Source: Bombilactobacillus apium (GTDB taxonomy: Bacteria; Bacillota; Bacilli; Lactobacillales; Lactobacillaceae). From it: DNA of 64,000 bases. The stretch spans positions 1 to 64,000 of the forward strand of contig NZ_JABZEC010000001.1 of assembly GCF_013385145.1 (NCBI RefSeq), in the 5' to 3' direction. Shown piece by piece: positions 1 to 64,000 of this stretch (positions are counted from its first letter, which is position 1; the number at the start of each line of letters is the position of its first letter). Below the pieces are notes generated by a model. The model made no database searches, was not told the origin of the DNA, and saw nothing but the letters and a program-made list of their open reading frames with translations. A program made the position numbers and the translations under genes.

Positions 1-58
1 CAAGGTAAAGAGGTTCTCTGGATATTAGGGCCTAGAGACAGAATATGATGCTTAGTTT

Positions 59-205
59 TACTTCTGCCATCCTTATTCACCGTGGGAACGTGGCAGCAAT
101 GAATACTTCAACCGTAAATTACGGAAGTTTTTAGAGCCTGTTCGGATTAAACTTGTAATCTGCCCGAAGGAAAAACTGATAATTAAATTTTTTGAACAAA
201 AATAG
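59..205 (+). pseudogene. IS30-family transposase C-terminal remnant
   Basis: In one frame the stretch reads YFCHPYSPWERGSNEYFNRK and continues for about 28 codons to a TAG at 203-205. The HPYSPWERGSNE block matches the conserved C-terminal catalytic region of IS30-type transposases, where the Glu of WERGxNE belongs to the DDE triad. The frame is closed upstream by a TAG at 53-55, and no transposase body or terminal inverted repeat is visible, so this is a dead fragment. The residues after KFL no longer match the family (normally a PKGT-type stretch), so decay or a junction lies there. I recognise it from the motif alone. Confidence 0.6.
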
Positions 206-258
206 CCTCATCTTGCTTGCAGATCGAACTCAAGCTGATAAGGCTTAATTTTTTTAAT
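204..258. terminator. Bidirectional intrinsic terminator
   Basis: An imperfect inverted repeat, AGCCTCATC...GCTTG (204-220) against CAAGCTGATAAGGCT (231-245), is followed by a T-rich run on the plus strand. On the minus strand it is followed by ATTTTTG. It lies downstream of scrR on the minus strand and probably ends the scrB-scrR transcript. Confidence 0.55.
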
Positions 259-321
259 TAACTAACGGCTATTGGCAACAAGATCTTCTGATTAGAAAGG
301 CCAGTTAGCCTCAGGATGGTA

Positions 322-1308
322 CTAGTTGCCCAAAAGTGACTTAGCAGCATAACGCTTAACCGGTAAAACATAACGGTCTTCTAATTGGATCTGTGGATCT
401 TGGATTCTTTTAAGGAGAAGTTCAATTAGGAGTGCACTGATCGCCGTAATTGGTTGGACAATAGTGGCTAGATCGGGATAGTAGTTCCGAATTAAGGCCG
501 TGCCGTCGTAGCCAATAACGCGTAATTGTTCAGGAATTTTGATTCCTAAACTATGAGCAATTTGTATGGTCATAATCGCGGTCATATCATCGGTAGCAAA
601 GATTCCCTCGGGGACATGCTGGCTTAATTTTTGTTGAATCGTCGTCCATTTAACTTCTGCTGCCATGGCAAAGGGTAACTCAACTATTGTGGGTGCCAAA
701 TGATTTTCCGCGAGTACAGTTTGATAGCCGCGTAAACGTTCATTGGTGGGATTTCCTGGATCGTTAGCTCCCGTCAAGAGCCAGATATCTTGGGCACCAG
801 TCTCTAACAAAGCTCCGGTTGCTAAACGGGCTCCGGTATAATTATCAGAACTGACAATGGGAATTGTTTCTCCCAAATCGCGATCAAAGGAAATCAAAGG
901 AGCTTTAATTTCTTGATACTCGGGAATAGTTAAATTGTGCGCCCCAGCAATAATCCCATCGACTTGATTAGCTAAGAGCATTCGAACGTAAGAACGTTCT
1001 TTTTGGGCATCACCAAGGGAATTGCAGAGCATCACCCGATAACCTTTTTGAAATAACTGACTTTCCAGAGTTTGGACTAGTTCGCCAAAGAAGGGATTAC
1101 TGACTCCGGGAAAAATAAGACCGATAAGTTGGGTCTTTTTGCCTTGAAGAGAGCGGGCCAAACTATTAGGCTGATAATTTAGTTCTTGCATCGCAGTAAA
1201 GACTTTTTGCTTGGTTTTCTCAGATAATGAACCATAATTATTAATCACTCGAGAAACGGTTGTGACCGAAACCCCGGCTAGGGCGGCAACATCGGCTAGT
1301 TTGGCCAT
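322..1308 (-). CDS. scrR: LacI-family sucrose operon repressor
   Basis: This 328-residue LacI/GalR-family repressor starts with the typical helix-turn-helix and hinge (about residues 1-55, with DVAALAGVSVTTVSRVINN). A periplasmic-binding-protein-like effector domain fills the rest. It should bind operators of the AAACGTTT type seen between scrB and scrA and release them when a sugar, probably fructose or a sugar phosphate, is present. It is transcribed after scrB. Its AAGGAGG site overlaps the scrB stop codon, so translation is likely coupled. The name ScrR is inferred from its place in the sucrose locus; the fold itself is certain. Confidence 0.85.
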   Translation of the reverse strand: MAKLADVAALAGVSVTTVSRVINNYGSLSEKTKQKVFTAMQELNYQPNSLARSLQGKKTQLIGLIFPGVSNPFFGELVQTLESQLFQKGYRVMLCNSLGDAQKERSYVRMLLANQVDGIIAGAHNLTIPEYQEIKAPLISFDRDLGETIPIVSSDNYTGARLATGALLETGAQDIWLLTGANDPGNPTNERLRGYQTVLAENHLAPTIVELPFAMAAEVKWTTIQQKLSQHVPEGIFATDDMTAIMTIQIAHSLGIKIPEQLRVIGYDGTALIRNYYPDLATIVQPITAISALLIELLLKRIQDPQIQLEDRYVLPVKRYAAKSLLGN

Positions 1309-1320
1309 GAAATGGCCTCC

Positions 1321-2751
1321 TTAGAAAATTTTTTGAAGTCGTTGACCAGTAATTTTTACGGAAATATTAAGTTGAGTCTGAATGCGCCAATCATTAGTGG
1401 TGGGGAAGAAACGTCCTGAAACCACCTTTTGTCCACCATCAAGGAAAAGTTCAAAACTGGAGGCATCTAACCATAATTTGAGTTGATGGGCTCCCGAATC
1501 TAAAGCTATGGTTCGAGTATCACCATAATCGGAGATAATTGCTTGACCGGCTTGCTGACGATCAATGGTTAGCGTTTTTTGATCTGCTTGAAATTGGAAG
1601 CTTAATTGTTCCGTCGAATTGCCTAGGGTGATTGTTCCTGTAGGTAAGGTTTTTAAATCAAAGGTTAAAACTTCATTGAATCTTAGTTTATCATGTAATG
1701 GGTCAAATTTTTCGGAACTTGTCGGAATAGTTACTGGAACTTGGATTAATTTTCCGTTTTGAAGGTGTAATTGCTTGACTAAACTTAAGCAACCCTGCCA
1801 ATCTTCTTGATCAGTCGGATAAACTATTTCCGGGAGACTTAACCAGCTAATGGCATAGCTTTCTTTATGAGGACCATTGACGACTTGGGTGGCATAACAA
1901 TCAAAACCTTCGTCGAAATTTTGGAGCGGACAGGGGTTAATTAATTTGGCCTGCTGCCAGTCAATTCCGTCTGCCAGCAGATACATATTGGGATAAATAT
2001 TAGCATAGGGAACTTGGGTGCGATCTAAACCTTGGGGACAAAAAATCAGCGCTACTTGTCCATCAACGAAAGCTAAATTAGGACATTCAATCATGAAGCC
2101 GAGATCTTCACCTAAGTCTAAGGGGCCGATTAAATTCCAAGGACCAGTGGGTTTAGCAGCCTGATATAAGAGAATGGCTCCTTTTTGGGATTGGGTCTGA
2201 GCGCCAATTAAAGCATAGTATTGTCCATCAACGAAGAGAATCTGGGGATCTCTAAAATTGGCTGTATATCCAGCAGGCTGTTTAATTAGCGGAATTTCTT
2301 GGGTGCCTAAATGCTGATCTTGATCCAACCAATTTCCCACTTGAGTACTTATTCGACCGCCGTCGGGAGTCCGAACATTGCCGGTGTACATCAAAAAAAG
2401 TTGATCATCAATTGGTAAAGCTGATCCGGAATAGACACCGTGGGTGCTATAAGGACTTTGCGGTTCTAAAAAGAGATCTTCTTCTCGCCAGTGAACTAAA
2501 TCTGGTGAGGATAAGTAATGCCAAGATTTTAAACCATGAACCGCACCAAAAGGAAAGTTTTGATAAGCGAGATACCACCGTTGATTAAAATAGGCAAAAC
2601 CATTGGGATCATTCAGTAAACCCGATTGCGGTTGAATATGGTAATTGAGGTGCCAAATTGATCCGGCCTGTCTTTTTTGCAAACACTCTAGTTCAGCCGG
2701 GCTGTAACTGGCATAAGGGGCATAACGTTCTTTGCTAGTCCAAGTTTTCAT
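1321..2751 (-). CDS. scrB: Sucrose-6-phosphate hydrolase (GH32)
   Basis: A GH32 beta-fructosidase that splits sucrose-6-phosphate from the PTS into glucose-6-phosphate and fructose, in the cytoplasm. With the start at 2751 it has 476 residues. The nucleophile Asp48 sits in LNDPNG, the transition-state stabiliser Asp168 in FRDPQ, and the acid/base Glu222 in the ECP motif. The five-bladed propeller is followed by a C-terminal beta-sandwich. A longer in-frame reading adds 16 residues, but GGAGG lies 9 bases before the ATG at 2751, so I chose that start. There is no signal peptide. It is divergent from scrA and forms a unit with scrR. Confidence 0.93.
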   Translation of the reverse strand: MKTWTSKERYAPYASYSPAELECLQKRQAGSIWHLNYHIQPQSGLLNDPNGFAYFNQRWYLAYQNFPFGAVHGLKSWHYLSSPDLVHWREEDLFLEPQSPYSTHGVYSGSALPIDDQLFLMYTGNVRTPDGGRISTQVGNWLDQDQHLGTQEIPLIKQPAGYTANFRDPQILFVDGQYYALIGAQTQSQKGAILLYQAAKPTGPWNLIGPLDLGEDLGFMIECPNLAFVDGQVALIFCPQGLDRTQVPYANIYPNMYLLADGIDWQQAKLINPCPLQNFDEGFDCYATQVVNGPHKESYAISWLSLPEIVYPTDQEDWQGCLSLVKQLHLQNGKLIQVPVTIPTSSEKFDPLHDKLRFNEVLTFDLKTLPTGTITLGNSTEQLSFQFQADQKTLTIDRQQAGQAIISDYGDTRTIALDSGAHQLKLWLDASSFELFLDGGQKVVSGRFFPTTNDWRIQTQLNISVKITGQRLQKIF

Positions 2752-2824
2752 TATAGGAAGCCTCCATTTGATTAACGATTCTTGTTGATATCTTAGCATA
2801 GAATACGCTTTTTTTCTATAATTT

Positions 2825-2862
2825 GATAAACGTTTGACAATTTATCAGGAAACGATTACAAT
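2825..2862 (+). promoter_or_regulatory. scrA promoter overlapped by ScrR/cre-like operators
   Basis: TTGACA (2834-2839), a 17-base spacer and TACAAT (2857-2862) form a near-consensus sigma-A promoter for scrA-scrK. AAACGTTT (2828-2835), the palindromic core of LacI-family operators, overlaps the -35 box. A second element, AGGAAACGATTACA (2847-2860), overlaps the -10 box; it matches the catabolite-responsive (cre) consensus at 12 of 14 positions. Binding at either site would block RNA polymerase. A weaker minus-strand promoter for scrB (TTATCA, 18 bases, TATTCT) shares the region. Which protein binds which site is inference. Confidence 0.75.
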
Positions 2863-2915
2863 TATTTTTGTGAGAGCTATCAAAAATAACAATAAAGCAT
2901 ACTGGAGGAATCCTG

Positions 2916-4868
2916 ATGGATCATAAACAGGCAGCTCAAAGCATTTTGAGTCAAGTTGGAAAGGATAATATTATTGCCGCCGCTCACTGTGCGACACGTT
3001 TACGCTTAGTAATTAGAGATGAGTCCAAAATTAATCAACAAGCTTTAGATAATAATCCAGCGGTGAAGGGGACTTTTCGGGTTAATGGTCAATACCAAAT
3101 TATTATTGGTCCTGGAGATGTTGATAAAGTTTATGCTCATCTAATTGCCATGACGGGTTTAAAAGAAGCAACACCAGATGATTTAAAAGAAATTGCGGCT
3201 GCCGATCAAAAGCCCAATCCGGTCATGGCCTTGGTCAAAGTCTTATCGGATATCTTTATTCCTCTAATCCCGGCTTTAGTAGCTGGGGGGTTATTAATGG
3301 CTTTAAATAACGTTTTAACTTCGAAAGATTTATTTGGACCGCAAGCCTTAGTCACTATGTATCCGGGAATTAAAGGGATTGCGGAGATGGTTAATACTTT
3401 TGCTTCTGCACCTTTTACTTTCTTACCTGTTCTTTTAGGATTTTCTGCTACTCGGCGTTTTGGGGGGAACGCTTACTTAGGTGCCACTATGGGAATGATT
3501 ATGGTGATGCCAGTGCTTGTGAATGGTTATGGGGTCTCCGCGGCTTTAGCCAATGGATCAATGCACTATTGGAATATTTTTGGGTGGCATGTTGCTCAAG
3601 CAGGTTATCAAGGGCAGGTTCTCCCAGTTTTAGCAGTGGCCTTCATTTTGGCGAAAGTTGAAAAGTGGTTGCATAAAAGAATGCCCGCCACCTTGGACTT
3701 TACTTTTACGCCCATGTTAAGCATTATTTTAGTAGCTTTTTTGACCTTTGCCTTTGTCGGTCCAGTTTTGCGGATTGTGGGAAATGGTCTGACTGATGGC
3801 ATTGTCTTCCTGTATGATAAATCTGGTTTTATTGGTTCAACAATTTTTGGTTTAGTTTATTCGCCGGTAGTTATTACCGGTTTACATCAAAGCTTTCCCG
3901 CAATAGAAACCCAATTGTTAGCAAATGTAGCTAAAACTGGCGGTGATTTTTTCTTCCCAATCGCTTCCATGGCTAACGTTGGTCAAGCAGCCGCTTGTTT
4001 AGCAATCTTTTTCTTGAGTCGTGACGCTAAAGAAAAGGGTCTGTCTTCTTCAGCCGGAATTTCAGCTCTTTTAGGAATTACTGAACCAGCTATCTTTGGG
4101 GTTAACTTGAAGAAACGCTTTCCTTTCTTTATGGGGATGTTAGGCAGTGCTGTAGGCTGTTTCTTTGTTGGTCTTTTTGGGGTTCGGTCAACAGCTCTTG
4201 GTTCTGCCGGAGTTATTGGTTTCATTTCGCTTCCGGTCAAATATTATTTTCCTTTCTTTCTAGCTTTATTGGCAAGTATGGTGGTCGCTTTCTTCGGAAC
4301 TTTCCTCTACGGTCATCGAGTTTTAGGACAAGAAGTAGATTCTCCAGCTCAACAGCCGACTAGCAACAAAGTAGTTGATGGAACTATTAGTGCACCAGTA
4401 ACTGGGAAAGTAGAAAGTTTAAAGCAAGTAACTGATCAAGTTTTTGCCAGTGAAATGATGGGTAAGGGAGCAGCCATTATTCCCCAAGAAGAAAAGGTTT
4501 ATGCACCGGTTACGGGAACAATTACGGTGGCTTATCCAACTAAGCATGCTTACGGCCTTTTAGCTGATGACGGAACAGAAGTTTTAATTCATTTGGGAAT
4601 TGATACCGTAAAGCTCAATGGAAAATATTTCACAACGCAAGTTCAGCCAGGTCAACATGTTCAAGTAGGCGAACTTTTGGGAACCTTTGATCTTGCGGCA
4701 ATTAAAAAGGCCGGTTACGATCCAACGGTAATGGTTGTGGTTACAAATACCGATAAGTATGCTAGTGTTGCACGGATTGAAATTCAAAAAATTGAACATG
4801 GTCAGAATTTATTAGCTTTAACTCAAGCCGAGAAAGTTAGTGCAGTAGCAACCGCAGAAGATAATTAG
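2916..4868 (+). CDS. scrA: PTS sucrose transporter EIIBCA
   Basis: A 650-residue membrane phosphotransferase carrier with domains in the order IIB, IIC, IIA. The IIB domain (about 1-80) carries the phosphorylated Cys25 in [10 protein letters not shown]. The IIC domain (about 105-460) holds the membrane helices and the sugar site (GITEPAIFG motif). The IIA domain (about 490-640) carries the active His559 in [10 protein letters not shown]. It takes up sucrose and delivers sucrose-6-phosphate. Sucrose specificity is inferred from the adjacent scrB, scrR and scrK; the glucose-superfamily sequence alone could also fit trehalose or beta-glucosides. GGAGG precedes the ATG. Confidence 0.9.
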
Positions 4869-4893
4869 CTAGGCAAGAAAGGAATTCTAGGAT

Positions 4894-5775
4894 ATGTTAG
4901 TAGGAAGTATTGAAGCTGGGGGAACTAAATTTGTCTGTGCAGTGGGAAATGAACATGGCACGGTTCAAGATCAGATTGTAATTCCCACAACGACACCACA
5001 AGAAACTTTGGAGCAAACTGTTGCTTATTTTCAACGATTTAAATTACAAGCTTTGGGAATCGCTTCCTTTGGTCCTTTAGAAATTGATCCGCAGCAAAAA
5101 AATTATGGATATATTACCAACACTCCGAAATTGGCTTGGCAAAACACCGACTTTGTTGGACCTTTGAAGCAGGCTTTAGCGGTTCCAATTGCATGGACAA
5201 CTGATGTTAATGGATCAGCTTACGGCGAATATCAACAAGCTTTGGCCACGGGAGAACAGTTATCGTCCCTCGTTTATTACACGATTGGAACTGGGGTTGG
5301 CGGTGGAGCCGTTATTAACGGTCAATTATTAGGAAGTGCGGGTCATCCGGAAATGGGGCATGTTTTGGTAAAACGTCACCCTAATGATTTAGATTTTTCG
5401 GGAATTTGTCCCTATCACCATGATTGTTTAGAAGGCTTAGCTTCTGGGCCAACTTTTCTGGCTCGGACAGGAAAACCAGGGACTGAAGTAGCTTTAAATG
5501 ATCCAGTTTGGGAAATTATGTCTTATTATGTAGCCCAAGCTTTACTACAAACAACTTTAATCTTACGTCCTAATCGAATTATCTTAGGTGGTGGAGTAAT
5601 GGGGCTGGAATTCTTACAAAAGATCCGTCAACAATTTAAAAAATTATTGAATGGCTATTTGACTCTGCCAGCTTTGGATGATTATTTACAATTGCCGCAG
5701 GTGGCGGGGAATGGTTCAGCAACCTTGGGTAATTTAATTATGGCAGCACAACAAATTCCTATGACGATTAGTTAA
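4894..5775 (+). CDS. scrK: Fructokinase (ROK family)
   Basis: A 293-residue ROK-family sugar kinase of the LAB/Bacillus fructokinase type. It phosphorylates the fructose released by ScrB to fructose-6-phosphate. The N-terminus EAGGTKFVCAVG is the phosphate-binding loop. IGTGVGGG and the zinc-binding block GHPEMGH...CPYHHDCLEGLASGP (about 150-192) are characteristic. It lies 25 bp after scrA, almost certainly in the same transcript, which ends at the hairpin at about 5849-5890. The locus name is from context; the family assignment is firm. Confidence 0.9.
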   Translation: MLVGSIEAGGTKFVCAVGNEHGTVQDQIVIPTTTPQETLEQTVAYFQRFKLQALGIASFGPLEIDPQQKNYGYITNTPKLAWQNTDFVGPLKQALAVPIAWTTDVNGSAYGEYQQALATGEQLSSLVYYTIGTGVGGGAVINGQLLGSAGHPEMGHVLVKRHPNDLDFSGICPYHHDCLEGLASGPTFLARTGKPGTEVALNDPVWEIMSYYVAQALLQTTLILRPNRIILGGGVMGLEFLQKIRQQFKKLLNGYLTLPALDDYLQLPQVAGNGSATLGNLIMAAQQIPMTIS

Positions 5776-5848
5776 AGTATCTTTAAACTTAGCCGCTAAA
5801 AAACAGGCTGTTTATTGAAAGCAAGTCTGATCGATAATTAGGATAGTT

Positions 5849-5890
5849 AAAAAGCGTGGGAAAAATTTTATTTTCCTACGCTTTTTCAGT
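5849..5890. terminator. Bidirectional terminator between scrK and the M24 peptidase gene
   Basis: A long stem, AAAAAGCGTGGGAAAA (5849-5864) against TTTTCCTACGCTTTTT (5871-5886), has one G-T pair, a short loop and T runs at both ends. It serves the two convergent genes. Confidence 0.85.
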
Positions 5891-5909
5891 AGCTGGCGAT
5901 TTCGTTAAA

Positions 5910-6962
5910 CTATAAAATTTGAAATTCTTTGGAACTTTGGGTTAACCAATTGACTTGTCCTTGTTCATCAAGATATAAGTCATCTTCGATCCGAACTCCA
6001 CCAAGATCTGGAAGATAAATTCCCGGTTCTAGGGTGAAGGTAAAGTTTGGTTTTAGTAATTCTGAAGTTTGGGCATTAATAGTAGGATATTCATGACACT
6101 CACGGCCAACGCCATGACCAGTACCGTGCATAAATTCAAGACCGTAACCAGCTTGATCAACTAGCTGATGCGCGAGGATATCAATTTCAGCTAGTGATTG
6201 ACCCAGATGAAGCTGGGCAGCGACTTTCATCTGACAATTGCGCACAATTTGATAAATCTCCGCTAGTTGGGGCGAGACACTGCCTACTGCGACAGTCCGA
6301 GTGATGTCTGAATCATAGCCTTCATAAATAAAACCGAAATCAAGGACAACTAATTCATGCGCCGCAATTTTTTTGGAAGTCGCACTACCATGGGGCATAG
6401 CTGAACGAGTTCCTGAAGCCACGATAGTGGGAAAAGAAACCCCGCTGGCTCCTAATTTCTTACCCCAAAACTCCATTTCGGCGGCAAGATCTGTTTCCCG
6501 GATTCCGGGCTTAATGAAGGGCAGAATATGTTCGAAAACTTGATCAGCGATTTGGGCTGCTTGTTGTACTTTGGCAACTTCAGAAGCCGTTTTTTGCATC
6601 CGGATTTTTTCGACTAAATAGTGAGAATCAGTTAATTTTAAATTTTGTTCTTGAAGAGCTTGATAAGTGCGAGCTGTCAAAAAGTCGGGTTCAATCAGAA
6701 TCTGAGTTAGCTGGTGTTTTTGGAGCCAATTAGGTAAGGCTTGATTTTTGCGGTCAATTAGAGTCCAGGTATCTTCTAATTCTTGTAAAGAAGTAATAAA
6801 ACGACCGTCGGTATAAATATATTGTTGGTCTAAAGTAATAATGAGAAAACCCTCAAAATCAGAATCATCGAGAAAATAAGTACAATTTGCTTCATGACTG
6901 ATTAAAATTGCTTGTTGATCGTATTCTTGTAAGTAAGCTTGAATTTTAGCAATTGCCTCCAT
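5910..6962 (-). CDS. Xaa-Pro peptidase, M24B family
   Basis: A 350-residue cytoplasmic metallopeptidase with a creatinase-like N-terminal domain (1-120) and a pita-bread M24 domain. The metal ligands are visible in order: VVLDFGF, YDSDITRT, HGTGHGVGRECHEYP, LEPGIYLPDLGGVRIEDD. It removes or splits residues next to proline in peptides. The length is close to YqhT-type aminopeptidase P homologues of Bacillus; LAB genes of this kind are often called pepQ. I cannot separate dipeptidase from aminopeptidase activity by eye. AGGAGG precedes the ATG. It has its own promoter at 6996-7004 and is divergent from ssrA. Confidence 0.85.
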   Translation of the reverse strand: MEAIAKIQAYLQEYDQQAILISHEANCTYFLDDSDFEGFLIITLDQQYIYTDGRFITSLQELEDTWTLIDRKNQALPNWLQKHQLTQILIEPDFLTARTYQALQEQNLKLTDSHYLVEKIRMQKTASEVAKVQQAAQIADQVFEHILPFIKPGIRETDLAAEMEFWGKKLGASGVSFPTIVASGTRSAMPHGSATSKKIAAHELVVLDFGFIYEGYDSDITRTVAVGSVSPQLAEIYQIVRNCQMKVAAQLHLGQSLAEIDILAHQLVDQAGYGLEFMHGTGHGVGRECHEYPTINAQTSELLKPNFTFTLEPGIYLPDLGGVRIEDDLYLDEQGQVNWLTQSSKEFQIL

Positions 6963-6995
6963 GCGTTTTCCTCCTTAAACATAAATTTTAAAGCT

Positions 6996-7004
6996 AGTAT
7001 AGCA
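6996..7004 (-). promoter_or_regulatory. Extended -10 promoter of the M24 peptidase gene
   Basis: On the minus strand TGCTATACT forms an extended -10 element (TATACT at 7001-6996) about 35 bp upstream of the start codon. No good -35 box is seen. Confidence 0.55.
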
Positions 7005-7037
7005 TAGTTAGATTAATTTGAAATTAAGATTTAATTA

Positions 7038-7046
7038 TGCTACAAT
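7038..7046 (+). promoter_or_regulatory. ssrA promoter (extended -10)
   Basis: TGCTACAAT ends 13 bases before the mature tmRNA 5' end at 7060. This spacing suits a transcript that starts at or just before the mature end. Confidence 0.6.
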
Positions 7047-7059
7047 ATTCTTGCTTAAC

Positions 7060-7423
7060 GGGGATGTTCTGGATTCGACATTGGTAGTTGAGCACTGGTT
7101 GCATCTCGTAGGTTACGTCTACGTTAAAACGTTACAGTTAAATTATAACTGCAAAAAATAATAACAATTCTTACGCTTTAGCTGCTTAATAACAGTCTAA
7201 ACGTGATCCGTTTAACTAAGCCCAAGGGTTAATGCGGGTCTCAAATAATTGGGCTACGTTCTTAGCTCCCACCTCTAGTTAAGAAAAGAGACACTCAGGT
7301 TAGTTGTTAAGATTAGCCTCGTGACACGGCGCACTTGGCAATGAAAATTAAATAGTGTGACTATGGATGTAGATACTGGTGTGGCAGTACTGATGGACAG
7401 GAGTTCGATTCTCCTCATCTCCA
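7060..7423 (+). ncRNA. ssrA: Transfer-messenger RNA (tmRNA)
   Basis: The 5' end GGGGATG (7060-7066) pairs with CATCTCC (7416-7422) to make the tRNA-like acceptor stem. The T-arm GGAGTTCGATTCTCC precedes the 3' end. Inside, the resume codon GCA at 7151 opens a tag reading frame encoding AKNNNSYALAA followed by two TAA stops (7187-7192). The tag rescues stalled ribosomes and marks the product for proteolysis. The terminal CCA is not encoded: the genome reads A-TCA after the acceptor stem. A strong terminator follows 8 bases later. Confidence 0.97.
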
Positions 7424-7430
7424 TCAATTA

Positions 7431-7468
7431 AAAGAGACTTCAACGCAAACCGTTGAGGTCTCTTTTTT
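7431..7468 (+). terminator. ssrA terminator
   Basis: AAAGAGACTTCAACG (7431-7445) pairs with CGTTGAGGTCTCTTT around a short loop and runs into six T residues. Confidence 0.92.
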
Positions 7469-7574
7469 GATAGCCAAAAAGATCAAGCCCTTAACTAACT
7501 ATTGGCTAAAAGAATAGTTATAATTTATGATACAATTCTTATTAGAAATTAAACTTTATAAGGTGATGGTGAAG

Positions 7575-8870
7575 ATGGCGGCAGCGAGACGTTTAGTGAT
7601 TATTTCCTTGGATGCCCTGGGCTTTCGGGACTTAAATGATCATCAAGCCGAACTTCCAGTCTTGTCGGCTTTAATTTCAGGGGGATCTTGGGTCCAGGCA
7701 GTTACGGGGATTTATCCTACTCTGACTTATCCTTCACACACGACAATTATTACGGGACAATATCCGCGGGAACACGGAATCATTAATAATACCAAGCTAC
7801 AGCCCCAGCGTTTATCACCTGATTGGTATTGGTATCAAAAGGAGATTAAAGTTCCGACCTTGTATGATTTGGCGCATCAGCAGGGGTTAACAACGGCTGC
7901 TTTTTTATGGCCGGTGACTGCTGCTAGTAAGATTAACTACAATATTGCGGAGATTTTTCCCAATCGAATTTGGACAAATCAGGTCTTAGTTTCTTTAAAG
8001 GCTAGTTCGCCATTCTTTTTATGGGAAATGAATCACAAGTATGGACATTTACGGCAAGGAATCCAACAACCTCAGTTAGATGACTTCATCACTGCTTGTG
8101 CAGCAGATACTTTATTACATAAACAGCCTGATTTGGCTTTGATTCATTTAGTAGATTTAGATAGTATGCGTCATCGCTATGGAGTCCGCTCTCCCCAAGC
8201 TCTGGCGGCTTTAAAAAGGCTCGATCAGCGCGTAGGACAATTAATTGCGGCAACTAAGCAGGCCGGAACCTTTGCGACAAATAATTTTGTGATTTTAGGG
8301 GACCATTATCAAATTGATGTCCAAAAGATGATTCATTTGAATACTCTCTTTGCGCAACAAGGTTGGTTAGCAGCCCGTCCAGATCAAAGTATTGCGCCGG
8401 ATTGGCGAGTTTTAGCTAAGACTTGTGATGGCGCAAGTTATATTTATACGCGTAACTTTTCAGATCTAGATCGTTTGCGAGATTTAGTTCAGCAAATAGA
8501 GGGCGTGGAAAGGGTAATTACGCAAACTGCGGCTTCCCAAAGAGGAGCCGATGATCAATGTAGCCTGATGGTTGAAGCGCAAGCGGGATATTATTTTACT
8601 GACCAAAGTCAACGGCCGGAAATTGTTGAAGTGGTTGATCCAGAAAGTTTAGGACAAGCAGATCGTTATCGTGGAGTACATGGTTATGACCCTGATAAAC
8701 CTGATTATCAGACTACTTTACTTTTTAATGGTCCAGATATTAAGACTCAAACTCGCTTGGCTCAGGCGCGGCTAATTGATGAAGCTCCAACTTTTGCCCG
8801 GCTGTTGGAATTGAAATTTCCTAATCCTTTGCCGGGCCGTTGTTTAGATGAAATTTTTAAGGGGAAATAG
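7575..8870 (+). CDS. Type I phosphodiesterase/nucleotide pyrophosphatase-like hydrolase
   Basis: An alkaline-phosphatase-superfamily enzyme, 431 residues from the chosen start. The two-metal site is seen in order: IISLDALG, the nucleophile Thr in LTYPSHTT, LVDLDSMRH, ILGDHYQ and GVHGYD. The family cleaves phosphodiester or pyrophosphate bonds; the substrate here is unknown. No signal peptide is evident, so it probably acts in the cytoplasm. The frame is open from 7527, but a TATAAT box at 7519-7524 puts the transcript start near 7531. AAGGTG lies 9 bases before the ATG at 7575, so I took that one; 7566 is the alternative. The next gene starts on the base after its stop. Confidence 0.8.
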   Translation: MAAARRLVIISLDALGFRDLNDHQAELPVLSALISGGSWVQAVTGIYPTLTYPSHTTIITGQYPREHGIINNTKLQPQRLSPDWYWYQKEIKVPTLYDLAHQQGLTTAAFLWPVTAASKINYNIAEIFPNRIWTNQVLVSLKASSPFFLWEMNHKYGHLRQGIQQPQLDDFITACAADTLLHKQPDLALIHLVDLDSMRHRYGVRSPQALAALKRLDQRVGQLIAATKQAGTFATNNFVILGDHYQIDVQKMIHLNTLFAQQGWLAARPDQSIAPDWRVLAKTCDGASYIYTRNFSDLDRLRDLVQQIEGVERVITQTAASQRGADDQCSLMVEAQAGYYFTDQSQRPEIVEVVDPESLGQADRYRGVHGYDPDKPDYQTTLLFNGPDIKTQTRLAQARLIDEAPTFARLLELKFPNPLPGRCLDEIFKGK

Positions 8871-10106
8871 ATGCGGTTTAATAAGCAACAATGGAGTTGG
8901 ATTTTTAATGATTGGGCTAATTCTGGTTATGGAATTATTGTCACCACCGCTGTTTTACCCCTTTACTTTAAAACAATTGCTCAAGATCAAGGGGTGACTG
9001 CGGTAAATGCGACTGCCTATTGGGGGTACGCTAATAGTTTGGGTACTCTTTTAATCGCAATAATAGCTCCTTTTTTAGGAGCGATAGCCGACTATCCGGG
9101 AACCAAAAAACATCTTTTGAATTTTTTCTCGCTAATCGGTATTGGAGCAACTTTAGCTTTAAGTTTGGCTCCAGCCCAAGATTGGTGGGAATTATTAGTT
9201 GTTTATATTATTTCAATTATTGGATATTCGGGTAGTAATTTGTTTTATGATAGCTTTCTCCCCGATGTTGCAGTTAATCAAGAGATGGATCGTGTTTCTG
9301 CTGCTGGTTACGGTTTTGGTTATTTGGGCGGAGTTTTGTCTTTCCTGATTTTCCTTACAGCTTTATTAATTCCTGGAGAGAGCGGATTAAATAACTCCGT
9401 GACAGCTCGGGGAAGTTTTATCTTAGCGGCAATTTGGTGGCTGATTTTTTACTTACCGTTTTATAAATGGGGCCAGCAAAAATATGCTTTAACGGCTGTT
9501 AAACATCCTTTTCGTTCCAGCTTGCGGCGAGTATGGATGACTGTTAAGCAAGTTGGTAACTATCGAACGATCGTTTGGTTTTTAATTGCCTACTTTTTTT
9601 ATATCGATGGTGTGGATACTATTTTTACGATGGCGACTTCTATTGGGATGGATTTAGGAATTTCGATGACTACCTTAATGTTGGTCTTGTTGGCCGTCCA
9701 GGTTGTGGCCTTCCCTTTCTCCTTAGTCTATGGTTGGTTAGCCCAATATTGGTCGACGCGAAAGGCGATTTTACTGGGAATTGTGATTTATTTGGGAATT
9801 TGTTTATATATCTTAAGACTGCGCACGGCAACTGATTTTTGGATTTTGGCTTTGTTGGTCGGGACTAGTCAGGGAGGAATTCAGGCTTTGAGTCGTTCCT
9901 ACTTTGCGCAAATTATTCCCAAAGATAATGGCAGTGAATTTTTCGGTTTCTATAATATTTTAGGCAAGTTCTCCGCAATTATGGGACCGATCTTAGTAGG
10001 AACAATTACCCAAATAACGGGACATTCTACGGTGGGGGCTGCATCTTTAAGTGTCCTATTTCTGATCGGTTTAGTGATCTTTTGCTTCTTGCCATCTTTG
10101 AAGTAA
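8871..10106 (+). CDS. MFS transporter, UMF1 (Atg22-like) family
   Basis: A 411-residue integral membrane protein with about 12 helices. The N-terminus FNDWANSGYGIIV...LPLYFK, the segment GAIADYPGTKK and the helix containing YSGSNLFYDSFLPDVA are marks of the UMF1 family of MFS proteins (the family of yeast vacuolar effluxer Atg22). Family members are thought to export amino acids or related small solutes; the substrate here is unknown. Its ATG directly follows the TAG of the phosphodiesterase gene, with AAGGGGA as the ribosome site. The two are translated together and may act on related molecules. A terminator follows. Confidence 0.82.
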   Translation: MRFNKQQWSWIFNDWANSGYGIIVTTAVLPLYFKTIAQDQGVTAVNATAYWGYANSLGTLLIAIIAPFLGAIADYPGTKKHLLNFFSLIGIGATLALSLAPAQDWWELLVVYIISIIGYSGSNLFYDSFLPDVAVNQEMDRVSAAGYGFGYLGGVLSFLIFLTALLIPGESGLNNSVTARGSFILAAIWWLIFYLPFYKWGQQKYALTAVKHPFRSSLRRVWMTVKQVGNYRTIVWFLIAYFFYIDGVDTIFTMATSIGMDLGISMTTLMLVLLAVQVVAFPFSLVYGWLAQYWSTRKAILLGIVIYLGICLYILRLRTATDFWILALLVGTSQGGIQALSRSYFAQIIPKDNGSEFFGFYNILGKFSAIMGPILVGTITQITGHSTVGAASLSVLFLIGLVIFCFLPSLK

Positions 10107-10135
10107 GAGTAAAAGATTTTAAAAATCCAAAAGTA

Positions 10136-10181
10136 AAAAGAGACCCCTGAAAAATTTGGATTTTTCAGGGGTCTCTTTTTT
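10136..10181 (+). terminator. Terminator after the MFS gene
   Basis: A stem of about 20 bp, AAAAGAGACCCCTGAAAAAT against ATTTTTCAGGGGTCTCTTTT, with loop TTGG runs into T residues. It also fits the convergent minus-strand dehydrogenase gene. Confidence 0.93.
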
Positions 10182-10194
10182 GTCCTTAAATGAT

Positions 10195-11193
10195 TTAGTC
10201 AGCTTGAACTAAGTTCGGGCAAGTACCCGTTGTTAAAACTTGGTGGAAGTTATCGTAACTAATTTGAATCATATCAGTTAAAGCTTCTTCGGTGTAAGAA
10301 CCAATATGTGGCGTGATGAGAACTCGAGGATATAAAGCCAAGAGGCGTTTAAGAGTTGGATCAGGAATTGTAGCTACTTCTTTGCCCAAATATTGTTTTT
10401 CGTTGTCTAAAACATCAGTCGCAAAGCCACCTAGATGTCCGTTTTCAAGAGCTGTGGCGACGGCCGAAGTATCAACGATTTCTGCCCGAGCGGTATTGAT
10501 CAAGATAGCTCCAGGTTTCATTTTCTGGACTAGCTCTTGATTGACGAAGCGGTCATTTTTTCCCGGGAAATAAGGGACGTGCAGCGAAACAATATCCGCT
10601 GTCTGGAAAAGTTGATCTTGGTCGACAAATTCAACTATTTTTTGAGCTTGGGGAGATTGAAAAACATCGTAACCTAAAACTCGAGCTCCTAAAGCCCGAT
10701 AGTTCTGCGCTTCTGTAACTCCAATCCGTCCAGTACCGACAATTCCGACCGTTAAGTCGTGAATCTCACGACTAAATTCTTCAGTCAAAACTTGAAAGTT
10801 TTGTTGGTGACTATTAAAGGCGGCCAAACTTAGGTGCCGTTGTAAAGTTAGGCCTAAGCTGAAAGCAAGATCTGCAACAGCATGAGGGGAATAGCTCGGA
10901 ACTCGGGCCACAATTTGTCCATTAGCTTGGGCGGCTTCTAAGTCAATGTGATTGAAACCCACAGTTCGCGTGAAAATATATTTAATACCCCAATCTTTGA
11001 GCTGAGCCAGATTTTTGGCATTCGCGGTACAGTTAGCTCTTAATAAAACCGCATCCATCCCTTGAGCTGTCGCCAGATTTTCTGTAGTTAGCAGCTCAGG
11101 GATTAATTTCAATTGATAGTGATATTGGTTTAATTTTTGAAAATATTCAACTTCGTTTTCACGTACGCCATAGGCGGCTATTTTAAAATTCAT
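10195..11193 (-). CDS. D-2-hydroxyacid dehydrogenase (D-lactate dehydrogenase type)
   Basis: A 332-residue NAD-dependent enzyme that reduces a 2-keto acid to the D-2-hydroxy acid. The Rossmann fingerprint GIVGTGRIG lies at about 149-157. The catalytic Arg is in NTARAEIVD, the Glu in DVLDNEKQY and the His in TPHIGSYTEEA. FTRTVGFNHIDLEAA is typical of the D-LDH/hydroxyisocaproate branch. The His motif has Gly-Ser where D-LDH usually has an aromatic residue, so the substrate may be a branched or other keto acid rather than pyruvate. It lies 24 bp after the AEC carrier gene on the same strand, so transport of the acid is a reasonable guess. GAGGA precedes the ATG. Confidence 0.85.
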   Translation of the reverse strand: MNFKIAAYGVRENEVEYFQKLNQYHYQLKLIPELLTTENLATAQGMDAVLLRANCTANAKNLAQLKDWGIKYIFTRTVGFNHIDLEAAQANGQIVARVPSYSPHAVADLAFSLGLTLQRHLSLAAFNSHQQNFQVLTEEFSREIHDLTVGIVGTGRIGVTEAQNYRALGARVLGYDVFQSPQAQKIVEFVDQDQLFQTADIVSLHVPYFPGKNDRFVNQELVQKMKPGAILINTARAEIVDTSAVATALENGHLGGFATDVLDNEKQYLGKEVATIPDPTLKRLLALYPRVLITPHIGSYTEEALTDMIQISYDNFHQVLTTGTCPNLVQAD

Positions 11194-11217
11194 GATGAGT
11201 CCTCTTTTTTTAATTTT

Positions 11218-12279
11218 TTAAGCAAAGATTCCGGTACCAGCGATTATCGCCAAAATTACAATCCAAATCGGAACCATAATGACCGCGCCAATGGTTGAAA
11301 TAAAAGAAGCATTGGAAGTTAAAACGGCTTCGCGATCAAAGCCAATCGCATAAGATGCCGCTACAGCGGCTGTTGGGGTAGCCATCATGATAATGATTGT
11401 TGCTACAGCGATCTGACTTAAAGGCATAATCTTAGTTACAGTAAGGATGATTAAAAGTAGTAAATTAATGGCCGGAACCACGATGGTCTTCATGGCAGTG
11501 TAGTACCATGAGGTCTTGTTCTTAGCAGCAGCTTTGAAGCTCACTTCGCCCAGAGTTGAACCGATGGCTAACCAAGCTAACGGTGAAGAAAGACTGGCTA
11601 GGTAAGATAGCGGCTTAAAGATCCATGGTGCAGTGACATCAATCCGGAAGAAAGCCACGTTCACGGCTTGTTTAGTTGTCGGGTCGATACCGCTAATCGT
11701 GGGCATCAAGGGTTGAATTAGCCATAAAATTAAGCCCACAAAAGTTGCAATTACCACAGGATTAAGCAACATTTGTTTGATATTTTTCTTGGTCATCTGC
11801 AGACCACTCATGGCAATATAGGCATAAGAATAGAGAAAAATTCGATAGCCAATATTAAAAATGGAAGCATACATTGTTCCTTTGGGACCGTACAAAGCAG
11901 CGACAATTGGAATTCCAAAGAAAGTAGTGGAACCAAAGGTGGTTAAAATACTTAAAACTGATCGTTTATCGGCATCATAAGATAAGTAAAACAATTTAGT
12001 AACAAAAATTAAAATAATGTAAATAATGATTCCGAAGACTAAAATTGCTAGTCCATGGTGCATGGTTTCTTGATTAATCGGAGCCATAAAGGAATTAAAG
12101 GCTAAAGCTGGTAAAGAAACGGAAAGCACGATTTTGGTCATCATTTTTCCAAATTTACCATCAAAAATTCCCCGCTTCCGGAGGAAGAAACCTAGTAAAA
12201 TAATAAAAAGAGTTGAAGAAATGGAGCTAATGATGTTACTGTCAGTGAAGGTTTTCCATAAAATTGAACTGAGCTGCAT
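11218..12279 (-). CDS. AEC-family transporter (auxin efflux carrier/malate permease type)
   Basis: A 353-residue protein with about ten membrane helices in two bundles, typical of the Mem_trans/AEC family. In lactic acid bacteria these carriers move malate and other carboxylates. The broken-helix region around TPTAAVAASYAIGFDREAVLTS is family-like. AAGGAGA precedes the ATG, and a good promoter lies at 12325-12353. It is the first gene of a two-gene unit with the D-2-hydroxyacid dehydrogenase, which suggests movement of a keto or hydroxy acid. The substrate is not determined. Confidence 0.82.
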   Translation of the reverse strand: MQLSSILWKTFTDSNIISSISSTLFIILLGFFLRKRGIFDGKFGKMMTKIVLSVSLPALAFNSFMAPINQETMHHGLAILVFGIIIYIILIFVTKLFYLSYDADKRSVLSILTTFGSTTFFGIPIVAALYGPKGTMYASIFNIGYRIFLYSYAYIAMSGLQMTKKNIKQMLLNPVVIATFVGLILWLIQPLMPTISGIDPTTKQAVNVAFFRIDVTAPWIFKPLSYLASLSSPLAWLAIGSTLGEVSFKAAAKNKTSWYYTAMKTIVVPAINLLLLIILTVTKIMPLSQIAVATIIIMMATPTAAVAASYAIGFDREAVLTSNASFISTIGAVIMVPIWIVILAIIAGTGIFA

Positions 12280-12324
12280 GATAATCTCTCCTTTGTGATT
12301 AATTGAACAACTAATGCCTATTAT

Positions 12325-12353
12325 AGTATAGCCAGTTGAGTTGCACTTGTAAA
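12325..12353 (-). promoter_or_regulatory. Promoter of the AEC-dehydrogenase operon
   Basis: On the minus strand TTTACA (12353-12348), a 17-base spacer and TATACT (12330-12325) match the sigma-A consensus well. It lies 46 bp upstream of the AEC start codon. Confidence 0.75.
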
Positions 12354-12473
12354 TATTTGTTGAGTTTTTTTATTAAATTGTTAATCTGATTATAAGATTT
12401 TGGTTGAAATAAACTAATTATCATTATAAACTACATTGCGGTTGTAAAATCAGAGCAAGAAGGAGAGAAGTTG

Positions 12474-12671
12474 ATGATTCCTCGATTAGTGGCTCTCGCC
12501 CTAGTTATAGGTGGAAGTTATCAGATTTATCATAGTCGACGTCAATGGCAAAAACGACAAGGGCAGGCCAAGACCAATTTTTATCGCTGGAATCAAAGCT
12601 TGTACTGGAATAATTTGCTGATTGCTAGTAGTTTAATTGTTTTAGCGGTTTTAATTTGGTTTAAGGCCTGA
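12474..12671 (+). CDS. Small two-helix membrane protein, unknown function
   Basis: A 65-residue protein with a hydrophobic N-terminal segment (IPRLVALALVIGGSYQIY) and a C-terminal helix (LLIASSLIVLAVLIWF). These flank a basic, polar middle (about 20-45). I do not recognise the family. AAGGAG at 12460-12465 lies 8 bases before the ATG at 12474; a TTG one codon upstream is the alternative start. It stands alone between a minus-strand operon and a terminator at 12716-12753. Confidence 0.65.
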   Translation: MIPRLVALALVIGGSYQIYHSRRQWQKRQGQAKTNFYRWNQSLYWNNLLIASSLIVLAVLIWFKA

Positions 12672-12715
12672 ATTACTGCAGCTATTTAAAAAAATAAAGA
12701 ATTTAATTAATAAAA

Positions 12716-12753
12716 ACAACCGGGTGAAAAATTTTGTTTTTTCATTCGGTTGT
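12716..12753. terminator. Bidirectional terminator
   Basis: ACAACCGGGTGAAAAA (12716-12731) pairs with TTTTTTCATTCGGTTGT, with a few G-T pairs. The T run is stronger on the minus strand, so it mainly ends the deoxyribosyltransferase transcript. Confidence 0.8.
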
Positions 12754-12780
12754 TCAGGTTTGATTTTAAGAAATTGTTAG

Positions 12781-13251
12781 TTAATAAACAGAAACTGCAT
12801 GTAGCGCAAAATCTAGGTGATTAAAGTCAAAATTGGCTAATTCAGAGATGCGGATGTAGCGGGTAACACTGGGAACCAACATGAGGTTGATCGGCTCGGT
12901 ACTGGTGTCTGGAATTACGGCGATGATTGGTTTATGACTGGCATAGGCATAGCCAAATTCAAAGGCCATCCCCGAATCTGGCTTTTGGGGAAGAAAAAGT
13001 CCACAGACTAGATCGGCGGCATTAATTCCTAAAAGATCATTTTGAAAAGTCCCCATTTGCCAGAGAGGATCGGCGAAAGCTTCAGGATGTTTTTGAACAT
13101 CTAAATCTTGAAATTGGTGTTCTAGAGGGCGAAAGGAATTATCCCAATCAATACTGGTGTTTTGGCGTAAAGCCTGTTGTCCTTGTTGGAGAAATTCGAC
13201 TTCTTCTGGAGAAAACCAAGAACAAGCTAGGTAAATGCGACGTTGATTCAT
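12781..13251 (-). CDS. ntd: Nucleoside 2-deoxyribosyltransferase
   Basis: A 156-residue enzyme of the N-deoxyribosyltransferase family, which swaps the base on 2'-deoxynucleosides in the purine/pyrimidine salvage known from lactobacilli. The N-terminal strand IYLACSWFSPEE, the Asp-rich middle and the motif DSGMAFEFGYAYA fit the family. The Glu of that motif corresponds to the nucleophile. The length is close to the usual 157 residues. AAAGGAG lies before the ATG. It is a single-gene unit closed by the terminator at 12716-12753. Base specificity (purine only or broad) cannot be told here. Confidence 0.85.
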   Translation of the reverse strand: MNQRRIYLACSWFSPEEVEFLQQGQQALRQNTSIDWDNSFRPLEHQFQDLDVQKHPEAFADPLWQMGTFQNDLLGINAADLVCGLFLPQKPDSGMAFEFGYAYASHKPIIAVIPDTSTEPINLMLVPSVTRYIRISELANFDFNHLDFALHAVSVY

Positions 13252-13324
13252 AAGCGACTCCTTTAATTAATAAACTTTTAAAAATTATTATAACCTAATT
13301 CAAGGCCGAGATGGAGTAGCTTAG

Positions 13325-13353
13325 TTGGTGTTCTCGTTAGACTTGATTATAAT
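13325..13353 (+). promoter_or_regulatory. Promoter of the two-component operon
   Basis: TTGGTG (13325-13330), a 17-base spacer and TATAAT (13348-13353) lie 56 bp before the response-regulator start codon. Confidence 0.7.
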
Positions 13354-13408
13354 GAATAGTAAGTAACAAGATGATGTTAAATGTTGAAAAATTAGCTGAG
13401 GATAAAGC

Positions 13409-14140
13409 ATGAAATTATTAATGATTGAAGATAATAAATCCGTTTCGGAAATGATGGCCATGTTTTTTGAAAAAGAGGATTGGGATGTTAGTTTTGCTTA
13501 CGATGGAACTCAAGCTTTGGAAATGTTTACCCCCAATCCTCAATCTTGGGATATCGTAACTTTGGATTTAAATTTACCGGGAAAAGATGGTCTGGAGGTA
13601 GCCAAAGAGATCCGTAATTTAACCCAATCAGTGCCGATTATTATTTTGACAGCCCGGGATTCAGAAAGTGATCAAGTTTTGGGGCTAGAATATGCCGATG
13701 AATATGTGACTAAGCCCTTCAGTCCAATTACTTTGGTTGCCCGGATTAAAGCCCTGTATCGGCGCAGTGAAATTCTGGGAACAGGCAATGAAATTGAAAG
13801 TCAGCCGCAAACTACTTCCGAAAAATTTGATGTGCAAACAACGAATTTTAAGCTTAGTAGTTCGACCCGGGCAGCTTATTTATTTGACAAAGAAATTCCC
13901 GATTTGACGCCTAAAGAATTCGAATTGTTGAAGACCTTAGCTAAGAAACCCAAGCAAGTTTTTTCTCGGGAACAACTATTGCAACAAGTTTGGGGATATG
14001 ATTATTTTGGGGATGAACGAACTGTTGATGCCCATATTAAAAAACTACGTCAAAAGGTGGAACAAGTAGGACCTCAGATTATTCAAACCGTTTGGGGAGT
14101 GGGCTACAAATTTGACGATTCGGATCTTGATCGTGTATGA
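13409..14140 (+). CDS. OmpR-family response regulator
   Basis: A 243-residue transcription regulator. The receiver domain (1-115) carries the acidic pocket Glu7-Asp8, the phosphorylated Asp53 in TLDLNLPG, the Thr of ILTARD and the Lys of YVTKPFSP. A winged-helix DNA-binding domain follows (about 145-240; LTPKEFELLKTL and DERTVDAHIKKLRQK). The linker is longer than usual, about 30 residues. Its last codons overlap the kinase gene by 4 bp (ATGA), a sign of tight co-expression. The target genes and the stimulus are unknown. Confidence 0.92.
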   Translation: MKLLMIEDNKSVSEMMAMFFEKEDWDVSFAYDGTQALEMFTPNPQSWDIVTLDLNLPGKDGLEVAKEIRNLTQSVPIIILTARDSESDQVLGLEYADEYVTKPFSPITLVARIKALYRRSEILGTGNEIESQPQTTSEKFDVQTTNFKLSSSTRAAYLFDKEIPDLTPKEFELLKTLAKKPKQVFSREQLLQQVWGYDYFGDERTVDAHIKKLRQKVEQVGPQIIQTVWGVGYKFDDSDLDRV

Positions 14141-15624
14141 AGTTAATTTATCAATATATGCTTTGTTTCCTCTTAGTTGTGACCACTTGTTTGGCAGTTA
14201 CAGCAGTAGCAATCTATCATTACACGGAAGATCTAGCTTATCGGCACACCTTGACCGAACTAGAAGGCTATTCTGATAACTTACAAAAGCAGGCCTTGAA
14301 AATTGATCCGGCAACGGGAAATATCAAAAATATTACAGCTGAAAGCTTGGATCTATTACAGCAGACTTTGGCGAATGATCGCATTGCCATTGATCTTTTT
14401 GATCCAGATGGTTATCGCCTCTACCCGCAACCCCGAGGAGACAAGGATCAACGACCGGCTTTTTCACCTAAAATTTTGAAGCGTCTTCAAGACGGAGAAG
14501 TTATCTATTCCCGTAATGGTCAAAAAAATCGCCCTCAGGGTTTAAAGACCCAAGATCCGACAACTTATGTTGTGAAGCCGTGGTTCAATCGGGATCAACA
14601 ACTGAAGGCGATTATTTATCTAGGAATGCCTTGTGTTTCGATCAACACTAGTATGCAAAACGTGCGGCGGAAATTATTGATTACTTTTTTAATTTCGGCG
14701 ATTATTGCGATTGTGATGAGTTGGTTCTTAGCTAACTTTCAGGTCCGTAAAATTGAGCGCCTGCAAAAGGCTACAAAGCAAATTAAGCATGGCAACTTTA
14801 AAGTTGAGGTCCAACAGACTGGGAATGATGAAATCAGTGATTTAGCGGCTGATTTTAATGAAATGGCCCATTCTCTCCAGCTCTCTAATGAAGAAATTCA
14901 ACGTCAAGAACGACAAAATAAAGAATTTATGATGAATGCTTCCCATGAGATGCGTACCCCCTTAACCACGATTAATGGTTTGTTGGAAGGGTTGGCCTAT
15001 GATGCAATTCCCAAAAATCTAAGAGCCCATAGTATTGATTTAATGCGCGATGAGACTAAGCGTTTAATTCGCTTGGTTAATGATAACTTGGACTATGAGA
15101 AAATTCGAACCAATCAATTGCCCCTGAATCAGACGGAATTTGATGCGGTGCAACCTTTAAGCAATGTTGTTTCTCAACTTCAGGCTAGTGCGAAAGAAGC
15201 AAAAAATCAATTGCAATTACAACTTCCTCCTAAATTACCGGTCTATGCTGATTATGATCGGTTTATTCAAATCATCTTTAATATTGTCCAGAATGCAATT
15301 CAATTTACTCATCAAGGAAAAATTTTGATTGATGGTCAACGTTTGCCCAAAGAAGCCGCCACGGTGATTACAATTAAAGATAATGGCATTGGGATGACGC
15401 CAGCCCAACTGCAAAATATTTGGGTTCGTTATTACAAGGCTGACCCCTCACGGAAAAGCACTAAATATAGTGAGTCAGGTTTAGGCTTAGCGATTGTTCA
15501 TCAATTGATGGAACAACACCATGATGAAATTGCCGTTACCAGCCATTTTCATCAGGGAACGACTTTTAAATTAACCTTTTATGATGCTGCAGTTATTCAA
15601 AAAAGACAAAGTTCTCCTCGATAA
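14137..15624 (+). CDS. Sensor histidine kinase
   Basis: A 495-residue membrane kinase and partner of the preceding regulator. Helix 1 is at about 7-27, an extracellular sensor domain of about 150 residues follows, and helix 2 is at about 180-200. The HAMP domain is at about 200-255 and the dimerisation domain has His270 in ASHEMRTPLTTINGLLEGL. The ATP-binding domain has the N box NIVQNAIQFT, DNGIGM and GLGLAIVHQLM. All catalytic motifs are intact. The signal is not known. The H-box segment resembles Bacillus YclK-type kinases, but I give no symbol. Confidence 0.92.
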   Translation: MKLIYQYMLCFLLVVTTCLAVTAVAIYHYTEDLAYRHTLTELEGYSDNLQKQALKIDPATGNIKNITAESLDLLQQTLANDRIAIDLFDPDGYRLYPQPRGDKDQRPAFSPKILKRLQDGEVIYSRNGQKNRPQGLKTQDPTTYVVKPWFNRDQQLKAIIYLGMPCVSINTSMQNVRRKLLITFLISAIIAIVMSWFLANFQVRKIERLQKATKQIKHGNFKVEVQQTGNDEISDLAADFNEMAHSLQLSNEEIQRQERQNKEFMMNASHEMRTPLTTINGLLEGLAYDAIPKNLRAHSIDLMRDETKRLIRLVNDNLDYEKIRTNQLPLNQTEFDAVQPLSNVVSQLQASAKEAKNQLQLQLPPKLPVYADYDRFIQIIFNIVQNAIQFTHQGKILIDGQRLPKEAATVITIKDNGIGMTPAQLQNIWVRYYKADPSRKSTKYSESGLGLAIVHQLMEQHHDEIAVTSHFHQGTTFKLTFYDAAVIQKRQSSPR

Positions 15625-15699
15625 TTGAGCTTTGTTTAATTCAGTGACTATTAGTGAATGAATTTTGGGAGTTCGAAAAAGTTTAATAATCAACAAAAA

Positions 15700-15800
15700 A
15701 GCCCAGGAAAAATTTTGTGCGGCTTTCTCAAGCTTAGATAAAAAATCTAACTTGTGGAGGTCACTACACAATACAATTTTCTAGGGCTATTTTTATTTAG
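15700..15800. terminator. Branched inverted-repeat element between convergent genes
   Basis: An outer imperfect pair, AGCCCAGGAAAAATTTTGTG (15700-15719) against CACAATACAATTTTCTAGGGCT (15767-15788), encloses an inner hairpin CAAGCTTAGAT...ATCTAACTTG (15729-15754). T runs flank it on both strands, so it probably works as a bidirectional terminator for the kinase and LTA synthase genes. The branched shape is unlike the simple hairpins elsewhere in the window. Confidence 0.55.
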
Positions 15801-15803
15801 GTG

Positions 15804-17933
15804 CTATTTATTATTACTACTTCCGGGAATTTCATAAATCGGATCAGAATTTGTTAATAATTCGGGAGCAGTTGTCTTATATAAATCGGTTGAAGATTTA
15901 TTATTATTGCGTGAATACAGACTAGTCGAGTTTTTACCCAATTGATCGCGAATTTTGAGAAGCTTTTGAAATTGGTTTTGGTAATTGTAATCAGCAGGGT
16001 TAACTGGTCGAAACTCTGGAGGAGTATAGAAGCGGAGCAAATTAGTTTTATTGATTTTATCGGAGAGATCTAGTTGTTGATTTTTTACGCGCGCAATCCG
16101 GTTAATTTTTTGTTTTATTTGCGCTGTGGGCTGATCAATGAGAGTTCCGGTACTATTTTGATAAATATTAAAATGACCATTACTATTTAAGACCGTGTAC
16201 TGTGGGGTGATAAAGGAGCGATTGCGAAAGACGACATTTTGGTCATGGCTAGGAGATAAGAGATCAGTTCCCATGTAAATGTAAGGTTTGGTATCAATTC
16301 CTACGAGATGCATTAACGTCGGCAAGACATCAATTTCACCCCCATATTGTTTTTGAATGCCGCCTTTTAACTTCGGCATGTGAATCATGAAGGGGACACG
16401 TTGTAAACTTGTATGGTTGAAGGCAGTCCAATTATTAGGATCTTGGCCTAGCAAAGGAGCAAGATCCTTCTCGTCACCTTCGTTAAGTCCAAAGTGATCA
16501 CCGTATAAAATGACGACTGAATTATCGTAGAGGCCAGAGTCTTTGAGATAATTAAAGAATTCATGGACAGCTTCGTCTAAATAATGAGCTGTAGCAAAGT
16601 AGTTATTAACCATGTTGTTGGGAGTGTCCGGCTTTTGAAAATCACCGACATCACTAGCCGATAATTCATAAGGATTGTGGTTGGTGACCGTCAAAAATTT
16701 GGTATAGAAAGGTTGTTGTAATTGCTCTAAATACTTAATACTTTCCGCAAATAATAATTTATCTTTACTTCCCCAATAGGTATTACTGTCCGGTGTTTGT
16801 TGGTAAGCTTTTTGATCGAAGAAGTAGTTGTAACCCATATTTTTGTAAACCGTATCCCGACTCCAAAAAGAACCAATATTACCGTGAAAAACCGCGCTCG
16901 TATAAGCTTGTTTTTGTGCTAAAATAGCTGGTGCTGCTTGAAAAGTATTGTTTGAACCTAAACTCGTGAAAAAAGAGCCTTCTGGTAAGCCAAACAAACT
17001 AGTTTCGAGCATCGTTTCGGCATCACTAGTTTTACCTTGGCCGACTTCATGAAAAAAGTTTTCAAAAGCTAAGGTATTATTATCATGATAGAGGCTATTA
17101 AGAAAAGGTGTCACCTCTTGATTTTTGATTTTGCTACCGATTAAGAATTGTTGAAAGCTTTCGAGATGAATGATGATAATATTTTTACCTTGAGCTTTGC
17201 CAAAGTATTTAGGATTAGGAGCGGCATAGTGTTTTTGAACAAAATTTAAAACAGGATCCATATTTGTTCCTTGTGCACTAGAACGCAAAGTATTACTTTG
17301 GGCAGTTTTGAAACTATCGTAGGCTAAAAAGTTATTTAAACCAAGATACTTGACGATATAGGTGCGGTCAAAGGTTCGAACTAATAGTTGAGGTCGGTTA
17401 AGTTCGGCTAAGAATAAGTTGGCGGTCATCCCTAAGCAGGCTAAACTAGTGATGATTGCTGCTTGGAGAAGAGAACGGGACCGCGTGTCAGCTTTAATTT
17501 GTTTACTGAGTGCTAAAATGATAATGAAAATCAGATCTATTCCATAGAGAAAGTCATGGGGTTGAGCCATGGCAATCGCACTGCTACCCAAGCCCTTGGA
17601 AACTTTACTAACATTGATAATTGTATTCATACTAATAAAGTCATTGAACTCGCGATAGTATAAAACATTACTGTAGAGAAGTAAGCTTTCAATAAGGTAT
17701 AAACCAGCGGCTAGCCAATAGGTTAGACGGGGATTTTTAAAATATAAAGCCAAGCTTAATAAAAATAAAGTTGAAAAAACTGGATTTAAAATTAGTAAAA
17801 AATGTTGCATAGGGTCGGCGGCACCCATATTAAAATCACAATAATAAGCGATAACGGTTTTAATCCAAATCAGCAGCACTAAGAAGCTGATCCAGCCTAA
17901 TCGTTGGGCCAGAAAATTTCTAAACTTACACAT
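15804..17933 (-). CDS. ltaS: Lipoteichoic acid synthase-type sulfatase
   Basis: A 709-residue membrane enzyme that polymerises glycerol-phosphate from phosphatidylglycerol onto the lipoteichoic acid anchor. Five N-terminal membrane helices (about 10-185) are followed by an extracellular alkaline-phosphatase-like domain. The metal site is visible: Glu in IIHLESFQ, the nucleophile Thr302 in GQGKTSDAE, and Asp-His in LYGDHFG. The C-terminal tail of about 80 residues is polar and Ser/Asn-rich. LTA primases share this architecture, so synthase against primase is not certain. It is a single gene, divergent from the VanZ-like gene. Confidence 0.88.
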   Translation of the reverse strand: MCKFRNFLAQRLGWISFLVLLIWIKTVIAYYCDFNMGAADPMQHFLLILNPVFSTLFLLSLALYFKNPRLTYWLAAGLYLIESLLLYSNVLYYREFNDFISMNTIINVSKVSKGLGSSAIAMAQPHDFLYGIDLIFIIILALSKQIKADTRSRSLLQAAIITSLACLGMTANLFLAELNRPQLLVRTFDRTYIVKYLGLNNFLAYDSFKTAQSNTLRSSAQGTNMDPVLNFVQKHYAAPNPKYFGKAQGKNIIIIHLESFQQFLIGSKIKNQEVTPFLNSLYHDNNTLAFENFFHEVGQGKTSDAETMLETSLFGLPEGSFFTSLGSNNTFQAAPAILAQKQAYTSAVFHGNIGSFWSRDTVYKNMGYNYFFDQKAYQQTPDSNTYWGSKDKLLFAESIKYLEQLQQPFYTKFLTVTNHNPYELSASDVGDFQKPDTPNNMVNNYFATAHYLDEAVHEFFNYLKDSGLYDNSVVILYGDHFGLNEGDEKDLAPLLGQDPNNWTAFNHTSLQRVPFMIHMPKLKGGIQKQYGGEIDVLPTLMHLVGIDTKPYIYMGTDLLSPSHDQNVVFRNRSFITPQYTVLNSNGHFNIYQNSTGTLIDQPTAQIKQKINRIARVKNQQLDLSDKINKTNLLRFYTPPEFRPVNPADYNYQNQFQKLLKIRDQLGKNSTSLYSRNNNKSSTDLYKTTAPELLTNSDPIYEIPGSSNNK

Positions 17934-18020
17934 ATTGTTAATTTCACTCCTGAATCAGAGACTTGAATTTACTTTAATTTTACCATTTTACCACGATAAA
18001 ATATTGCCTGAGGTGAATTT

Positions 18021-18623
18021 ATGATTTTTTTAAATGAGATATACCGCCAGTTATACTGGAATTGGGCGGGAAAAATCAATCATTTTCCGCTAATTAAATT
18101 GACCCTTGAGAGCTTGGATAAAGCAATTTTTTATTTTTTGATTTTTCTAGTCTGTCGCTGCTGTTGGCGACATTATCATCCTCATAAACATTCTTGGCCT
18201 TGGGAACTAAGATTATGGTGCTTAGTCATTTACTTATTATTATTATTTTTTTTAACCGTTTTTCGCCAGAGTTATTTTCCTTGGCAGTTACATTTCTACT
18301 GGAATCGAGATTGGAGGGCCATTAATTGGCATCCCTTCGTAGAGACTTGGAAATTAACTGCCGGAAGATCACACTTGGATTTTGTCTATAATCTTTTTGG
18401 CAATATTTTGTGGTTTATTCCCTGGGGTTATTTGTATCCGCGTTTACGATCCCGTTCACTTCCCGGTTATTGGGTTTTGTTAAGCGGTTGTGGGCTTTCA
18501 ATTTTGATCGAAAGTTTACAGTTTATCCTATTTACCGGAGTTAGTGATATTGATGATGTGATTTTTAATACTCTAGGAACGATTCTTGGCTACGGCTTAT
18601 ATCACTGGCGCTGGAAGCGGTAA
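18021..18623 (+). CDS. VanZ-like family membrane protein
   Basis: A 200-residue membrane protein with four to five helices. The block HLDFVYNLFGNILWFIPWGYLYP and the end SDIDDVIFNTLGTILGYGLY are the VanZ-domain signature. VanZ homologues are linked to low-level teicoplanin resistance in enterococci, but most chromosomal copies have no known role. The ribosome site GAGGTG precedes the ATG. It sits between the LTA synthase gene and pgi, so a cell-envelope role is plausible but not shown. Confidence 0.8.
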   Translation: MIFLNEIYRQLYWNWAGKINHFPLIKLTLESLDKAIFYFLIFLVCRCCWRHYHPHKHSWPWELRLWCLVIYLLLLFFLTVFRQSYFPWQLHFYWNRDWRAINWHPFVETWKLTAGRSHLDFVYNLFGNILWFIPWGYLYPRLRSRSLPGYWVLLSGCGLSILIESLQFILFTGVSDIDDVIFNTLGTILGYGLYHWRWKR

Positions 18624-18694
18624 TCTAGACTAACATTTTTGCAGGAAGTAGTTTAAAATTAAAGGTATCCGAAGTTAATCTCAAGGAGGAGAAA

Positions 18695-20035
18695 ATGACT
18701 CATATTAAATTTGATACTTCTAAGTTGAAGCCTTTTGTTCATGAGAATGAATTGGCAGAAATGCAGGCTCTAGTAACTGCTTGTGATCAAGAATTACGGG
18801 CAGGAACTGGTGCTGGCCATGATTTTCGCGGCTTTTTAGATTTACCACAAAATTATGATCAGACTGAATTTGCGCGCATTAAAACTGCGGCGCAAAAGAT
18901 TCAAAATGATTCCGAAGTTTTTATTGGAATCGGGATTGGTGGCTCTTACTTAGGTGCTCGAGCAGCAATCGACTTTTTGAGTAGTACTTTTTACAATGTA
19001 AAAAATGAACGGGATGTTCCCGAAGTTTATTTCTGTGGCAATTCAATCAGCCCTAATTATTTAGCTGATCTATTGGCAGTGATTGGTGATCGAGATTTTA
19101 GTATTAACGTAATTTCAAAGTCTGGTACAACCACCGAACCATCGATTGCTTTCCGAATTTTAAAGGCTAAATTAATTGAGAAATACGGGGAAGAAGCTGC
19201 TAAAGGGCGAATTTATGCGACAACCGATCGAGCTAAGGGCGCTTTAAAGAGTGAGGCCGATGCTGAAGACTATGCTGAATTCGTTGTTCCTGATGATCTT
19301 GGTGGTCGCTTCTCTGTCTTATCCGCTGTTGGGTTGTTGCCGATTGCCGTAGCGGGGATTGACTTAGATCAGTTAATGGCGGGGGCTGCTGCTGCTCGAA
19401 GTGACTATCAAGATAGCGATTTAGAGCAAAATGAAGCTTACCAATATGCTGCTTTGCGAAATATTTTATACCGTAAGGGTTATACAACTGAACTGTTAGA
19501 AAACTATGAACCTAACTTACAATATTTTGGTGAATGGTGGAAGCAGTTAGCAGGTGAATCTGAAGGTAAGGATCAAAAGGGAATTTTCCCAGCATCAGCT
19601 AACTTTTCGACAGATTTGCATTCTTTAGGTCAATATATTCAAGAAGGTCGGCGGAATCTAATGGAAACTGTTTTGATAATCGACCAACCACGTTACGACT
19701 TAGAGATTCCGCGAACGGCTGATAATCTTGATGGTTTACAGTATCTCGAAGGCAAGAGTATGGACTATGTAAATAAGAAAGCCTACGAAGGTGTCGTTTT
19801 GGCGCATACTGATGGCGGTGTTCCAGTGATGAGTGTCCATTTACCAAAGCAAGATGCTTATACTTTAGGCTATACGATTTACTTCTTTGAAATTGCAATT
19901 GCAATTTCCGGTTACTTGAATGGAATTAATCCCTTTAATCAACCAGGAGTAGAAGCTTACAAACAGAATATGTTTGCTTTATTAGGGCGTCCGGGTTATG
20001 AAGAATTAGGCCACGAGTTGAATCAACGTTTGTAA
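18695..20035 (+). CDS. pgi: Glucose-6-phosphate isomerase
   Basis: A 446-residue cytoplasmic enzyme that interconverts glucose-6-phosphate and fructose-6-phosphate, the first common step of glycolysis after sucrose-6-phosphate cleavage. It has the SIS-domain motif [14 protein letters not shown] (about 77-90), [14 protein letters not shown], and the PGI signature block [22 protein letters not shown] with the catalytic Glu. Length and motifs fit the Gram-positive form. AAGGAGGAG precedes the ATG. It is monocistronic and ends at a clear terminator. Confidence 0.97.
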
Positions 20036-20048
20036 ATTTGATTCAAAG

Positions 20049-20085
20049 AACTCCAAGATGGATTTTTCATCTTGGAGTTTTTTTG
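20049..20085 (+). terminator. pgi terminator
   Basis: AACTCCAAGATG (20049-20060) and CATCTTGGAGTT (20068-20079) form a perfect 12-bp stem followed by T residues. Confidence 0.93.
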
Positions 20086-20134
20086 ACTTGTAAATTTGAT
20101 GAGGTTATTAAAAGGCTACTTAACTATTACCACT

Positions 20135-20163
20135 AAAAAAGCTTTCCCAAAATTTGGGAAAGC
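20135..20163 (-). terminator. Terminator of the glycosyltransferase gene
   Basis: GCTTTCCCAAA and TTTGGGAAAGC form an 11-bp perfect stem (20141-20163). On the minus strand it is followed by six T residues. Confidence 0.9.
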
Positions 20164-20180
20164 CTAACTATTTAATGAAA

Positions 20181-21113
20181 TTATTTTTTTTCTTTAATAA
20201 TATAAAGGGGACGATGTTTAACTTCCATGAAGATCTTTCCAATATAGTTTCCGATAACTCCTAGAAAGAAAAGTTGTAAGCCGCCTAAGAAGAGAATTAA
20301 AGAGATTGTTGAAGCCCAACCCTTGGTTGGATTGCCTACAAAAATAGTTTGGAAAAAGATGAAGATCAGAGAAACGAAGGCAATGGCCATGACAATTAAG
20401 CCTAACCAGCCGGCGATAATCAAGGGAACGGTTGAGAAGTCGGTAATCCCCTCCAGGGAATATTTAAACAAACTCCAGAAGCTCCAACTTGAACTACCCG
20501 CAACTCGCTCAACATTTTGGTAGGGAAGGTATTTGGTCTTAAAACCAACCCAAGAAAAAATTCCTTTGGAGAAACGATTATATTCGCTCATTTCTAAAAT
20601 AGCATCGACCATGCCGCGCCGCATCAAGCGAAAGTCTCGAGCTCCAGGAACAATCTTGGTTTGGGAAATTTGATTAATGATTCGATAAAAAAGATTGGAA
20701 AAAAAGGAACGAACGGGCGGCTCACCACTGCGATCAGAGCGCATCGTGCCGATACAATCGTAATCAGTAGTTTCTAAAAGATTAATCATTTCGATGAGCA
20801 TCGCCGGTGGATCTTGGAGATCAGCATCCATAATCGTTACTAATTCTCCATCGACATTTTTTAGTCCAGCATAGACCCCAGCTTCTTTCCCAAATTGGCG
20901 GGAAAATGATAAGTAGTGGCTTTCAATAGTCGGATCCGCTTGTAATTCACGTAGTTTGTTTAAAGTATTGTCTGTTGAGCCGTCGTTAATAAACAAAATA
21001 TCCGGTTGATAATTAGGTAATTTCTGAAAAGTTTCCGCAATAGCCTGATAAAACAGGGGAGCTGATTCTTCCTCATTGAAACAGGGTACAATAATACTGA
21101 TTTTTGTTGTCAT
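20181..21113 (-). CDS. Polyprenyl-phosphate glycosyltransferase (GtrB/CsbB-like, GT2)
   Basis: A 310-residue GT2 enzyme with a GT-A catalytic domain (1-220) and two C-terminal helices (about 225-250 and 265-290). IIVPCFNEEES, the nucleotide-sugar motif DADLQDPP and RDFRLMRR are characteristic of DPM1-like enzymes. These load a sugar onto undecaprenyl phosphate for transfer outside the cell. Bacillus relatives supply sugars for LTA or wall polymer glycosylation. The LTA synthase gene 2.2 kb away makes that role plausible here, but no YfhO-like transferase is in the window. GAGGTT precedes the ATG. Confidence 0.85.
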   Translation of the reverse strand: MTTKISIIVPCFNEEESAPLFYQAIAETFQKLPNYQPDILFINDGSTDNTLNKLRELQADPTIESHYLSFSRQFGKEAGVYAGLKNVDGELVTIMDADLQDPPAMLIEMINLLETTDYDCIGTMRSDRSGEPPVRSFFSNLFYRIINQISQTKIVPGARDFRLMRRGMVDAILEMSEYNRFSKGIFSWVGFKTKYLPYQNVERVAGSSSWSFWSLFKYSLEGITDFSTVPLIIAGWLGLIVMAIAFVSLIFIFFQTIFVGNPTKGWASTISLILFLGGLQLFFLGVIGNYIGKIFMEVKHRPLYIIKEKK

Positions 21114-21405
21114 CTAAGCTTAACCTCGCTAATTATATACTCCTCAATTATAACTTTAATAACCCTAAATTGCTAGTGGGGGGATTATTGCCAGAATTCT
21201 CAAGATTGATTGGTTTTTCAATTGCTATTTTTGCTTGCTGAATAGAATTTTTGAAGAGACAAAAAAATGAAATCCAAGTAAAAGTTATATTTATCAACTA
21301 ATAATGAAACTTGACAAATCAAAGAATTTATAAGAAAATATTAACCAATTTCTAATTTAAGCTGTTTTGGCAGTTTGAATAATTGGTAAAGTTGAGGGAG
21401 TAGAT
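21114..21405. other. Divergent intergenic region, promoters only
   Basis: This region is 292 bp and A/T-rich. For the glycosyltransferase, TTAAAG, 16 bases and TATAAT can be read on the minus strand just upstream of the gene. On the plus strand TTGACA at 21311 has no clear -10 at the right distance. I see no conserved RNA motif and no small ORF with a ribosome site. Confidence 0.4.
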
Positions 21406-22860
21406 ATGGCAAGTTTTAAAGAACGTATTTTCCGAAAAGAAGACCCTAGCGTTTATGAGCAAAAGGATGCTCATTTGTCTCGAACCTTGCGGGTGCGGGA
21501 CTTTTTGGCTTTGGGTTTGGGGACTATTGTGTCTACGGCTATTTTCACTTTGCCCGGAACAGTAGCAGCGCAACATGCAGGCCCAGCGGTGGTAATTTCT
21601 TTCTTAGCCGCAGCCTTGGTTGCTGGTTTAGTAGCTTTTGCTTATGCTGAAATGGCTTCTGCAATGCCGTTTGCTGGTTCAGCTTATTCTTGGATTAATG
21701 TTATCTTTGGAGAATTTTTTGGTTGGATTGCTGGCTGGGCTTTATTGGCGGAGTATTTCATTGCGGTAGCCTTTGTTGGTTCGGGTTTATCCGCTAATTT
21801 TCGCGGCTTAATTGCTCCTCTAGGTTTAGTGTTACCTAAATCATTAGCTAATGCTTACGGAACTGATGGCGGAGTGATTGATTTAGTTTCCGTGGTGGTA
21901 ATTATCGCTGTAGCTTATCTTTTATCTCGTGGAGCTAGTGAAGCTAGTCGAGTTGAAAATATTTTAGTTATCGCTAAAGTTTTGGTCGTTTTGCTGTTTA
22001 TTGTCGTTGGTTGTACAGCAATTAAACCACAAAATTATGTACCGTTTATCCCTAAGTATCATTTGAATCCCGATGGAACAGCCTTTGGTGGTTGGCAGGG
22101 AATTTATGCCGGTGTTTCGATGATTTTCTTATCTTATATCGGTTTTGATTCAATTGCCGCTAATTCTGCGGAAGCTAAAGATCCTGGGAAGACCATGCCG
22201 CGAGGAATTTTAGGTTCCTTAATTATTGCTGTAGTTCTATTTGTTGGCGTAGCCCTAGTTTTAGTCGGAATGTTCCATTACACACTTTATGCTAACAATG
22301 CTGAACCAGTAGGTTGGGCTTTACGGAAAAGTGGTCATGGAGTAATCGCTGCTGTTATTCAATCAGTTGCTTGTATCGGGATGTTTACGGCGCTAATTGG
22401 AATGATGATGGCTGGTTCTCGTTTAATCTATTCCTTTGGGCGAGACGGTTTACTTCCGCGTTGGTTAGGTAAGATTAATAATAAGCATTTACCAAATAAT
22501 GCTTTATTGGCTTTAACGATTGTCGCTGTTTTAATTGGTTCGGTCTTCCCGTTTAGTTTCTTAAACCAATTAATTTCTGCCGGAACTTTAATTGCCTTTA
22601 TGTTCGTTTCCCTAGGAATTTATGCTTTAAGAAAGCGTGAAGGAAAAGATATCATTGATCCAGAATTTAAGATGCCTTTTTATCCAGTAATGCCTTTCTT
22701 AGCCTTTGCCGGTGCTTTAATCGTCTTCCTAGGCTTAAGTACTGACGCCAAAATTTATGCGGCTGCTTGGTTTATCTTTGGTTTAATTATTTACTTCTGT
22801 TATGGAATGAGAAATTCTGCTTTAGGCCGAGAGAAAGAAGAAGGAAAAGATGTTGGATAA
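21406..22860 (+). CDS. APC-superfamily amino-acid permease
   Basis: A 484-residue transporter with about 12 helices of the cationic-amino-acid-transporter-like branch. Features are the N-terminal L-R-x-F-x-x-L-G-L-G-x-I-V-x-x-A-I-F motif, FAYAEMASAMPFAGSAYSW in helix 3 and IGFDSIAANSAEAKDPGKTMPRGI in helix 6-7. The stop codon lies inside the next gene (11-bp overlap), which encodes an isoleucine 2-epimerase-like enzyme. The permease therefore probably handles branched-chain or other neutral amino acids or their D-forms, rather than lysine or arginine. The substrate is inference. Confidence 0.85.
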   Translation: MASFKERIFRKEDPSVYEQKDAHLSRTLRVRDFLALGLGTIVSTAIFTLPGTVAAQHAGPAVVISFLAAALVAGLVAFAYAEMASAMPFAGSAYSWINVIFGEFFGWIAGWALLAEYFIAVAFVGSGLSANFRGLIAPLGLVLPKSLANAYGTDGGVIDLVSVVVIIAVAYLLSRGASEASRVENILVIAKVLVVLLFIVVGCTAIKPQNYVPFIPKYHLNPDGTAFGGWQGIYAGVSMIFLSYIGFDSIAANSAEAKDPGKTMPRGILGSLIIAVVLFVGVALVLVGMFHYTLYANNAEPVGWALRKSGHGVIAAVIQSVACIGMFTALIGMMMAGSRLIYSFGRDGLLPRWLGKINNKHLPNNALLALTIVAVLIGSVFPFSFLNQLISAGTLIAFMFVSLGIYALRKREGKDIIDPEFKMPFYPVMPFLAFAGALIVFLGLSTDAKIYAAAWFIFGLIIYFCYGMRNSALGREKEEGKDVG

Positions 22861-24190
22861 TAATCAAAAATTGCTGGCTGAAGAAGGTGAAGTTTTATCA
22901 CCTGCGGTCCGGATTAAATATTTTGATATTGTTATTCAGAAAGCCCGAGGGGCAGTTCTGACTGATGCTACTGGCCGGGAATATCTTGATTTGTTGGCTA
23001 GTGCGTCAGCAACTAATGTTGGTCATTGTCATCCGCACGTTGTGGAAGCAATTCAAAAGCAAGCGGCTAATTTAATTCAATATACACCGGCTTATTTTGC
23101 CAGTACACCGGAAATTAAATTGGCACAACGACTAGCTGAACTAGCTCCAATCAGTGGTCCGGTTAAGGTTTCTTGGGGAAATTCGGGTTCTGATGCTAAT
23201 GATGCAATCATTAAATTTGCTCGGGCTTATACTAAACGGCAATACATTGTTAGTTTTACTGGGGCTTATCACGGCTCCACCTACGGTTCGATGTCCTTGT
23301 CAGCAGTTAGTTTAAATATGAGTCGCAAAATGGCACCTTTGCTTCCTGGAGTGGTAAAAGTTCCTTATCCTGATGTACATCAACGCCAGCCCCAAGAAAG
23401 TGAAAATGAATTTGTTGAGCGGATGATTGCCGCCTTCAAGTTGCCATTTGAGACTTATTTACCAGCTGAAGAAGTGGCGGCAATTGTTGTTGAGCCAATT
23501 CAAGGTGACGGAGGAATTGTGAAAGCGCCGCAGGCTTATTTAGATTTTGTCTGGAAGTTTGCGCACGAACATGGAATTTTGGTTGCAATTGATGAAGTCA
23601 ACCAAGGAATGGGTCGAACCGGTAAATGGTGGTCAATCGAAAACTTCGGCTTGGAACCTGATTTGATGACCATTGGGAAGTCAATCGCTTCTGGTCTACC
23701 TTTGAGCGTAATTTTAGGGCGGGCAGAAGTAATGGATGCTTTGGATTCACCGGGAAATACTTACACGACAGCCGGAAATCCAGTCACAACGGCCGCAGCA
23801 AATGCCACTTTGGACGTTATGGAAGCAGAAGACCTTCCCGCTCGTTCGGCGCAGCTAGGATCGAAAGTGCAAGCCTATTTTGAAAAGAAACGTGAACAGT
23901 ATGATTTTATTGGTGATATTCGTTTTTACGGCTTGAATGGTGGGATTGATATTATCGATCCCCAAACTAAAGAAGGCGATGAAGAAGCGACGACGAAGTT
24001 GATTTATCGTTTATTCCAATTAGGAGTAATTATTATCAGTTTGCGCGGCTATATTCTCCGTTTCCAGCCACCACTAGTAATTACAGAAGACCAATTGAAA
24101 GAAGCTTTCCAAGCCTTTGATCAGGCTTTGTCCGAATTAGCAGCGGGTAGATTAAGCTTGCCTGAAGATGCAGCGGAAATTGGTTGGTAA
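22850..24190 (+). CDS. Isoleucine 2-epimerase-like PLP enzyme (class III aminotransferase fold)
   Basis: A 446-residue class III aminotransferase-fold protein with the PLP Lys277 in TIGKSIASG and Asp in AIDEVNQGMGRTGK. Long stretches agree with the Lactobacillus buchneri isoleucine 2-epimerase as I remember it (LLASASA.NVGH, GNSGSDANDAIIKFARAYT.RQYIVS, EPIQGDGGI.KAP, LRFQPPLVI, and the C-terminal IGW). That enzyme racemises isoleucine, valine and leucine at C2, giving D-allo-isoleucine. GABA aminotransferase is the usual automatic label but fits less well. It overlaps the permease gene by 11 bp. Confidence 0.82.
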   Translation: MLDNNQKLLAEEGEVLSPAVRIKYFDIVIQKARGAVLTDATGREYLDLLASASATNVGHCHPHVVEAIQKQAANLIQYTPAYFASTPEIKLAQRLAELAPISGPVKVSWGNSGSDANDAIIKFARAYTKRQYIVSFTGAYHGSTYGSMSLSAVSLNMSRKMAPLLPGVVKVPYPDVHQRQPQESENEFVERMIAAFKLPFETYLPAEEVAAIVVEPIQGDGGIVKAPQAYLDFVWKFAHEHGILVAIDEVNQGMGRTGKWWSIENFGLEPDLMTIGKSIASGLPLSVILGRAEVMDALDSPGNTYTTAGNPVTTAAANATLDVMEAEDLPARSAQLGSKVQAYFEKKREQYDFIGDIRFYGLNGGIDIIDPQTKEGDEEATTKLIYRLFQLGVIIISLRGYILRFQPPLVITEDQLKEAFQAFDQALSELAAGRLSLPEDAAEIGW

Positions 24191-24207
24191 ACGATTAAAG
24201 TCGAAAT

Positions 24208-24248
24208 AAAAAGGGCTAGTTTGAATTTTTTTCAAATTAGCCCTTTTT
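24208..24248. terminator. Bidirectional terminator
   Basis: AAAAAGGGCTAGTTTGAA (24208-24225) pairs with TTCAAATTAGCCCTTTTT. T runs on both strands serve the epimerase and dapF transcripts. Confidence 0.92.
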
Positions 24249-24253
24249 AGATT

Positions 24254-25234
24254 TTAGGAAAGTTGCTGGACGAAGTTTTGATAGGCCAGAGCTTCACCAG
24301 TCTCGTTATAAGCGTAGTTCTCCGGCTGGAGATTTCCATGCCTTAAATCGGCTTCTGGAAGCTGAATTTCAGCGATTACAGTGGCATTACCGCTCAGTTC
24401 AATCCAATACTGCTCAGATGAACCCTGATGAACTCTAGTTTGGACCATTCCACCGGGGTTTTTAATCGTTAACTGTGTACCCATGGCTGGAACTTGGGGC
24501 TGGGTGAGGAAGTAGGCTAGACTAGTTGCGGACATCCCCGTGCCACAAGCATTGGTGAAACCAACTCCGCGCTCAAAAGTTCGAACAAAGAGTTCGTCTG
24601 CTTTTTTAACTTGAGCAAAGCTAAGATTGACTCCTTCGGGAAAATACGGATTAGTTTGATTTAACTTTTCGCCAAGTTCTTTTAAGAGAGGACCCTCCAT
24701 GACAGCAGCACTGACAAAACTAATCAGGTGGGGGTTGGGAACAGCGAGAGCGGTGAATTTTAATTGAGGATCAAATTGGGGCACGATTTGGTTGATTAGT
24801 TGGTCAGTTCCCAAGTTAGCAAAAGGTAATTTATTAGCTTGAAAACTGACGGGAGAAATTTCTACGCTATAAGCGGGAATTTGTGGCGCCCAAGGAGTCT
24901 GTTTTTGGACTTGCAGATTGGCTTGATCAGTTTCAACCAGAAATTGATCTTGCTGATGTTTAGTCGCTAAATAGCGACTTACGGTTCGTAAACCATTGCC
25001 GCACATTAAAGCGCGAGAACCATCAGCATTATAAACTCGCATTTTTCCTAAGGCAGCAGGAACGCTACTAGAATCAACGACTAAAAGACCGTCGACTCCA
25101 CCAAAAAAATCCTTTTTGGTAATTTTTTGGGCCAAATTTTGCAATTCTTGGGAATTCAAAGCTTGGGTCAAAGTGGTTTGATCGAGAAGAAAAAATTGAT
25201 TATTAGAACCGTGAACTTTTTGTAAGACGACCAT
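24254..25234 (-). CDS. dapF: Diaminopimelate epimerase
   Basis: A 326-residue cytoplasmic enzyme that turns LL- into meso-diaminopimelate, the precursor of lysine and of the peptidoglycan cross-link. The two catalytic cysteines are present, Cys78 in MCGNGLR and Cys230 in NACGTG. It is longer than many DapF proteins (about 275-285 residues) because of inserted loops at about 110-150. AGGAGG precedes the ATG. It lies 29 bp after lysC in a minus-strand unit divergent from the lysA operon. Confidence 0.95.
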   Translation of the reverse strand: MVVLQKVHGSNNQFFLLDQTTLTQALNSQELQNLAQKITKKDFFGGVDGLLVVDSSSVPAALGKMRVYNADGSRALMCGNGLRTVSRYLATKHQQDQFLVETDQANLQVQKQTPWAPQIPAYSVEISPVSFQANKLPFANLGTDQLINQIVPQFDPQLKFTALAVPNPHLISFVSAAVMEGPLLKELGEKLNQTNPYFPEGVNLSFAQVKKADELFVRTFERGVGFTNACGTGMSATSLAYFLTQPQVPAMGTQLTIKNPGGMVQTRVHQGSSEQYWIELSGNATVIAEIQLPEADLRHGNLQPENYAYNETGEALAYQNFVQQLS

Positions 25235-25263
25235 AAAATACCTCCTGAAAAGATGAACTTTAT

Positions 25264-26616
25264 TTAATGGAAAAATTTTTGATAAATTTTTTGGACCGCT
25301 TGTGGAGCTTGATCTTGTTTCATCCCCAGCATAATTGAAATTCGGGAGGCACCCTGATTAATCATATGAATTTTAATCTGGGCTTTGGCGAGAGGATTAA
25401 CGATATCTTGAATGACATCCAGTTGGTGGGGCATCCCTTCGCCTACAACCATCAAAATAGCGTAATCATCGATCCACTCTAATTTGTCTGGTTGCAAGAC
25501 GGCTTGAATTCTAGCTAAGAGTCGCTTTTTCTTCAAATCATCGAATTGACGTTTATTAAAAATAACTGTTAAGTCGTCGATTCCTGAAGGCATGTGTTCA
25601 TAAGAAATTTGAAAGTCATAGAAAATTTGTAATAATTTAAGGGTAAAACCAACTTCTTTGTTTAAAAGATAGCGGTGTAAGTATAGTGCGGCAAAATGAG
25701 TTGAACCAGCGACTCCTGTGACGGGACCTTGCGGTTGGAAGTTGGTTTCTGGAACAATGAGTGTTCCCGGAAGTTGGGGATGGTTAGTATTTTTGACGTT
25801 AATCGGAATTTGACCTTCAATTGCCGGCAGGAGCGCTTCGTCGTGAAAAACAGAAAATCCCGCATAGGAAAGTTCTCTTAATTCCCGGTAAGTCATAGTC
25901 TTAATGGCCTGCGGTTGGGGAACAATTTGGGGATCAACGGCATAAATAGCATCGACATCGGTGAAATTTTCGTACATTTGGGCTTGTAGTCCGCGGGCTA
26001 AAAGGGCACCGGTAATATCTGAACCTCCCCGAGAAAAAGTAGCAATTTGTTGTTGAGGGGTCAGACCATAAAATCCGGGGATGACTAAGACTTGCTCGGG
26101 TAATTTTTGTTGATGCAATTTATTGTAAGTTTCCGGAAGAATTGTGGCATCATCGGGTTGGTCACTGACGACAATTCCCGCCTCTTGTGGATCCCAGAAG
26201 CTGGCGGCAAGCTGTTTTTTTTGAAGAACCAAGGTAAGTAAACGAGCACTGAGGTATTCACCATGAGCCTTAAAAACGGCCATTAAATAATTAGCGTCAG
26301 GATATTCTTGCTGGGGTAAGTCCAAGAGAACTTGGTGTAAGGGAGCAAGTTGGGCAGCCTGCAGGTCAAAATAGTCAGCAATGGTCTGATAACGGTCCCA
26401 AATCTGGGCTACAATGTCTTGAATTGGTTGATTTTGCAGAGTCTTTTGCGCATATTGAATTAAAAGATCGGTTACTTTGATATCATGAGAATTTCTTTTT
26501 CCGGGTGCAGAAGTAACGATAACTTTACGTTGCGGATCGGCTTGGACAATTTGAACAACTTTTAAGAATTGGGGACCGTCGGCCAAGGAACTTCCCCCGA
26601 ATTTAACTACTTTCAT
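25264..26616 (-). CDS. lysC: Aspartate kinase
   Basis: The first enzyme of the aspartate pathway, phosphorylating aspartate. With the start at 26616 it has 450 residues, the size of class III aspartokinases. KFGGSSLADG is the N-terminal kinase motif and TFSRGGSDITGALLARGL the substrate region. The C-terminal third carries two ACT domains, so feedback by lysine is likely. A TTG reading adds six residues but has no ribosome site; the site for the ATG at 26616 is also weak (CAGG). It is followed by dapF. Confidence 0.93.
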   Translation of the reverse strand: MKVVKFGGSSLADGPQFLKVVQIVQADPQRKVIVTSAPGKRNSHDIKVTDLLIQYAQKTLQNQPIQDIVAQIWDRYQTIADYFDLQAAQLAPLHQVLLDLPQQEYPDANYLMAVFKAHGEYLSARLLTLVLQKKQLAASFWDPQEAGIVVSDQPDDATILPETYNKLHQQKLPEQVLVIPGFYGLTPQQQIATFSRGGSDITGALLARGLQAQMYENFTDVDAIYAVDPQIVPQPQAIKTMTYRELRELSYAGFSVFHDEALLPAIEGQIPINVKNTNHPQLPGTLIVPETNFQPQGPVTGVAGSTHFAALYLHRYLLNKEVGFTLKLLQIFYDFQISYEHMPSGIDDLTVIFNKRQFDDLKKKRLLARIQAVLQPDKLEWIDDYAILMVVGEGMPHQLDVIQDIVNPLAKAQIKIHMINQGASRISIMLGMKQDQAPQAVQKIYQKFFH

Positions 26617-26677
26617 AATAACCTGACTTTCCAATCAAAGATTAAAATTAAAAAAATTAGTCGTGCAATTAAAAAGA

Positions 26678-26706
26678 ATTTTAAACACTTTAATAACTTT
26701 CTGCAA
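26678..26706 (-). promoter_or_regulatory. Promoter of lysC-dapF
   Basis: On the minus strand TTGCAG (26706-26701), a 17-base spacer and TAAAAT (26683-26678) lie about 60 bp upstream of the lysC start. I see no lysine riboswitch motif in this short leader. Confidence 0.6.
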
Positions 26707-26780
26707 CCGTTAAAGTTAGAAAAAATCTCAGAATAATTTTTTATTTCTACTAAGGGGCCCTAATAAAAAATTAAGATAGC

Positions 26781-26809
26781 TTGACAAGTGCGCTAATTCA
26801 TTATAAGAT
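26781..26809 (+). promoter_or_regulatory. Promoter of the lysA-dap operon
   Basis: TTGACA at 26781-26786 is followed by TATAAG after 15 bases (26802-26807), or by TAAGAT after 17 (26804-26809). Transcription from either would start just before the riboswitch aptamer. Confidence 0.6.
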
Positions 26810-26814
26810 TCATA

Positions 26815-27068
26815 GTAATCGAAGAGGTCGCAACCGCCATGAGTAACTAGTGGAGTTTCTGGATTAACGAAGAAGCTAGTGAAAGGGAAAGTTGCCGAAG
26901 CTGACACCAATACCAGGGGTGTTGGGCTGGGACATAATTGAATAAATTATGGACTGTCGTAGACTAAAATAGTTTGCGGAGCGCTATCGACAGATGAAAA
27001 CCAAATGATTTTTTAATTGATTTTTTGGAGGATTCTTTTGTGAAACGCTCACAGAAGAATCCTTTTTT
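26815..27068 (+). promoter_or_regulatory. Lysine riboswitch (L box) with intrinsic terminator
   Basis: The aptamer shows the conserved L-box blocks in order: GAAGAGGTCGCAACC (26821-26835), AGTGAAAGGGAAAGTTGCCGA (26878 on, ending GAAGCTGA), GTTGGGCTGGGACA and GGACTGTC (26951-26958). The expression platform ends in a hairpin, GGATTCTTTTGTGA (27030-27043) against TCACAGAAGAATCC (27049-27062), followed by six T residues. Bound lysine should stabilise the aptamer and favour the terminator, lowering expression of lysA, the dap genes and asd. The outer boundaries are approximate; the identification is firm. Confidence 0.93.
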
Positions 27069-27107
27069 CGTAAAGTTTTTTAATTAAGTAAGAGGACGGT
27101 GAAACAA

Positions 27108-28421
27108 ATGACAACTGAATCAGTTGTAGAATCCGTAAATACTGCTGGTCACTTAATGATTGGTGGATGTGATGCCTTGGATTTAGTTCAAGAATTTCAG
27201 ACCCCCCTAGTGGTTTACGATATTGAGCAAGTTCGTCAGCAAGTCCGCGCTTTTCGCCAGGCCTTTGAAGAGCAGCAAGTTAATTACGTCGTTAGCTATG
27301 CTAGTAAAGCTTTTGCAACTCAAGCTATTTATCAGGTTATGAACCAAGAAAAAGCTCATATTGATGTGGTTTCAGGAGGAGAATTATATACAGCAATCCA
27401 AGCCGGTTTTCCCATGGCCCATGTTAGTTTTCACGGAAATAATAAATCTCGTTCGGAATTAGAATTAGCGGTTCAAGAACAAGTTGGCGTAATTATTCTT
27501 GATAACTTCGATGAATTGGACTTATTAAGTTCAATTTTGGAGCGGACTGAGCAAAAAATCGCCGTCATGTTACGGATCACGCCGGATATTACCGCTCATA
27601 CCCATGAATATATTCAAACCGGTCAAGCCGATAGTAAATTTGGCTTTGATCTTCCTAGCGGTCAAGCTGAAGCAGCCTTAAAACAAATTTTAGAAAATCC
27701 TCACTTAGACTTCCGCGGAATTCATGCTCATATTGGTTCGCAAATTTTGGCGGTTACGGGTTTTGAATTATTGGCGCATAAGTTGGTTGAGCTAGCTGCT
27801 CAATGGCAGCAAAAGTTTCAATGTCCAATTCCGGTATTGAATTTCGGTGGAGGATTCGGCATTCGCTATACGGCAGAGGATCACCCTTTAGCGCCGGCAA
27901 AATTCATTAGCGCCTTGGTCCAAACCGTTAAAACGGATTGTCAACAACAACAATTACCACTTCCAGAAATTTGGATTGAACCCGGACGCTCATTAGTTGG
28001 TCCGGCAGGGTATAATTTATATACGGTTGGTTCCAGCAAACGAGTTCCGGGATTGAAACCCTACGTTACAGTAGATGGAGGAATGGGAGACAATATTCGA
28101 CCGGCCCTCTATCAAGCCGAATATACAGCAGTTTTGGCTGCTAATCCCCAAGCACCAGCAGAAGAAACCATTCGTTTAGCGGGGCGCTATTGTGAGTCAG
28201 GAGATATTTTAATTTCCGAATTAGAGTTTCCCCGGGTTCACCAAGGTCAGATTGTTGCTCTCTTAGCAACGGGAGCTTACGGGTATGCAATGGCTTCTAA
28301 TTACAATCGTGTTCCTCGACCAGCGGTGGTTTTTGCGGAACAGGGAAAAGCGCAAGTCGTTGTAGAAAGAGAAAGTTATGCCGATCTGAATCGCTTAGAC
28401 CGGGCTTATCAAAACAAGTGA
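27108..28421 (+). CDS. lysA: Diaminopimelate decarboxylase
   Basis: The last step of lysine synthesis, decarboxylating meso-diaminopimelate to lysine with PLP. From the ATG at 27108 it has 437 residues. The PLP Lys67 is in VVSYASKAFA, the His of HIGSQI and the GGGFGI loop bind the phosphate, and EPGRSLVG and CESGDIL complete the active site. A GTG at 27099 is an alternative start three codons upstream; AGAGGA fits the ATG better. It is the first gene after the lysine riboswitch, with dapH 9 bp downstream. Confidence 0.95.
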   Translation: MTTESVVESVNTAGHLMIGGCDALDLVQEFQTPLVVYDIEQVRQQVRAFRQAFEEQQVNYVVSYASKAFATQAIYQVMNQEKAHIDVVSGGELYTAIQAGFPMAHVSFHGNNKSRSELELAVQEQVGVIILDNFDELDLLSSILERTEQKIAVMLRITPDITAHTHEYIQTGQADSKFGFDLPSGQAEAALKQILENPHLDFRGIHAHIGSQILAVTGFELLAHKLVELAAQWQQKFQCPIPVLNFGGGFGIRYTAEDHPLAPAKFISALVQTVKTDCQQQQLPLPEIWIEPGRSLVGPAGYNLYTVGSSKRVPGLKPYVTVDGGMGDNIRPALYQAEYTAVLAANPQAPAEETIRLAGRYCESGDILISELEFPRVHQGQIVALLATGAYGYAMASNYNRVPRPAVVFAEQGKAQVVVERESYADLNRLDRAYQNK

Positions 28422-28430
28422 GGTTAAGGA

Positions 28431-29141
28431 ATGAAATTTCAAAGTGCACAAGAGATAATTGATTATATTGGCAATGCTCCTAAAAAAACTCCGGTAAAAA
28501 TTTACCTCCACGGTCAGGTTCAAGTAATTTCTTGGCCAGAAACAGTTCAGACTTTCTTGAATCCTGACTGGGGAATTGTGATGGGGGACTGGGCGGAGAT
28601 TAAACCTGTCTTAGCTGCTAATGCTGACCAAATTACTGATTACCAAGTTGAAAATGAAGCTCGTAATTCTGCGGTTCCTTTGTTAGATTTGAAAGAAGTT
28701 TCAGCGCGAATTGAACCCGGAGCTTTGATTCGTGATCAGGTCAAAATTGGGGCCAATGCGGTGGTCATGATGGGAGCGGTAATTAATATTGGAGCCGAGA
28801 TTGGCCCTAATTCGATGATAGATATGGGAGCCGTTTTGGGTGGTCGAGCAATTGTTGGTGCCGATAGCCATGTTGGAGCTAATGCAGTTTTAGCTGGGGT
28901 AATTGAACCTGCTTCAGCTCAACCAGTTCGGATTGGTGATCATGTTTTAATCGGGGCCAATGCGGTAGTTTTAGAAGGAGTTCAGGTTGGTTCTGGAGCG
29001 GTAATCGCTGCGGGCGCGGTTGTGACGGAAGATGTTCCTGAAAAAACAGTTGTTGCCGGAATTCCTGCCCGGGTTATTAAAGCCGTTGATGGTCAGACCA
29101 CTTCGAAAACCGGCCTAGAAGCTGATTTACGGAAGTTGTAG
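28431..29141 (+). CDS. dapH: Tetrahydrodipicolinate N-acetyltransferase
   Basis: A 236-residue enzyme that acetylates tetrahydrodipicolinate from acetyl-CoA, the step that defines the acetyl branch of the diaminopimelate pathway. The N-terminal domain (1-85, with [13 protein letters not shown]) is that of Bacillus DapH/YkuQ. Residues 90-215 are hexapeptide repeats of a left-handed beta-helix ([20 protein letters not shown] and similar). The usual succinyl-type DapD is longer and lacks this N-terminus. It is co-transcribed with its neighbours. Confidence 0.95.
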
Positions 29142-29150
29142 GTTGAAGAT

Positions 29151-30305
29151 ATGCTTACTGAAAAAGAATTAATTCAAATTCGCCGTCAGTTGCATCAAAT
29201 TCCTGAATTAGCTTTACAGGAAAAACAGACTTGTTCCTATTTAAAGGAAATTATTGCTCGCTTGCCACAATCCTATTTAAGTTTGAAGACTTTACCGCAG
29301 TTACCGACGGCACTCTTAGTTCGGGTGCAGGGACGTAAGCCGCACCGAACGATTGGTTATCGAGCGGATATTGATGCTTTACCAGTCAAGGAAGAAACTG
29401 ACCTAGAGTTTGCTTCTCAACATGAGGGATTAATGCATGCTTGTGGGCATGACTTGCATATGACAGTGGCTTTAGGCATCTTGAGTTATTATAGTGAACA
29501 CCAGCCCCAGGATAATTTAGTTTTCTTTTTTCAGCCAGCTGAAGAAAGTGAAAGTGGGGGGCAACAAGCCTATGAACAAGGGGCTTTTACGGGAGAATTT
29601 CAAGTTGATGAAATTTACGCTTTGCATGATACTCCCCAACTGCCTGCCGGTTTAATTGGCTGTCGCTTGGGAACCCTGTTTGCGGGAACCACAGAAGTAG
29701 ACGTTGACTTTCTGGGGCAAGGCGGACATGCGGCATATCCTCAGCGGGCTAAGGATATGATTGTTGCCGCGGCTGCTTTTATTGAACAGGTTCAAACAAT
29801 TATTTCCCGAAATGTAGACCCCATCGAAGGCGGAGTGATCACTTTCGGGAAGTTAAGAGCGGGGACCATTCGTAATGTTATTGCTGGTGAAGCCCACTTA
29901 GAAGGAACTATTCGGGGGTTAACCCAGAAGATGATTGAGTTGATTGATACTCGGTTGCAGACCATTGCCGCTGGTATCGGGCAAAGCTTTGAAGCTCAAG
30001 TCCAAGTGCATTTGCGTCAGGGGGGTTATTGGCCCGTCGAGAATAATCCCCGATTAACTCAGAAGTTTATTCAGCAGATGCAAGCTGATCCGCAAGTCAA
30101 GTATCAAGAAACCCAACCAGCCATGACCGGAGAAGATTTTGGTTACCTAATTGCTCAAATCCCAGGAACCATGTTTTGGTTGGGGGTTGGTGAAACTGGA
30201 GCTTTGCATTCCTCGACTTTTAACCCAGATGAACGGGCGATTGAAGCTGGAGTGCATGCTGTAATTTCGTATCTTCAGATACGAATGCAAGAGGAGGAAA
30301 TTTAA
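29151..30305 (+). CDS. N-acetyl-diaminopimelate deacetylase (M20 family)
   Basis: A 384-residue M20 metallohydrolase that removes the acetyl group from N-acetyl-LL-diaminopimelate. Metal ligands are visible in ACGHDLHM, in AEESESGG and in the late TGEDFGY segment, with the dimerisation domain in between (about 180-290). Position between dapH and dapA and similarity to Bacillus YkuR separate it from the amidohydrolases that look alike. It is called dapL in some species and dapE-like in others, so I give no symbol. Its stop is directly followed by the dapA start. Confidence 0.92.
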   Translation: MLTEKELIQIRRQLHQIPELALQEKQTCSYLKEIIARLPQSYLSLKTLPQLPTALLVRVQGRKPHRTIGYRADIDALPVKEETDLEFASQHEGLMHACGHDLHMTVALGILSYYSEHQPQDNLVFFFQPAEESESGGQQAYEQGAFTGEFQVDEIYALHDTPQLPAGLIGCRLGTLFAGTTEVDVDFLGQGGHAAYPQRAKDMIVAAAAFIEQVQTIISRNVDPIEGGVITFGKLRAGTIRNVIAGEAHLEGTIRGLTQKMIELIDTRLQTIAAGIGQSFEAQVQVHLRQGGYWPVENNPRLTQKFIQQMQADPQVKYQETQPAMTGEDFGYLIAQIPGTMFWLGVGETGALHSSTFNPDERAIEAGVHAVISYLQIRMQEEEI

Positions 30306-31223
30306 ATGAACTTTGAACAAGCTGATTTATTAACCGCAATTGTGACCCCTTTTACTGCTGATAACCAAATTGACTATGCTAGTCTGGAACGTTTAACTAA
30401 GCATCTCTTGACAACCGGGAGTCGCGGCTTTGTCATTGGGGGAACTACAGGAGAAACACCAACCTTAAGTCATACAGAAAAAATCGAACTTTATACCCGT
30501 TTTGCCCAATTGATTACTGATCGAGTACCGGTTATCGCCGGAACCGGAAGTAATAATACCCAAGCAACGGCAGAATTAACGGCTGAAGTAGGCAAGATTC
30601 CGGGAGTTGATGCCTGTTTGGTGGTTGCTCCATACTACAATAAGCCTAATCAACGTGGTTTAAAGGCGCATTTCGAAACCGTTTCCCAACAGGCTCAAGT
30701 TCCCATCATTATTTATAATATTCCGGGACGAACGGGGATTACGATTGCTAACGATACTTTAGTTGAATTGGCCCAAGATCCAAATATTATTGGCGTTAAA
30801 CAATGTACTTCAATTGAAGACTTAGAATATTTAGTAGAACATACCCCAAGTGATTTTCTGGTTTATAGTGGTGAGGATAATCAGGCTCTTGCTGCAAAAA
30901 TGATTGGCGCTCAGGGAATAATTTCGGTCGCTGCCCATGTTTATGGCCAGCAAATGCGCCATATGTATGACGCTTTAGCCGTTGGGGATGTGGCTACTGC
31001 CGGAAAATTACAACGGCAATTGACACCAAAGATGCAAGCTTTGTTCATGTTTCCTTCGCCAGCACCGATTAAGGCAGTTTTGAATGCTCAAGGCTATCAA
31101 ACTGGTGGTTGTCGTTTACCAATGCAAGCCTTAAATTCTGCAGAGCAAGAAACTTTGGCTCAAAGCTTGGATTTACCTGCTCAGGCTTTGGCCCAAACTA
31201 AGTTAGGAGAGTTAGAAATTTAA
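30306..31223 (+). CDS. dapA: 4-Hydroxy-tetrahydrodipicolinate synthase
   Basis: A 305-residue TIM-barrel aldolase that condenses aspartate semialdehyde with pyruvate. The Schiff-base Lys165 is in IIGVKQCTS, Tyr137 in [10 protein letters not shown] and the pyruvate-binding [11 protein letters not shown] at about 45-55. AGGAGG lies in the end of the deacetylase gene. The last base is shared with the dapB start (TAATG), so translation is coupled. Confidence 0.96.
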
Positions 31224-32014
31224 TGAAAACTAAAACTGTTTTAGTTGCTGGTTTCACAGGCTCAATGGGGCAAAAGGCAGTCCAATTAATCAATGAAAGT
31301 ACCGATTATCAATTAACCGCTGTTTTAGCACCACAAATTCCGGATACTAGTGCTGCGCGGACTGACTATCATCTAGGGGAAGATGTTCAGATTTTTAACA
31401 AAATCTCAGAATTAACCGAAATAGCTGATATTTGGGTAGATTTTACGACGCCGCAGTCGGTTTTTGAAAACACTCAAGCAGCTTTAAATCTTGGGATGCA
31501 TCCCGTTATTGGAACTAGCGGTTTGAAGGATGAACAAATTAGTCAGCTCCAAACTCTAGCTCAAGATAAACATTTAGGCGGAATTATTGCCCCTAACTTT
31601 GGTTTATCAGCGGTCTTATTGATGAAATTCGCTCAAGAGGCAGCAAAGTATTTTCCCGATGCTGAAATTATTGAAATGCATCACGAAGATAAACAGGATG
31701 CTCCTTCAGGAACCGCTTTAAATACGGCTAAATTAATGACAAAAACCAGAAATCCCCAAGCCGTCAGGCCTTCGGATTCGGAAGAATTATTAGATCATGT
31801 TCGAGGAGGAGACTATCAGGGAATTAAGATTCATTCAGTCCGTTTACCAGGATATGTCGCTCACGAACAAGTTCTATTTGGCGGTCCGGGAGAAGCCCTA
31901 ACCATCCGGCAAGATTCTTTTGATCGAGGATCGTTTATGCAAGGAGTTAAGGTCGCTTTAGATAAAGTTATGACTTTAGATGAGTTAATTGTTGGTTTAG
32001 AAAAAATTATTTAA
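31223..32014 (+). CDS. dapB: 4-Hydroxy-tetrahydrodipicolinate reductase
   Basis: A 263-residue NAD(P)H-dependent reductase giving tetrahydrodipicolinate. The nucleotide fold starts with VLVAGFTGSMGQKAVQL. The catalytic segment EIIEMHHEDKQDAPSGTALNTAK carries the His pair and the Lys. GGFGI-type mobile loops are conserved later (VRLPGYVAHEQVLFGGPGE). It overlaps dapA by one base and is followed by patA. Confidence 0.96.
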   Translation: MKTKTVLVAGFTGSMGQKAVQLINESTDYQLTAVLAPQIPDTSAARTDYHLGEDVQIFNKISELTEIADIWVDFTTPQSVFENTQAALNLGMHPVIGTSGLKDEQISQLQTLAQDKHLGGIIAPNFGLSAVLLMKFAQEAAKYFPDAEIIEMHHEDKQDAPSGTALNTAKLMTKTRNPQAVRPSDSEELLDHVRGGDYQGIKIHSVRLPGYVAHEQVLFGGPGEALTIRQDSFDRGSFMQGVKVALDKVMTLDELIVGLEKII

Positions 32015-32031
32015 AGGTGGTCAACGAAATT

Positions 32032-33225
32032 ATGCCCCAGTTAGCAGCAGAATTAACAACAGTGGTCAATCAATTGCTTGATCAGGTTCAACCATCCGCA
32101 ATCCGCGCTTTTGATGATCGGATTTCCAAAATTCCCGGAATTATTAAGTTAACAATTGGTGAGCCAGATTTGGATACACCGGAACATGTCAAACAAGCGG
32201 GAATTCAAAGCATTGCCAATAATGAATCGCATTATTCGGCGCAAAAGGGAACACCCGAATTACGGCAAGCAATTAGTAATTACTTAAAAGATACCCAAAA
32301 CGTCACTTATGATCCAGAAACTGAGGTTATTGTTACCGTGGGAGCCACAGAAGCTTTAACAGCAGCAATGTTTACCCTTTTAAACCCAGGTGATGAAGTT
32401 ATTATTCCGACACCGGCTTTTGCGCTTTACTTCCCGATCGTAACTTTGACGGGGGCTCATCCAATTATGGTCGATACTTCAGCCAGTGATTTTGTTTTAA
32501 CTCCCGAATTGTTAACAAAGACTTTAGAGGAACATCCGCACGCTCGAGCAGTTTTATTGAACTATCCCAGCAACCCCACTGGTCGAGAGTATTCAAAAGA
32601 TGAGCTAAGTAGCTTAGCGACGATTATTGCTGATCAGGGGCTCTACGTTATTGCCGATGAAATTTATAGTGAATTATTATATGAAGGCCAGCATTTTTCA
32701 ATTGCTTGTCTCTTGCCTGAGCGGACAATTCTGGTGAGTGGTTTATCAAAATCTCACGCGATGACTGGTTATCGGATTGGCTATTTAGCTGCTCCAGCAG
32801 CTGTGGTTGCCAATATTGCTAAGATGCATGGATTTCTAGTCACGGCTCCGGTCACACCTTGTCAGGCTGCGGCCGCAGAAGCTTTGAATAATGGACGACA
32901 AGATGCAAAAGCGGCGGTTAAAATTTATCAAAAACGGCGGGATAATTTAGTTCAAAGTTTGGAAAAATTAGGTTTTCAAACGGTTGCCCCGCAAGGAGCC
33001 TTTTATCTCTTTGCTAAAATTCCGGCGGCCTTTAATCAAGATGATGTCGCTTTTGCTCTCCAATTAGCTGAAGAAGCTAAAGTCGGCTGTACGCCGGGAA
33101 GTGGTTTTGGTACTGGTGGAGAAGGCTATTTACGGTTTTCTTATGCGGCCTCTGATGCTGATATTGCGGCAGTAAGTGAACGCTTGACGAACTTCGTAAA
33201 ACAGCATACGAGAAGGGAATTTTAA
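32032..33225 (+). CDS. patA: N-acetyl-diaminopimelate aminotransferase (PatA type)
   Basis: A class I PLP aminotransferase, 397 residues from the ATG at 32032. In the acetyl pathway it aminates N-acetyl-2-amino-6-oxopimelate. LNYPSNPTG, ADEIYSELLYEG and the PLP lysine in VSGLSKSHAMTGYRIGY (near residue 245) are intact. AAAGGTGG lies 11 bases before this ATG; a GTG at 32017 lies inside that site and is unlikely. The role in the pathway rests on the operon, which otherwise lacks this activity. Confidence 0.9.
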   Translation: MPQLAAELTTVVNQLLDQVQPSAIRAFDDRISKIPGIIKLTIGEPDLDTPEHVKQAGIQSIANNESHYSAQKGTPELRQAISNYLKDTQNVTYDPETEVIVTVGATEALTAAMFTLLNPGDEVIIPTPAFALYFPIVTLTGAHPIMVDTSASDFVLTPELLTKTLEEHPHARAVLLNYPSNPTGREYSKDELSSLATIIADQGLYVIADEIYSELLYEGQHFSIACLLPERTILVSGLSKSHAMTGYRIGYLAAPAAVVANIAKMHGFLVTAPVTPCQAAAAEALNNGRQDAKAAVKIYQKRRDNLVQSLEKLGFQTVAPQGAFYLFAKIPAAFNQDDVAFALQLAEEAKVGCTPGSGFGTGGEGYLRFSYAASDADIAAVSERLTNFVKQHTRREF

Positions 33226-33226
33226 G

Positions 33227-34291
33227 ATGGCAAAAGATGCTTATACAGTAGCAATTTTGGGAGTAACCGGAGCGGTAGGAACGCGTTTATTGGAGCAATT
33301 AGCCCAGTCTAAAATTCCAGTCGAAAAAGTAATTCCTTTAGCTTCTTCGCGTTCTGCGGGTAAGACTTTACAATTTAAGGGTCAAGCAGTGACAGTTCAA
33401 GAGGCCAAGCCTGAATCTTTCACTGGAGTGGACTTAGTTTTAGCTTCTGCGGGTGGTGGGGTTTCGAAACGATTATTGCCTGAAGCCGTAAAAAGAGGGG
33501 CGGTTTGTGTCGATAATACCAGTGCCTTTCGAATGGATCCGGAAGTTCCCTTGGTAGTTCCCGAAGTTAATCCAGAACAGTTACAAAAGCATCAAGGGAT
33601 CATTGCTAATCCTAATTGTTCAACAATCCAAATGATGGTTGCCTTGGAACCTTTACGTCGTCGGTTTGGTTTAGAACAGATTGTGGTTTCAACCTATCAA
33701 GCAGTTTCTGGAGCTGGTCAATCAGCTTGGCAGGAATTGTTGGATCAAGCTCAGCAGCATTTAAATCAAGAAACTATGACGGCCAAAATTTTACCCACAA
33801 AAGGGGATCCCAAGCACTATCCAATGGCCTTTAACTTATTACCTCAAATTGATGTTTTCGAAGAAGACGGCTATTCCCATGAAGAATGGAAAATGATTCA
33901 TGAGACTAAAAAGATCATGTGTAATGATATGGATGATCTGAGCCTAAAGGTAACTGCTACTTGTGTCCGAGTTCCCGTAGAATTAGGTCATGGGGAGTCA
34001 ATTTATATTCAATTGGCTGATCCGACGACTACTGTGGAGCAGATTCGTGATTTATTAGCTCAAGCTCCTGGAGTTGTAGTCCAAGATCAACCAGAGGAAC
34101 AAATTTATCCGCAGCCATTGACTGCTGCTGGTAAAAGAGAAACTTTTGTCGGTCGCATTCGTGCCGATGCGGAAAATCCCGGTGCCTTTAACCTGTGGGT
34201 AGTTTCCGATAATTTACTCAAGGGTGCCGCTTGGAATACAGTCCAGATTGCCGAAGAATTGGCTCGTCAAGACTTGGTCCGGGTTCCTTAA
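33227..34291 (+). CDS. asd: Aspartate-semialdehyde dehydrogenase
   Basis: A 354-residue NADP-dependent enzyme reducing aspartyl phosphate to the semialdehyde. It has the N-terminal fingerprint AILGVTGAVGTRLL, the catalytic Cys131 in IIANPNCSTIQM and VSTYQAVSGAG. ATG starts one base after the patA stop, and the gene closes the seven-gene lysine operon. Together with lysC and dapF on the other strand, the locus carries every step from aspartate to lysine. Confidence 0.96.
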   Translation: MAKDAYTVAILGVTGAVGTRLLEQLAQSKIPVEKVIPLASSRSAGKTLQFKGQAVTVQEAKPESFTGVDLVLASAGGGVSKRLLPEAVKRGAVCVDNTSAFRMDPEVPLVVPEVNPEQLQKHQGIIANPNCSTIQMMVALEPLRRRFGLEQIVVSTYQAVSGAGQSAWQELLDQAQQHLNQETMTAKILPTKGDPKHYPMAFNLLPQIDVFEEDGYSHEEWKMIHETKKIMCNDMDDLSLKVTATCVRVPVELGHGESIYIQLADPTTTVEQIRDLLAQAPGVVVQDQPEEQIYPQPLTAAGKRETFVGRIRADAENPGAFNLWVVSDNLLKGAAWNTVQIAEELARQDLVRVP

Positions 34292-34307
34292 AAAAATCCA
34301 AAAAAGT

Positions 34308-34350
34308 AATAGCCAACCGGAAAAATTTATTTTCCAGCTGGCTATTTTTT
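34308..34350. terminator. Bidirectional terminator between asd and pepX
   Basis: AATAGCCAACCGGAAAA (34308-34324) pairs with TTTTCCAGCTGGCTATT (34330-34346), with one mismatch and T residues after. It lies between convergent genes. Confidence 0.9.
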
Positions 34351-34427
34351 GATGAAGAAATTTGGCAGAGAAGATCCATTTGAGAGATCTCAGAAAGGTC
34401 TTTCGGAAAATAAATGATTTGATCCCG

Positions 34428-36836
34428 TTAATAGTAGGGTAAAATTAACTGACTATGGGCCAAATCGATTTGATAGTTGAGATTCTGATTGCCCCGGATC
34501 GTCATTGCAAAATCAGTCGCATAAACAATTAAAACTAATTTATGACCGGGGGTAAGGTGATAATGGGTGGGTTGCAAGAGTAAGCTTAAATCATAAAATT
34601 TACCAGCTTCGACGGGATCCACGCGCGTAAGTTCTTGGCGATTTTGGAGATTTAAATGACCCAATGTAATTAATTGATACTCGGTTGCCTGAGGATTTAG
34701 CTGGTATTCTTTCAAGTCTTCAGTTTGATAGTGGTAGCCTAAATCATAGGCTTGAGTTTTAAGAGTCTGGGGTAAAGAGCCTAGACGTTGATAATGACCA
34801 TAATCTAACAAACGTACACTAATTAAACCGAGATTCTGATTGCTGGCAACGCGGAGACGCACTTCGGGGCGACCATCTAAAATTAAATCTTGCTTAAGTG
34901 GCTGGCTTTGATATAAAAGCCGATTCTTTTCTAAAGGTGAAGCCTTAACTTGGCTGAGATCTTTTTCCCATTGCTTTAAATTATGGGTATAGAACTGAAA
35001 TTTTGCTGGCGGAAGCTGATCTTGAAATTGTTCAATTTCTGAAATGGAGACCTGACCATCATCTTGGAGACCATGGTGCTGGAAAGTATAGCTTTTAGTC
35101 TGCTGGGGATTTTGTGGCCAAGAATCCTGCTGATGCCAAGTCTCTGTTTGCACATTATCTTGAATTAAGACCGTTGGTAAAATCTGAGCCGCTTGGTTGT
35201 CGCAATCATATAATTTATAGGTCAACCAGAGATTCATCATTTCGGGGAAATCTAGTGACCGAAAATTATTAATATAGATGTGCGGTCCTTGATGCAAAAT
35301 CAGCTTAGTGGTAATCGGTAAAGATTGCAGCCGTTGCCAAAGTTTATAGACCTGTTTAGGTTTGACATTCCAATCATTAAGTCCGTGAACCATAATAATA
35401 TCAGCTTGAACTTGCTCAAGCTGATGGCGATAGTTACGATGTTCCCAAAAATCGGTGTAGTTACCCGTGCTTCTTTCTTGACCATGAGTCAAACTTTGGA
35501 GTTGCTGGTGCCAAGTTTTTTTGACTTTTAAATATTGACCATAGTTTTGTTGTTGCGAATAAGTTTCCACAGCTAAGACATCACTATCTTCTCCAGGAAA
35601 TCCACCGGGAGCAACGACTAGACCGTGTTCGCGATAATAATCATACCAACTAGAAATAGCGGCCTCAGAAATAATTGTCTTTAGACCGGAGACTCCCGTA
35701 GTCGCTGCCGCAATCGCCAAAGTCCCCAAGTAGGAACGTCCTGTCATAGCAATGTGTTGATTACACCAAGAAGCAGTAGTCGTATGTTGGACTTGAGGGC
35801 TCGTAAAAGCTCGCCGTTTTTGATCAAGCCACTCGATAATAGCCGTTGTTGAGCGAGTTTCTTCAGGATCTCCACAAGTTCTCAACCCTTGAGAATCTTT
35901 GGTTCCAATCCCTGCAGCATAGACCACCGCAAAACCCCGAGCCAAAAAATAATCATTCAAGCGATAATTAAAACTAGCTCCAAAACTTTCCTGAGGAGCC
36001 TGATTTGATTGGGGATCTGGTCGTGCCGGGGCTTGAGTAAGTTGGACAGGGTTGCCAGCTACAGTTTGTGACTGCGTTTTTTTAACCGTCAAGGGGACAT
36101 TAACATTATGAGTTAATTGAGATCCTAGCCGATCATTAGTACCTTGATTGTAAGGCGAAGCGGTATAAAGAGCCGGAACCGGAAGGGAGTTCGATTCTGC
36201 TGGGCGAATGATCTCGGCCTTGAGGAGGTCTCTTTGACCGTCGTGGTCGCTGTCTTGGTCGGATTCAACGTAAACAACTTCGTGAATTAACTTGCGGGTG
36301 TCAAAAACGGCTTGCGCTTTCCCATTAAAAATCAAAGGTCGAGGAGTTTGGGGATCCTCAACCAGAGCTTGGAAATAACCCCTAGCAGTCAGCTCATCGA
36401 GGAAAGTTTGACCGTTAGTTGTTCGGGCAATCAAGAGTTGATACCAGCCATGAATCAAGTCAGCGGTCGTTAAAATGGTATGCTCAAATTGCGGATAAGT
36501 TAAGCTGGCTTTGATTTTTTGTGGTTCGGCCAAAGAGAAATCTTGTTCCGGCTGGAAACCTAAAAGTTGAAAATATAAATTATAAAAAGCAGTTGCACTA
36601 ACCGAATCATTTTGACAGTATTGCGCAGCATTTTGCTTAGTAGTTGCGGCTAAATTAGTTAATTTTTCAAAAACACAATCAGCTATCACTTCCGGAAAGC
36701 TTTTAATCAAAAGTTTTTCTAAAGCCTGATTAGGTTGCCATTTGGACCAATTTGAAGGGATAAACTTAATAGTTTGCAATTCTTGAATTTCTTGCGCTAC
36801 GGTTCGTGGTTGCCGCGCAAATTGATTTAATTTCAT
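34428..36836 (-). CDS. pepX: Xaa-Pro dipeptidyl-peptidase
   Basis: An 802-residue cytoplasmic serine peptidase of family S15 that removes X-Pro dipeptides from peptides, a hallmark of lactic acid bacteria. The LAB-type N-terminal helical domain (1-160) precedes the alpha/beta-hydrolase fold. The nucleophile Ser is in TGRSYLGTLA, the Asp in VHGLNDWNV and the His in LHQGPHIYI. A C-terminal jelly-roll follows. GGAG precedes the ATG. A possible extended -10 (TGCTATGAT) upstream means it need not depend on the gene before it. Confidence 0.96.
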   Translation of the reverse strand: MKLNQFARQPRTVAQEIQELQTIKFIPSNWSKWQPNQALEKLLIKSFPEVIADCVFEKLTNLAATTKQNAAQYCQNDSVSATAFYNLYFQLLGFQPEQDFSLAEPQKIKASLTYPQFEHTILTTADLIHGWYQLLIARTTNGQTFLDELTARGYFQALVEDPQTPRPLIFNGKAQAVFDTRKLIHEVVYVESDQDSDHDGQRDLLKAEIIRPAESNSLPVPALYTASPYNQGTNDRLGSQLTHNVNVPLTVKKTQSQTVAGNPVQLTQAPARPDPQSNQAPQESFGASFNYRLNDYFLARGFAVVYAAGIGTKDSQGLRTCGDPEETRSTTAIIEWLDQKRRAFTSPQVQHTTTASWCNQHIAMTGRSYLGTLAIAAATTGVSGLKTIISEAAISSWYDYYREHGLVVAPGGFPGEDSDVLAVETYSQQQNYGQYLKVKKTWHQQLQSLTHGQERSTGNYTDFWEHRNYRHQLEQVQADIIMVHGLNDWNVKPKQVYKLWQRLQSLPITTKLILHQGPHIYINNFRSLDFPEMMNLWLTYKLYDCDNQAAQILPTVLIQDNVQTETWHQQDSWPQNPQQTKSYTFQHHGLQDDGQVSISEIEQFQDQLPPAKFQFYTHNLKQWEKDLSQVKASPLEKNRLLYQSQPLKQDLILDGRPEVRLRVASNQNLGLISVRLLDYGHYQRLGSLPQTLKTQAYDLGYHYQTEDLKEYQLNPQATEYQLITLGHLNLQNRQELTRVDPVEAGKFYDLSLLLQPTHYHLTPGHKLVLIVYATDFAMTIRGNQNLNYQIDLAHSQLILPYY

Positions 36837-36901
36837 AGTTGAACTCCATTCTGTTCGAGTTTTATATTTATCATAGCACGAACCCTAAATCTCTGTATTT
36901 G

Positions 36902-37951
36902 CTATTCATAATTGAGGGCAAAGTCACTAGCTTGGAAGTAATGGAGTTTTCGCTGCCAAAGGTAATTGCTGACTAGACTCAGAGTGATCGGCAAAATTAA
37001 GAAGTTTAAGACGATGATTCCGATGTTGAGCCAAGTATTATTATGAAAGCCTTCGAGAGCGACTAAAGGACCAATGAGACCAGAAAAACCAAAGCCCGCA
37101 CTTAAAGGGGTTCCCGTTATTTGGAAGAAGGAGCCAATTCCGCCAGCAATTCCGGCATTTAGCAAGATGGGAAGAAAGAGGCGTGGGCGTTTAATAAGGT
37201 TAGCCATTTGAATTTTGGGAGATCCTAGAAAATGGGCCAAGGAAGTGCCCACAGAGTTAGCTTTCCAACCATAAATAGCAAGAGCAAAGCTGGCCGCCAC
37301 AATTCCCAGATTGGCAGCTCCAGCGGCTAAGCCATTGATTCCAATAGCGGTCGCAATTCCGACCGAAGAAATAGGCGAAACAATTAAGAAGGCAAAGGCA
37401 ATTGCCATGAGAACGCTCATTAATACTGGTTGTAAGGTATTGAACTGATTGATAATTATTCCGATTCCTTGAGCAATTTGGCTAACCGGTTGTAGGGTTA
37501 AACTCCCAGTTCCTCCAGCAACAACTAAAACAATTAGAGGAACTAACAAAATTGTGTAAGCTTGCAGGCGGGAACCAATCAATTCTAAGAGCAGATAGCC
37601 AAGGAAGATAGTCAAGGCAAGATTAATGACGTCCCCTGAACCTTGAGCTTGAAAACCCGTCTTAGTAAAGTGGAAATTACCAGCTCCGGCTACAGCAGCC
37701 AGGATCAAAGCGGCGGTGTGAATTGGCGAAAGCTTACCGACCATTCCGACACAAGCAGCACTGGTCATCGGTAAAAGGAGAGCTGCCAAGCTGGTTAAAG
37801 TGGTAATAAAAGCTAATTGGGGGAAACTAGGTAAAAGGAATTTAATTAGCTGGTTTACCAAGGCTCCAGGAATTAGGGCCACAATAACTCCCATGGAGAT
37901 TCCGTTTAAAGTATTCATGACAATCGGACCGAGAAAAGATTTGATCTTCAT
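36902..37951 (-). CDS. PTS_EIIC_2/PfoR-type membrane protein, substrate unknown
   Basis: A 349-residue protein with about nine or ten membrane helices. The start KSFLGPIVMNTLNGISMGVIVALIPGAL and the segment GWKANSVGTSLAHFLGSPKIQMANLIK place it in the PTS EIIC-like family that includes the putative toxin regulator PfoR. No IIA or IIB domain is attached and none is encoded nearby, so it is unlikely to be a working sugar PTS. It is preceded by a leader peptide rich in aromatic codons and an attenuator, which suggests a link to aromatic amino acids. GAGGTGA precedes the ATG. pepX follows 65 bp later. Confidence 0.75.
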   Translation of the reverse strand: MKIKSFLGPIVMNTLNGISMGVIVALIPGALVNQLIKFLLPSFPQLAFITTLTSLAALLLPMTSAACVGMVGKLSPIHTAALILAAVAGAGNFHFTKTGFQAQGSGDVINLALTIFLGYLLLELIGSRLQAYTILLVPLIVLVVAGGTGSLTLQPVSQIAQGIGIIINQFNTLQPVLMSVLMAIAFAFLIVSPISSVGIATAIGINGLAAGAANLGIVAASFALAIYGWKANSVGTSLAHFLGSPKIQMANLIKRPRLFLPILLNAGIAGGIGSFFQITGTPLSAGFGFSGLIGPLVALEGFHNNTWLNIGIIVLNFLILPITLSLVSNYLWQRKLHYFQASDFALNYE

Positions 37952-37964
37952 ATTCTCACCTCAA

Positions 37965-38007
37965 AAAATAAAATAAAAAGTCCTCACAGCATGAAGCCTG
38001 TGAGGAC
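37965..38007 (-). terminator. Attenuator terminator upstream of the PfoR-like gene
   Basis: On the minus strand GTCCTCACAG (38007-37998) pairs with CTGTGAGGAC (37989-37980). This is a perfect 10-bp stem followed by a long T-rich tract (37980-37965). It lies 14 bp before the coding region, so it decides whether the gene is transcribed. Confidence 0.93.
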
Positions 38008-38116
38008 CAATAAATTTGCTGGAAAAGTCTCACAGGTTAAGTTTTACTTGATCTGTGAGAACTTTGCAGACAACGAAAGCACTTCTGACTCCCAGATCAT
38101 TCCGGAAACCAAAAGT
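37980..38116 (-). promoter_or_regulatory. Six-arm attenuation leader with competing hairpins
   Basis: Arms in transcript order: A 38116-38104, B 38093-38081, arm 1 38059-38053, arm 2 38036-38029, arm 3 38004-37997, arm 4 37989-37980. State 1 is A:B (13 bp with G-U pairs), 1:2 (CTCACAG/CTGTGAG) and 3:4 (terminator). State 2 is B:1 (38098-38089 with 38059-38050, nine of ten pairs) and 2:3 (CCTGTGAG/CTCACAGG), which breaks the terminator. Arm A lies on the Tyr-Phe-Trp-Phe codons of the leader ORF, so a ribosome stalled there would force state 2. The pairings are read by eye. Confidence 0.75.
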
Positions 38117-38159
38117 AATATCGAGAGCTATTTAAATGGCGTTGGGTTAGACGATTCAT
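38097..38159 (-). CDS. Aromatic-rich leader peptide (20 codons)
   Basis: This ORF is too short for routine gene callers. It has an ATG with AAGGAG (38172-38167) 7 bases upstream. It encodes 20 residues ending RYYFWFPE and a TGA stop. Five aromatic codons in a row (Tyr-Tyr-Phe-Trp-Phe) are followed by Pro and Glu. They fall on arm A of the attenuator hairpin set and upstream of the terminator, as in the classical trp and phe leaders. The peptide itself probably has no function; its translation senses charged tRNA. Expression is inferred from the promoter and ribosome site. Confidence 0.8.
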   Translation of the reverse strand: MNRLTQRHLNSSRYYFWFPE

Positions 38160-38188
38160 AAAAAGGCTCCTTGTTAAGATTAAATTGA

Positions 38189-38217
38189 ATTTTACCGAAT
38201 GAAGATTAATAATTCAA
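38189..38217 (-). promoter_or_regulatory. Promoter of the leader peptide and PfoR-like gene
   Basis: On the minus strand TTGAAT (38217-38212), a 17-base spacer and TAAAAT (38194-38189) lie 30 bp before the leader ATG. This gives a 5' end just ahead of the ribosome site. Confidence 0.7.
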
Positions 38218-38249
38218 GTGATAATCTGAGAAAATTCCCCAAATTTAAC

Positions 38250-38278
38250 TTTACCTTATTTTGGAGTGGGATTATAAT
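38250..38278 (+). promoter_or_regulatory. Promoter of the crcB operon
   Basis: TTTACC (38250-38255), a 17-base spacer and TATAAT (38273-38278) lie 20 bp before the fluoride riboswitch. Confidence 0.75.
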
Positions 38279-38297
38279 GATTTTGTAATTTAAGAAT

Positions 38298-38388
38298 GGT
38301 GATGACGTTCGCCTAAAATATTAGTAGTTACTGACTATTAATTGATGACGTCTACTGACTAGAATTTTAGGAGTCAGTAGGCGTTTTT
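38298..38388 (+). promoter_or_regulatory. Fluoride riboswitch (crcB motif) with terminator
   Basis: GGTGATGACGTTCGCC (38298-38313) is the conserved 5' part of the crcB-motif aptamer, and TTGATGACGTCTACT (38342-38356) is the conserved 3' part. The 3' part overlaps the 5' arm of a terminator, ACGTCTACTGACT (38348-38360) against AGTCAGTAGGCGT (38372-38384), followed by T residues. Fluoride binding should hold the aptamer and prevent termination. It stands directly before two crcB genes, as expected. Confidence 0.93.
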
Positions 38389-38424
38389 TAATGGTTAAAA
38401 TAATAACGAAAGTGAGTGGAGTTA

Positions 38425-38781
38425 ATGGATTTTTGGTTGGTTAGTTTGGGGAGTGGAATAGGCTCTCTGTTACGTTATGGAGTAACTTTTTTAGCTCAAA
38501 AATTATGGTCGCAAAATAGTTTTGTGGGAACCTTAATTATTAATTGGAGCGGGAGTTTTCTCCTGGCCTATTTCTGGGCGTGCCGACTCACCGGGATGGA
38601 GACTAGTTTTTGGGGAAGTGGGGTGCTTGGTGGCTGGACCACTTTTTCCACATTAAATAAGGACTTGCTTACCCTAGGAGGACAAAAACGCTGGTGGGTG
38701 GCTTGCTTGTACGGAGGCTTAAGTTATGTAGGAGGGATTTTAATAGCGATGAGCGGCTATTATTTAGGTCAAAGGAGTTGA
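38425..38781 (+). CDS. crcB1: Fluoride channel subunit CrcB/Fluc 1
   Basis: A 118-residue membrane protein with four helices that lets fluoride leave the cell. GSGIGSLLRYGVTFLAQ, GTLIINWSGSFLLAYF and GGWTTFSTLNKDLL are the family signatures. Here Trp follows the conserved Asn where many homologues have Val or Leu. The ATG at 38425 is chosen over a GTG at 38416 that overlaps the ribosome site. It is paired with a second, different crcB 5 bp downstream, so the channel is probably a heterodimer. Confidence 0.93.
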   Translation: MDFWLVSLGSGIGSLLRYGVTFLAQKLWSQNSFVGTLIINWSGSFLLAYFWACRLTGMETSFWGSGVLGGWTTFSTLNKDLLTLGGQKRWWVACLYGGLSYVGGILIAMSGYYLGQRS

Positions 38782-38786
38782 GGTAA

Positions 38787-39167
38787 ATGACTGGAATCTT
38801 AGTTTTTATCGGGGGAATGCTTGGTGGTGCCTTACGATATAGTCTCCTGCAATTAATTTCGACGCCAGTTACTAATTGGTTAGGGTTATTATTAATAAAC
38901 TTATTAGGCAGTGGTTTATTAACTTTTTGGAATCGTTATGGGCTTGAACAATTGAAACTACGGCCAGCTCTATTAACAGCTGGTGGGATGGGAGTGTTAG
39001 GAGGATTTACCTCGTATTCAGCTTTTAGCTTGGATTTCTTAAAATTGCTTTTGCATCAGCAATGGATACTTGCTGGATTCTATGTTATTTTAACAATAGC
39101 TGGCAGTTTATTAGCGGCTTTTCTGGGTAATTTTTTAGCCCAACGTTTAATTGAATTTCATCGTTAA
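38787..39167 (+). CDS. crcB2: Fluoride channel subunit CrcB/Fluc 2
   Basis: A 126-residue partner subunit with four helices. GGMLGGALRYSLLQL, LGLLLINLLGSGLLTFW and GGMGVLGGFTSYSAFSLDFL carry the conserved Arg, Asn and Phe/Thr-Ser positions of the Fluc pore and central sodium site. The ribosome site AAAGGAG lies just before the stop of crcB1, and GAGG just ahead of its own ATG. Regulation is by the upstream fluoride riboswitch. Confidence 0.93.
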   Translation: MTGILVFIGGMLGGALRYSLLQLISTPVTNWLGLLLINLLGSGLLTFWNRYGLEQLKLRPALLTAGGMGVLGGFTSYSAFSLDFLKLLLHQQWILAGFYVILTIAGSLLAAFLGNFLAQRLIEFHR

Positions 39168-39219
39168 AGCTCGGAAGAAGCCGCTAGAGGTTTAAAATTC
39201 AATAAAGGAAGGTTAATTT

Positions 39220-39420
39220 ATGCATATTAGGATTCGACGTTCAGGTTCTAATTGTTATTTGGCAGGAGTTCTGGGCGGTTTAGCAGAACATTTTGACTGG
39301 AACGCTGGTGTTTTAAGAGCACTTTTCATCTTTCTCAGTATTCCTTTTTTCTATACCATGCCAATTATTTATTTGTTTCTTTGGTTATTAATGGAAAAAC
39401 CGGACTATCATGTCCATTAA
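39220..39420 (+). CDS. PspC-domain small membrane protein
   Basis: A 66-residue protein with a PspC fold: RRSGSNCYLAGVLGGLAEHFDWNAGVLRALFIFLSI followed by a membrane helix. In Gram-positive bacteria such proteins act in envelope-stress sensing, or their role is unknown. AAAGGAAGG precedes the ATG. It lies 52 bp after crcB2 with no terminator between, and the first terminator comes after it. It may therefore be read from the fluoride riboswitch. Confidence 0.85.
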   Translation: MHIRIRRSGSNCYLAGVLGGLAEHFDWNAGVLRALFIFLSIPFFYTMPIIYLFLWLLMEKPDYHVH

Positions 39421-39430
39421 TATTAAAAAA

Positions 39431-39464
39431 GAGGCGATCTTAAATTTAAGATCGCCTCCTTTTA
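39431..39464. terminator. Terminator after pspC and tRNA-Gln
   Basis: GAGGCGATCTTAAA and TTTAAGATCGCCTC form a perfect 14-bp palindrome (39431-39458). T runs on both strands end pspC from one side and the tRNA transcript from the other. Confidence 0.93.
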
Positions 39465-39470
39465 TTCTGA

Positions 39471-39543
39471 TTGGGTATGTAGGGCTCGAACCTACAAATT
39501 ACGGATTCAGAGTCCGTTGCCTTACCGGTTTGGCGAATACCCA
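39471..39543 (-). tRNA. tRNA-Gln (anticodon CTG)
   Basis: A complete 73-base cloverleaf on the minus strand. Acceptor TGGGTAT pairs with ATACCCA, the anticodon loop is CTCTGAA (39512-39506) with anticodon CTG, and the T-arm is GTAGGTTCGAGCCCTAC. The discriminator is A and CCA is not encoded. It reads CAG codons. Confidence 0.92.
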
Positions 39544-39559
39544 ATTAACTAACATAAAG

Positions 39560-39588
39560 ATAATAGCGAAAAAAAAACTAACTGTCAA
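39560..39588 (-). promoter_or_regulatory. tRNA-Gln promoter
   Basis: On the minus strand TTGACA (39588-39583), a 17-base spacer and TATTAT (39565-39560) lie 16 bp before the tRNA. The boxes are the same as for tRNA-Glu at 41249-41277. Confidence 0.8.
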
Positions 39589-39644
39589 GGCTTAGCAGAA
39601 AATTATTCATCAAAAGCCCGGATTAACTTTCAATTTTATGTAAA

Positions 39645-39711
39645 CTAAAAAACATCCATAGTGGTCAAAATTCATTAAAGCTAGGATTTTGATTTAATTT
39701 TATGGATGTTT
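39645..39711 (-). terminator. glyA terminator
   Basis: AAACATCCATA (39650-39660) pairs with TATGGATGTTT (39701-39711). An inner CAAAAT...ATTTTG pair adds to it, and the minus strand continues into T residues. The loop is long but the outer stem is perfect. Confidence 0.75.
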
Positions 39712-39716
39712 TTAGA

Positions 39717-40949
39717 TTAACGTTGAATTGGATGATCAGCGGTTAAATTGAGAACTTGTTGGCTCAATTTTGTTAAAGTTTCTGATTGATCGGGAGCTTG
39801 AAAGGCAGCTAAAACAATTCGTGCGGTTTCTTGCGCTGCTGGAACTTGGAAACCACGACTAGTAATAGCGGGAGTACCTAAACGCAACCCCGAAGTTTTA
39901 GAAGGTGGTAATTGGTCATTAGGAATTGCTTCTTTGTTAGTTGTAATATGAATTGAATCTAGTAGATTCTGAGCTTGAAGGCCATTTAAACCAGTCGCAC
40001 TCAAATCAAGAGTTAATAGATGATTATCGGTCCCACCAGTTAAAACGTGGACTTGATCAGATTCTTCAAAGACTTGCGCCATCGCTTGCGCATTTTTGAC
40101 GACTTGTTGCATATATTCCTTAAACTCTGGTTGGAGAGCTTCTTGGAAAGAAACAGCTTTCGCTGCAATAATGTGTTCTAAAGGACCACCTTGAGTACCC
40201 GGGAAAACCGCACTGTTAATTCGTCGCGCGTTTTCGGCTTGCGAAAGAATTAAACCGCCTCGAGGTCCCCGAAGAGTTTTATGGGTGGTTGAAGTTACGA
40301 CGTCGGCAATGCCTACGGGACTAGGATGGAGACCCGTAGCAACTAAGCCAGCGATGTGGGCCATATCGACCATCAATTTAGCTCCGACAGAATCAGCAAT
40401 CTCACGGAATTTTTGAAAATTGATTACTCGGCTATAGGCAGAGGCCCCAGCCACAATCATTTTCGGCTGGAATTCTTCAGTGATTTGTTGGACAGCATCG
40501 TAATCAATCCAGCCTTGGTCATCTACTCCGTAGGAAGCAAAGTGATATAGCTTTCCTGAAAAATTAACTTTGGAGCCGTGGGTTAAATGCCCTCCGGCAT
40601 CCAAATCCATCCCTAAAACGCGATCTCCGGGCTTTAGAAAGGCGCGATAGGCAGCCTCATTGGCTTGAGAACCAGAGTGGGGTTGAACGTTAGCGTATTC
40701 TGCCTGAAATAGTTCTTTGGCTCGATCAATGGCTAGTTGTTCAACTTCATCAATGTATTCTGTTCCTCCGTAGTAGCGGCGACCAGGATATCCTTCAGCA
40801 TACTTGTTAGTTAAAACGGAACCTTGGGCTGCTTGAACGCCAGTAGAGACGATATTCTCCGAAGCGATTAATTCGATATTCTCATCTTGACGTTGTTTTT
40901 CCCGGGCAATTGCTCCCCACAACTGAGGGTCTTGTTCTTGGTAGTCCAT
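39717..40949 (-). CDS. glyA: Serine hydroxymethyltransferase
   Basis: A PLP enzyme that converts serine and tetrahydrofolate to glycine and methylene-tetrahydrofolate, feeding one-carbon metabolism. From the ATG at 40949 it has 410 residues. [24 protein letters not shown] and the PLP Lys224 in [15 protein letters not shown] are all conserved. GAGGTG lies 6 bases before this ATG; a reading three codons longer has no site. It is monocistronic between two tRNA genes. Confidence 0.96.
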
Positions 40950-41029
40950 TAATAACACCTCACTTAAATTTAAATTAATTATAATATAGTCGGGCTACTA
41001 AAAGAATAAGGTATTTTAAAAATTACGTA

Positions 41030-41063
41030 AAAAAATAAAGCGACCCCTAATTATGGCCACTTT
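41030..41063 (-). terminator. Terminator of the tRNA-Glu transcript
   Basis: On the minus strand AAAGTGGCC (41063-41055) pairs with GGTCGCTTT (41045-41037), with two G-U pairs. The stem is followed by ATTTTTTT. It lies about 100 bases after the tRNA 3' end. Confidence 0.65.
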
Positions 41064-41162
41064 ACTCTTAACAGCTGTTGAAAATCCCGCTAAAATACTG
41101 CTGTTGACTACACATATACTACTCAAATCAACTTTAAAAGACTGATTCCTTAACTAAAATTA

Positions 41163-41234
41163 TCGCCCGTACGGGAATCGAACCCGTAACTCCACCTTGA
41201 GAGGGTGGCGTCTTAACCGTTTGACCAACGGGCA
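41163..41234 (-). tRNA. tRNA-Glu (anticodon CTC)
   Basis: A 72-base cloverleaf on the minus strand. Acceptor TGCCCGT pairs with ACGGGCG, the anticodon stem is CCACC/GGTGG with loop CTCTCAA (anticodon CTC), and the T-arm is ACGGGTTCGATTCCCGT. CCA is not encoded. It reads GAG codons. Confidence 0.92.
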
Positions 41235-41248
41235 ATACAACAACAGAT

Positions 41249-41277
41249 ATAATACTGGAAGAATTACTGGCTGTCAA
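41249..41277 (-). promoter_or_regulatory. tRNA-Glu promoter
   Basis: On the minus strand TTGACA (41277-41272), a 17-base spacer and TATTAT (41254-41249) lie 14 bp before the tRNA. Confidence 0.8.
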
Positions 41278-41292
41278 GACTATTCTTGAAAG

Positions 41293-41958
41293 TCAGTGAC
41301 CCAAGAATTGAAGTAAAATCGGAAAAAGATTATTAATGAAGTGCAGAGCGATATTAGTTTTAATATTGCGACTTTTGACATAAATTAAGCCCAGAATCAA
41401 TCCGAGGAGAAATTTAGATAGGAAGTAAAAGGGATCACTGGAAATATGCAGAAGTCCGAATAATAAAGCACTAATTAAAGCTCCCCAGTAAAGATGGTTC
41501 TTAAAAAACCAATTGATAAAATAACTTCGAAATAGTAATTCTTCAGTAATTGGGGCGCCAAAAACGGCATAAAGAGCAAAGAAGATTGGGAACGCGGTCA
41601 TAATTTGATTTAGACCGCTGACATTTTGGTTGGTAGCCTGCATCAGGGGTAAGAGCAAAATTGTTAGGAGACAGTTAGCAGCCACCCCCAAAGCTAATAA
41701 CCCCCAACTCCGGCTATTAAAGCGGAGCGTGGGAAAAGTTTGGGTACGCTGATGAATCCAAAACATAATGGCAACAATCACAATTGTTAATAAAATAACT
41801 CCTGTTTGTAGCCAAGAATGAGCTAAACCAGTGTGGGGAACATGAGAGTTTGCGGCTTTTAGGAGAAAAGAAGCTGGCAATTGTTGAAGAATATATAAAA
41901 AAATAAAGGCTAAGATATGACTAATTATGGTAAGATAATTTCTAATTTTTAAATTCAT
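41293..41958 (-). CDS. CPBP (Abi/CAAX) family intramembrane protease
   Basis: A 221-residue membrane protein with six or more helices. The family motifs are present in order: EELLFRS (EExxxR), LLFGLLH (FxxxH) and HFINN (HxxxN/B). Family members include CAAX prenyl proteases and LAB proteins tied to bacteriocin self-immunity. No bacteriocin gene is near, so the role is open. AGGTG precedes the ATG. It is divergent from the ABC exporter with only 36 bp between the start codons. Confidence 0.87.
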   Translation of the reverse strand: MNLKIRNYLTIISHILAFIFLYILQQLPASFLLKAANSHVPHTGLAHSWLQTGVILLTIVIVAIMFWIHQRTQTFPTLRFNSRSWGLLALGVAANCLLTILLLPLMQATNQNVSGLNQIMTAFPIFFALYAVFGAPITEELLFRSYFINWFFKNHLYWGALISALLFGLLHISSDPFYFLSKFLLGLILGLIYVKSRNIKTNIALHFINNLFPILLQFLGH

Positions 41959-41994
41959 TTATAAACACCTAATTTGAGAAATGGAAGTGAACTT

Positions 41995-43719
41995 ATGTTT
42001 CAACTGATGAAAGGTCGGGTTTCCTTTTGGAAGGTAGCAGGAACGGTTATTTTCATGATCCTGCAAGTTTTAACAACCCTTTATTTGCCAAATTTGACCG
42101 CAGATATTGTCAACAACGGGATTACCAAAGGCGATACACATTATATCATAATTGCCAGTGGGAAAATGCTGTTGACCTCGATCCTTGTGGTGCTTGCTTC
42201 TTTCAGTAATGTTTTTTTAGCGGCCCAAGTTTCCCAAAAATTGGGCCAGAAATTACGGACGGATATTTATCAAAAAGTTCTTTATATGTCTAATGATGAA
42301 TTCGATCAGGTGGGTACCTCGTCTCTAATCACCCGAACAACTAATGACGTCTTACAAGTGCAAAATGTGGTTATGATGTTGTTGAGAATGATGATTATGG
42401 CCCCCATTATGATGATAGGTGCTAGTTTAATGGCCTACCAAAAAAATGCCCAACTGACGCAAGTTTTCCTAATTGTAATTCCTATTTTAGCGATAGTTTT
42501 AGGAATTATTATGTATTGGGCGGTACCTTTATTTAAAGCGATGCAACAAAAAACGGATCGTTTAAATTTGATTTTTCGGGAAGGCTTAACTGGGGTGCGG
42601 GTAATTCGCGCTTTTCGGCAAGATCAATATGAGCAAAAACGTTTTGGCCAAGCAAATCAAGATTATACCCACAATGCGGAGAAGGTTTATTCGATTGTTG
42701 CGGCAATGCCCCCAATAATGACTTTAATTATGGGCGGAACTAATATTGGGATTACTTGGTTAGGAGCTCACTATATCGCGCAACAAAGTTTACAGGTGGG
42801 AAACTTAATCGCCTTTATGACCTACGCCATGCAAATTTTGATGAGCTGCACGATGTTAGCCGTAGTTTTTGTAGTTGTTCCACGAGCCCAAGCTTCCGCG
42901 GCCCGGATTCGGGGAGTCTTGGATTTACAAAGTCAATTGCAAGAACCGAAAACTAGTTCCCCTAATCCTAGTTCAAGAGCGAGTTTGGAATTTCGAAAAG
43001 TTGGCTTCCGCTATCAACAAGCAGAAAAGTCAGTCTTAACCGGAGTCAATTTTCAAGCTCAAGCCGGACAAACCGTGGGAATTATTGGCGGAACTGGCTC
43101 AGGCAAGACCACCTTAGTCAGTCTAATTTCGCGAATGTACGATGTTACTACTGGGGCGGTCTTGGTAAATGGTTCAGACGTTCGCCAACAGACCCTAACC
43201 GAAATTAACACCCAAGTGGCGGTTGCCTTTCAAAAAGCAATTTTATTTAAAGGTAGCTTACGAGAAAATCTTCAATATGGAAATTCCGAAGCTACAGATG
43301 AACAACTTTGGCACGCTTTAGCGATTGCCCAAGCCCAAGATTTTGTCCAAGCGGCTCAAGGGTTAGAGACTTGGGTTGAACAAGACGGAAGTAATTTTTC
43401 TGGGGGTCAGCGACAAAGATTGACAATTGCTCGAGCCTTGGTGAAAGAAGCGGCTATTTATGTTTTTGATGATTCCTTCTCGGCCCTGGATTTTCAAACT
43501 GATGCCCGTTTGCGGCAGGCTTTACGCCAAGATCCCCGAATGAAAACTAAAATTATAGTCATCGTTGGCCAAAGAATTTCGACGATTGCTGATGCGGATA
43601 CTATTTTAGTTTTAGATCAAGGACAGATGGTGGGCTGTGGCACCCATGCCGAATTGAAGGCCAAGAATGCTACTTATCAAGAAATTATGCAATCGCAAAT
43701 TAAAGGGGGCGTCAATTAA
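41995..43719 (+). CDS. Heterodimeric ABC exporter subunit, degenerate ATP site
   Basis: A 574-residue half-transporter with six membrane helices (1-310) and an ATPase domain. Walker A GGTGSGKTT and signature FSGGQRQRL are intact. The Walker B end is VFDDSFSALD, with Asp in place of the catalytic Glu, and the switch histidine is replaced by Gln (VGQRIST). This is the inactive-site partner of a BmrCD/EfrAB-type multidrug exporter. The ATG at 41995 has GGAAG upstream; the frame extends 7 codons further without a site. The stop shares one base with the next start (TAATG). Confidence 0.92.
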   Translation: MFQLMKGRVSFWKVAGTVIFMILQVLTTLYLPNLTADIVNNGITKGDTHYIIIASGKMLLTSILVVLASFSNVFLAAQVSQKLGQKLRTDIYQKVLYMSNDEFDQVGTSSLITRTTNDVLQVQNVVMMLLRMMIMAPIMMIGASLMAYQKNAQLTQVFLIVIPILAIVLGIIMYWAVPLFKAMQQKTDRLNLIFREGLTGVRVIRAFRQDQYEQKRFGQANQDYTHNAEKVYSIVAAMPPIMTLIMGGTNIGITWLGAHYIAQQSLQVGNLIAFMTYAMQILMSCTMLAVVFVVVPRAQASAARIRGVLDLQSQLQEPKTSSPNPSSRASLEFRKVGFRYQQAEKSVLTGVNFQAQAGQTVGIIGGTGSGKTTLVSLISRMYDVTTGAVLVNGSDVRQQTLTEINTQVAVAFQKAILFKGSLRENLQYGNSEATDEQLWHALAIAQAQDFVQAAQGLETWVEQDGSNFSGGQRQRLTIARALVKEAAIYVFDDSFSALDFQTDARLRQALRQDPRMKTKIIVIVGQRISTIADADTILVLDQGQMVGCGTHAELKAKNATYQEIMQSQIKGGVN

Positions 43720-45560
43720 TGACCCAAAAAAAGAAGACTAAGCAAGCTCAATTTGCTCCCCAGCGAGCCCAAAACTTTTGGGGGACTACTTGGCGGTTAT
43801 TTCGTTATCTATCGGGATATAATTTGGTTCTCGCTTTAGTATTGATTTTGGCGGTTGCTGCAACAATTTTTCAGATTAAAATTCCCAAGGTTCTCGGCGA
43901 AGCCACAACGGAAATTTATCGGGGAGTAATACAAGGTTTAGCCCAGCAAAAAGTGGGGCAGCATTTAAGTCAATTACCAATTAATTTTTCAAAAATTGGC
44001 CAGATTCTACTGCTGGTAATTGGGTTGTATCTCTTATCAGCTGGTTTCAATCTGATTCAGCAATTATTGATGACCCGGGCCTCGCAAAGAAGTGTTTTTA
44101 AATTGCGGCGCGATTTAAAGGCCAAGCTCCAAAGGCTACCGATTAGCTATTATGATACTCATGATAATGGAGATCTAATGTCGCGAGCGATTAACGATAT
44201 GGATAATATTGCTAGTACCTTGCAACAAAGTTTGACCCAATTGGTGACCAGTTTAGTTACTTTTGTGGGAACCTTGTGGATGATGTTTACTATTAGTTGG
44301 CAGTTAGCTCTAGTTGCTTTAGTAACGGTTCCTTTAAGTATGGTAGTTGTTGGTTTAGTAGCTCCTAAATCACAACGCGCCTTTGCTGCCCAACAAAAGT
44401 CTTTGGGAAGTTTAAACAGCCGAGTCGAAGAAAATTATGCGGGCCATTTGGTATTGAAAAGTTTCAACCGTGAACCAGCGGCACTTCAGGAATTTAATGA
44501 AGAAAATAATCGTCTCTACCATTCCGCATGGAAGGCGCAATTGTTAGCCGGAATTTTGATGCCGCTAATGACTTTTGTTAATAATTTGGGTTATGTCGCC
44601 GTGGCTTTATTTGGCGGTCTGCAAGTGGCTCAAGGAAGCTTGCCAATTGGGGATATTCAGGCCTTTCTCCAGTATGTACAACAATTTTCCCAACCAATTA
44701 CGCAATTAGCTAACTTGGCAAATACGATTCAGGCCACAGTAGCTTCCGCAGAACGAATTTTCCAAGTCTTGGATGAACCAGAATTAGAGCCTGATTTACC
44801 AGCGACCGAAGCAAAGGCAGACGCTAGTTTAGTAGAATTTGATCAAGTAAAGTTTGCTTATACCCCTGACCGCCCTCTGTTAACTAACTACTCGTTAAAA
44901 GTAGCTCAGGGGGAAATGGTCGCTATTGTTGGTCCTACCGGAGCTGGAAAAACAACAATTATTAATTTATTGGAACGTTTTTATGAAGTTCAAGCTGGGG
45001 CGATTTACCTTCGGGGGCAGGATACGCGTTCCATGAGTCGAGAACAGTTACGGTCTCATTTAGCAATGGTTTTACAGGAGACTTGGTTATTTACAGGAAC
45101 CATTTATGAAAATCTTCAATACGGTAATGAAGCGGCCACCAAAGCAGAAATTATGCAGGCCGCTAAAGCGGCTCATGTTGATGAATTTGTACGTCAGCTT
45201 CCACAAGGTTACGAGACCGTTCTTAATGAAGAAGCCTCGAATATTTCTCAAGGACAACGGCAGTTATTAACCATTGCCCGTGCTTTTGTAGCTGATCCCG
45301 AAATTTTGATTTTAGATGAAGCAACCTCGTCGGTTGATACCCGAACGGAACTCCAAATTCAGCACGCTATGCAGCTTTTACTTCGGGGACGAACGAGTTT
45401 TGTTGTGGCCCATCGTTTATCGACAATTCAAGATGCTGATCAAATTATTGTCATGAATCATGGTAAGATTATCGAGACTGGTCAACATAAAAGTTTGTTG
45501 GCTCGCCAAGGTTTTTATGCCCACTTATATAACTCGCAGTTTAGTGGGCAAATTAATTAA
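43719..45560 (+). CDS. Heterodimeric ABC exporter subunit, catalytic
   Basis: A 613-residue partner half-transporter. An N-terminal basic tail is followed by six helices, then an ATPase domain with Walker A GPTGAGKTT, Walker B ILILDEATSSVD (catalytic Glu) and the switch His in VVAHRLST. Its signature loop is ISQGQRQ instead of LSGGQ. It would face the degenerate site of the first subunit, so the pair has one full and one weak ATP site. Substrates are probably lipophilic drugs or lipids; none is shown. Confidence 0.93.
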   Translation: MTQKKKTKQAQFAPQRAQNFWGTTWRLFRYLSGYNLVLALVLILAVAATIFQIKIPKVLGEATTEIYRGVIQGLAQQKVGQHLSQLPINFSKIGQILLLVIGLYLLSAGFNLIQQLLMTRASQRSVFKLRRDLKAKLQRLPISYYDTHDNGDLMSRAINDMDNIASTLQQSLTQLVTSLVTFVGTLWMMFTISWQLALVALVTVPLSMVVVGLVAPKSQRAFAAQQKSLGSLNSRVEENYAGHLVLKSFNREPAALQEFNEENNRLYHSAWKAQLLAGILMPLMTFVNNLGYVAVALFGGLQVAQGSLPIGDIQAFLQYVQQFSQPITQLANLANTIQATVASAERIFQVLDEPELEPDLPATEAKADASLVEFDQVKFAYTPDRPLLTNYSLKVAQGEMVAIVGPTGAGKTTIINLLERFYEVQAGAIYLRGQDTRSMSREQLRSHLAMVLQETWLFTGTIYENLQYGNEAATKAEIMQAAKAAHVDEFVRQLPQGYETVLNEEASNISQGQRQLLTIARAFVADPEILILDEATSSVDTRTELQIQHAMQLLLRGRTSFVVAHRLSTIQDADQIIVMNHGKIIETGQHKSLLARQGFYAHLYNSQFSGQIN

Positions 45561-45577
45561 TAAAAGAGGCATTGCAA

Positions 45578-46564
45578 GTGAGGATTGTTAGTCAGCTCCA
45601 AGCTTTAGTTAATGATCAAGTTGTGCCCGGTTTGAGCTATGCTTATCTAACGGAAAAAAATTGTTTTCAAGGACAATGGGGAGTAAATACTTGGCAACCG
45701 CAAGTGACGACTATCCCGCCGGATGCCTTATATGATTTAGCTTCTTTAACCAAAGTTTTGGGAACAACGACTGCGGTTTTACAGTTAATCGGTCAGGGGA
45801 TTTGGACTTATGATCTACCAGTCCAGAAATTAATTCCAGAATTTCCTCATTCCCAAGTTACCTTACGCCAGCTAATGACGCACACTTCAGGTTTACGCGG
45901 TTATATTCCCCAGCGTGATCAACTGACTAGTTTACAATTATTGCAGGCGATTATTAATTTACCTTTAACTTCTGAGTGGCGCCGAGTAATCAGATATACC
46001 GATACGGGACCCATCTTGGCGGGAGTAATGTTGGAACGCTATTATCAGTGGCCAGTGCAAGTAGTTATTGAAAAGCAGGTGTTACGACCCTTAGCTCTAA
46101 AAACGGCTACTTTCCAGCCTAATCCCCAACAATGTGTGGTCACTAGCCAGCGCAATAACCATTGGTTACGGGGAGTAGTTCATGATCCTAAAGCTTTTCA
46201 GCTAGGGAAACACTGTGCCTCGGCGGGCTTATTTGCGGGAATTGCAGATTTGCTAAAATTTAGCTCTTGGTTCTTAGGACTCTGGCAGCCGGCTACGGCC
46301 CCCATTTCTCAAGCACAAATTCAAACCTTATTTCAAAGTTTTACAAGGGTTAGTCCCGGAAGATCATTTGGTTGGGACTTGTTATGGAATGCTCAACAAG
46401 AAGCGGTTTTGTATCACACAGGTTATACCGGTAATTTCTGGATTTTAGATCGCGCCCAGAAACGAGCTCTAATTGTGTTGAGTAATCGGGTTCATCCTGA
46501 AAATAATAATCAACGTTTTTTACGCCGGCGGAACGCGATTGTGGAAAATTTTTTGAATAACTAA
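45578..46564 (+). CDS. Serine hydrolase, beta-lactamase/class C PBP-like
   Basis: A 328-residue protein of the serine beta-lactamase fold. The catalytic Ser-x-x-Lys is in LASLTKVLG, the Tyr motif in RYTDTGPIL and the third motif in YHTGYTGNF. Most chromosomal members are esterases, D-peptidases or unknown hydrolases rather than true beta-lactamases. No signal peptide or anchor is evident. The start is probably the GTG at 45578, with AAGAGG 8 bases upstream; a TTG two codons earlier is too close to that site. It lies 17 bp after the ABC genes. Confidence 0.8.
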   Translation: MRIVSQLQALVNDQVVPGLSYAYLTEKNCFQGQWGVNTWQPQVTTIPPDALYDLASLTKVLGTTTAVLQLIGQGIWTYDLPVQKLIPEFPHSQVTLRQLMTHTSGLRGYIPQRDQLTSLQLLQAIINLPLTSEWRRVIRYTDTGPILAGVMLERYYQWPVQVVIEKQVLRPLALKTATFQPNPQQCVVTSQRNNHWLRGVVHDPKAFQLGKHCASAGLFAGIADLLKFSSWFLGLWQPATAPISQAQIQTLFQSFTRVSPGRSFGWDLLWNAQQEAVLYHTGYTGNFWILDRAQKRALIVLSNRVHPENNNQRFLRRRNAIVENFLNN

Positions 46565-46610
46565 ATAAGCCTAAAATTGAGTTATGGTTGACTCAGTTTT
46601 AGGCTTATTT
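46563..46610. terminator. Bidirectional terminator
   Basis: A 20-bp stem, AAATAAGCCTAAAATTGAGT against ACTCAGTTTTAGGCTTATTT, with an 8-base loop lies between the convergent hydrolase and murT genes. Confidence 0.92.
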
Positions 46611-46622
46611 CAATAATTAATC

Positions 46623-48002
46623 TTAATTAGAACTAGTTTGCGAGTCGAGGGCCTTACGATCAAGTAAACCTTGACTATTTAATTTTTTTCGCAGTTGGAG
46701 CATGGCGGTGTAAGTAGCTAAAACATAAATCTTCTCACTTGCTTGCTTACTTAAGACCTGAATGAAATCGCCTAAGTCGGGTTGAGAATGAAGTTTTTGG
46801 GGATTGACGCCAGCCACTTGGAAACGGAAATTAATGTCTTGATTTCGTTCACCGGCGGTAATCACGGAAGTGATTTGGGAGAACGGTAATTCTTCAAAGT
46901 CCCCATCCCAAATCCAACTGGTATCAATTCCGTCAGCATAATTAGCATTGAGAGCAAAACCAAGACAGTAGGGCTTGGAGTCAGACTTTAAAGTGGTGAG
47001 CACTTCGTTAAGTCCTACAGGATTTTTAACTAAAATAATCGTGAGTTCTTTGGAACCAAGTTGGATGACTTCTTGCCGGCCAAAAATTTGTTGGTTATTT
47101 TGGAAAGCTGCTTGAATTTGTTGCGGTTGAACGCCAAAAGCTCGGCCGGTGGCATAGGCAGCTAGAGCATTATAAATATTGTACATTCCACCGACATTAA
47201 GACTAAAGTCTTGGCCATCAATTGCAAATTGCGTTTGATGAGGGGCTAAGGTTTTTACTTGAGTCACTTGATAATTTAAACTGGGACGGTGAAAGTGGCA
47301 GTTTGGGCAAAAGTAATCGCCTAAGTTAGCATAGGTAATTAAATGATAGTGCATGATCGATTGACATTGCGGGCAAAGGACACCATCGACGTTAAACTTA
47401 GCTCGTAAATCAGTTTGGGAATTAGATTCATTTTGAAAACCATAATAAATTTTAGGATTTGGTAGGCTTTTGGAATTAAAAATCGCCGCATCGGCATTGA
47501 GAATCAATTTAGCTTGCGGTGCTAACTTAATTCCGGCTAGAATCTTTTCGTAAGTAGTATAAATTTCACCATAACGATCCATTTGATCGCGAAAAATGTT
47601 AGTCAAAACAAAGGCGCTCGGAGTCATGGCTCGACAAATCGCTTCAACATTGGCTTCGTCAACTTCCAAAACAGCTAAAGGTTGATCCTTGCCAAGTGAA
47701 CTTTTATTTTGGGCTAAGAAAGCCGAGGTAATTCCTTGCACCATATTAGATCCCGTGGGATTAGTTAAGACGTTGAATTGAGCTTCTTGTAAAATCTTGG
47801 TAATCAAAGCGGTGGTTAAGGTCTTACCATTGGTTCCAGTGACGATAATGACACGATAATTGTGACTTAATTCTCTAAGAACTTGAGGGTCTAGATGATA
47901 AGCCAATTTTCCCGGAAGGGAACTGCCTCGATGAAATCCGTCGTGTAAAACACGATATGTTATTTTACCAACGCTAGCAGCAAACTTAGATTTTAAACTC
48001 AT
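46623..48002 (-). CDS. murT: Lipid II isoglutaminyl synthase, MurT subunit
   Basis: A 459-residue Mur-ligase-like protein with the ATP loop VTGTNGKTLTTALI and a four-cysteine zinc ribbon (CPQCQSIMHYH...CPNCHFHRP). A C-terminal DUF1727 domain includes LVKNPVGLNEVL. With the amidotransferase GatD it amidates the alpha-carboxyl of D-Glu in lipid II. gatD normally lies next to murT, but here both flanking genes are unrelated. The ATG at 48002 has AAAAGGA 9 bases upstream; longer readings lack a site. Confidence 0.9.
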   Translation of the reverse strand: MSLKSKFAASVGKITYRVLHDGFHRGSSLPGKLAYHLDPQVLRELSHNYRVIIVTGTNGKTLTTALITKILQEAQFNVLTNPTGSNMVQGITSAFLAQNKSSLGKDQPLAVLEVDEANVEAICRAMTPSAFVLTNIFRDQMDRYGEIYTTYEKILAGIKLAPQAKLILNADAAIFNSKSLPNPKIYYGFQNESNSQTDLRAKFNVDGVLCPQCQSIMHYHLITYANLGDYFCPNCHFHRPSLNYQVTQVKTLAPHQTQFAIDGQDFSLNVGGMYNIYNALAAYATGRAFGVQPQQIQAAFQNNQQIFGRQEVIQLGSKELTIILVKNPVGLNEVLTTLKSDSKPYCLGFALNANYADGIDTSWIWDGDFEELPFSQITSVITAGERNQDINFRFQVAGVNPQKLHSQPDLGDFIQVLSKQASEKIYVLATYTAMLQLRKKLNSQGLLDRKALDSQTSSN

Positions 48003-48100
48003 AAAATTCATCCTTTTCCATAATAAAAAAATCATACCATAAATTGCCGAGTTTATTGACTAATTACCAGAAGAATTGTGGAAGTTTTCTTTGTTTTCGC

Positions 48101-48106
48101 TATAAT
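48101..48106 (+). promoter_or_regulatory. -10 box for tdk and downstream genes
   Basis: TATAAT lies 36 bp before the tdk start; no convincing -35 box is seen at 17 bases (TTGTGG lies at 19). Confidence 0.45.
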
Positions 48107-48141
48107 GAAGAACAGTGCAAATGAAAAAAGGAGGTGCAACC

Positions 48142-48726
48142 GTGGCGCAACTATTTTTCCGCTATGGAGTTATGAATGCCGGTAAGTCAATTGAAGTGCT
48201 GAAAGTAGCTCATAATTACGAGGAACAAGGTAAAAAGGTGCTGTTATTGACAAGTAGCCTAGATACCCGTTCGGGACGAGGAAAAGTTTCTAGTCGGATT
48301 GGTCTCGAACGTGCGGCAGTGGTGGTAGAAGCCCAAACTAAGGTATTTCAACTAGTTCAAGCAGAGTATGAGCAAGTAGATTGTATCTTAATTGATGAAG
48401 CGCAATTTTTGACCGCGGATCAAGTACGACAATTAGCCCAGATTGTTGATGAATTAGGAATTCCGGTTATTGCGTTCGGTTTAAAGAATGATTCTCGTAA
48501 TCAGCTCTTTCCCGGTTCCCAAGCACTATTAATTTATGCTGACAAAATTGAAGAAATGAAAACTATTTGTTGGTTTTGCAGCAAAAAGGCTACGATGATT
48601 TTACGGATTACGGATGGTCAACCTGACTATGGTGGTGAGCAAGTTCATATTGGTGGTAATGATTCCTACTATCCAGTTTGTCGGCGGCACTATTTAAATC
48701 CTCCGTTAACAAAAATAAGAAAGTGA
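48142..48726 (+). CDS. tdk: Thymidine kinase
   Basis: A type II thymidine kinase, 194 residues from a GTG start, salvaging thymidine to dTMP. The P-loop is [11 protein letters not shown] (more often GPMNSGKT or GAMNSGKS). The DEAQF motif follows, and the zinc site uses the Cys pairs in CWFCSKK and VCRRHY. The GTG at 48142 sits 7 bases after AAGGAGGT, while the longer ATG reading at 48115 lies upstream of that site. It opens the run tdk-prfA-prmC-tsaC-upp. Confidence 0.93.
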
Positions 48727-48734
48727 GGCTCATT

Positions 48735-49832
48735 GTGGATAAGATTTTTGAACAACTTGAAGGTCTCGTAGAACACTACGAAGAACTTCAAGAAATGATG
48801 AGTGATCCGGATGTAATTAACGATACTCCGCGTTATTTAAAGATTTCCAAAGAGGTTGCAGAAATTCAACCAATTGTAGCGGCTTTTACCGAATATCAGC
48901 AATTAAAGTCTGATATTACCGAAAGTAAAGAAGTTCTAGCAGAAAGCAAAGATCCGGAATTAGCTGATTTAGCTAAGGAAGATTTAGCTGAGATGGAACC
49001 GCGCTTGGCAACAGTCGAAGAACAAATTAAGATTTTGATGCTTCCCAAAGATCCTAATGATGATAAAAATATTATCATGGAATTACGGGGAGCCGCTGGT
49101 GGAGACGAAGCTAGTTTATTTGCCGGTGACTTGTTGGATATGTATGAACGTTATGCGGAACGACAAGGCTGGCAGTTTGAAATCATCGATGCTACCAAGA
49201 CGGAAGTTGGTGGCTATAAAGAAGTCGCTTTGATGATTAGTGGTAAAAATGTCTATTCCAAGTTGAAATTTGAGAATGGTGCCCATCGAGTACAACGAAT
49301 TCCGACGACCGAATCGGCGGGACGAGTGCATACATCAACGGCAACGGTAGCGGTGATGCCTGAATATGATGAAGTCGACCTCGAGATTGATCCTAAGGAT
49401 ATTCGGGTTGATGTTTATCGTTCTTCCGGAGCTGGTGGTCAGCATATTAATAAAACTTCTTCAGCTGTTCGGATGACGCATTTGCCGACGGGAATTGTTG
49501 TGGCAATGCAAGACCAGCGTTCCCAACAACAAAACCGGGAAAAAGCAATGCAGATTCTTCGAAGTCGGGTTTATGATTACTATGAATCCCAAAATCAGGA
49601 TGAATATGCGGCAGAAAGAAAGTCAGCCGTGGGAACCGGCGATCGTTCTGAACGAATCCGCACTTATAACTATCCCCAAAACCGGGTGACGGATCACCGG
49701 ATTGGTTTGTCATTGAATAAATTAGACAAGATTTTAAATGGTCAATTGGATGAAATTATTGATGCCTTGATTTTGTCTGATCAAACTCAAAAGTTGGAGC
49801 AGATCCAAAATGGAAAGACAAAGCTATATTAA
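48735..49832 (+). CDS. prfA: Peptide chain release factor 1
   Basis: RF1 ends translation at UAA and UAG. From the GTG at 48735, 8 bp after the tdk stop, it has 365 residues, close to the usual 357-360. The GGQ motif that triggers peptide release is in [17 protein letters not shown] (about residue 236), and the codon-recognition loop lies before it. The ribosome site is GTGAGG. The end overlaps prmC by 23 bp, and PrmC methylates the Gln of this GGQ motif. Confidence 0.95.
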
Positions 49833-50658
49833 TGCCCTTAAGCGGGCTTTTTTAGTGCTTGAAAAACAGCAGCAAGATCCGCAAGTGGCCCAGTATTTAT
49901 TACTAGAAATGCTGGGTTGGAATCAGAGTCGCTTTCAATTACATCAAGATGAATTAATGCCTTTAGCGCAGCAAAAAAAATTTGCGCAAGCCATTCAATT
50001 AGCGGTTTTAGCCTATCCACCACAGTATATTTTGGAACGAGCCTGGTTTTACGGGCGCCAGTTCTATGTTAATCCGGCAGTTCTGATTCCTCGCCAAGAC
50101 AGCGAAACAATGATTGCCCAAATTTTGGCAACAAAAACGCAGAATTTGCACTTATTGGAGTTGGGAACAGGTTCTGGAGCCTTGGCTTTGACTTTAGCTT
50201 TGGAGGGGAAGTGGCAAACTGTAACTGCCACCGATATTTCACCGGCGGCTTTAAAGGTGGCGCAAATTAATCAAGAATACTATCAAGTTCCACTGAAGTT
50301 ACTAACTGGAGATTTATTTGCCCCGGTGACACAAGAGCAGTTTGATGTGATTGTCTTTAATCCACCCTACATTGCTAAAGAAGAGACTAAATACATGGAC
50401 ACTTCCGTGCTACAATATGAACCGAAGCAAGCTCTTTTTGCTCCACAAAAAGGCTTAGCTTTTTATCAACGTTTCTTTGCAGAAGTGGCTAACTATTTAT
50501 CACCCAAGGGGTCAGCTTATTTAGAATTTGGCTTCCAACAACAAGCGGAAATTAGTACAATATTTCAGGAACAATTGCCCGATTGGCAAATTGATTTTTT
50601 CCGTGACTTGGCACAACAACCGCGCTTTTTACGACTCAGAAGAAAAGAGGTGAATTAA
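49810..50658 (+). CDS. prmC: Release factor glutamine methyltransferase
   Basis: A 282-residue SAM-dependent enzyme that methylates the glutamine of the GGQ motif in release factors. The SAM motif [12 protein letters not shown] and the catalytic [10 protein letters not shown] are intact. The N-terminal helical domain (1-85) is typical. It starts inside the last 23 bases of prfA, the common RF1-PrmC arrangement, and ends one base before tsaC. Confidence 0.95.
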
Positions 50659-50659
50659 G

Positions 50660-51688
50660 ATGGAAACAAAAATTTTAAAGCCAAACCAATTGGATCAAGC
50701 TGCTCAAGCTTTAGCTCAAGGACAACTAGTGGCCTTTCCGACGGAAACCGTGTATGGCTTAGGAGCTGATGCAACCAATGTTGCTGCTTGTCAAAAGGTT
50801 TATGCTGCTAAGGGTCGTCCCAGTGATAATCCTTTGATTGTTCATGTTTCTAGTCCTCAAATGGTGTGGCAATATGCTCAAGGGCCAGTAGCAGCAGCTG
50901 AACAATTGATGCAAAAATATTGGCCCGGACCTTTGACAATTATTTTACCGGTCCGGCCGGGATGTTTATCAACAACTGTTACTGGCGGCTTGAAGACTGC
51001 TGCTTTTCGGATGCCGGATAATGCTACAACTTTAGCTTTAATTGATTGTTTACAAAAGCCACTTGTGGGGCCATCAGCTAATACTTCCGGAAAGCCTAGT
51101 CCAACAATGGCTCTCCATGTTAAACATGATCTTAATGGTCGAATTGCGGCGATTATTGATGATGGACCAACTAAAGTTGGTTTAGAATCGACTGTCTTGG
51201 ATTTGACGGTAACACCGCCGACAATTTTGCGTCCCGGGGCTTTGACTCTGCAAGAGTTGGAAAAAGTAATTGGAACTGTTCAAAGTGATCACCATCAAGT
51301 TCAGGCGGGAGAAATTCCCAAGGCGCCAGGGATGAAGTATAAACATTATGCTCCCCAAGCTCAGGTGATTATTGTCGACCATCCGCAAGATTTTCCAGCT
51401 GCTGTAAAGTGGGTCCAGCAACAAGAAATGCCCTTTGCACTTTTAGCAGAAGACGAGGTTTTAAAAGTTTTAGATTTAACTGCAGCCCAAGCAACTTTTT
51501 CTCTAGGAGATTCTCTAACTTCAGCAAGCCATTTATTATTTGCGGGCTTACGAAAGTTTGATTTGGATCCGCAAATTAAATATATTTTGGCCCAAGGTGA
51601 ACCTGATCAAGGTTTAGGTTCAGCTTATATGAACCGTTTGAATAAATCCGCTGGGAACCAACACTTTAATCATTTGGAGGCTAACTAA
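50660..51688 (+). CDS. ywlC: Threonylcarbamoyl-AMP synthase (Sua5 type)
   Basis: A 342-residue enzyme that makes the activated intermediate for the t6A37 modification of tRNAs reading ANN codons. The YrdC domain (1-200) shows [18 protein letters not shown] and the [12 protein letters not shown] block. A linker with [10 protein letters not shown] leads to a Sua5 C-terminal domain (about 240-342), so this is the long form. AGAGGTG precedes the ATG. Confidence 0.94.
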
Positions 51689-51690
51689 AG

Positions 51691-52320
51691 ATGTCTAAAT
51701 TTACAGTTTTAAATCACCCGTTAATCCAACATAAGTTGACTATTATGCGTTCTGCTGCGACGGGAACCCGCAATTTCCGGCAAGCAGCTAACGAAATTGC
51801 CAAATTAATGGTTTATGAAATTACCCGTGACTTACCATTGAAGGATGTTCAAATTGAAACTCCCATGGGGAAAACGACGCAGAAAGTTTTATCAGGAAAA
51901 AAATTAGCCGTTATTCCGATTTTGCGTGCCGGTTTAGGTATGGTTGACGGCGTTTTGGAATTAATTCCGGCTGCTAAAGTTGGTCATATTGGAATGTACC
52001 GAGATGAAAAGACCTTAAAGCCTCACGAATATTTTGTAAAAATGCCTTCGGATATTGACCAACGAGAATTAATCATTGTTGACCCGATGTTAGCAACTGG
52101 TGGTTCCGCTAATATGGCAATTGAGGCTTTAAAGAAACGTGGAGCAAAACATATGCGTTTGGTCGTTTTAGTCGCTGCTCCAGAAGGGGTCAAGAAAGTT
52201 CAGGCCGAACATCCAGATGTGGATATTTATGCAGCTGCTTTAGATGAATGTTTAACTGATAATGGCTATATTTTCCCTGGTTTAGGCGATGCTGGCGACC
52301 GACTTTTCGGAACAAAATAA
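51691..52320 (+). CDS. upp: Uracil phosphoribosyltransferase
   Basis: A 209-residue enzyme converting uracil and PRPP to UMP. It has the PRPP-binding loop [16 protein letters not shown], the N-terminal [12 protein letters not shown], and the uracil site near [23 protein letters not shown] precedes the ATG, two bases after the ywlC stop. The atp operon follows after 128 bp. In that gap I see no strong terminator, so some read-through is possible. Confidence 0.96.
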
Positions 52321-52448
52321 GTTTTGAAAAATATTAATAATTTATTTTCAGAGGTCTTTGCATTTGGGTTCTTTGGTGGTAATCTATCCATATGCTTAGG
52401 ATTTGCATAAGTGTTTTCCTAAATTTTATATGAGAGGGGTGATACTGA

Positions 52449-53159
52449 TTGAATAATTATCCCATGGTATCAGTGGGTGGCTTAACCTTTAATATTGCTA
52501 ACTGTCTGTCAGCTTTGGTCACGGCAATTATCGTTTTCGTTTTCTTTTTTGCTCTATCACGCAAAATTGAACTCCGTCCAGGGAAAGCACAAAACTTTTT
52601 GGAATGGATTGTTGACTTTACAAATGGCATTGTTAAATCTTTCATTCCCAATCGGCAGGAAGCAGAACCATTTATGCTCTATGCCTTTGTCTTATTTGCT
52701 TTCATTTTTGTGTCTAACCAACTTGGTCTGATTTTTGAAATTGCTGCTGGTGGACAGACTTTTATCAAGTCGCCGACCTCGGATCCAATTGTGACCATGA
52801 CCTTGGCAACAATTACCTTGGTCTTATCACATTTCTTCAGTGTTCAGAAGTATGGTTTTAAAAAGTATTTGGTTAATTACACGAAACCAGTGGGCTTTTT
52901 ATTACCTATTAATATCTTGGAAGAGTTTACAAACTTCTTGACGTTAGCGTTACGGTTGTACGGTAACATTTATTCGGGAGAAGTTTTACTAGACTTAATC
53001 GTCAAGATGTCTCATTCCTTTGGATGGGTCAGTTTTGTTGGTGTCATGCCAATTAGTATGGTTTGGCAAGGATTTTCAGTCTTCATTGGGGCTATTCAAG
53101 CCTACGTTTTTGTAACCTTATCTAGTGTTTATATATCCCATAAAGTGGTAACGGAATAA
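52449..53159 (+). CDS. atpB: ATP synthase Fo subunit a
   Basis: A 236-residue membrane subunit with five to six helices that forms the proton half-channels. The essential Arg is in [16 protein letters not shown]. It probably starts at the TTG at 52449, six bases after GAGGGGTGA; an ATG five codons later (52464) is the alternative. It is the first gene of the operon in the order B-E-F-H-A-G-D-C. No atpI lies upstream. No sure promoter is visible in the 128-bp gap. Confidence 0.93.
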
Positions 53160-53175
53160 TTTGGAGGTAATTTTA

Positions 53176-53385
53176 ATGAAATTTTTAGGTGCAGGTATTG
53201 CAGCAGGATTGGCAGCCCTAGCTGCTTCTTATGGTAACGGTCATGTTATTTCAAAGACAATTGAAAGTATGGCTCGGCAACCAGAAATGTCCGGTCAATT
53301 ACGATCCATGATGTTCATCGGTGTTGGTTTAATTGAAGCGGTCCCGATTTTAGCCATTGTTATTGCCTTCATCATGATTTTTTAG
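53176..53385 (+). CDS. atpE: ATP synthase Fo subunit c
   Basis: A 69-residue hairpin of two helices forming the rotor ring. The polar loop is ARQPE, and the proton-carrying Glu lies in GLIEAVPIL in helix 2. There is no extra Gln in helix 1 of the sodium-binding pattern, so proton coupling is expected. GGAGG lies before the ATG at 53176; the longer frame from 53161 is not used. Confidence 0.95.
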
Positions 53386-53427
53386 TTAATTTTCTAGATT
53401 CTATTAAGAGAAGGGAATGACGTATCA

Positions 53428-53949
53428 GTGCAAACGGGATTATTGTTCGCAGCAGAATCTTCATCTTTAGGCGATACGTTGTTTATTTTAATTTCATTTA
53501 TTATACTCACCGTTTTAGTAAAACATTTTGCTTGGGGTCCAATTTTAAATATGATGGACAAGCGAGTAAAAAAGATTACCGGTGATTTAGATTATGCCGA
53601 TCAAGAACGCAAGAGTGCAACTGAATTAAAAGAACAACGTCAGGCTGCTTTGAGCAATTCACGGGCCGAAGCGGTCCAAATTGTGGCTAATGCTAAGCAG
53701 TCAGGTGAAGACCAAAAACAAGCAATTGTTGAATCTGCCCATGCCCAAGCTCAAGATATTGGGGCTAAGGCCCAAGCTGATGCTCAACAAGTTAAGACAG
53801 AAACTCTCAAGTCAGTTCAATCTGATGTGGCGCAACTTTCCGTTGATATTGCGTCAAAGATTATTGGACGTGAGCTATCGGTTGATGATCAAAAGGATCT
53901 AATCAACTCGTATATTAAGGAGTTGAGTACTGGTCATGAAGTTAAATAA
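53428..53949 (+). CDS. atpF: ATP synthase Fo subunit b
   Basis: A 173-residue stator subunit with one N-terminal membrane helix (about 13-32) and a long, highly charged Gln/Ala-rich coiled coil to the end. It probably starts at a GTG (53428) after AAGGGAA. The 3' end overlaps atpH by 14 bp. Confidence 0.93.
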   Translation: MQTGLLFAAESSSLGDTLFILISFIILTVLVKHFAWGPILNMMDKRVKKITGDLDYADQERKSATELKEQRQAALSNSRAEAVQIVANAKQSGEDQKQAIVESAHAQAQDIGAKAQADAQQVKTETLKSVQSDVAQLSVDIASKIIGRELSVDDQKDLINSYIKELSTGHEVK

Positions 53950-54481
53950 TGTTGAAGTAGGGCGCCGTTATGCTCGGGCTTTGTTTGATTATGCGCAAGA
54001 AAATGGTAAAGAACAGGCCGTTTTGGAAGAGTTGCAGATCTTACAACAAGTTTATGAGCAAGTTCCTAGTTTAGGAGCAATTTTGACCGATGCTCGGTTA
54101 ACTTTAACGGAAAAACAAGCTCTATTAAAAAAGTTACAGCAAAAATTTAGCAAGATTATCCAAGTTTTTCTCCAGCTTTTGTTAGACTATCGGCGTTTAA
54201 ATGCACTGCCAGAAATTGTTGCAGCCTATCTGAAGCTTTTTGATGAAAAAACAGCGACTTATGCGGTCACGGTTACCAGTGCAGTGACTTTAGACCAAGA
54301 TCAATTACATGAATTACAAGCAGCTGTTAAACAACGCTTTCATGCTCAAACCGTGGTTGTTCAAACTCAAATCGATCCTGAAATTATAGGTGGTATTATC
54401 ATTCGAGTCGGAGATCAGGTCATTGATGGAAGTATTCGCACACGGATTAAGCAACTCAATCAGGCTTTGCTTAATAATTAA
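53936..54481 (+). CDS. atpH: ATP synthase F1 subunit delta
   Basis: A 181-residue stator protein linking b to the F1 head. The N-terminal helical bundle starts VGRRYARALFDYAQENG, and the C-terminal conserved segment is DPEIIGGIIIRVGDQVIDGSIRTRI. It starts within atpF, so it is translationally coupled. Confidence 0.94.
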   Translation: MKLNNVEVGRRYARALFDYAQENGKEQAVLEELQILQQVYEQVPSLGAILTDARLTLTEKQALLKKLQQKFSKIIQVFLQLLLDYRRLNALPEIVAAYLKLFDEKTATYAVTVTSAVTLDQDQLHELQAAVKQRFHAQTVVVQTQIDPEIIGGIIIRVGDQVIDGSIRTRIKQLNQALLNN

Positions 54482-54502
54482 TCAAGTATAGAGGTGAGTT
54501 GA

Positions 54503-56029
<1,527 letters not shown>

Positions 56030-56045
56030 TAGGGAGGGATGACTG

Positions 56046-58439
<2,394 letters not shown>

Positions 58440-58440
<1 letters not shown>

Positions 58441-58883
58441 TGGGGGTGAGGACAATCGATGACCAACATGAAGTACTCGTTAATATCGTGACTCCCGAAG
58501 GACAAGTTTACTCACACCATGCCAAACGCCTAGTAGTACGAGCTACGGATGGAGATCTCGGTATTTTGCCGAATCATTTGCCAATCATTGCAACCTTGAA
58601 GATCGCGGAAGTTCGTACTTTGCGAGCTGATAAGGCCGATCACGAAGATGCAATTGCGGTTAATGGTGGATATCTTGAATTTCGCGATAATGTCGCCAAT
58701 ATCATTGCCAATAGTGCAGAACGGGCCCGAGATATTGATTTACGGCGAGCTCGTTATGCCCAAGAGCGTGCTGAACAGCAAATTGCTCATGCTAAAGAGA
58801 TTCATGATTCTGATGACCGGAGGCGGGCTGAAGTTGCTTTAGCACGGGCTTTGAATCGAATTAACGTTTATAATGATAAGTAA
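58440..58883 (+). CDS. atpC: ATP synthase F1 subunit epsilon
   Basis: A 147-residue subunit that couples and inhibits F1. The beta-sandwich (about 10-95, with LVNIVTPEGQVYSHHAKRLVVRATDGDLGILPNHLPI) and the C-terminal helical hairpin are complete. The start is uncertain: no in-frame ATG is near the N-terminus. GTG at 58440 (overlapping the atpD stop as TAGTG) and GTG at 58446 are both possible, and a GGGGTGAGG site overlaps them. I keep 58440 for coupled restart. Confidence 0.9.
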
Positions 58884-58887
58884 CGAA

Positions 58888-58916
58888 GGAAGTCCTCGAA
58901 TCTTTGAGGACTTTTT
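58888..58916 (+). terminator. atp operon terminator
   Basis: AGTCCTC (58891-58897) pairs with GAGGACT (58906-58912), followed by T residues. It is short but placed just after atpC. Confidence 0.8.
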
Positions 58917-58936
58917 CTATATTATGGGGGAAAAGA

Positions 58937-59170
58937 ATGCAGCAATTGGGAATACAGAATTTATTATCGATTTTCAGCCTGATTTTCTTTATCTGGTTAG
59001 CTTTCTTGGCAATTCAAAGTGTTAATTGGGATCAAATCTTACAAGCTCATAGTAATCGCTATGGAAAATTATTGATCGTTTTACTAGCCATTGCCTTAGG
59101 ATATTTAGTCAATTCCGCATTTATCAACTTACTTCAGTCTTGTCAGGGGATCCGCTTGTTATTTGGCTAA
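58937..59170 (+). CDS. DUF1146 (YwzB-like) small membrane protein
   Basis: A 77-residue protein with two helices, the first at about 8-28 (LLSIFSLIFFIWLAFLAIQSV). A short loop with NWDQIL is followed by a second helix and a polar end. It matches the DUF1146 pattern found between atpC and murA/mreB in many Lactobacillales and Bacillus. The function is unknown. GGGGGAAAAG leads to the ATG at 58937; the longer frame starts inside the terminator and is not used. Confidence 0.75.
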   Translation: MQQLGIQNLLSIFSLIFFIWLAFLAIQSVNWDQILQAHSNRYGKLLIVLLAIALGYLVNSAFINLLQSCQGIRLLFG

Positions 59171-59278
59171 CTAGGATTTTAAAGAATTTCAAAATTATTT
59201 TGATAATTTTTGCCAGCCTCTTGGGTTAGTTCTTAGCAATATGTTAAACTAAAATCACCAGTGTACGGTGTTTAAATA

Positions 59279-59287
59279 TGCTATAAT
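59279..59287 (+). promoter_or_regulatory. Extended -10 promoter for mbl
   Basis: TGCTATAAT lies about 35 bp before the mbl start codon. No matching -35 box is seen. Just upstream is a small inverted repeat, CACC...GGTG (about 59258-59272). Confidence 0.5.
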
Positions 59288-59318
59288 TAGAACCAGTTAA
59301 ATTTTTGGAGGCTGACTA

Positions 59319-60311
59319 ATGGCAAAGTCAATCGGAATTGATTTGGGAACCGCAAATATCTTAATTAATGTTAAAGGCGAAGGAATTGTTGTCAACGAGC
59401 CGTCAGTAGTTGCCATTAACACGAATAATAATGAAGTGGTTGCTGTGGGTGAAGAAGCCTATAAAATGGTAGGCCGAACTCCCGGAAATATTAAAGCTAT
59501 TCGACCATTAAAAGATGGCGTAATTGCCGATTTTGATATTACAGAAAAAATGTTGAAGTATTTTATTAATAAAATCAATGTTAAAACAATGTTCTCCCGA
59601 CCGGTAATTATGATTTGTTGTCCAACTAATATTACTTCAGTTGAGCAGAAATCAATTATTGAAGCAGCTGAACAAACTGGAAGTAAGGATGTCTATCTAG
59701 AATTTGAACCTAAAGTTGCCGCTGTCGGGGCAGGGATGGATATTTTTAAGCCCCAAGGAAATATGGTGATTGATATTGGTGGGGGAACAAGTGATATTGC
59801 GATCCTGTCAATGGGGGATATTGCTGCTAGCAAGTCTCTTCGTTTAGCCGGTGATAAGATGAACACTGCTATTCAAAATTACGTAAAAACTAATAATAAT
59901 ATTATTATTGGTGAAAGAACGGCTGAGGATGTTAAAATTCAAATTAGTAGTGCTTTTGAGCCCGATCCAGAAAAAAAGATGATGATTCGTGGACGAGATT
60001 TACGAACCGGCTTACCAACGAGTGTAACTATTTCCGAGGTTGATACGCAGGCAGCTTTAAATGATATTTTCTACACTATTATTGATGGTATTAAGTCCGT
60101 TTTGGAACAGGCTTCTCCAGAGTTATCTGCTGATATTATTGATCAAGGAATTATTTTAACCGGAGGCGGTTCCTTAGTTAAGGGAATCGATAAGTTATTC
60201 TCCCGAGAATTACAAGTTCCCGTTACGGTGGCAGAAAGTCCCTTGGATACTGTAGCTTTGGGTACTGGAATCTTGTTGGATCATATTGCTCATAACAAAA
60301 AACAACACTAG
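59319..60311 (+). CDS. mbl: MreB/Mbl-family actin-like cell-shape protein
   Basis: A 330-residue bacterial actin that guides side-wall synthesis in rod-shaped cells. The phosphate-1 motif is IGIDLGTANILI, phosphate-2 is MVIDIGGGTSDIAI and the adenosine motif is ILTGGGSLVKGID. The N-terminus lacks the amphipathic stretch of MreB proper and fits Mbl/MreBH. GGAGG precedes the ATG. The genes that follow (epuA, yidD, DUF2969, rodA) are a common Lactobacillales order, and RodA works with MreB-type filaments. Confidence 0.92.
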   Translation: MAKSIGIDLGTANILINVKGEGIVVNEPSVVAINTNNNEVVAVGEEAYKMVGRTPGNIKAIRPLKDGVIADFDITEKMLKYFINKINVKTMFSRPVIMICCPTNITSVEQKSIIEAAEQTGSKDVYLEFEPKVAAVGAGMDIFKPQGNMVIDIGGGTSDIAILSMGDIAASKSLRLAGDKMNTAIQNYVKTNNNIIIGERTAEDVKIQISSAFEPDPEKKMMIRGRDLRTGLPTSVTISEVDTQAALNDIFYTIIDGIKSVLEQASPELSADIIDQGIILTGGGSLVKGIDKLFSRELQVPVTVAESPLDTVALGTGILLDHIAHNKKQH

Positions 60312-60330
60312 TTTCTAAGGTAGGCCAAAG

Positions 60331-60501
60331 ATGAATAAATCTTACGGAAATCATTTATTAAAAATTATTGGGATGATTATCATTATTTTTGTCATCCTAT
60401 TCATTGTTGGAATGATGCTTGGAGCTATTTTGGGGGGTGGAAACTTATTAACCCCGTTATTGCCAAGTACTTGGGCGCACATTGCTGATTTTGCAAGTTA
60501 G
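60331..60501 (+). CDS. epuA: EpuA-family small membrane protein
   Basis: A 56-residue protein, too short for many gene callers. A basic N-terminus (MNKSYGNHLLK) leads to one membrane helix (about 12-36). A conserved-looking tail LGGGNLLTPLLPSTWAHIADF follows, matching the EpuA family. That family is often mislabelled as an RNA polymerase beta subunit because it lies near such genes. Its function is unclear. It sits 19 bp after mbl and 10 bp before yidD. Confidence 0.75.
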   Translation: MNKSYGNHLLKIIGMIIIIFVILFIVGMMLGAILGGGNLLTPLLPSTWAHIADFAS

Positions 60502-60511
60502 AGGTTAGAGT

Positions 60512-60802
60512 TTGCGTACGGTTTTATATTTTTTAATTCGAAGTTATCAAAAGTGGATTTCTCCGGCATTGCCGCCGTCTTGTCGTTACTACCCGACTTG
60601 TTCTAGCTATATGTTAACTGCTCTCCAAAAATATGGTTTAATTCGTGGCTTGATTATGGGTTGTGCGCGAATTATTCGCTGTAATCCTTTCGTTCGGGGG
60701 GGAGTTGACCCCGTACCACCAGCGTTTACAGTTTTTAGAAATAAACATCCAGAACAGTATGAGGATGAAATCATTGCGCAAAGATTTCATCCTTATGATT
60801 AA
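60512..60802 (+). CDS. yidD: Membrane protein insertion efficiency factor YidD
   Basis: A 96-residue protein that helps YidC insert proteins into the membrane. [34 protein letters not shown], with its Cys residues, and [12 protein letters not shown] are the family signature. It starts at a TTG (60512) 7 bases after GAGG; no ATG is available in that position. It lies in the mbl-rodA cluster. Confidence 0.92.
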
Positions 60803-60812
60803 AGAGGAATTT

Positions 60813-61049
60813 ATGCGAACAAAAGAACGGAAATTTGATGTTGAATTAACCGAACTTTCTCCTAAAAGTTGGAAAGTTAATGTAATTGCCAAAAAGAAAA
60901 CTCGGACCATTGCTGAGATCACTTTATTGGATGATAAGCACTATGAAGTTGTCGCGGTTGATGATCGAAATGCACCGACATTGACGGTGTCGAGTTTAGG
61001 GAAGGCGTTAAATAGTGCAGTTATGCAGTTTAATTTGCACTTACATTAG
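60813..61049 (+). CDS. DUF2969 protein
   Basis: A 78-residue soluble protein matching the DUF2969 pattern found before rodA in lactobacilli (ELTELSPKSWKVNVIAKKKT...SLGKALNSAVMQFNLHL). The function is unknown. The ATG at 60813 has AGAGGA upstream; the frame is open far into yidD, but that part is only a shadow of yidD. Confidence 0.8.
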   Translation: MRTKERKFDVELTELSPKSWKVNVIAKKKTRTIAEITLLDDKHYEVVAVDDRNAPTLTVSSLGKALNSAVMQFNLHLH

Positions 61050-61059
61050 AAGGTGAAAG

Positions 61060-62262
61060 ATGGAGTTATTTAGTTTACCCAAAAAACCGGAAGATGATGC
61101 TCGAATCGATTATGGAGTTATTTTCTCGGTAATGATTTTAGCTTTGATTGGCTTACTGTCGATTTATGTTGCTGCTGCTCACGATTCTAATGCTACTAAT
61201 CCTTGGAAAATGGTTATCTCACAGTTTGTATGGTATTTTGTGGGGGCCGTGGGTGTTTTTATCATTATGCACTTAGATGCTCAACAGCTCTGGAAGATCG
61301 CTCCTTACGCTTATGGAATAGGAATTTTTCTTTTAGTTCTTGTGCTATTCTTTTACAGTCGGGCTTATGCAGAAAAAACGGGAGCTCACAGTTGGTTTGC
61401 AATTGGGCCTTTTTCTTTCCAACCTTCGGAGTTTATGAAGCCAGCCTTTATTTTGATGTTGGGTCGGGTCATAACTGAGCATAATCACATCTATCAAAAG
61501 CATACTTTACGCAATGATCGAATTTTGATTACTAAGATCATTGGTTGGTCTTTACCCATTGTCGCTTTGATGTTGCTCCAAAAGGACTTTGGAACTATGT
61601 TGGTTTTCTTGGCGATTATTGCGGGAATCATGTTAGTTTCAGGGATCGATTGGCGGATTATTACTTTTTTAGTGATTGTCTTAGGGGCAATTTGTTTCGC
61701 GGCGGTTTCGTTAGTCGCGACAGATGAAGGTCGAGCGATTTTAAGTAAGATTGGTTTTCACGCCTATCAATTTGAGCGAATTGACTCTTGGCTAGATCCT
61801 TCTCGCGATACTTCTAATCATAGTTATCAATTGTGGCAAAATTTAAAAGCCATCGGTTCAGGACAATTGCTGGGAAAGGGATTTAATCATTCCACAGTTT
61901 ATGTTCCAGTGCGGGAATCCGATATGATTTTTTCGGTTATCGCCGAAAACTTTGGTTTTATTGGGGCTAGTTTTTTAATCCTAATGTATTTCTTGCTCAT
62001 TTCCCAAATGGTTCGAGTTACCTTTGACACTAAAAATGAATTTTATGCTTATGTTTCAACAGGAATTATTATGATGATTTTATTCCATGTTTTTGAAAAT
62101 ATTGGAATGAGTATTGGTCTTCTGCCAATGACGGGAATTCCTCTGCCTTTTATTTCTCAAGGGGGATCAGCCCTGCTTGCTAATATGATTGGAATTGGAG
62201 TCATTATGTCTATGCGCTATCACTATAAGAGTTATATGTTTAGCAGTAATAAGTTTAATTAA
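61060..62262 (+). CDS. rodA: SEDS-family peptidoglycan glycosyltransferase RodA
   Basis: A 400-residue polytopic membrane enzyme that polymerises lipid II along the side wall. ISQFVWYFVGAVGV, GPFSFQPSEFMKPAFILMLG, the extracellular loop with WLDPSRDTSNHSYQLWQNLKAIGSG (including the catalytic Asp of the family) and GLLPMTGIPLPFISQGGSALL are diagnostic SEDS blocks. Its place after mbl favours RodA over FtsW. A weak hairpin (62285-62318) ends the cluster. Confidence 0.93.
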   Translation: MELFSLPKKPEDDARIDYGVIFSVMILALIGLLSIYVAAAHDSNATNPWKMVISQFVWYFVGAVGVFIIMHLDAQQLWKIAPYAYGIGIFLLVLVLFFYSRAYAEKTGAHSWFAIGPFSFQPSEFMKPAFILMLGRVITEHNHIYQKHTLRNDRILITKIIGWSLPIVALMLLQKDFGTMLVFLAIIAGIMLVSGIDWRIITFLVIVLGAICFAAVSLVATDEGRAILSKIGFHAYQFERIDSWLDPSRDTSNHSYQLWQNLKAIGSGQLLGKGFNHSTVYVPVRESDMIFSVIAENFGFIGASFLILMYFLLISQMVRVTFDTKNEFYAYVSTGIIMMILFHVFENIGMSIGLLPMTGIPLPFISQGGSALLANMIGIGVIMSMRYHYKSYMFSSNKFN

Positions 62263-62284
62263 AACTGAAAAATGACTACCTTTT

Positions 62285-62318
62285 AAGTCCTCAGCCAGCT
62301 TGGCGGAAGGGCTTTTTT
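62285..62318 (+). terminator. rodA terminator
   Basis: AAGTCC-TC-AGCC pairs imperfectly with GGC-GGAA-GGGCTT around AGCTT and runs into six T residues. Confidence 0.65.
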
Positions 62319-62356
62319 ACTGGTTTATGTTAACGCGGTAAGTCTGATTGGAGTAA

Positions 62357-62390
62357 GAAAAAAGGCGAAGAGAAATTTCTTCACCTTTTT
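62357..62390 (-). terminator. uspA terminator
   Basis: AAAAAGGCGAAGA pairs with TCTTCACCTTTTT with one mismatch. On the minus strand the T run follows the stem. Confidence 0.8.
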
Positions 62391-62408
62391 GGAATTATTT
62401 TTTTAAAG

Positions 62409-62897
62409 TTATTTTTTATCTTTAGTTTTCGGTTGTTTTTGAAGAGGATGACCTTCATTATCCGTCCGAACGACTAAAACATCACAAGGAGCGTTTCGCG
62501 TAACAAATTCGGTTACTGATCCAATTAATAAGCGTTCAACAGCATTAAGTCCAGTTGCCCCAAGCATAATCAAGTCAATCTTGTTTCTCTTCGGGTAGTC
62601 ACTGGCAATTGTTAACTTGGGCGCCCCATATTCAATCTTAGTTACAATTTTTGAAACACCCTGGACTTTAATTTGTTCCACATATTCTTCCAAAGCCTTC
62701 CGCGAGGTTGAAGTAACTTGTTCCACCATTGAAGAATCAAAACTAGAAACATCTTGAAATGCTCGAGTATCAATAACATGTAAGATGTGTAAAGTTGAAT
62801 TATTACGCTTAACGATTTCAATTGCTTTTTGTAAGGCCATTTCTGATTCATAAGAACCGTCCATAGCTACCAGAACATTATTATATTGCTGTAACAT
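62409..62897 (-). CDS. Universal stress protein, UspA family
   Basis: A 162-residue cytoplasmic protein with one USP domain. NVLVAMDGSYESEMAL opens the fold, and GATGLNAVERLLIGSVTEFVTRNAPCDVLVV carries the G-x2-G-x9-GS/T ATP-binding motif, so it is of the ATP-binding type. A polar Lys-rich tail of about 18 residues ends it. GGAGGTG precedes the ATG. Confidence 0.92.
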   Translation of the reverse strand: MLQQYNNVLVAMDGSYESEMALQKAIEIVKRNNSTLHILHVIDTRAFQDVSSFDSSMVEQVTSTSRKALEEYVEQIKVQGVSKIVTKIEYGAPKLTIASDYPKRNKIDLIMLGATGLNAVERLLIGSVTEFVTRNAPCDVLVVRTDNEGHPLQKQPKTKDKK

Positions 62898-62970
62898 CAG
62901 AACACCTCCACACTTTTACTGACTCTAGTTTAAACCTTTTTAGTTCAAAAGGCATCAATTCTTCTCTAGT

Positions 62971-63249
62971 TTAACCCCAGCAGGCAATAAAAACTGCAAA
63001 TAAGCCGACAATTAAGCTTCCAGCTACCAATGTAATTAGATTTAATTCTAAACTTCCGATAAACAGAATAATAATCCCAATTATCCCAACAATAATTAAT
63101 AGGCAGGCAGTAATTGTCATTAAACGCTGAATAGCTTTGAGATTATGAGGTTGGTAAATAAAGAAGGGTTGCTCACGATTGAAGAGCAGGAAGGTTCCCA
63201 GAATAAAAAGAATCAGAATGAATAAAGCAATCAGTAATTTGATCAGCAT
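62971..63249 (-). CDS. Small membrane protein, unknown
   Basis: A 92-residue protein with three hydrophobic segments, about 3-23, 46-68 and 70-91. A short loop with REQPFFIYQPHNLKAIQ lies between the first two. I do not recognise a named family with certainty. It starts 10 bp after the rarA stop with GAGGTTGAG as ribosome site, so it is probably co-transcribed with rarA. Confidence 0.65.
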   Translation of the reverse strand: MLIKLLIALFILILFILGTFLLFNREQPFFIYQPHNLKAIQRLMTITACLLIIVGIIGIIILFIGSLELNLITLVAGSLIVGLFAVFIACWG

Positions 63250-63259
63250 GCTCTCAACC

Positions 63260-64000
63260 TCATTTTTTGTTTTGTAAGTTACTTAAATTGTGATATGTCT
63301 TTTTTAGGGCAGTCTCGTAATTACCATTGGTTTTTGGTTGGTAATAATGAGTTCCTTGTAAATTAAGGGGTAAATACTGTTGGGCGACCCAATCATTTTG
63401 ATAATCATGGGGGTATTGGTAACCAACTCCATGTTGAAGTTCTTGGGCACCTTGGTAATGACTATCTTTAAGATAGTCGGGAATGGCGGCGTTAGGATGC
63501 TTTTTGAGGTCACTTAAAGCGGCATCAATTGCTTGCAAACCTGAGTTTGATTTGGGACTCAGACAAAGTTCAATAACCGCATCAGCTAAGGGGATCCGCG
63601 CTTCTGGAAGGCCTACTTGGGTCGCAACTTGGCAAGCCAAAGTGGTTCTTTGACAAAGACTAGGGTTAGCTAAACCAATATCCTCATACGCACAAACCAA
63701 TAGACGCCGGATGATACTTTTTAAATCGCCGGCCGCCACTAGGCGAGCCAAATAATGTAAAGCGGCATCGGTATCACTACCGCGAATTGATTTTTGGAAA
63801 GCTGAAATGACATCATAGTGGCCATCGCCGTTTTTGTCAGAGGTTAGATATCTCTTCTGGAGCGACTCCTCGATGATCTGTTGGTCAAGGTGAATTTGAT
63901 CTTGAGCATCTGTTGGAGTTGATTTAACAGCTAATTCAAGGCCGTTGAGGGCACTACGTAAATCGCCTCCGGAAGCATGAGTTAAAAGTTCCCAAGCTTG
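63260..64000 (-). CDS. rarA: Replication-associated recombination protein A (3' part)
   Basis: The C-terminal 246 residues of RarA/MgsA, an AAA+ ATPase related to clamp loaders that acts at stalled forks. The frame is open to the window edge, so the start and the Walker motifs lie outside. Visible parts are the sensor-2 region HASGGDLRSALNGLELAV, then DKNGDGHYDVISAFQKSIRGSDTDAALHYLARL and the tetramerisation domain with ANPSLCQRTTLACQVATQVGLPEARIPLA. An internal Met at 63751 is not the start. Confidence 0.93.
   Translation of the reverse strand, partial: QAWELLTHASGGDLRSALNGLELAVKSTPTDAQDQIHLDQQIIEESLQKRYLTSDKNGDGHYDVISAFQKSIRGSDTDAALHYLARLVAAGDLKSIIRRLLVCAYEDIGLANPSLCQRTTLACQVATQVGLPEARIPLADAVIELCLSPKSNSGLQAIDAALSDLKKHPNAAIPDYLKDSHYQGAQELQHGVGYQYPHDYQNDWVAQQYLPLNLQGTHYYQPKTNGNYETALKKTYHNLSNLQNKK

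Follow-up and report, generated by a model that had tools for sequence, protein, structure and literature searches.

What does a bacterium gain from a permease gene that runs into the gene of a PLP-dependent enzyme? We examined such a pair in the first 64,000 nucleotides of contig NZ_JABZEC010000001.1 (the window) of the Bombilactobacillus apium assembly GCF_013385145.1. A preliminary description had read the pair as a D-branched-chain amino-acid module that either makes and exports or imports and racemises its substrates. Both genes lie on the plus strand as open reading frames. The first (21406–22860) codes for a 484-residue protein of the APC family that we predict to be a CAT-type, LfAAP-like importer of branched-chain amino acids (BCAA), and the second (22850–24190) codes for a 446-residue putative isoleucine 2-epimerase (ILEP), a PLP-dependent BCAA racemase. 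The ATG of the second gene at 22850 precedes the stop codon of the first (22858–22860) in a different reading frame, and direct reading of the plus strand bears out the 11-bp overlap (22850–22860) that had been described. Purine-rich stretches that resemble ribosome sites can be read before both starts (GAGGGAG before 21406 and AAGAAGG before 22850). Permease and epimerase would share one transcript, and the overlap may couple their synthesis.

The surroundings help to delimit this unit. Upstream of the permease, a family-2 glycosyltransferase gene (20181–21113) occupies the minus strand, opposite to the pair. A single TTGACA-17-GAAAAT site ends 67 bases 5′ of the permease start, in a promoter scan that did not rise above shuffled sequence (5 promoter-like sites versus 6.3 expected), and we claim no promoter. 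No Rfam family exceeded its gathering score between positions 20000 and 25500, so that no RNA regulation element was found for the operon by this search. Downstream, the epimerase gene meets the diaminopimelate epimerase gene dapF (24254–25234, minus strand) tail to tail, followed by an aspartate kinase gene on the minus strand (25264–26634); both products score above their NCBIfam cut-offs. 3′ of the pair, where the epimerase gene and dapF converge, the intervening DNA can form a hairpin (24207–24249) with 19 pairs and runs of A and of T. The segment 24191–24253 folds at −27.3 kcal/mol (z = −8.06), and none of 200 shuffled sequences was equally stable. This hairpin, absent from the output of a consensus scan, is probably a two-way transcription terminator. 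The lysine/DAP stretch (24254–29141) also contains LysA and DapD genes on the plus strand, again above NCBIfam cut-offs. We considered these lysine/DAP genes as part of the module and rejected them, as the first two stand tail to tail with the pair and the hairpin lies in between.

The product of the second gene matches PF00202, the class-III aminotransferase fold, and is the only match to this family in the host genome. On this ground it could be a GABA aminotransferase (GABA-AT) or another omega-aminotransferase, as such proteins are often labelled in databases. Most homologues in Table 1 of PMC6053490 carry GABA-AT labels, and the NCBIfam model that exceeds its cut-off (NF006368, 706 bits) is likewise an aminotransferase by name, though by no more than the name "aspartate aminotransferase family protein". 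The structures speak otherwise. The best solved relatives are those of the Lentilactobacillus buchneri isoleucine 2-epimerase (5wya, 4ysn and 5ll2), with 555 bits over residues 2–446, whereas chains named only class-III aminotransferase score 259–262 bits and chains named GABA aminotransferase 261 bits (7vno, "hypothetical"), 240 bits (6wj8) or less. In pairwise comparison, E. coli GabT is 33% identical to the window enzyme, the L. otakiensis epimerase (L080) 55%, and the epimerases of L. reuteri and L. vaginalis 67% each. Its residues Lys277 and Asp220, invariant in all 84 aligned copies, align with Lys280 and Asp222 of the L. buchneri enzyme. The positions of GabT Glu211 and Arg141, the latter of which we take to bind the carboxylate of GABA, are held by Asp220 and Ser143, and the NCBIfam model for GABA aminotransferase (GABAtrnsam) scores 334 bits, below its cut-off of 507. 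PMC6053490, with reference to Hayashi 2017, names Lys280 and Asp222 as catalytic in L. buchneri ILEP and reports that this enzyme showed no GABA-AT activity. A function as omega-aminotransferase is therefore extremely improbable. The earlier view that the enzyme stands nearer to isoleucine 2-epimerase than to GABA-AT holds: on the sequence side, its closest characterised relatives are isoleucine 2-epimerases and not any of the transaminases found.

The same structural comparison raises the possibility of a racemase that acts chiefly on other amino acids, such as Met or Ala/Ser, together with a matching importer. The next solved matches are indeed two related class-III racemases of broad or Ala/Ser specificity (9wrf and 9wqz), and LfAAP, the permease of the homologous pair in Limosilactobacillus fermentum, also carries Met (PMC11907396). 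These two racemases reach 305 bits, however, against 555 bits for ILEP; amino acid amide and caprolactam racemases reach 264–271 bits, and the NCBIfam model for leucine/methionine racemase gives 382 bits, under its cut-off of 800. We consider such a specificity very unlikely. With full-length alignment and the catalytic Lys and Asp shared with the ILEP of L. buchneri and L. otakiensis (EC 5.1.1.21), a solved relative at about 55% identity settles its fold, and the product of 22850–24190 is, as judged by its alignments, an isoleucine 2-epimerase.

The window enzyme differs from L. otakiensis ILEP not only by this level of identity but also by its position in the family tree, where it and the ten rows of the group around L. 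otakiensis and L. plantarum lie on opposite sides of a well-supported branch (support 100). Its own side of the tree holds the copies of L. reuteri, L. vaginalis and Leuconostoc pseudomesenteroides, three species described as producers of D-BCAA with activity in extracts (PMC6053490). The same source remarks on ILEP homologues in the 53–60% identity range, and it found neither D-BCAA nor activity for the homologues of O. oeni (86% identical to L. buchneri ILEP) and L. plantarum (71%), in which the catalytic residues are conserved. Since these two proteins showed no activity despite higher identity, sequence does not guarantee activity. In contrast to the L. fermentum pair, the window copy is known from sequence; in the comparison, the epimerases of L. 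vaginalis and L. reuteri stood in for that of L. fermentum, and we expect the window enzyme to act as the tested homologues do.

We then turn to the permease, on which the direction of transport depends. It matches PF13520 (185 bits), and its nearest solved structure is GkApcT, a CAT-type transporter from Geobacillus (5oqt, 295 bits). The best NCBIfam model is the BcaP transporter (NF053761), yet its 412 bits fall short of NCBI's cut-off of 690 and do not assign the protein to BcaP. The AAP–ILEP operon of L. fermentum (LAF_1620–LAF_1619) offers a described counterpart: its permease also adjoins the epimerase, both proteins belong to the same families as those of the window, and LfAAP has the same length (484 residues) and the same five substrate-contact residues (PMC11907396). 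To locate these residues we carried the LfAAP numbering over by way of sequence context and GkApcT M321, which aligns with M333 of the window permease, instead of the LfAAP sequence itself. By this route S43, A120, V124, L242 and M333 are the counterparts of S42, A119, V123, L240 and M331 in LfAAP. The Ser, Val, Leu and Met are conserved in all 72 aligned permease copies, and the Ala in 70 of them. LfAAP has been placed in the CAT-type group of which GkApcT is a member (PMC11907396). GkApcT shares the Met at the substrate site with the window protein but differs in substrate range, for which PMC11907396 gives small L-amino acids plus D-Ala. Adjacency to ILEP and the five contact residues both mark the window permease as a predicted LfAAP-type importer. 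Seven further permease matches occur in the host genome; one reaches 44% identity, and none of the other six exceeds 28%.

The window pair is thus a further member of an operon kind already described in L. fermentum (PMC11907396), in agreement with the proposed D-branched-chain amino-acid module, and by its sequence it is very probably an AAP–ILEP operon that provides an importer and an epimerase of BCAA. In the published work on LfAAP–LfILEP, which used E. coli and L. lactis as test hosts, the epimerase was found to work in both directions, and LfAAP was characterised as a proton-coupled, non-stereospecific importer of D- and L-BCAA and Met (PMC11907396). Besides transport and epimerisation, homologues have also been shown to support growth on D-BCAA. 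Alternatively, the pair could be a make-and-export module, with D-BCAA sent out by the permease to affect walls or competitors. PMC6053490 tested 12 lactic acid bacteria that carry ILEP homologues, and the D-BCAA which seven of them accumulate in the medium would agree with such a role. In the E. coli test, by contrast, no export signal was obtained for LfAAP (PMC11907396): its co-expression did not raise external D-BCAA and about doubled internal D-BCAA, and CCCP abolished the uptake of D-Val. Of the two directions offered in the preliminary description, import is supported by these observations and export is not, and we regard the make-and-export module as quite unlikely. A different protein, AzlC, is a known type of BCAA exporter, present in genome G000 and in 239 of the 301 family genomes. 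Because it occurs in only three of the six epimerase-bearing genomes of the same genus, AzlC is not an obligate partner either, and we ruled it out as the required export partner of the pair. The exporter of D-BCAA was left open by the authors of the L. fermentum study (PMC11907396).

As an importer–epimerase operon, the pair would work as follows. The permease would take up valine, leucine and (allo-)isoleucine of either handedness together with protons. In a host unable to make BCAA, the epimerase would convert imported L-BCAA to D-BCAA, which would exit the cell by some route and could later be re-imported and re-converted. For L. fermentum it has been proposed that BCAA are stored in a form that others cannot readily use, with special advantage to auxotrophs (PMC11907396), and BCAA storage or scavenging may be the benefit of the window pair as well. 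In L. lactis, LfAAP brought no clear growth benefit, and cells with the pair grew more slowly than cells with ILEP alone (PMC11907396). The window host, with a genome of 1.71 Mb that is 99.89% complete, contains no match to ketol-acid reductoisomerase (ilvC) or to the ilvD/EDD family, each of which was matched in 14 of 14 control genomes, and no match to BrnQ (4 of 14 control genomes matched). These missing matches agree with BCAA auxotrophy and a dependence on import or scavenging, and L. fermentum is likewise described as lacking ilvC (PMC11907396). The recently characterised D-BCAA importer–epimerase operon is extended to a bee-gut genus, and the likely direction of transport is corrected to import.

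How constant is this association among relatives? We kept 80 named relatives out of 140 confirmed ones, and found the permease upstream of the epimerase in 62 and downstream in 8. Since the two genes adjoin in most of these relatives (70/80), their pairing is not a matter of chance. The other ten contain no full-length permease of at least 50% identity in the fetched flank; one of these (L078) has a left flank of only 153 bp, and in another (L060, Limosilactobacillus equigenerosi, 4494–5812) the permease beside the epimerase is in two pieces in different frames and looks broken or mis-assembled. Overlap is a minority feature: we counted it in 15 of 56 measured upstream pairs, with start codons only estimated, after dropping 6 of the 62 for which the search for a stop codon ran on and the distance was unusable. 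Most pairs do not overlap.

Within the family, 180 of 301 genomes matched the epimerase at an E-value of 0.001 or better, weak matches included. The epimerase is present in six of the seven Bombilactobacillus genomes, and a close permease stands beside it only in the window and in G078. The stretches fetched with the epimerase from the other four (L017, L019, L122 and L123) contain no permease of at least 50% identity; three of them have an APC permease of 41–42% identity some 3.6 to 8 kb from the epimerase. G078 has the order of all ten compared genes in common with the window, from dapD to the gene at 15804–17933, and so the lysine/DAP gene order next to the pair is kept.

The best named matches to the epimerase come from outside this phylum, namely from four Bifidobacterium genomes (82–87% identity). 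The genus of G304 (B. commune) was searched in 112 genomes; eight of them carry an epimerase of 82–87% identity (L002–L005 and L138–L141), and 15 others match at an E-value of 1e-60 or better with identities of only 29–37%. In all eight carriers the epimerase is adjoined by a permease of 84–87% identity. Seven of these loci have a gene for a ribonucleotide reductase small chain next to the permease (the L140 stretch gave no match), and on the epimerase side all eight have a GH32 gene, at a varying distance and cut by the stretch end in three. At the four loci tested, the GC content of the cassette is within 0.03 of that of its flanks, which indicates that the transfer is not recent.

Window and Bifidobacterium copies group together in the trees of both genes. 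With the four named genomes, the support (SH-aLRT) is 99 in the 84-row epimerase tree and 95 in the 72-row permease tree. In trees with all eight copies and a chosen 21 (epimerase) or 17 (permease) other rows, window included, the window and the eight form one clade (bootstrap/SH-aLRT 100/99 for the epimerase and 96/94 for the permease). In the permease tree, the eight form a clade of their own (99/99) with the window as sister and G078 next outside (100/99), which places the Bifidobacterium permeases inside Bombilactobacillus; a pairing of window and G078 alone is not rejected in the 72-row tree (p-AU 0.143). The epimerase tree gives no direction, because the order of window and Bifidobacterium copies is not settled there (the eight alone: p-AU 0.408). 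A topology that keeps the six Bombilactobacillus epimerases as one group and leaves Bifidobacterium out of it is rejected (p-AU 0.006), a result that mixes the placement of Bifidobacterium with the effects of G078 and G105, which fall apart from the other Bombilactobacillus copies. Reverse transfer from Bifidobacterium into the window lineage is conceivable for the epimerase alone, as its trees do not order the two; the permease tree and the gene order common with G078 speak against it. We favour transfer into Bifidobacterium, where the cassette is rare (8/112), over the opposite direction, given its wide occurrence in Lactobacillaceae and the gene order common with G078. The cassette was probably passed from a Bombilactobacillus relative to Bifidobacterium, and long ago. 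The fuller scenario, that the whole importer–epimerase cassette crossed phyla from a Bombilactobacillus-like donor to Bifidobacterium of social bees, we put forward tentatively, as a doubtful one. The ESL strains are presumably of bee origin. B. commune is named among strains from honey bee and bumblebee guts (PMC10128065). The titles and abstract openings of the literature searched, and passages of PMC10128065, contained no report of a transfer of this cassette to Bifidobacterium.

All eight Bifidobacterium carriers have ilvC, which is absent from all seven Bombilactobacillus genomes. Auxotrophy alone therefore does not explain why the pair is kept. Cassettes that are 82–87% identical in protein, in one genus without and one with ilvC, constitute a natural test of the purpose of D-BCAA, and cultures and co-cultures with and without the cassette would show whether these compounds are a private store or act as signals or on walls. 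As a system the operon is ordinary; its evolutionary extension to Bifidobacterium is modestly interesting.

The G078 locus shows uneven divergence from the window. Its pgi, glycosyltransferase and permease genes are 80–86% identical to those of the window. The range is 55–75% for the epimerase together with two genes farther to the left, and 57–76% for the lysine/DAP genes (window 24254–29141). Within the pair itself (L121, about 8232–11017), the permease is 86% but the epimerase 73% identical, and the G078 epimerase branches with that of G105, away from the window copy, possibly because the epimerase alone was replaced or changed fast.

Follow-up and report, generated by a model that had tools for sequence, protein, structure and literature searches.

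A candidate ribosome-mediated attenuator with aromatic codons upstream of a PTS_EIIC_2 gene in Bombilactobacillus apium, and related leaders in Lactobacillaceae

Does a translating ribosome sense the supply of tyrosine, phenylalanine and tryptophan at a lactobacillus gene, and what would such a gene be needed for? The question is raised by a leader upstream of a gene for a PTS_EIIC_2 membrane protein in the window (i.e., the whole 64,000-nt stretch of Bombilactobacillus apium DNA analysed here). According to standard accounts, T-boxes and TRAP provide most of the amino-acid control in Firmicutes, a few histidine leaders being the exceptions, and aromatic sensing in lactobacilli had been thought T-box work. 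The first-pass annotation had proposed an aromatic leader-peptide attenuator at this site, a proposal supported here by the retention of the ORF and its codons in related loci, by the conservation of the antiterminator pairing, and by folding of the RNA behind a positioned ribosome. We consider it very probable that the element is a ribosome-mediated transcription attenuator responding to Tyr/Phe/Trp shortage.

Anatomy of the leader and the proposed course of attenuation

The features of the locus, from promoter to controlled gene, are the following:

38189-38217 (-): promoter-like site, TTGAAT (38217-38212), 17 nt, TAAAAT (38194-38189); consensus match, 9/12
38167-38171 (-): ribosome-binding site AGGAG of the leader ORF, read directly
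38097-38159 (-): leader ORF of 20 codons, from ATG at 38159 to TGA at 38099-38097, encoding MNRLTQRHLNSSRYYFWFPE; the aromatic run is conserved in related leaders
38106-38120 (-): putative sensor codons Tyr-Tyr-Phe-Trp-Phe, read from the sequence; in ribosome-position folding, 2:3 forms on the second Tyr, Phe and Trp
38101-38117 (-): arm A, inside the aromatic codons; forms the 17-pair stem A:B (38117-38080, G-U pairs included), with covariation in a conserved 8-bp core
38080-38099 (-): arm B, overlapping the stop codon; pairs with A via 38096-38080 or with arm 1 via TGATCTG, 38099-38093
38049-38060 (-): arm 1, TCTCACAGATCA; pairs with arm 2 via 38060-38053 or with B via 38055-38049
38028-38036 (-): arm 2, CCTGTGAGA; pairs with arm 1 or arm 3
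37997-38008 (-): arm 3, GGTCCTCACAGG; pairs with arm 4 (terminator) or arm 2 (antiterminator)
37979-37989 (-): arm 4, CTGTGAGGACT, then TTTTATTTTA; intrinsic terminator
36902-37951 (-): putatively regulated gene, PF13303 PTS_EIIC_2 (PfoR-like) membrane protein of 349 aa (Pfam E 3e-87; 293 bits vs a cut-off of 28.9)

The promoter, ribosome-binding site, 20-codon ORF and six arms described in the first-pass annotation are all present on the minus strand between 38217 and 37979, as are the two sets of pairings that it had opposed to each other, A:B with 1:2 and 3:4 against B:1 with 2:3, with which the covariation and partner-swap tests presented below agree. The terminator had been described as a perfect 10-bp stem, which holds for its ten Watson-Crick pairs, but the full stem 3:4 comprises 11 pairs (38008-37979), one of them G-T, and is followed by a T-rich tail. 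Both alternative pairings are exact: in B:1, TGATCTG (38099-38093) pairs with CAGATCA (38055-38049), and in 2:3, CCTGTGAG (38036-38029) pairs with CTCACAGG (38004-37997) at 8/8 positions; terminator and antiterminator are mutually exclusive, since arm 3 is common to both. The run Tyr-Tyr-Phe-Trp-Phe-Pro-Glu constitutes the C-terminal end of the leader peptide, and 27 nt separate the terminator stem from the start of the PF13303 gene. The folding energy of the 226-nt leader was -67.7 kcal/mol, vs -45.4 +/- 4.1 for dinucleotide shuffles (z -5.5). The putative promoter is the least certain element of the leader, being a weak match (TTGAAT-17-TAAAAT); within the 500 nt scanned, chance alone would produce 1.6 sites of this grade.

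From this arrangement we infer stalling, antitermination and the direction of the response as follows. A ribosome would follow RNA polymerase along the leader; at low levels of tRNA charged with Tyr, Phe or Trp, it would stall on the aromatic codons and cover arm A, leaving arm B free to take arm 1, and arm 2, freed in turn, would pair with arm 3 ahead of the synthesis of arm 4. No terminator would then form, and the PTS_EIIC_2 gene would be transcribed. With aromatic amino acids plentiful, a ribosome at the stop codon would cover B, allowing 1:2 and then 3:4 to form and transcription to stop; with no ribosome at all, A:B would form, followed likewise by 1:2, 3:4 and a transcription stop.

Related leaders and the genes they precede

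PTS_EIIC_2 orthologues of Bombilactobacillus relatives and of a Lentilactobacillus (MKLIAKTQLNTRNFWFWFFDN) have the same kind of leader upstream, the leader of the B. mellis locus being identical to that in a genome of the same genus. With an E threshold of 0.01, a first covariance model, built from a seven-sequence alignment, matched 85 of the 398 Lactobacillaceae genomes sampled; a second one, built from 32 leaders, matched 106 of them at E 0.003, spread over 22 of 40 genera, so that about a quarter of the sampled Lactobacillaceae carry a candidate attenuator of this leader-peptide family, mostly aromatic. With the second model, matches were also obtained in 20 of 395 genomes of an order sample, two other families among them, and, in a class sample of 349 genomes (other Lactobacillales included), in the window genome only (0/348 others). 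Weak matches, mostly with E above about 1e-4, a range that includes false ones, showed no convincing leader peptide at eight loci (L138, L143, L144, L148, L151, L154-L156).

The short ORF and its aromatic codons, two features of the first-pass annotation, are both retained in related loci: the best 30 loci all encode an aromatic leader peptide, with the consensus TQLN-CRYYFWFF, although these models contain the codon run and their matches are biased towards it. Phe is present in all 71 aromatic leaders, Tyr in 69 and Trp in 61, Trp being missing from the other 10. The start codon and ribosome-binding site lie outside the covariance model; in 53 of 57 leaders an ATG with a ribosome site opens the frame of the codon run, and no such pair does so in either of the other two frames; leaders had in part been selected by the presence of an ORF with a ribosome site.

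Regulated genes fit the amino acid presumably sensed, i.e., aro genes, aminotransferase and 2-hydroxyacid dehydrogenase genes, and serC-serA; for the PTS_EIIC_2 gene of the window, the fit to aromatic metabolism comes through its operon partners in other genomes. Leaders with aromatic codons precede aminotransferase + D-2-hydroxyacid dehydrogenase + PTS_EIIC_2 operons, PTS_EIIC_2 alone (KYYFWFF), aro operons and ABC transporter genes. Among the aro genes (here and for the other targets below, genes lacking a Pfam match were named from their sequence), YYYYWFR-type leaders stand before DAHP synthase and 3-dehydroquinate synthase (aroB), a FYYYWF leader before transketolase and a shikimate dehydrogenase-like gene (aroE), and an EFWFF leader before a gene that, by eye and with no Pfam match, resembles prephenate dehydratase; RFYYGYF and KFYFSFF leaders precede ABC_sub_bind-type transporter genes. 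An element confined to PTS_EIIC_2 genes was excluded, as the majority of members precede aminotransferase operons. In these, the aromatic leader precedes the opening gene of the operon, an aminotransferase (PF00155); next comes the D-2-hydroxyacid dehydrogenase, which is most similar to D-lactate and D-2-hydroxyisocaproate dehydrogenases, and PTS_EIIC_2 is the last gene. The enzymes of these operons could make or use phenyllactate-type compounds, which are of food and gut interest.

Weaker matches of the same RNA model carry other codon runs, none of which was present in the model-building sets. Ser-Ser-Ser leaders followed by a terminator precede serC-serA operons at four loci (L087, L102, L149, L152), in three of which ribosome folding favours the antiterminator on the Ser codons. 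Single cases comprise Val runs (L133, before a permease, and L134), Ile or Leu/Ile runs (L088, L091 and L092) and a His run (L094); the gene preceded by the L092 leader is a dehydrogenase of lactate/2-hydroxyisocaproate type. In L094, two ORFs that by eye resemble an IS607-type recombinase and its TnpB partner (1353-3153) intervene between the His leader and the gene of an amino-acid permease, and an insertion seems to have parted this attenuator from its gene. At L098, successive similar ABC_sub_bind-type protein genes follow one aromatic leader on the minus strand, seemingly the result of a tandem triplication; the protein may be a component of an aromatic/tryptophan transporter.

As regards the protein encoded downstream of the window leader, its predicted structure (mean pLDDT 79) was matched by glucose-superfamily EIIC transporters at Z 11-16 over about 310-320 residues, those of PtsG/MalT type at Z 14-16; the best match reached Z 16, eight EIIC chains scored about 8 or more, and other folds remained below 6. 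Neither chorismate synthase nor DAHP synthase was found in the window genome (99.9% complete), which should therefore need external aromatic amino acids. Given the rise expected on aromatic starvation, these two missing key enzymes of aromatic synthesis, the EIIC-like fold, and the linkage to aminotransferase and 2-hydroxyacid dehydrogenase genes, the protein most likely imports aromatic amino acids or the corresponding 2-oxo/2-hydroxy acids, the substrate itself being a guess from regulation and gene neighbours. The name PfoR derives from a regulator, and the aminotransferase and D-2-hydroxyacid dehydrogenase could produce aromatic lactates for export; attenuation might thus operate as proposed on an exporter or a PfoR-like regulator, a possibility that we deem unlikely, as export induced by starvation would waste a scarce amino acid, and as the predicted fold is that of an EIIC transporter. 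A second PTS_EIIC_2 paralogue (37% identity) is encoded in the same genome (contig C9, 107420-108424), with no obvious aromatic leader upstream. In other Lactobacillales families (L042, L043, L045), a PTS_EIIC_2 homologue lies in or beside apparent 2-oxoacid dehydrogenase complex clusters, and a short-ORF scan of these three loci revealed no aromatic leader.

Alternative pairings and ribosome position

In the seven-sequence alignment, A:B, 1:2 and 3:4 reached 87% pairing, and both partners had changed in 10 pairs; a shift by one column made this pairing collapse. The alternative B:1, which lies outside the covariance model's own structure, was 92.7% paired, with changes from T-A to C-G and from G-C to A-T. 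As for 2:3, on which the first-pass annotation had expected covariation, complementarity is indeed kept while the sequence changes across related leaders: among 57 non-redundant leaders, arm 3 paired at -13.8 kcal/mol with the region upstream of it in the same leader, vs -9.25 with that of swapped loci and -6.9 with downstream control DNA, and none of 10,000 permutations reached the energy of the true partners. Exchange of partners between loci weakened both 2:3 and B:1. A comparison of codon positions for coding constraint in the TQLN segment, which precedes the part covered by the model, counted 487/513/554 differences, with no informative contrast.

The RNA made so far (to arm 3) was then folded behind a ribosome placed codon by codon, with an assumed footprint and with equilibrium folding as a stand-in for co-transcriptional kinetics. 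Expected 2:3 pairs amounted to 8.9 on the aromatic run vs 5.5 elsewhere, with the peak located on the run in 30 of 31 leaders, and 2,000 trials with random windows gave no value above 7.9. For the window leader the values were 0.0 without ribosome, 8.1-8.5 with the A site on the second Tyr, Phe or Trp, and 1.0 at the stop codon, much as the annotation had anticipated for ribosome coverage of this region; the first Tyr (1.4) and the last Phe (0.0) gave little antitermination, so that not every aromatic codon of this leader would act. Values on the own-codon run exceeded those at other positions in 43 of 52 further leaders, Ser, Val, Ile/Leu and His types included, a set that counts the window leader and L038 again. 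Several leaders fold 2:3 at all ribosome positions, and in these the states are not separated by equilibrium folding. In silico, then, the position of the ribosome on the codon run selects the antiterminator.

This dependence bears on the possibility that the short ORF is a chance or unrelated feature and that a protein or ligand (as in a riboswitch, a TRAP-like system or a T-box) acts through 2:3 vs 3:4. The RNA pairings alone would fit a ligand-controlled terminator as well, and T-boxes are in wide use in Firmicutes (PMC3766115); even so, we regard this reading as highly improbable, as the expected 2:3 pairing varies with ribosome position, the leader-frame ATG and ribosome site are found in 53/57 leaders (partly picked for them), and the codons shift with the pathway, Ser before serC-serA and aromatic before aro genes. 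The leader and the related loci also gave no Rfam match: a known RNA family (T-box, riboswitch) at the leader was rejected, the Rfam scan of the window being empty there with matches only elsewhere, and the T-box covariance model (RF00230) had no match in the window nor in 27 related loci. That the ribosome senses instead a general slow-down of translation (antibiotics, or nascent-chain arrest by a hydrophobic peptide) has very little chance of being right: bulky residues do end the leader peptides, and arrest leaders such as the ermC and msrD types exist in Firmicutes, but the regulated genes serve amino-acid synthesis, salvage and transport, and the residues vary (Phe/Tyr/Trp) and give way to Ser, Val, Ile or His in the leaders of other genes, which fits codon sensing and not a fixed arrest peptide.

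Relation to known attenuators

Attenuation through codon sensing is a known kind of control. The enterobacterial his leader has the same six-arm layout, with A:B, 1:2 and 3:4 against B:1 and 2:3. The his and phe/trp leaders (Rfam RF00514, RF00513) resemble the lactobacillus leaders in the run of the regulated residue, the overlapping alternative hairpins and the intrinsic terminator; the lactobacillus leaders, however, belong to another phylum, differ in sequence and arms, carry a mixed Tyr/Phe/Trp run, and also precede transporter genes and an aminotransferase/hydroxyacid dehydrogenase operon, unlike those of enterobacteria. Neither the window leader nor the related loci matched the Rfam Trp, His, Leu or Thr leader families at gathering thresholds.

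Among Firmicutes, a His leader was proposed for hisS/hisZ of bacilli by authors who, in 2010, knew of no earlier leader-peptide system outside Proteobacteria and Actinobacteria except the atypical ermC leader (PMC2965389), and in three further lineages, the B. cereus group, Peptostreptococcaceae and Erysipelotrichales, his operons were later proposed to have His leaders too (PMC9413887). In these cases ribosome-mediated attenuation was likewise predicted by sequence comparison, but for His only and in other orders. For Lactobacillales, T-boxes have been reported (PMC2965389, PMC9413887); a survey with known Rfam motifs listed 291 of them across 15 genomes of Lactobacillaceae and, in its discussion, treated amino-acid leaders as a trait of gamma-proteobacteria (PMC3766115). 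These T-boxes likewise respond to tRNA charging at the same kinds of genes, often via a terminator (PMC3766115), but in the leaders described here the proposed sensor is the translating ribosome, not tRNA binding. The lactobacillus family itself was found neither in Rfam nor in the open-access papers searched, none of which describes leader peptides with aromatic or serine runs in lactobacilli; a subscription journal may contain such a description.

The members share A:B, 1:2 and 3:4 against B:1 and 2:3, arranged around CAGATC/GATCTG and CAGTC/GACTG cores. On balance we lean, with some reserve, towards a single Lactobacillales chassis in which the codon run has been exchanged (aromatic, Ser, Val, Ile-Leu or His), beside or replacing T-boxes, and in which the job of the PTS_EIIC_2 (PfoR-like) protein is aromatic acid uptake. 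If so, industrially and medically important lactobacilli would possess a second starvation-sensing system, its members would constitute a natural experiment in how the specificity of an RNA switch changes when its codon run is exchanged, and a testable function, the import of aromatic acids, could be assigned to the PTS_EIIC_2/PfoR membrane proteins, which are poorly understood.

Elsewhere in the window, the Rfam scan matched a fluoride riboswitch on the opposite strand, a lysine riboswitch, tmRNA and tRNAs. The fluoride riboswitch (RF01734, 38289-38361, +) is followed by two crcB genes for fluoride exporters, arranged in tandem (38416-39167, +), a unit directly divergent from the leader-controlled gene; a role of the leader hairpin as terminator of the crcB genes was excluded, these being on the plus strand and divergent. 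The lysine riboswitch (RF00168, 26814-26995, +) lies upstream of an apparent lysine/diaminopimelate operon ending near 34291.
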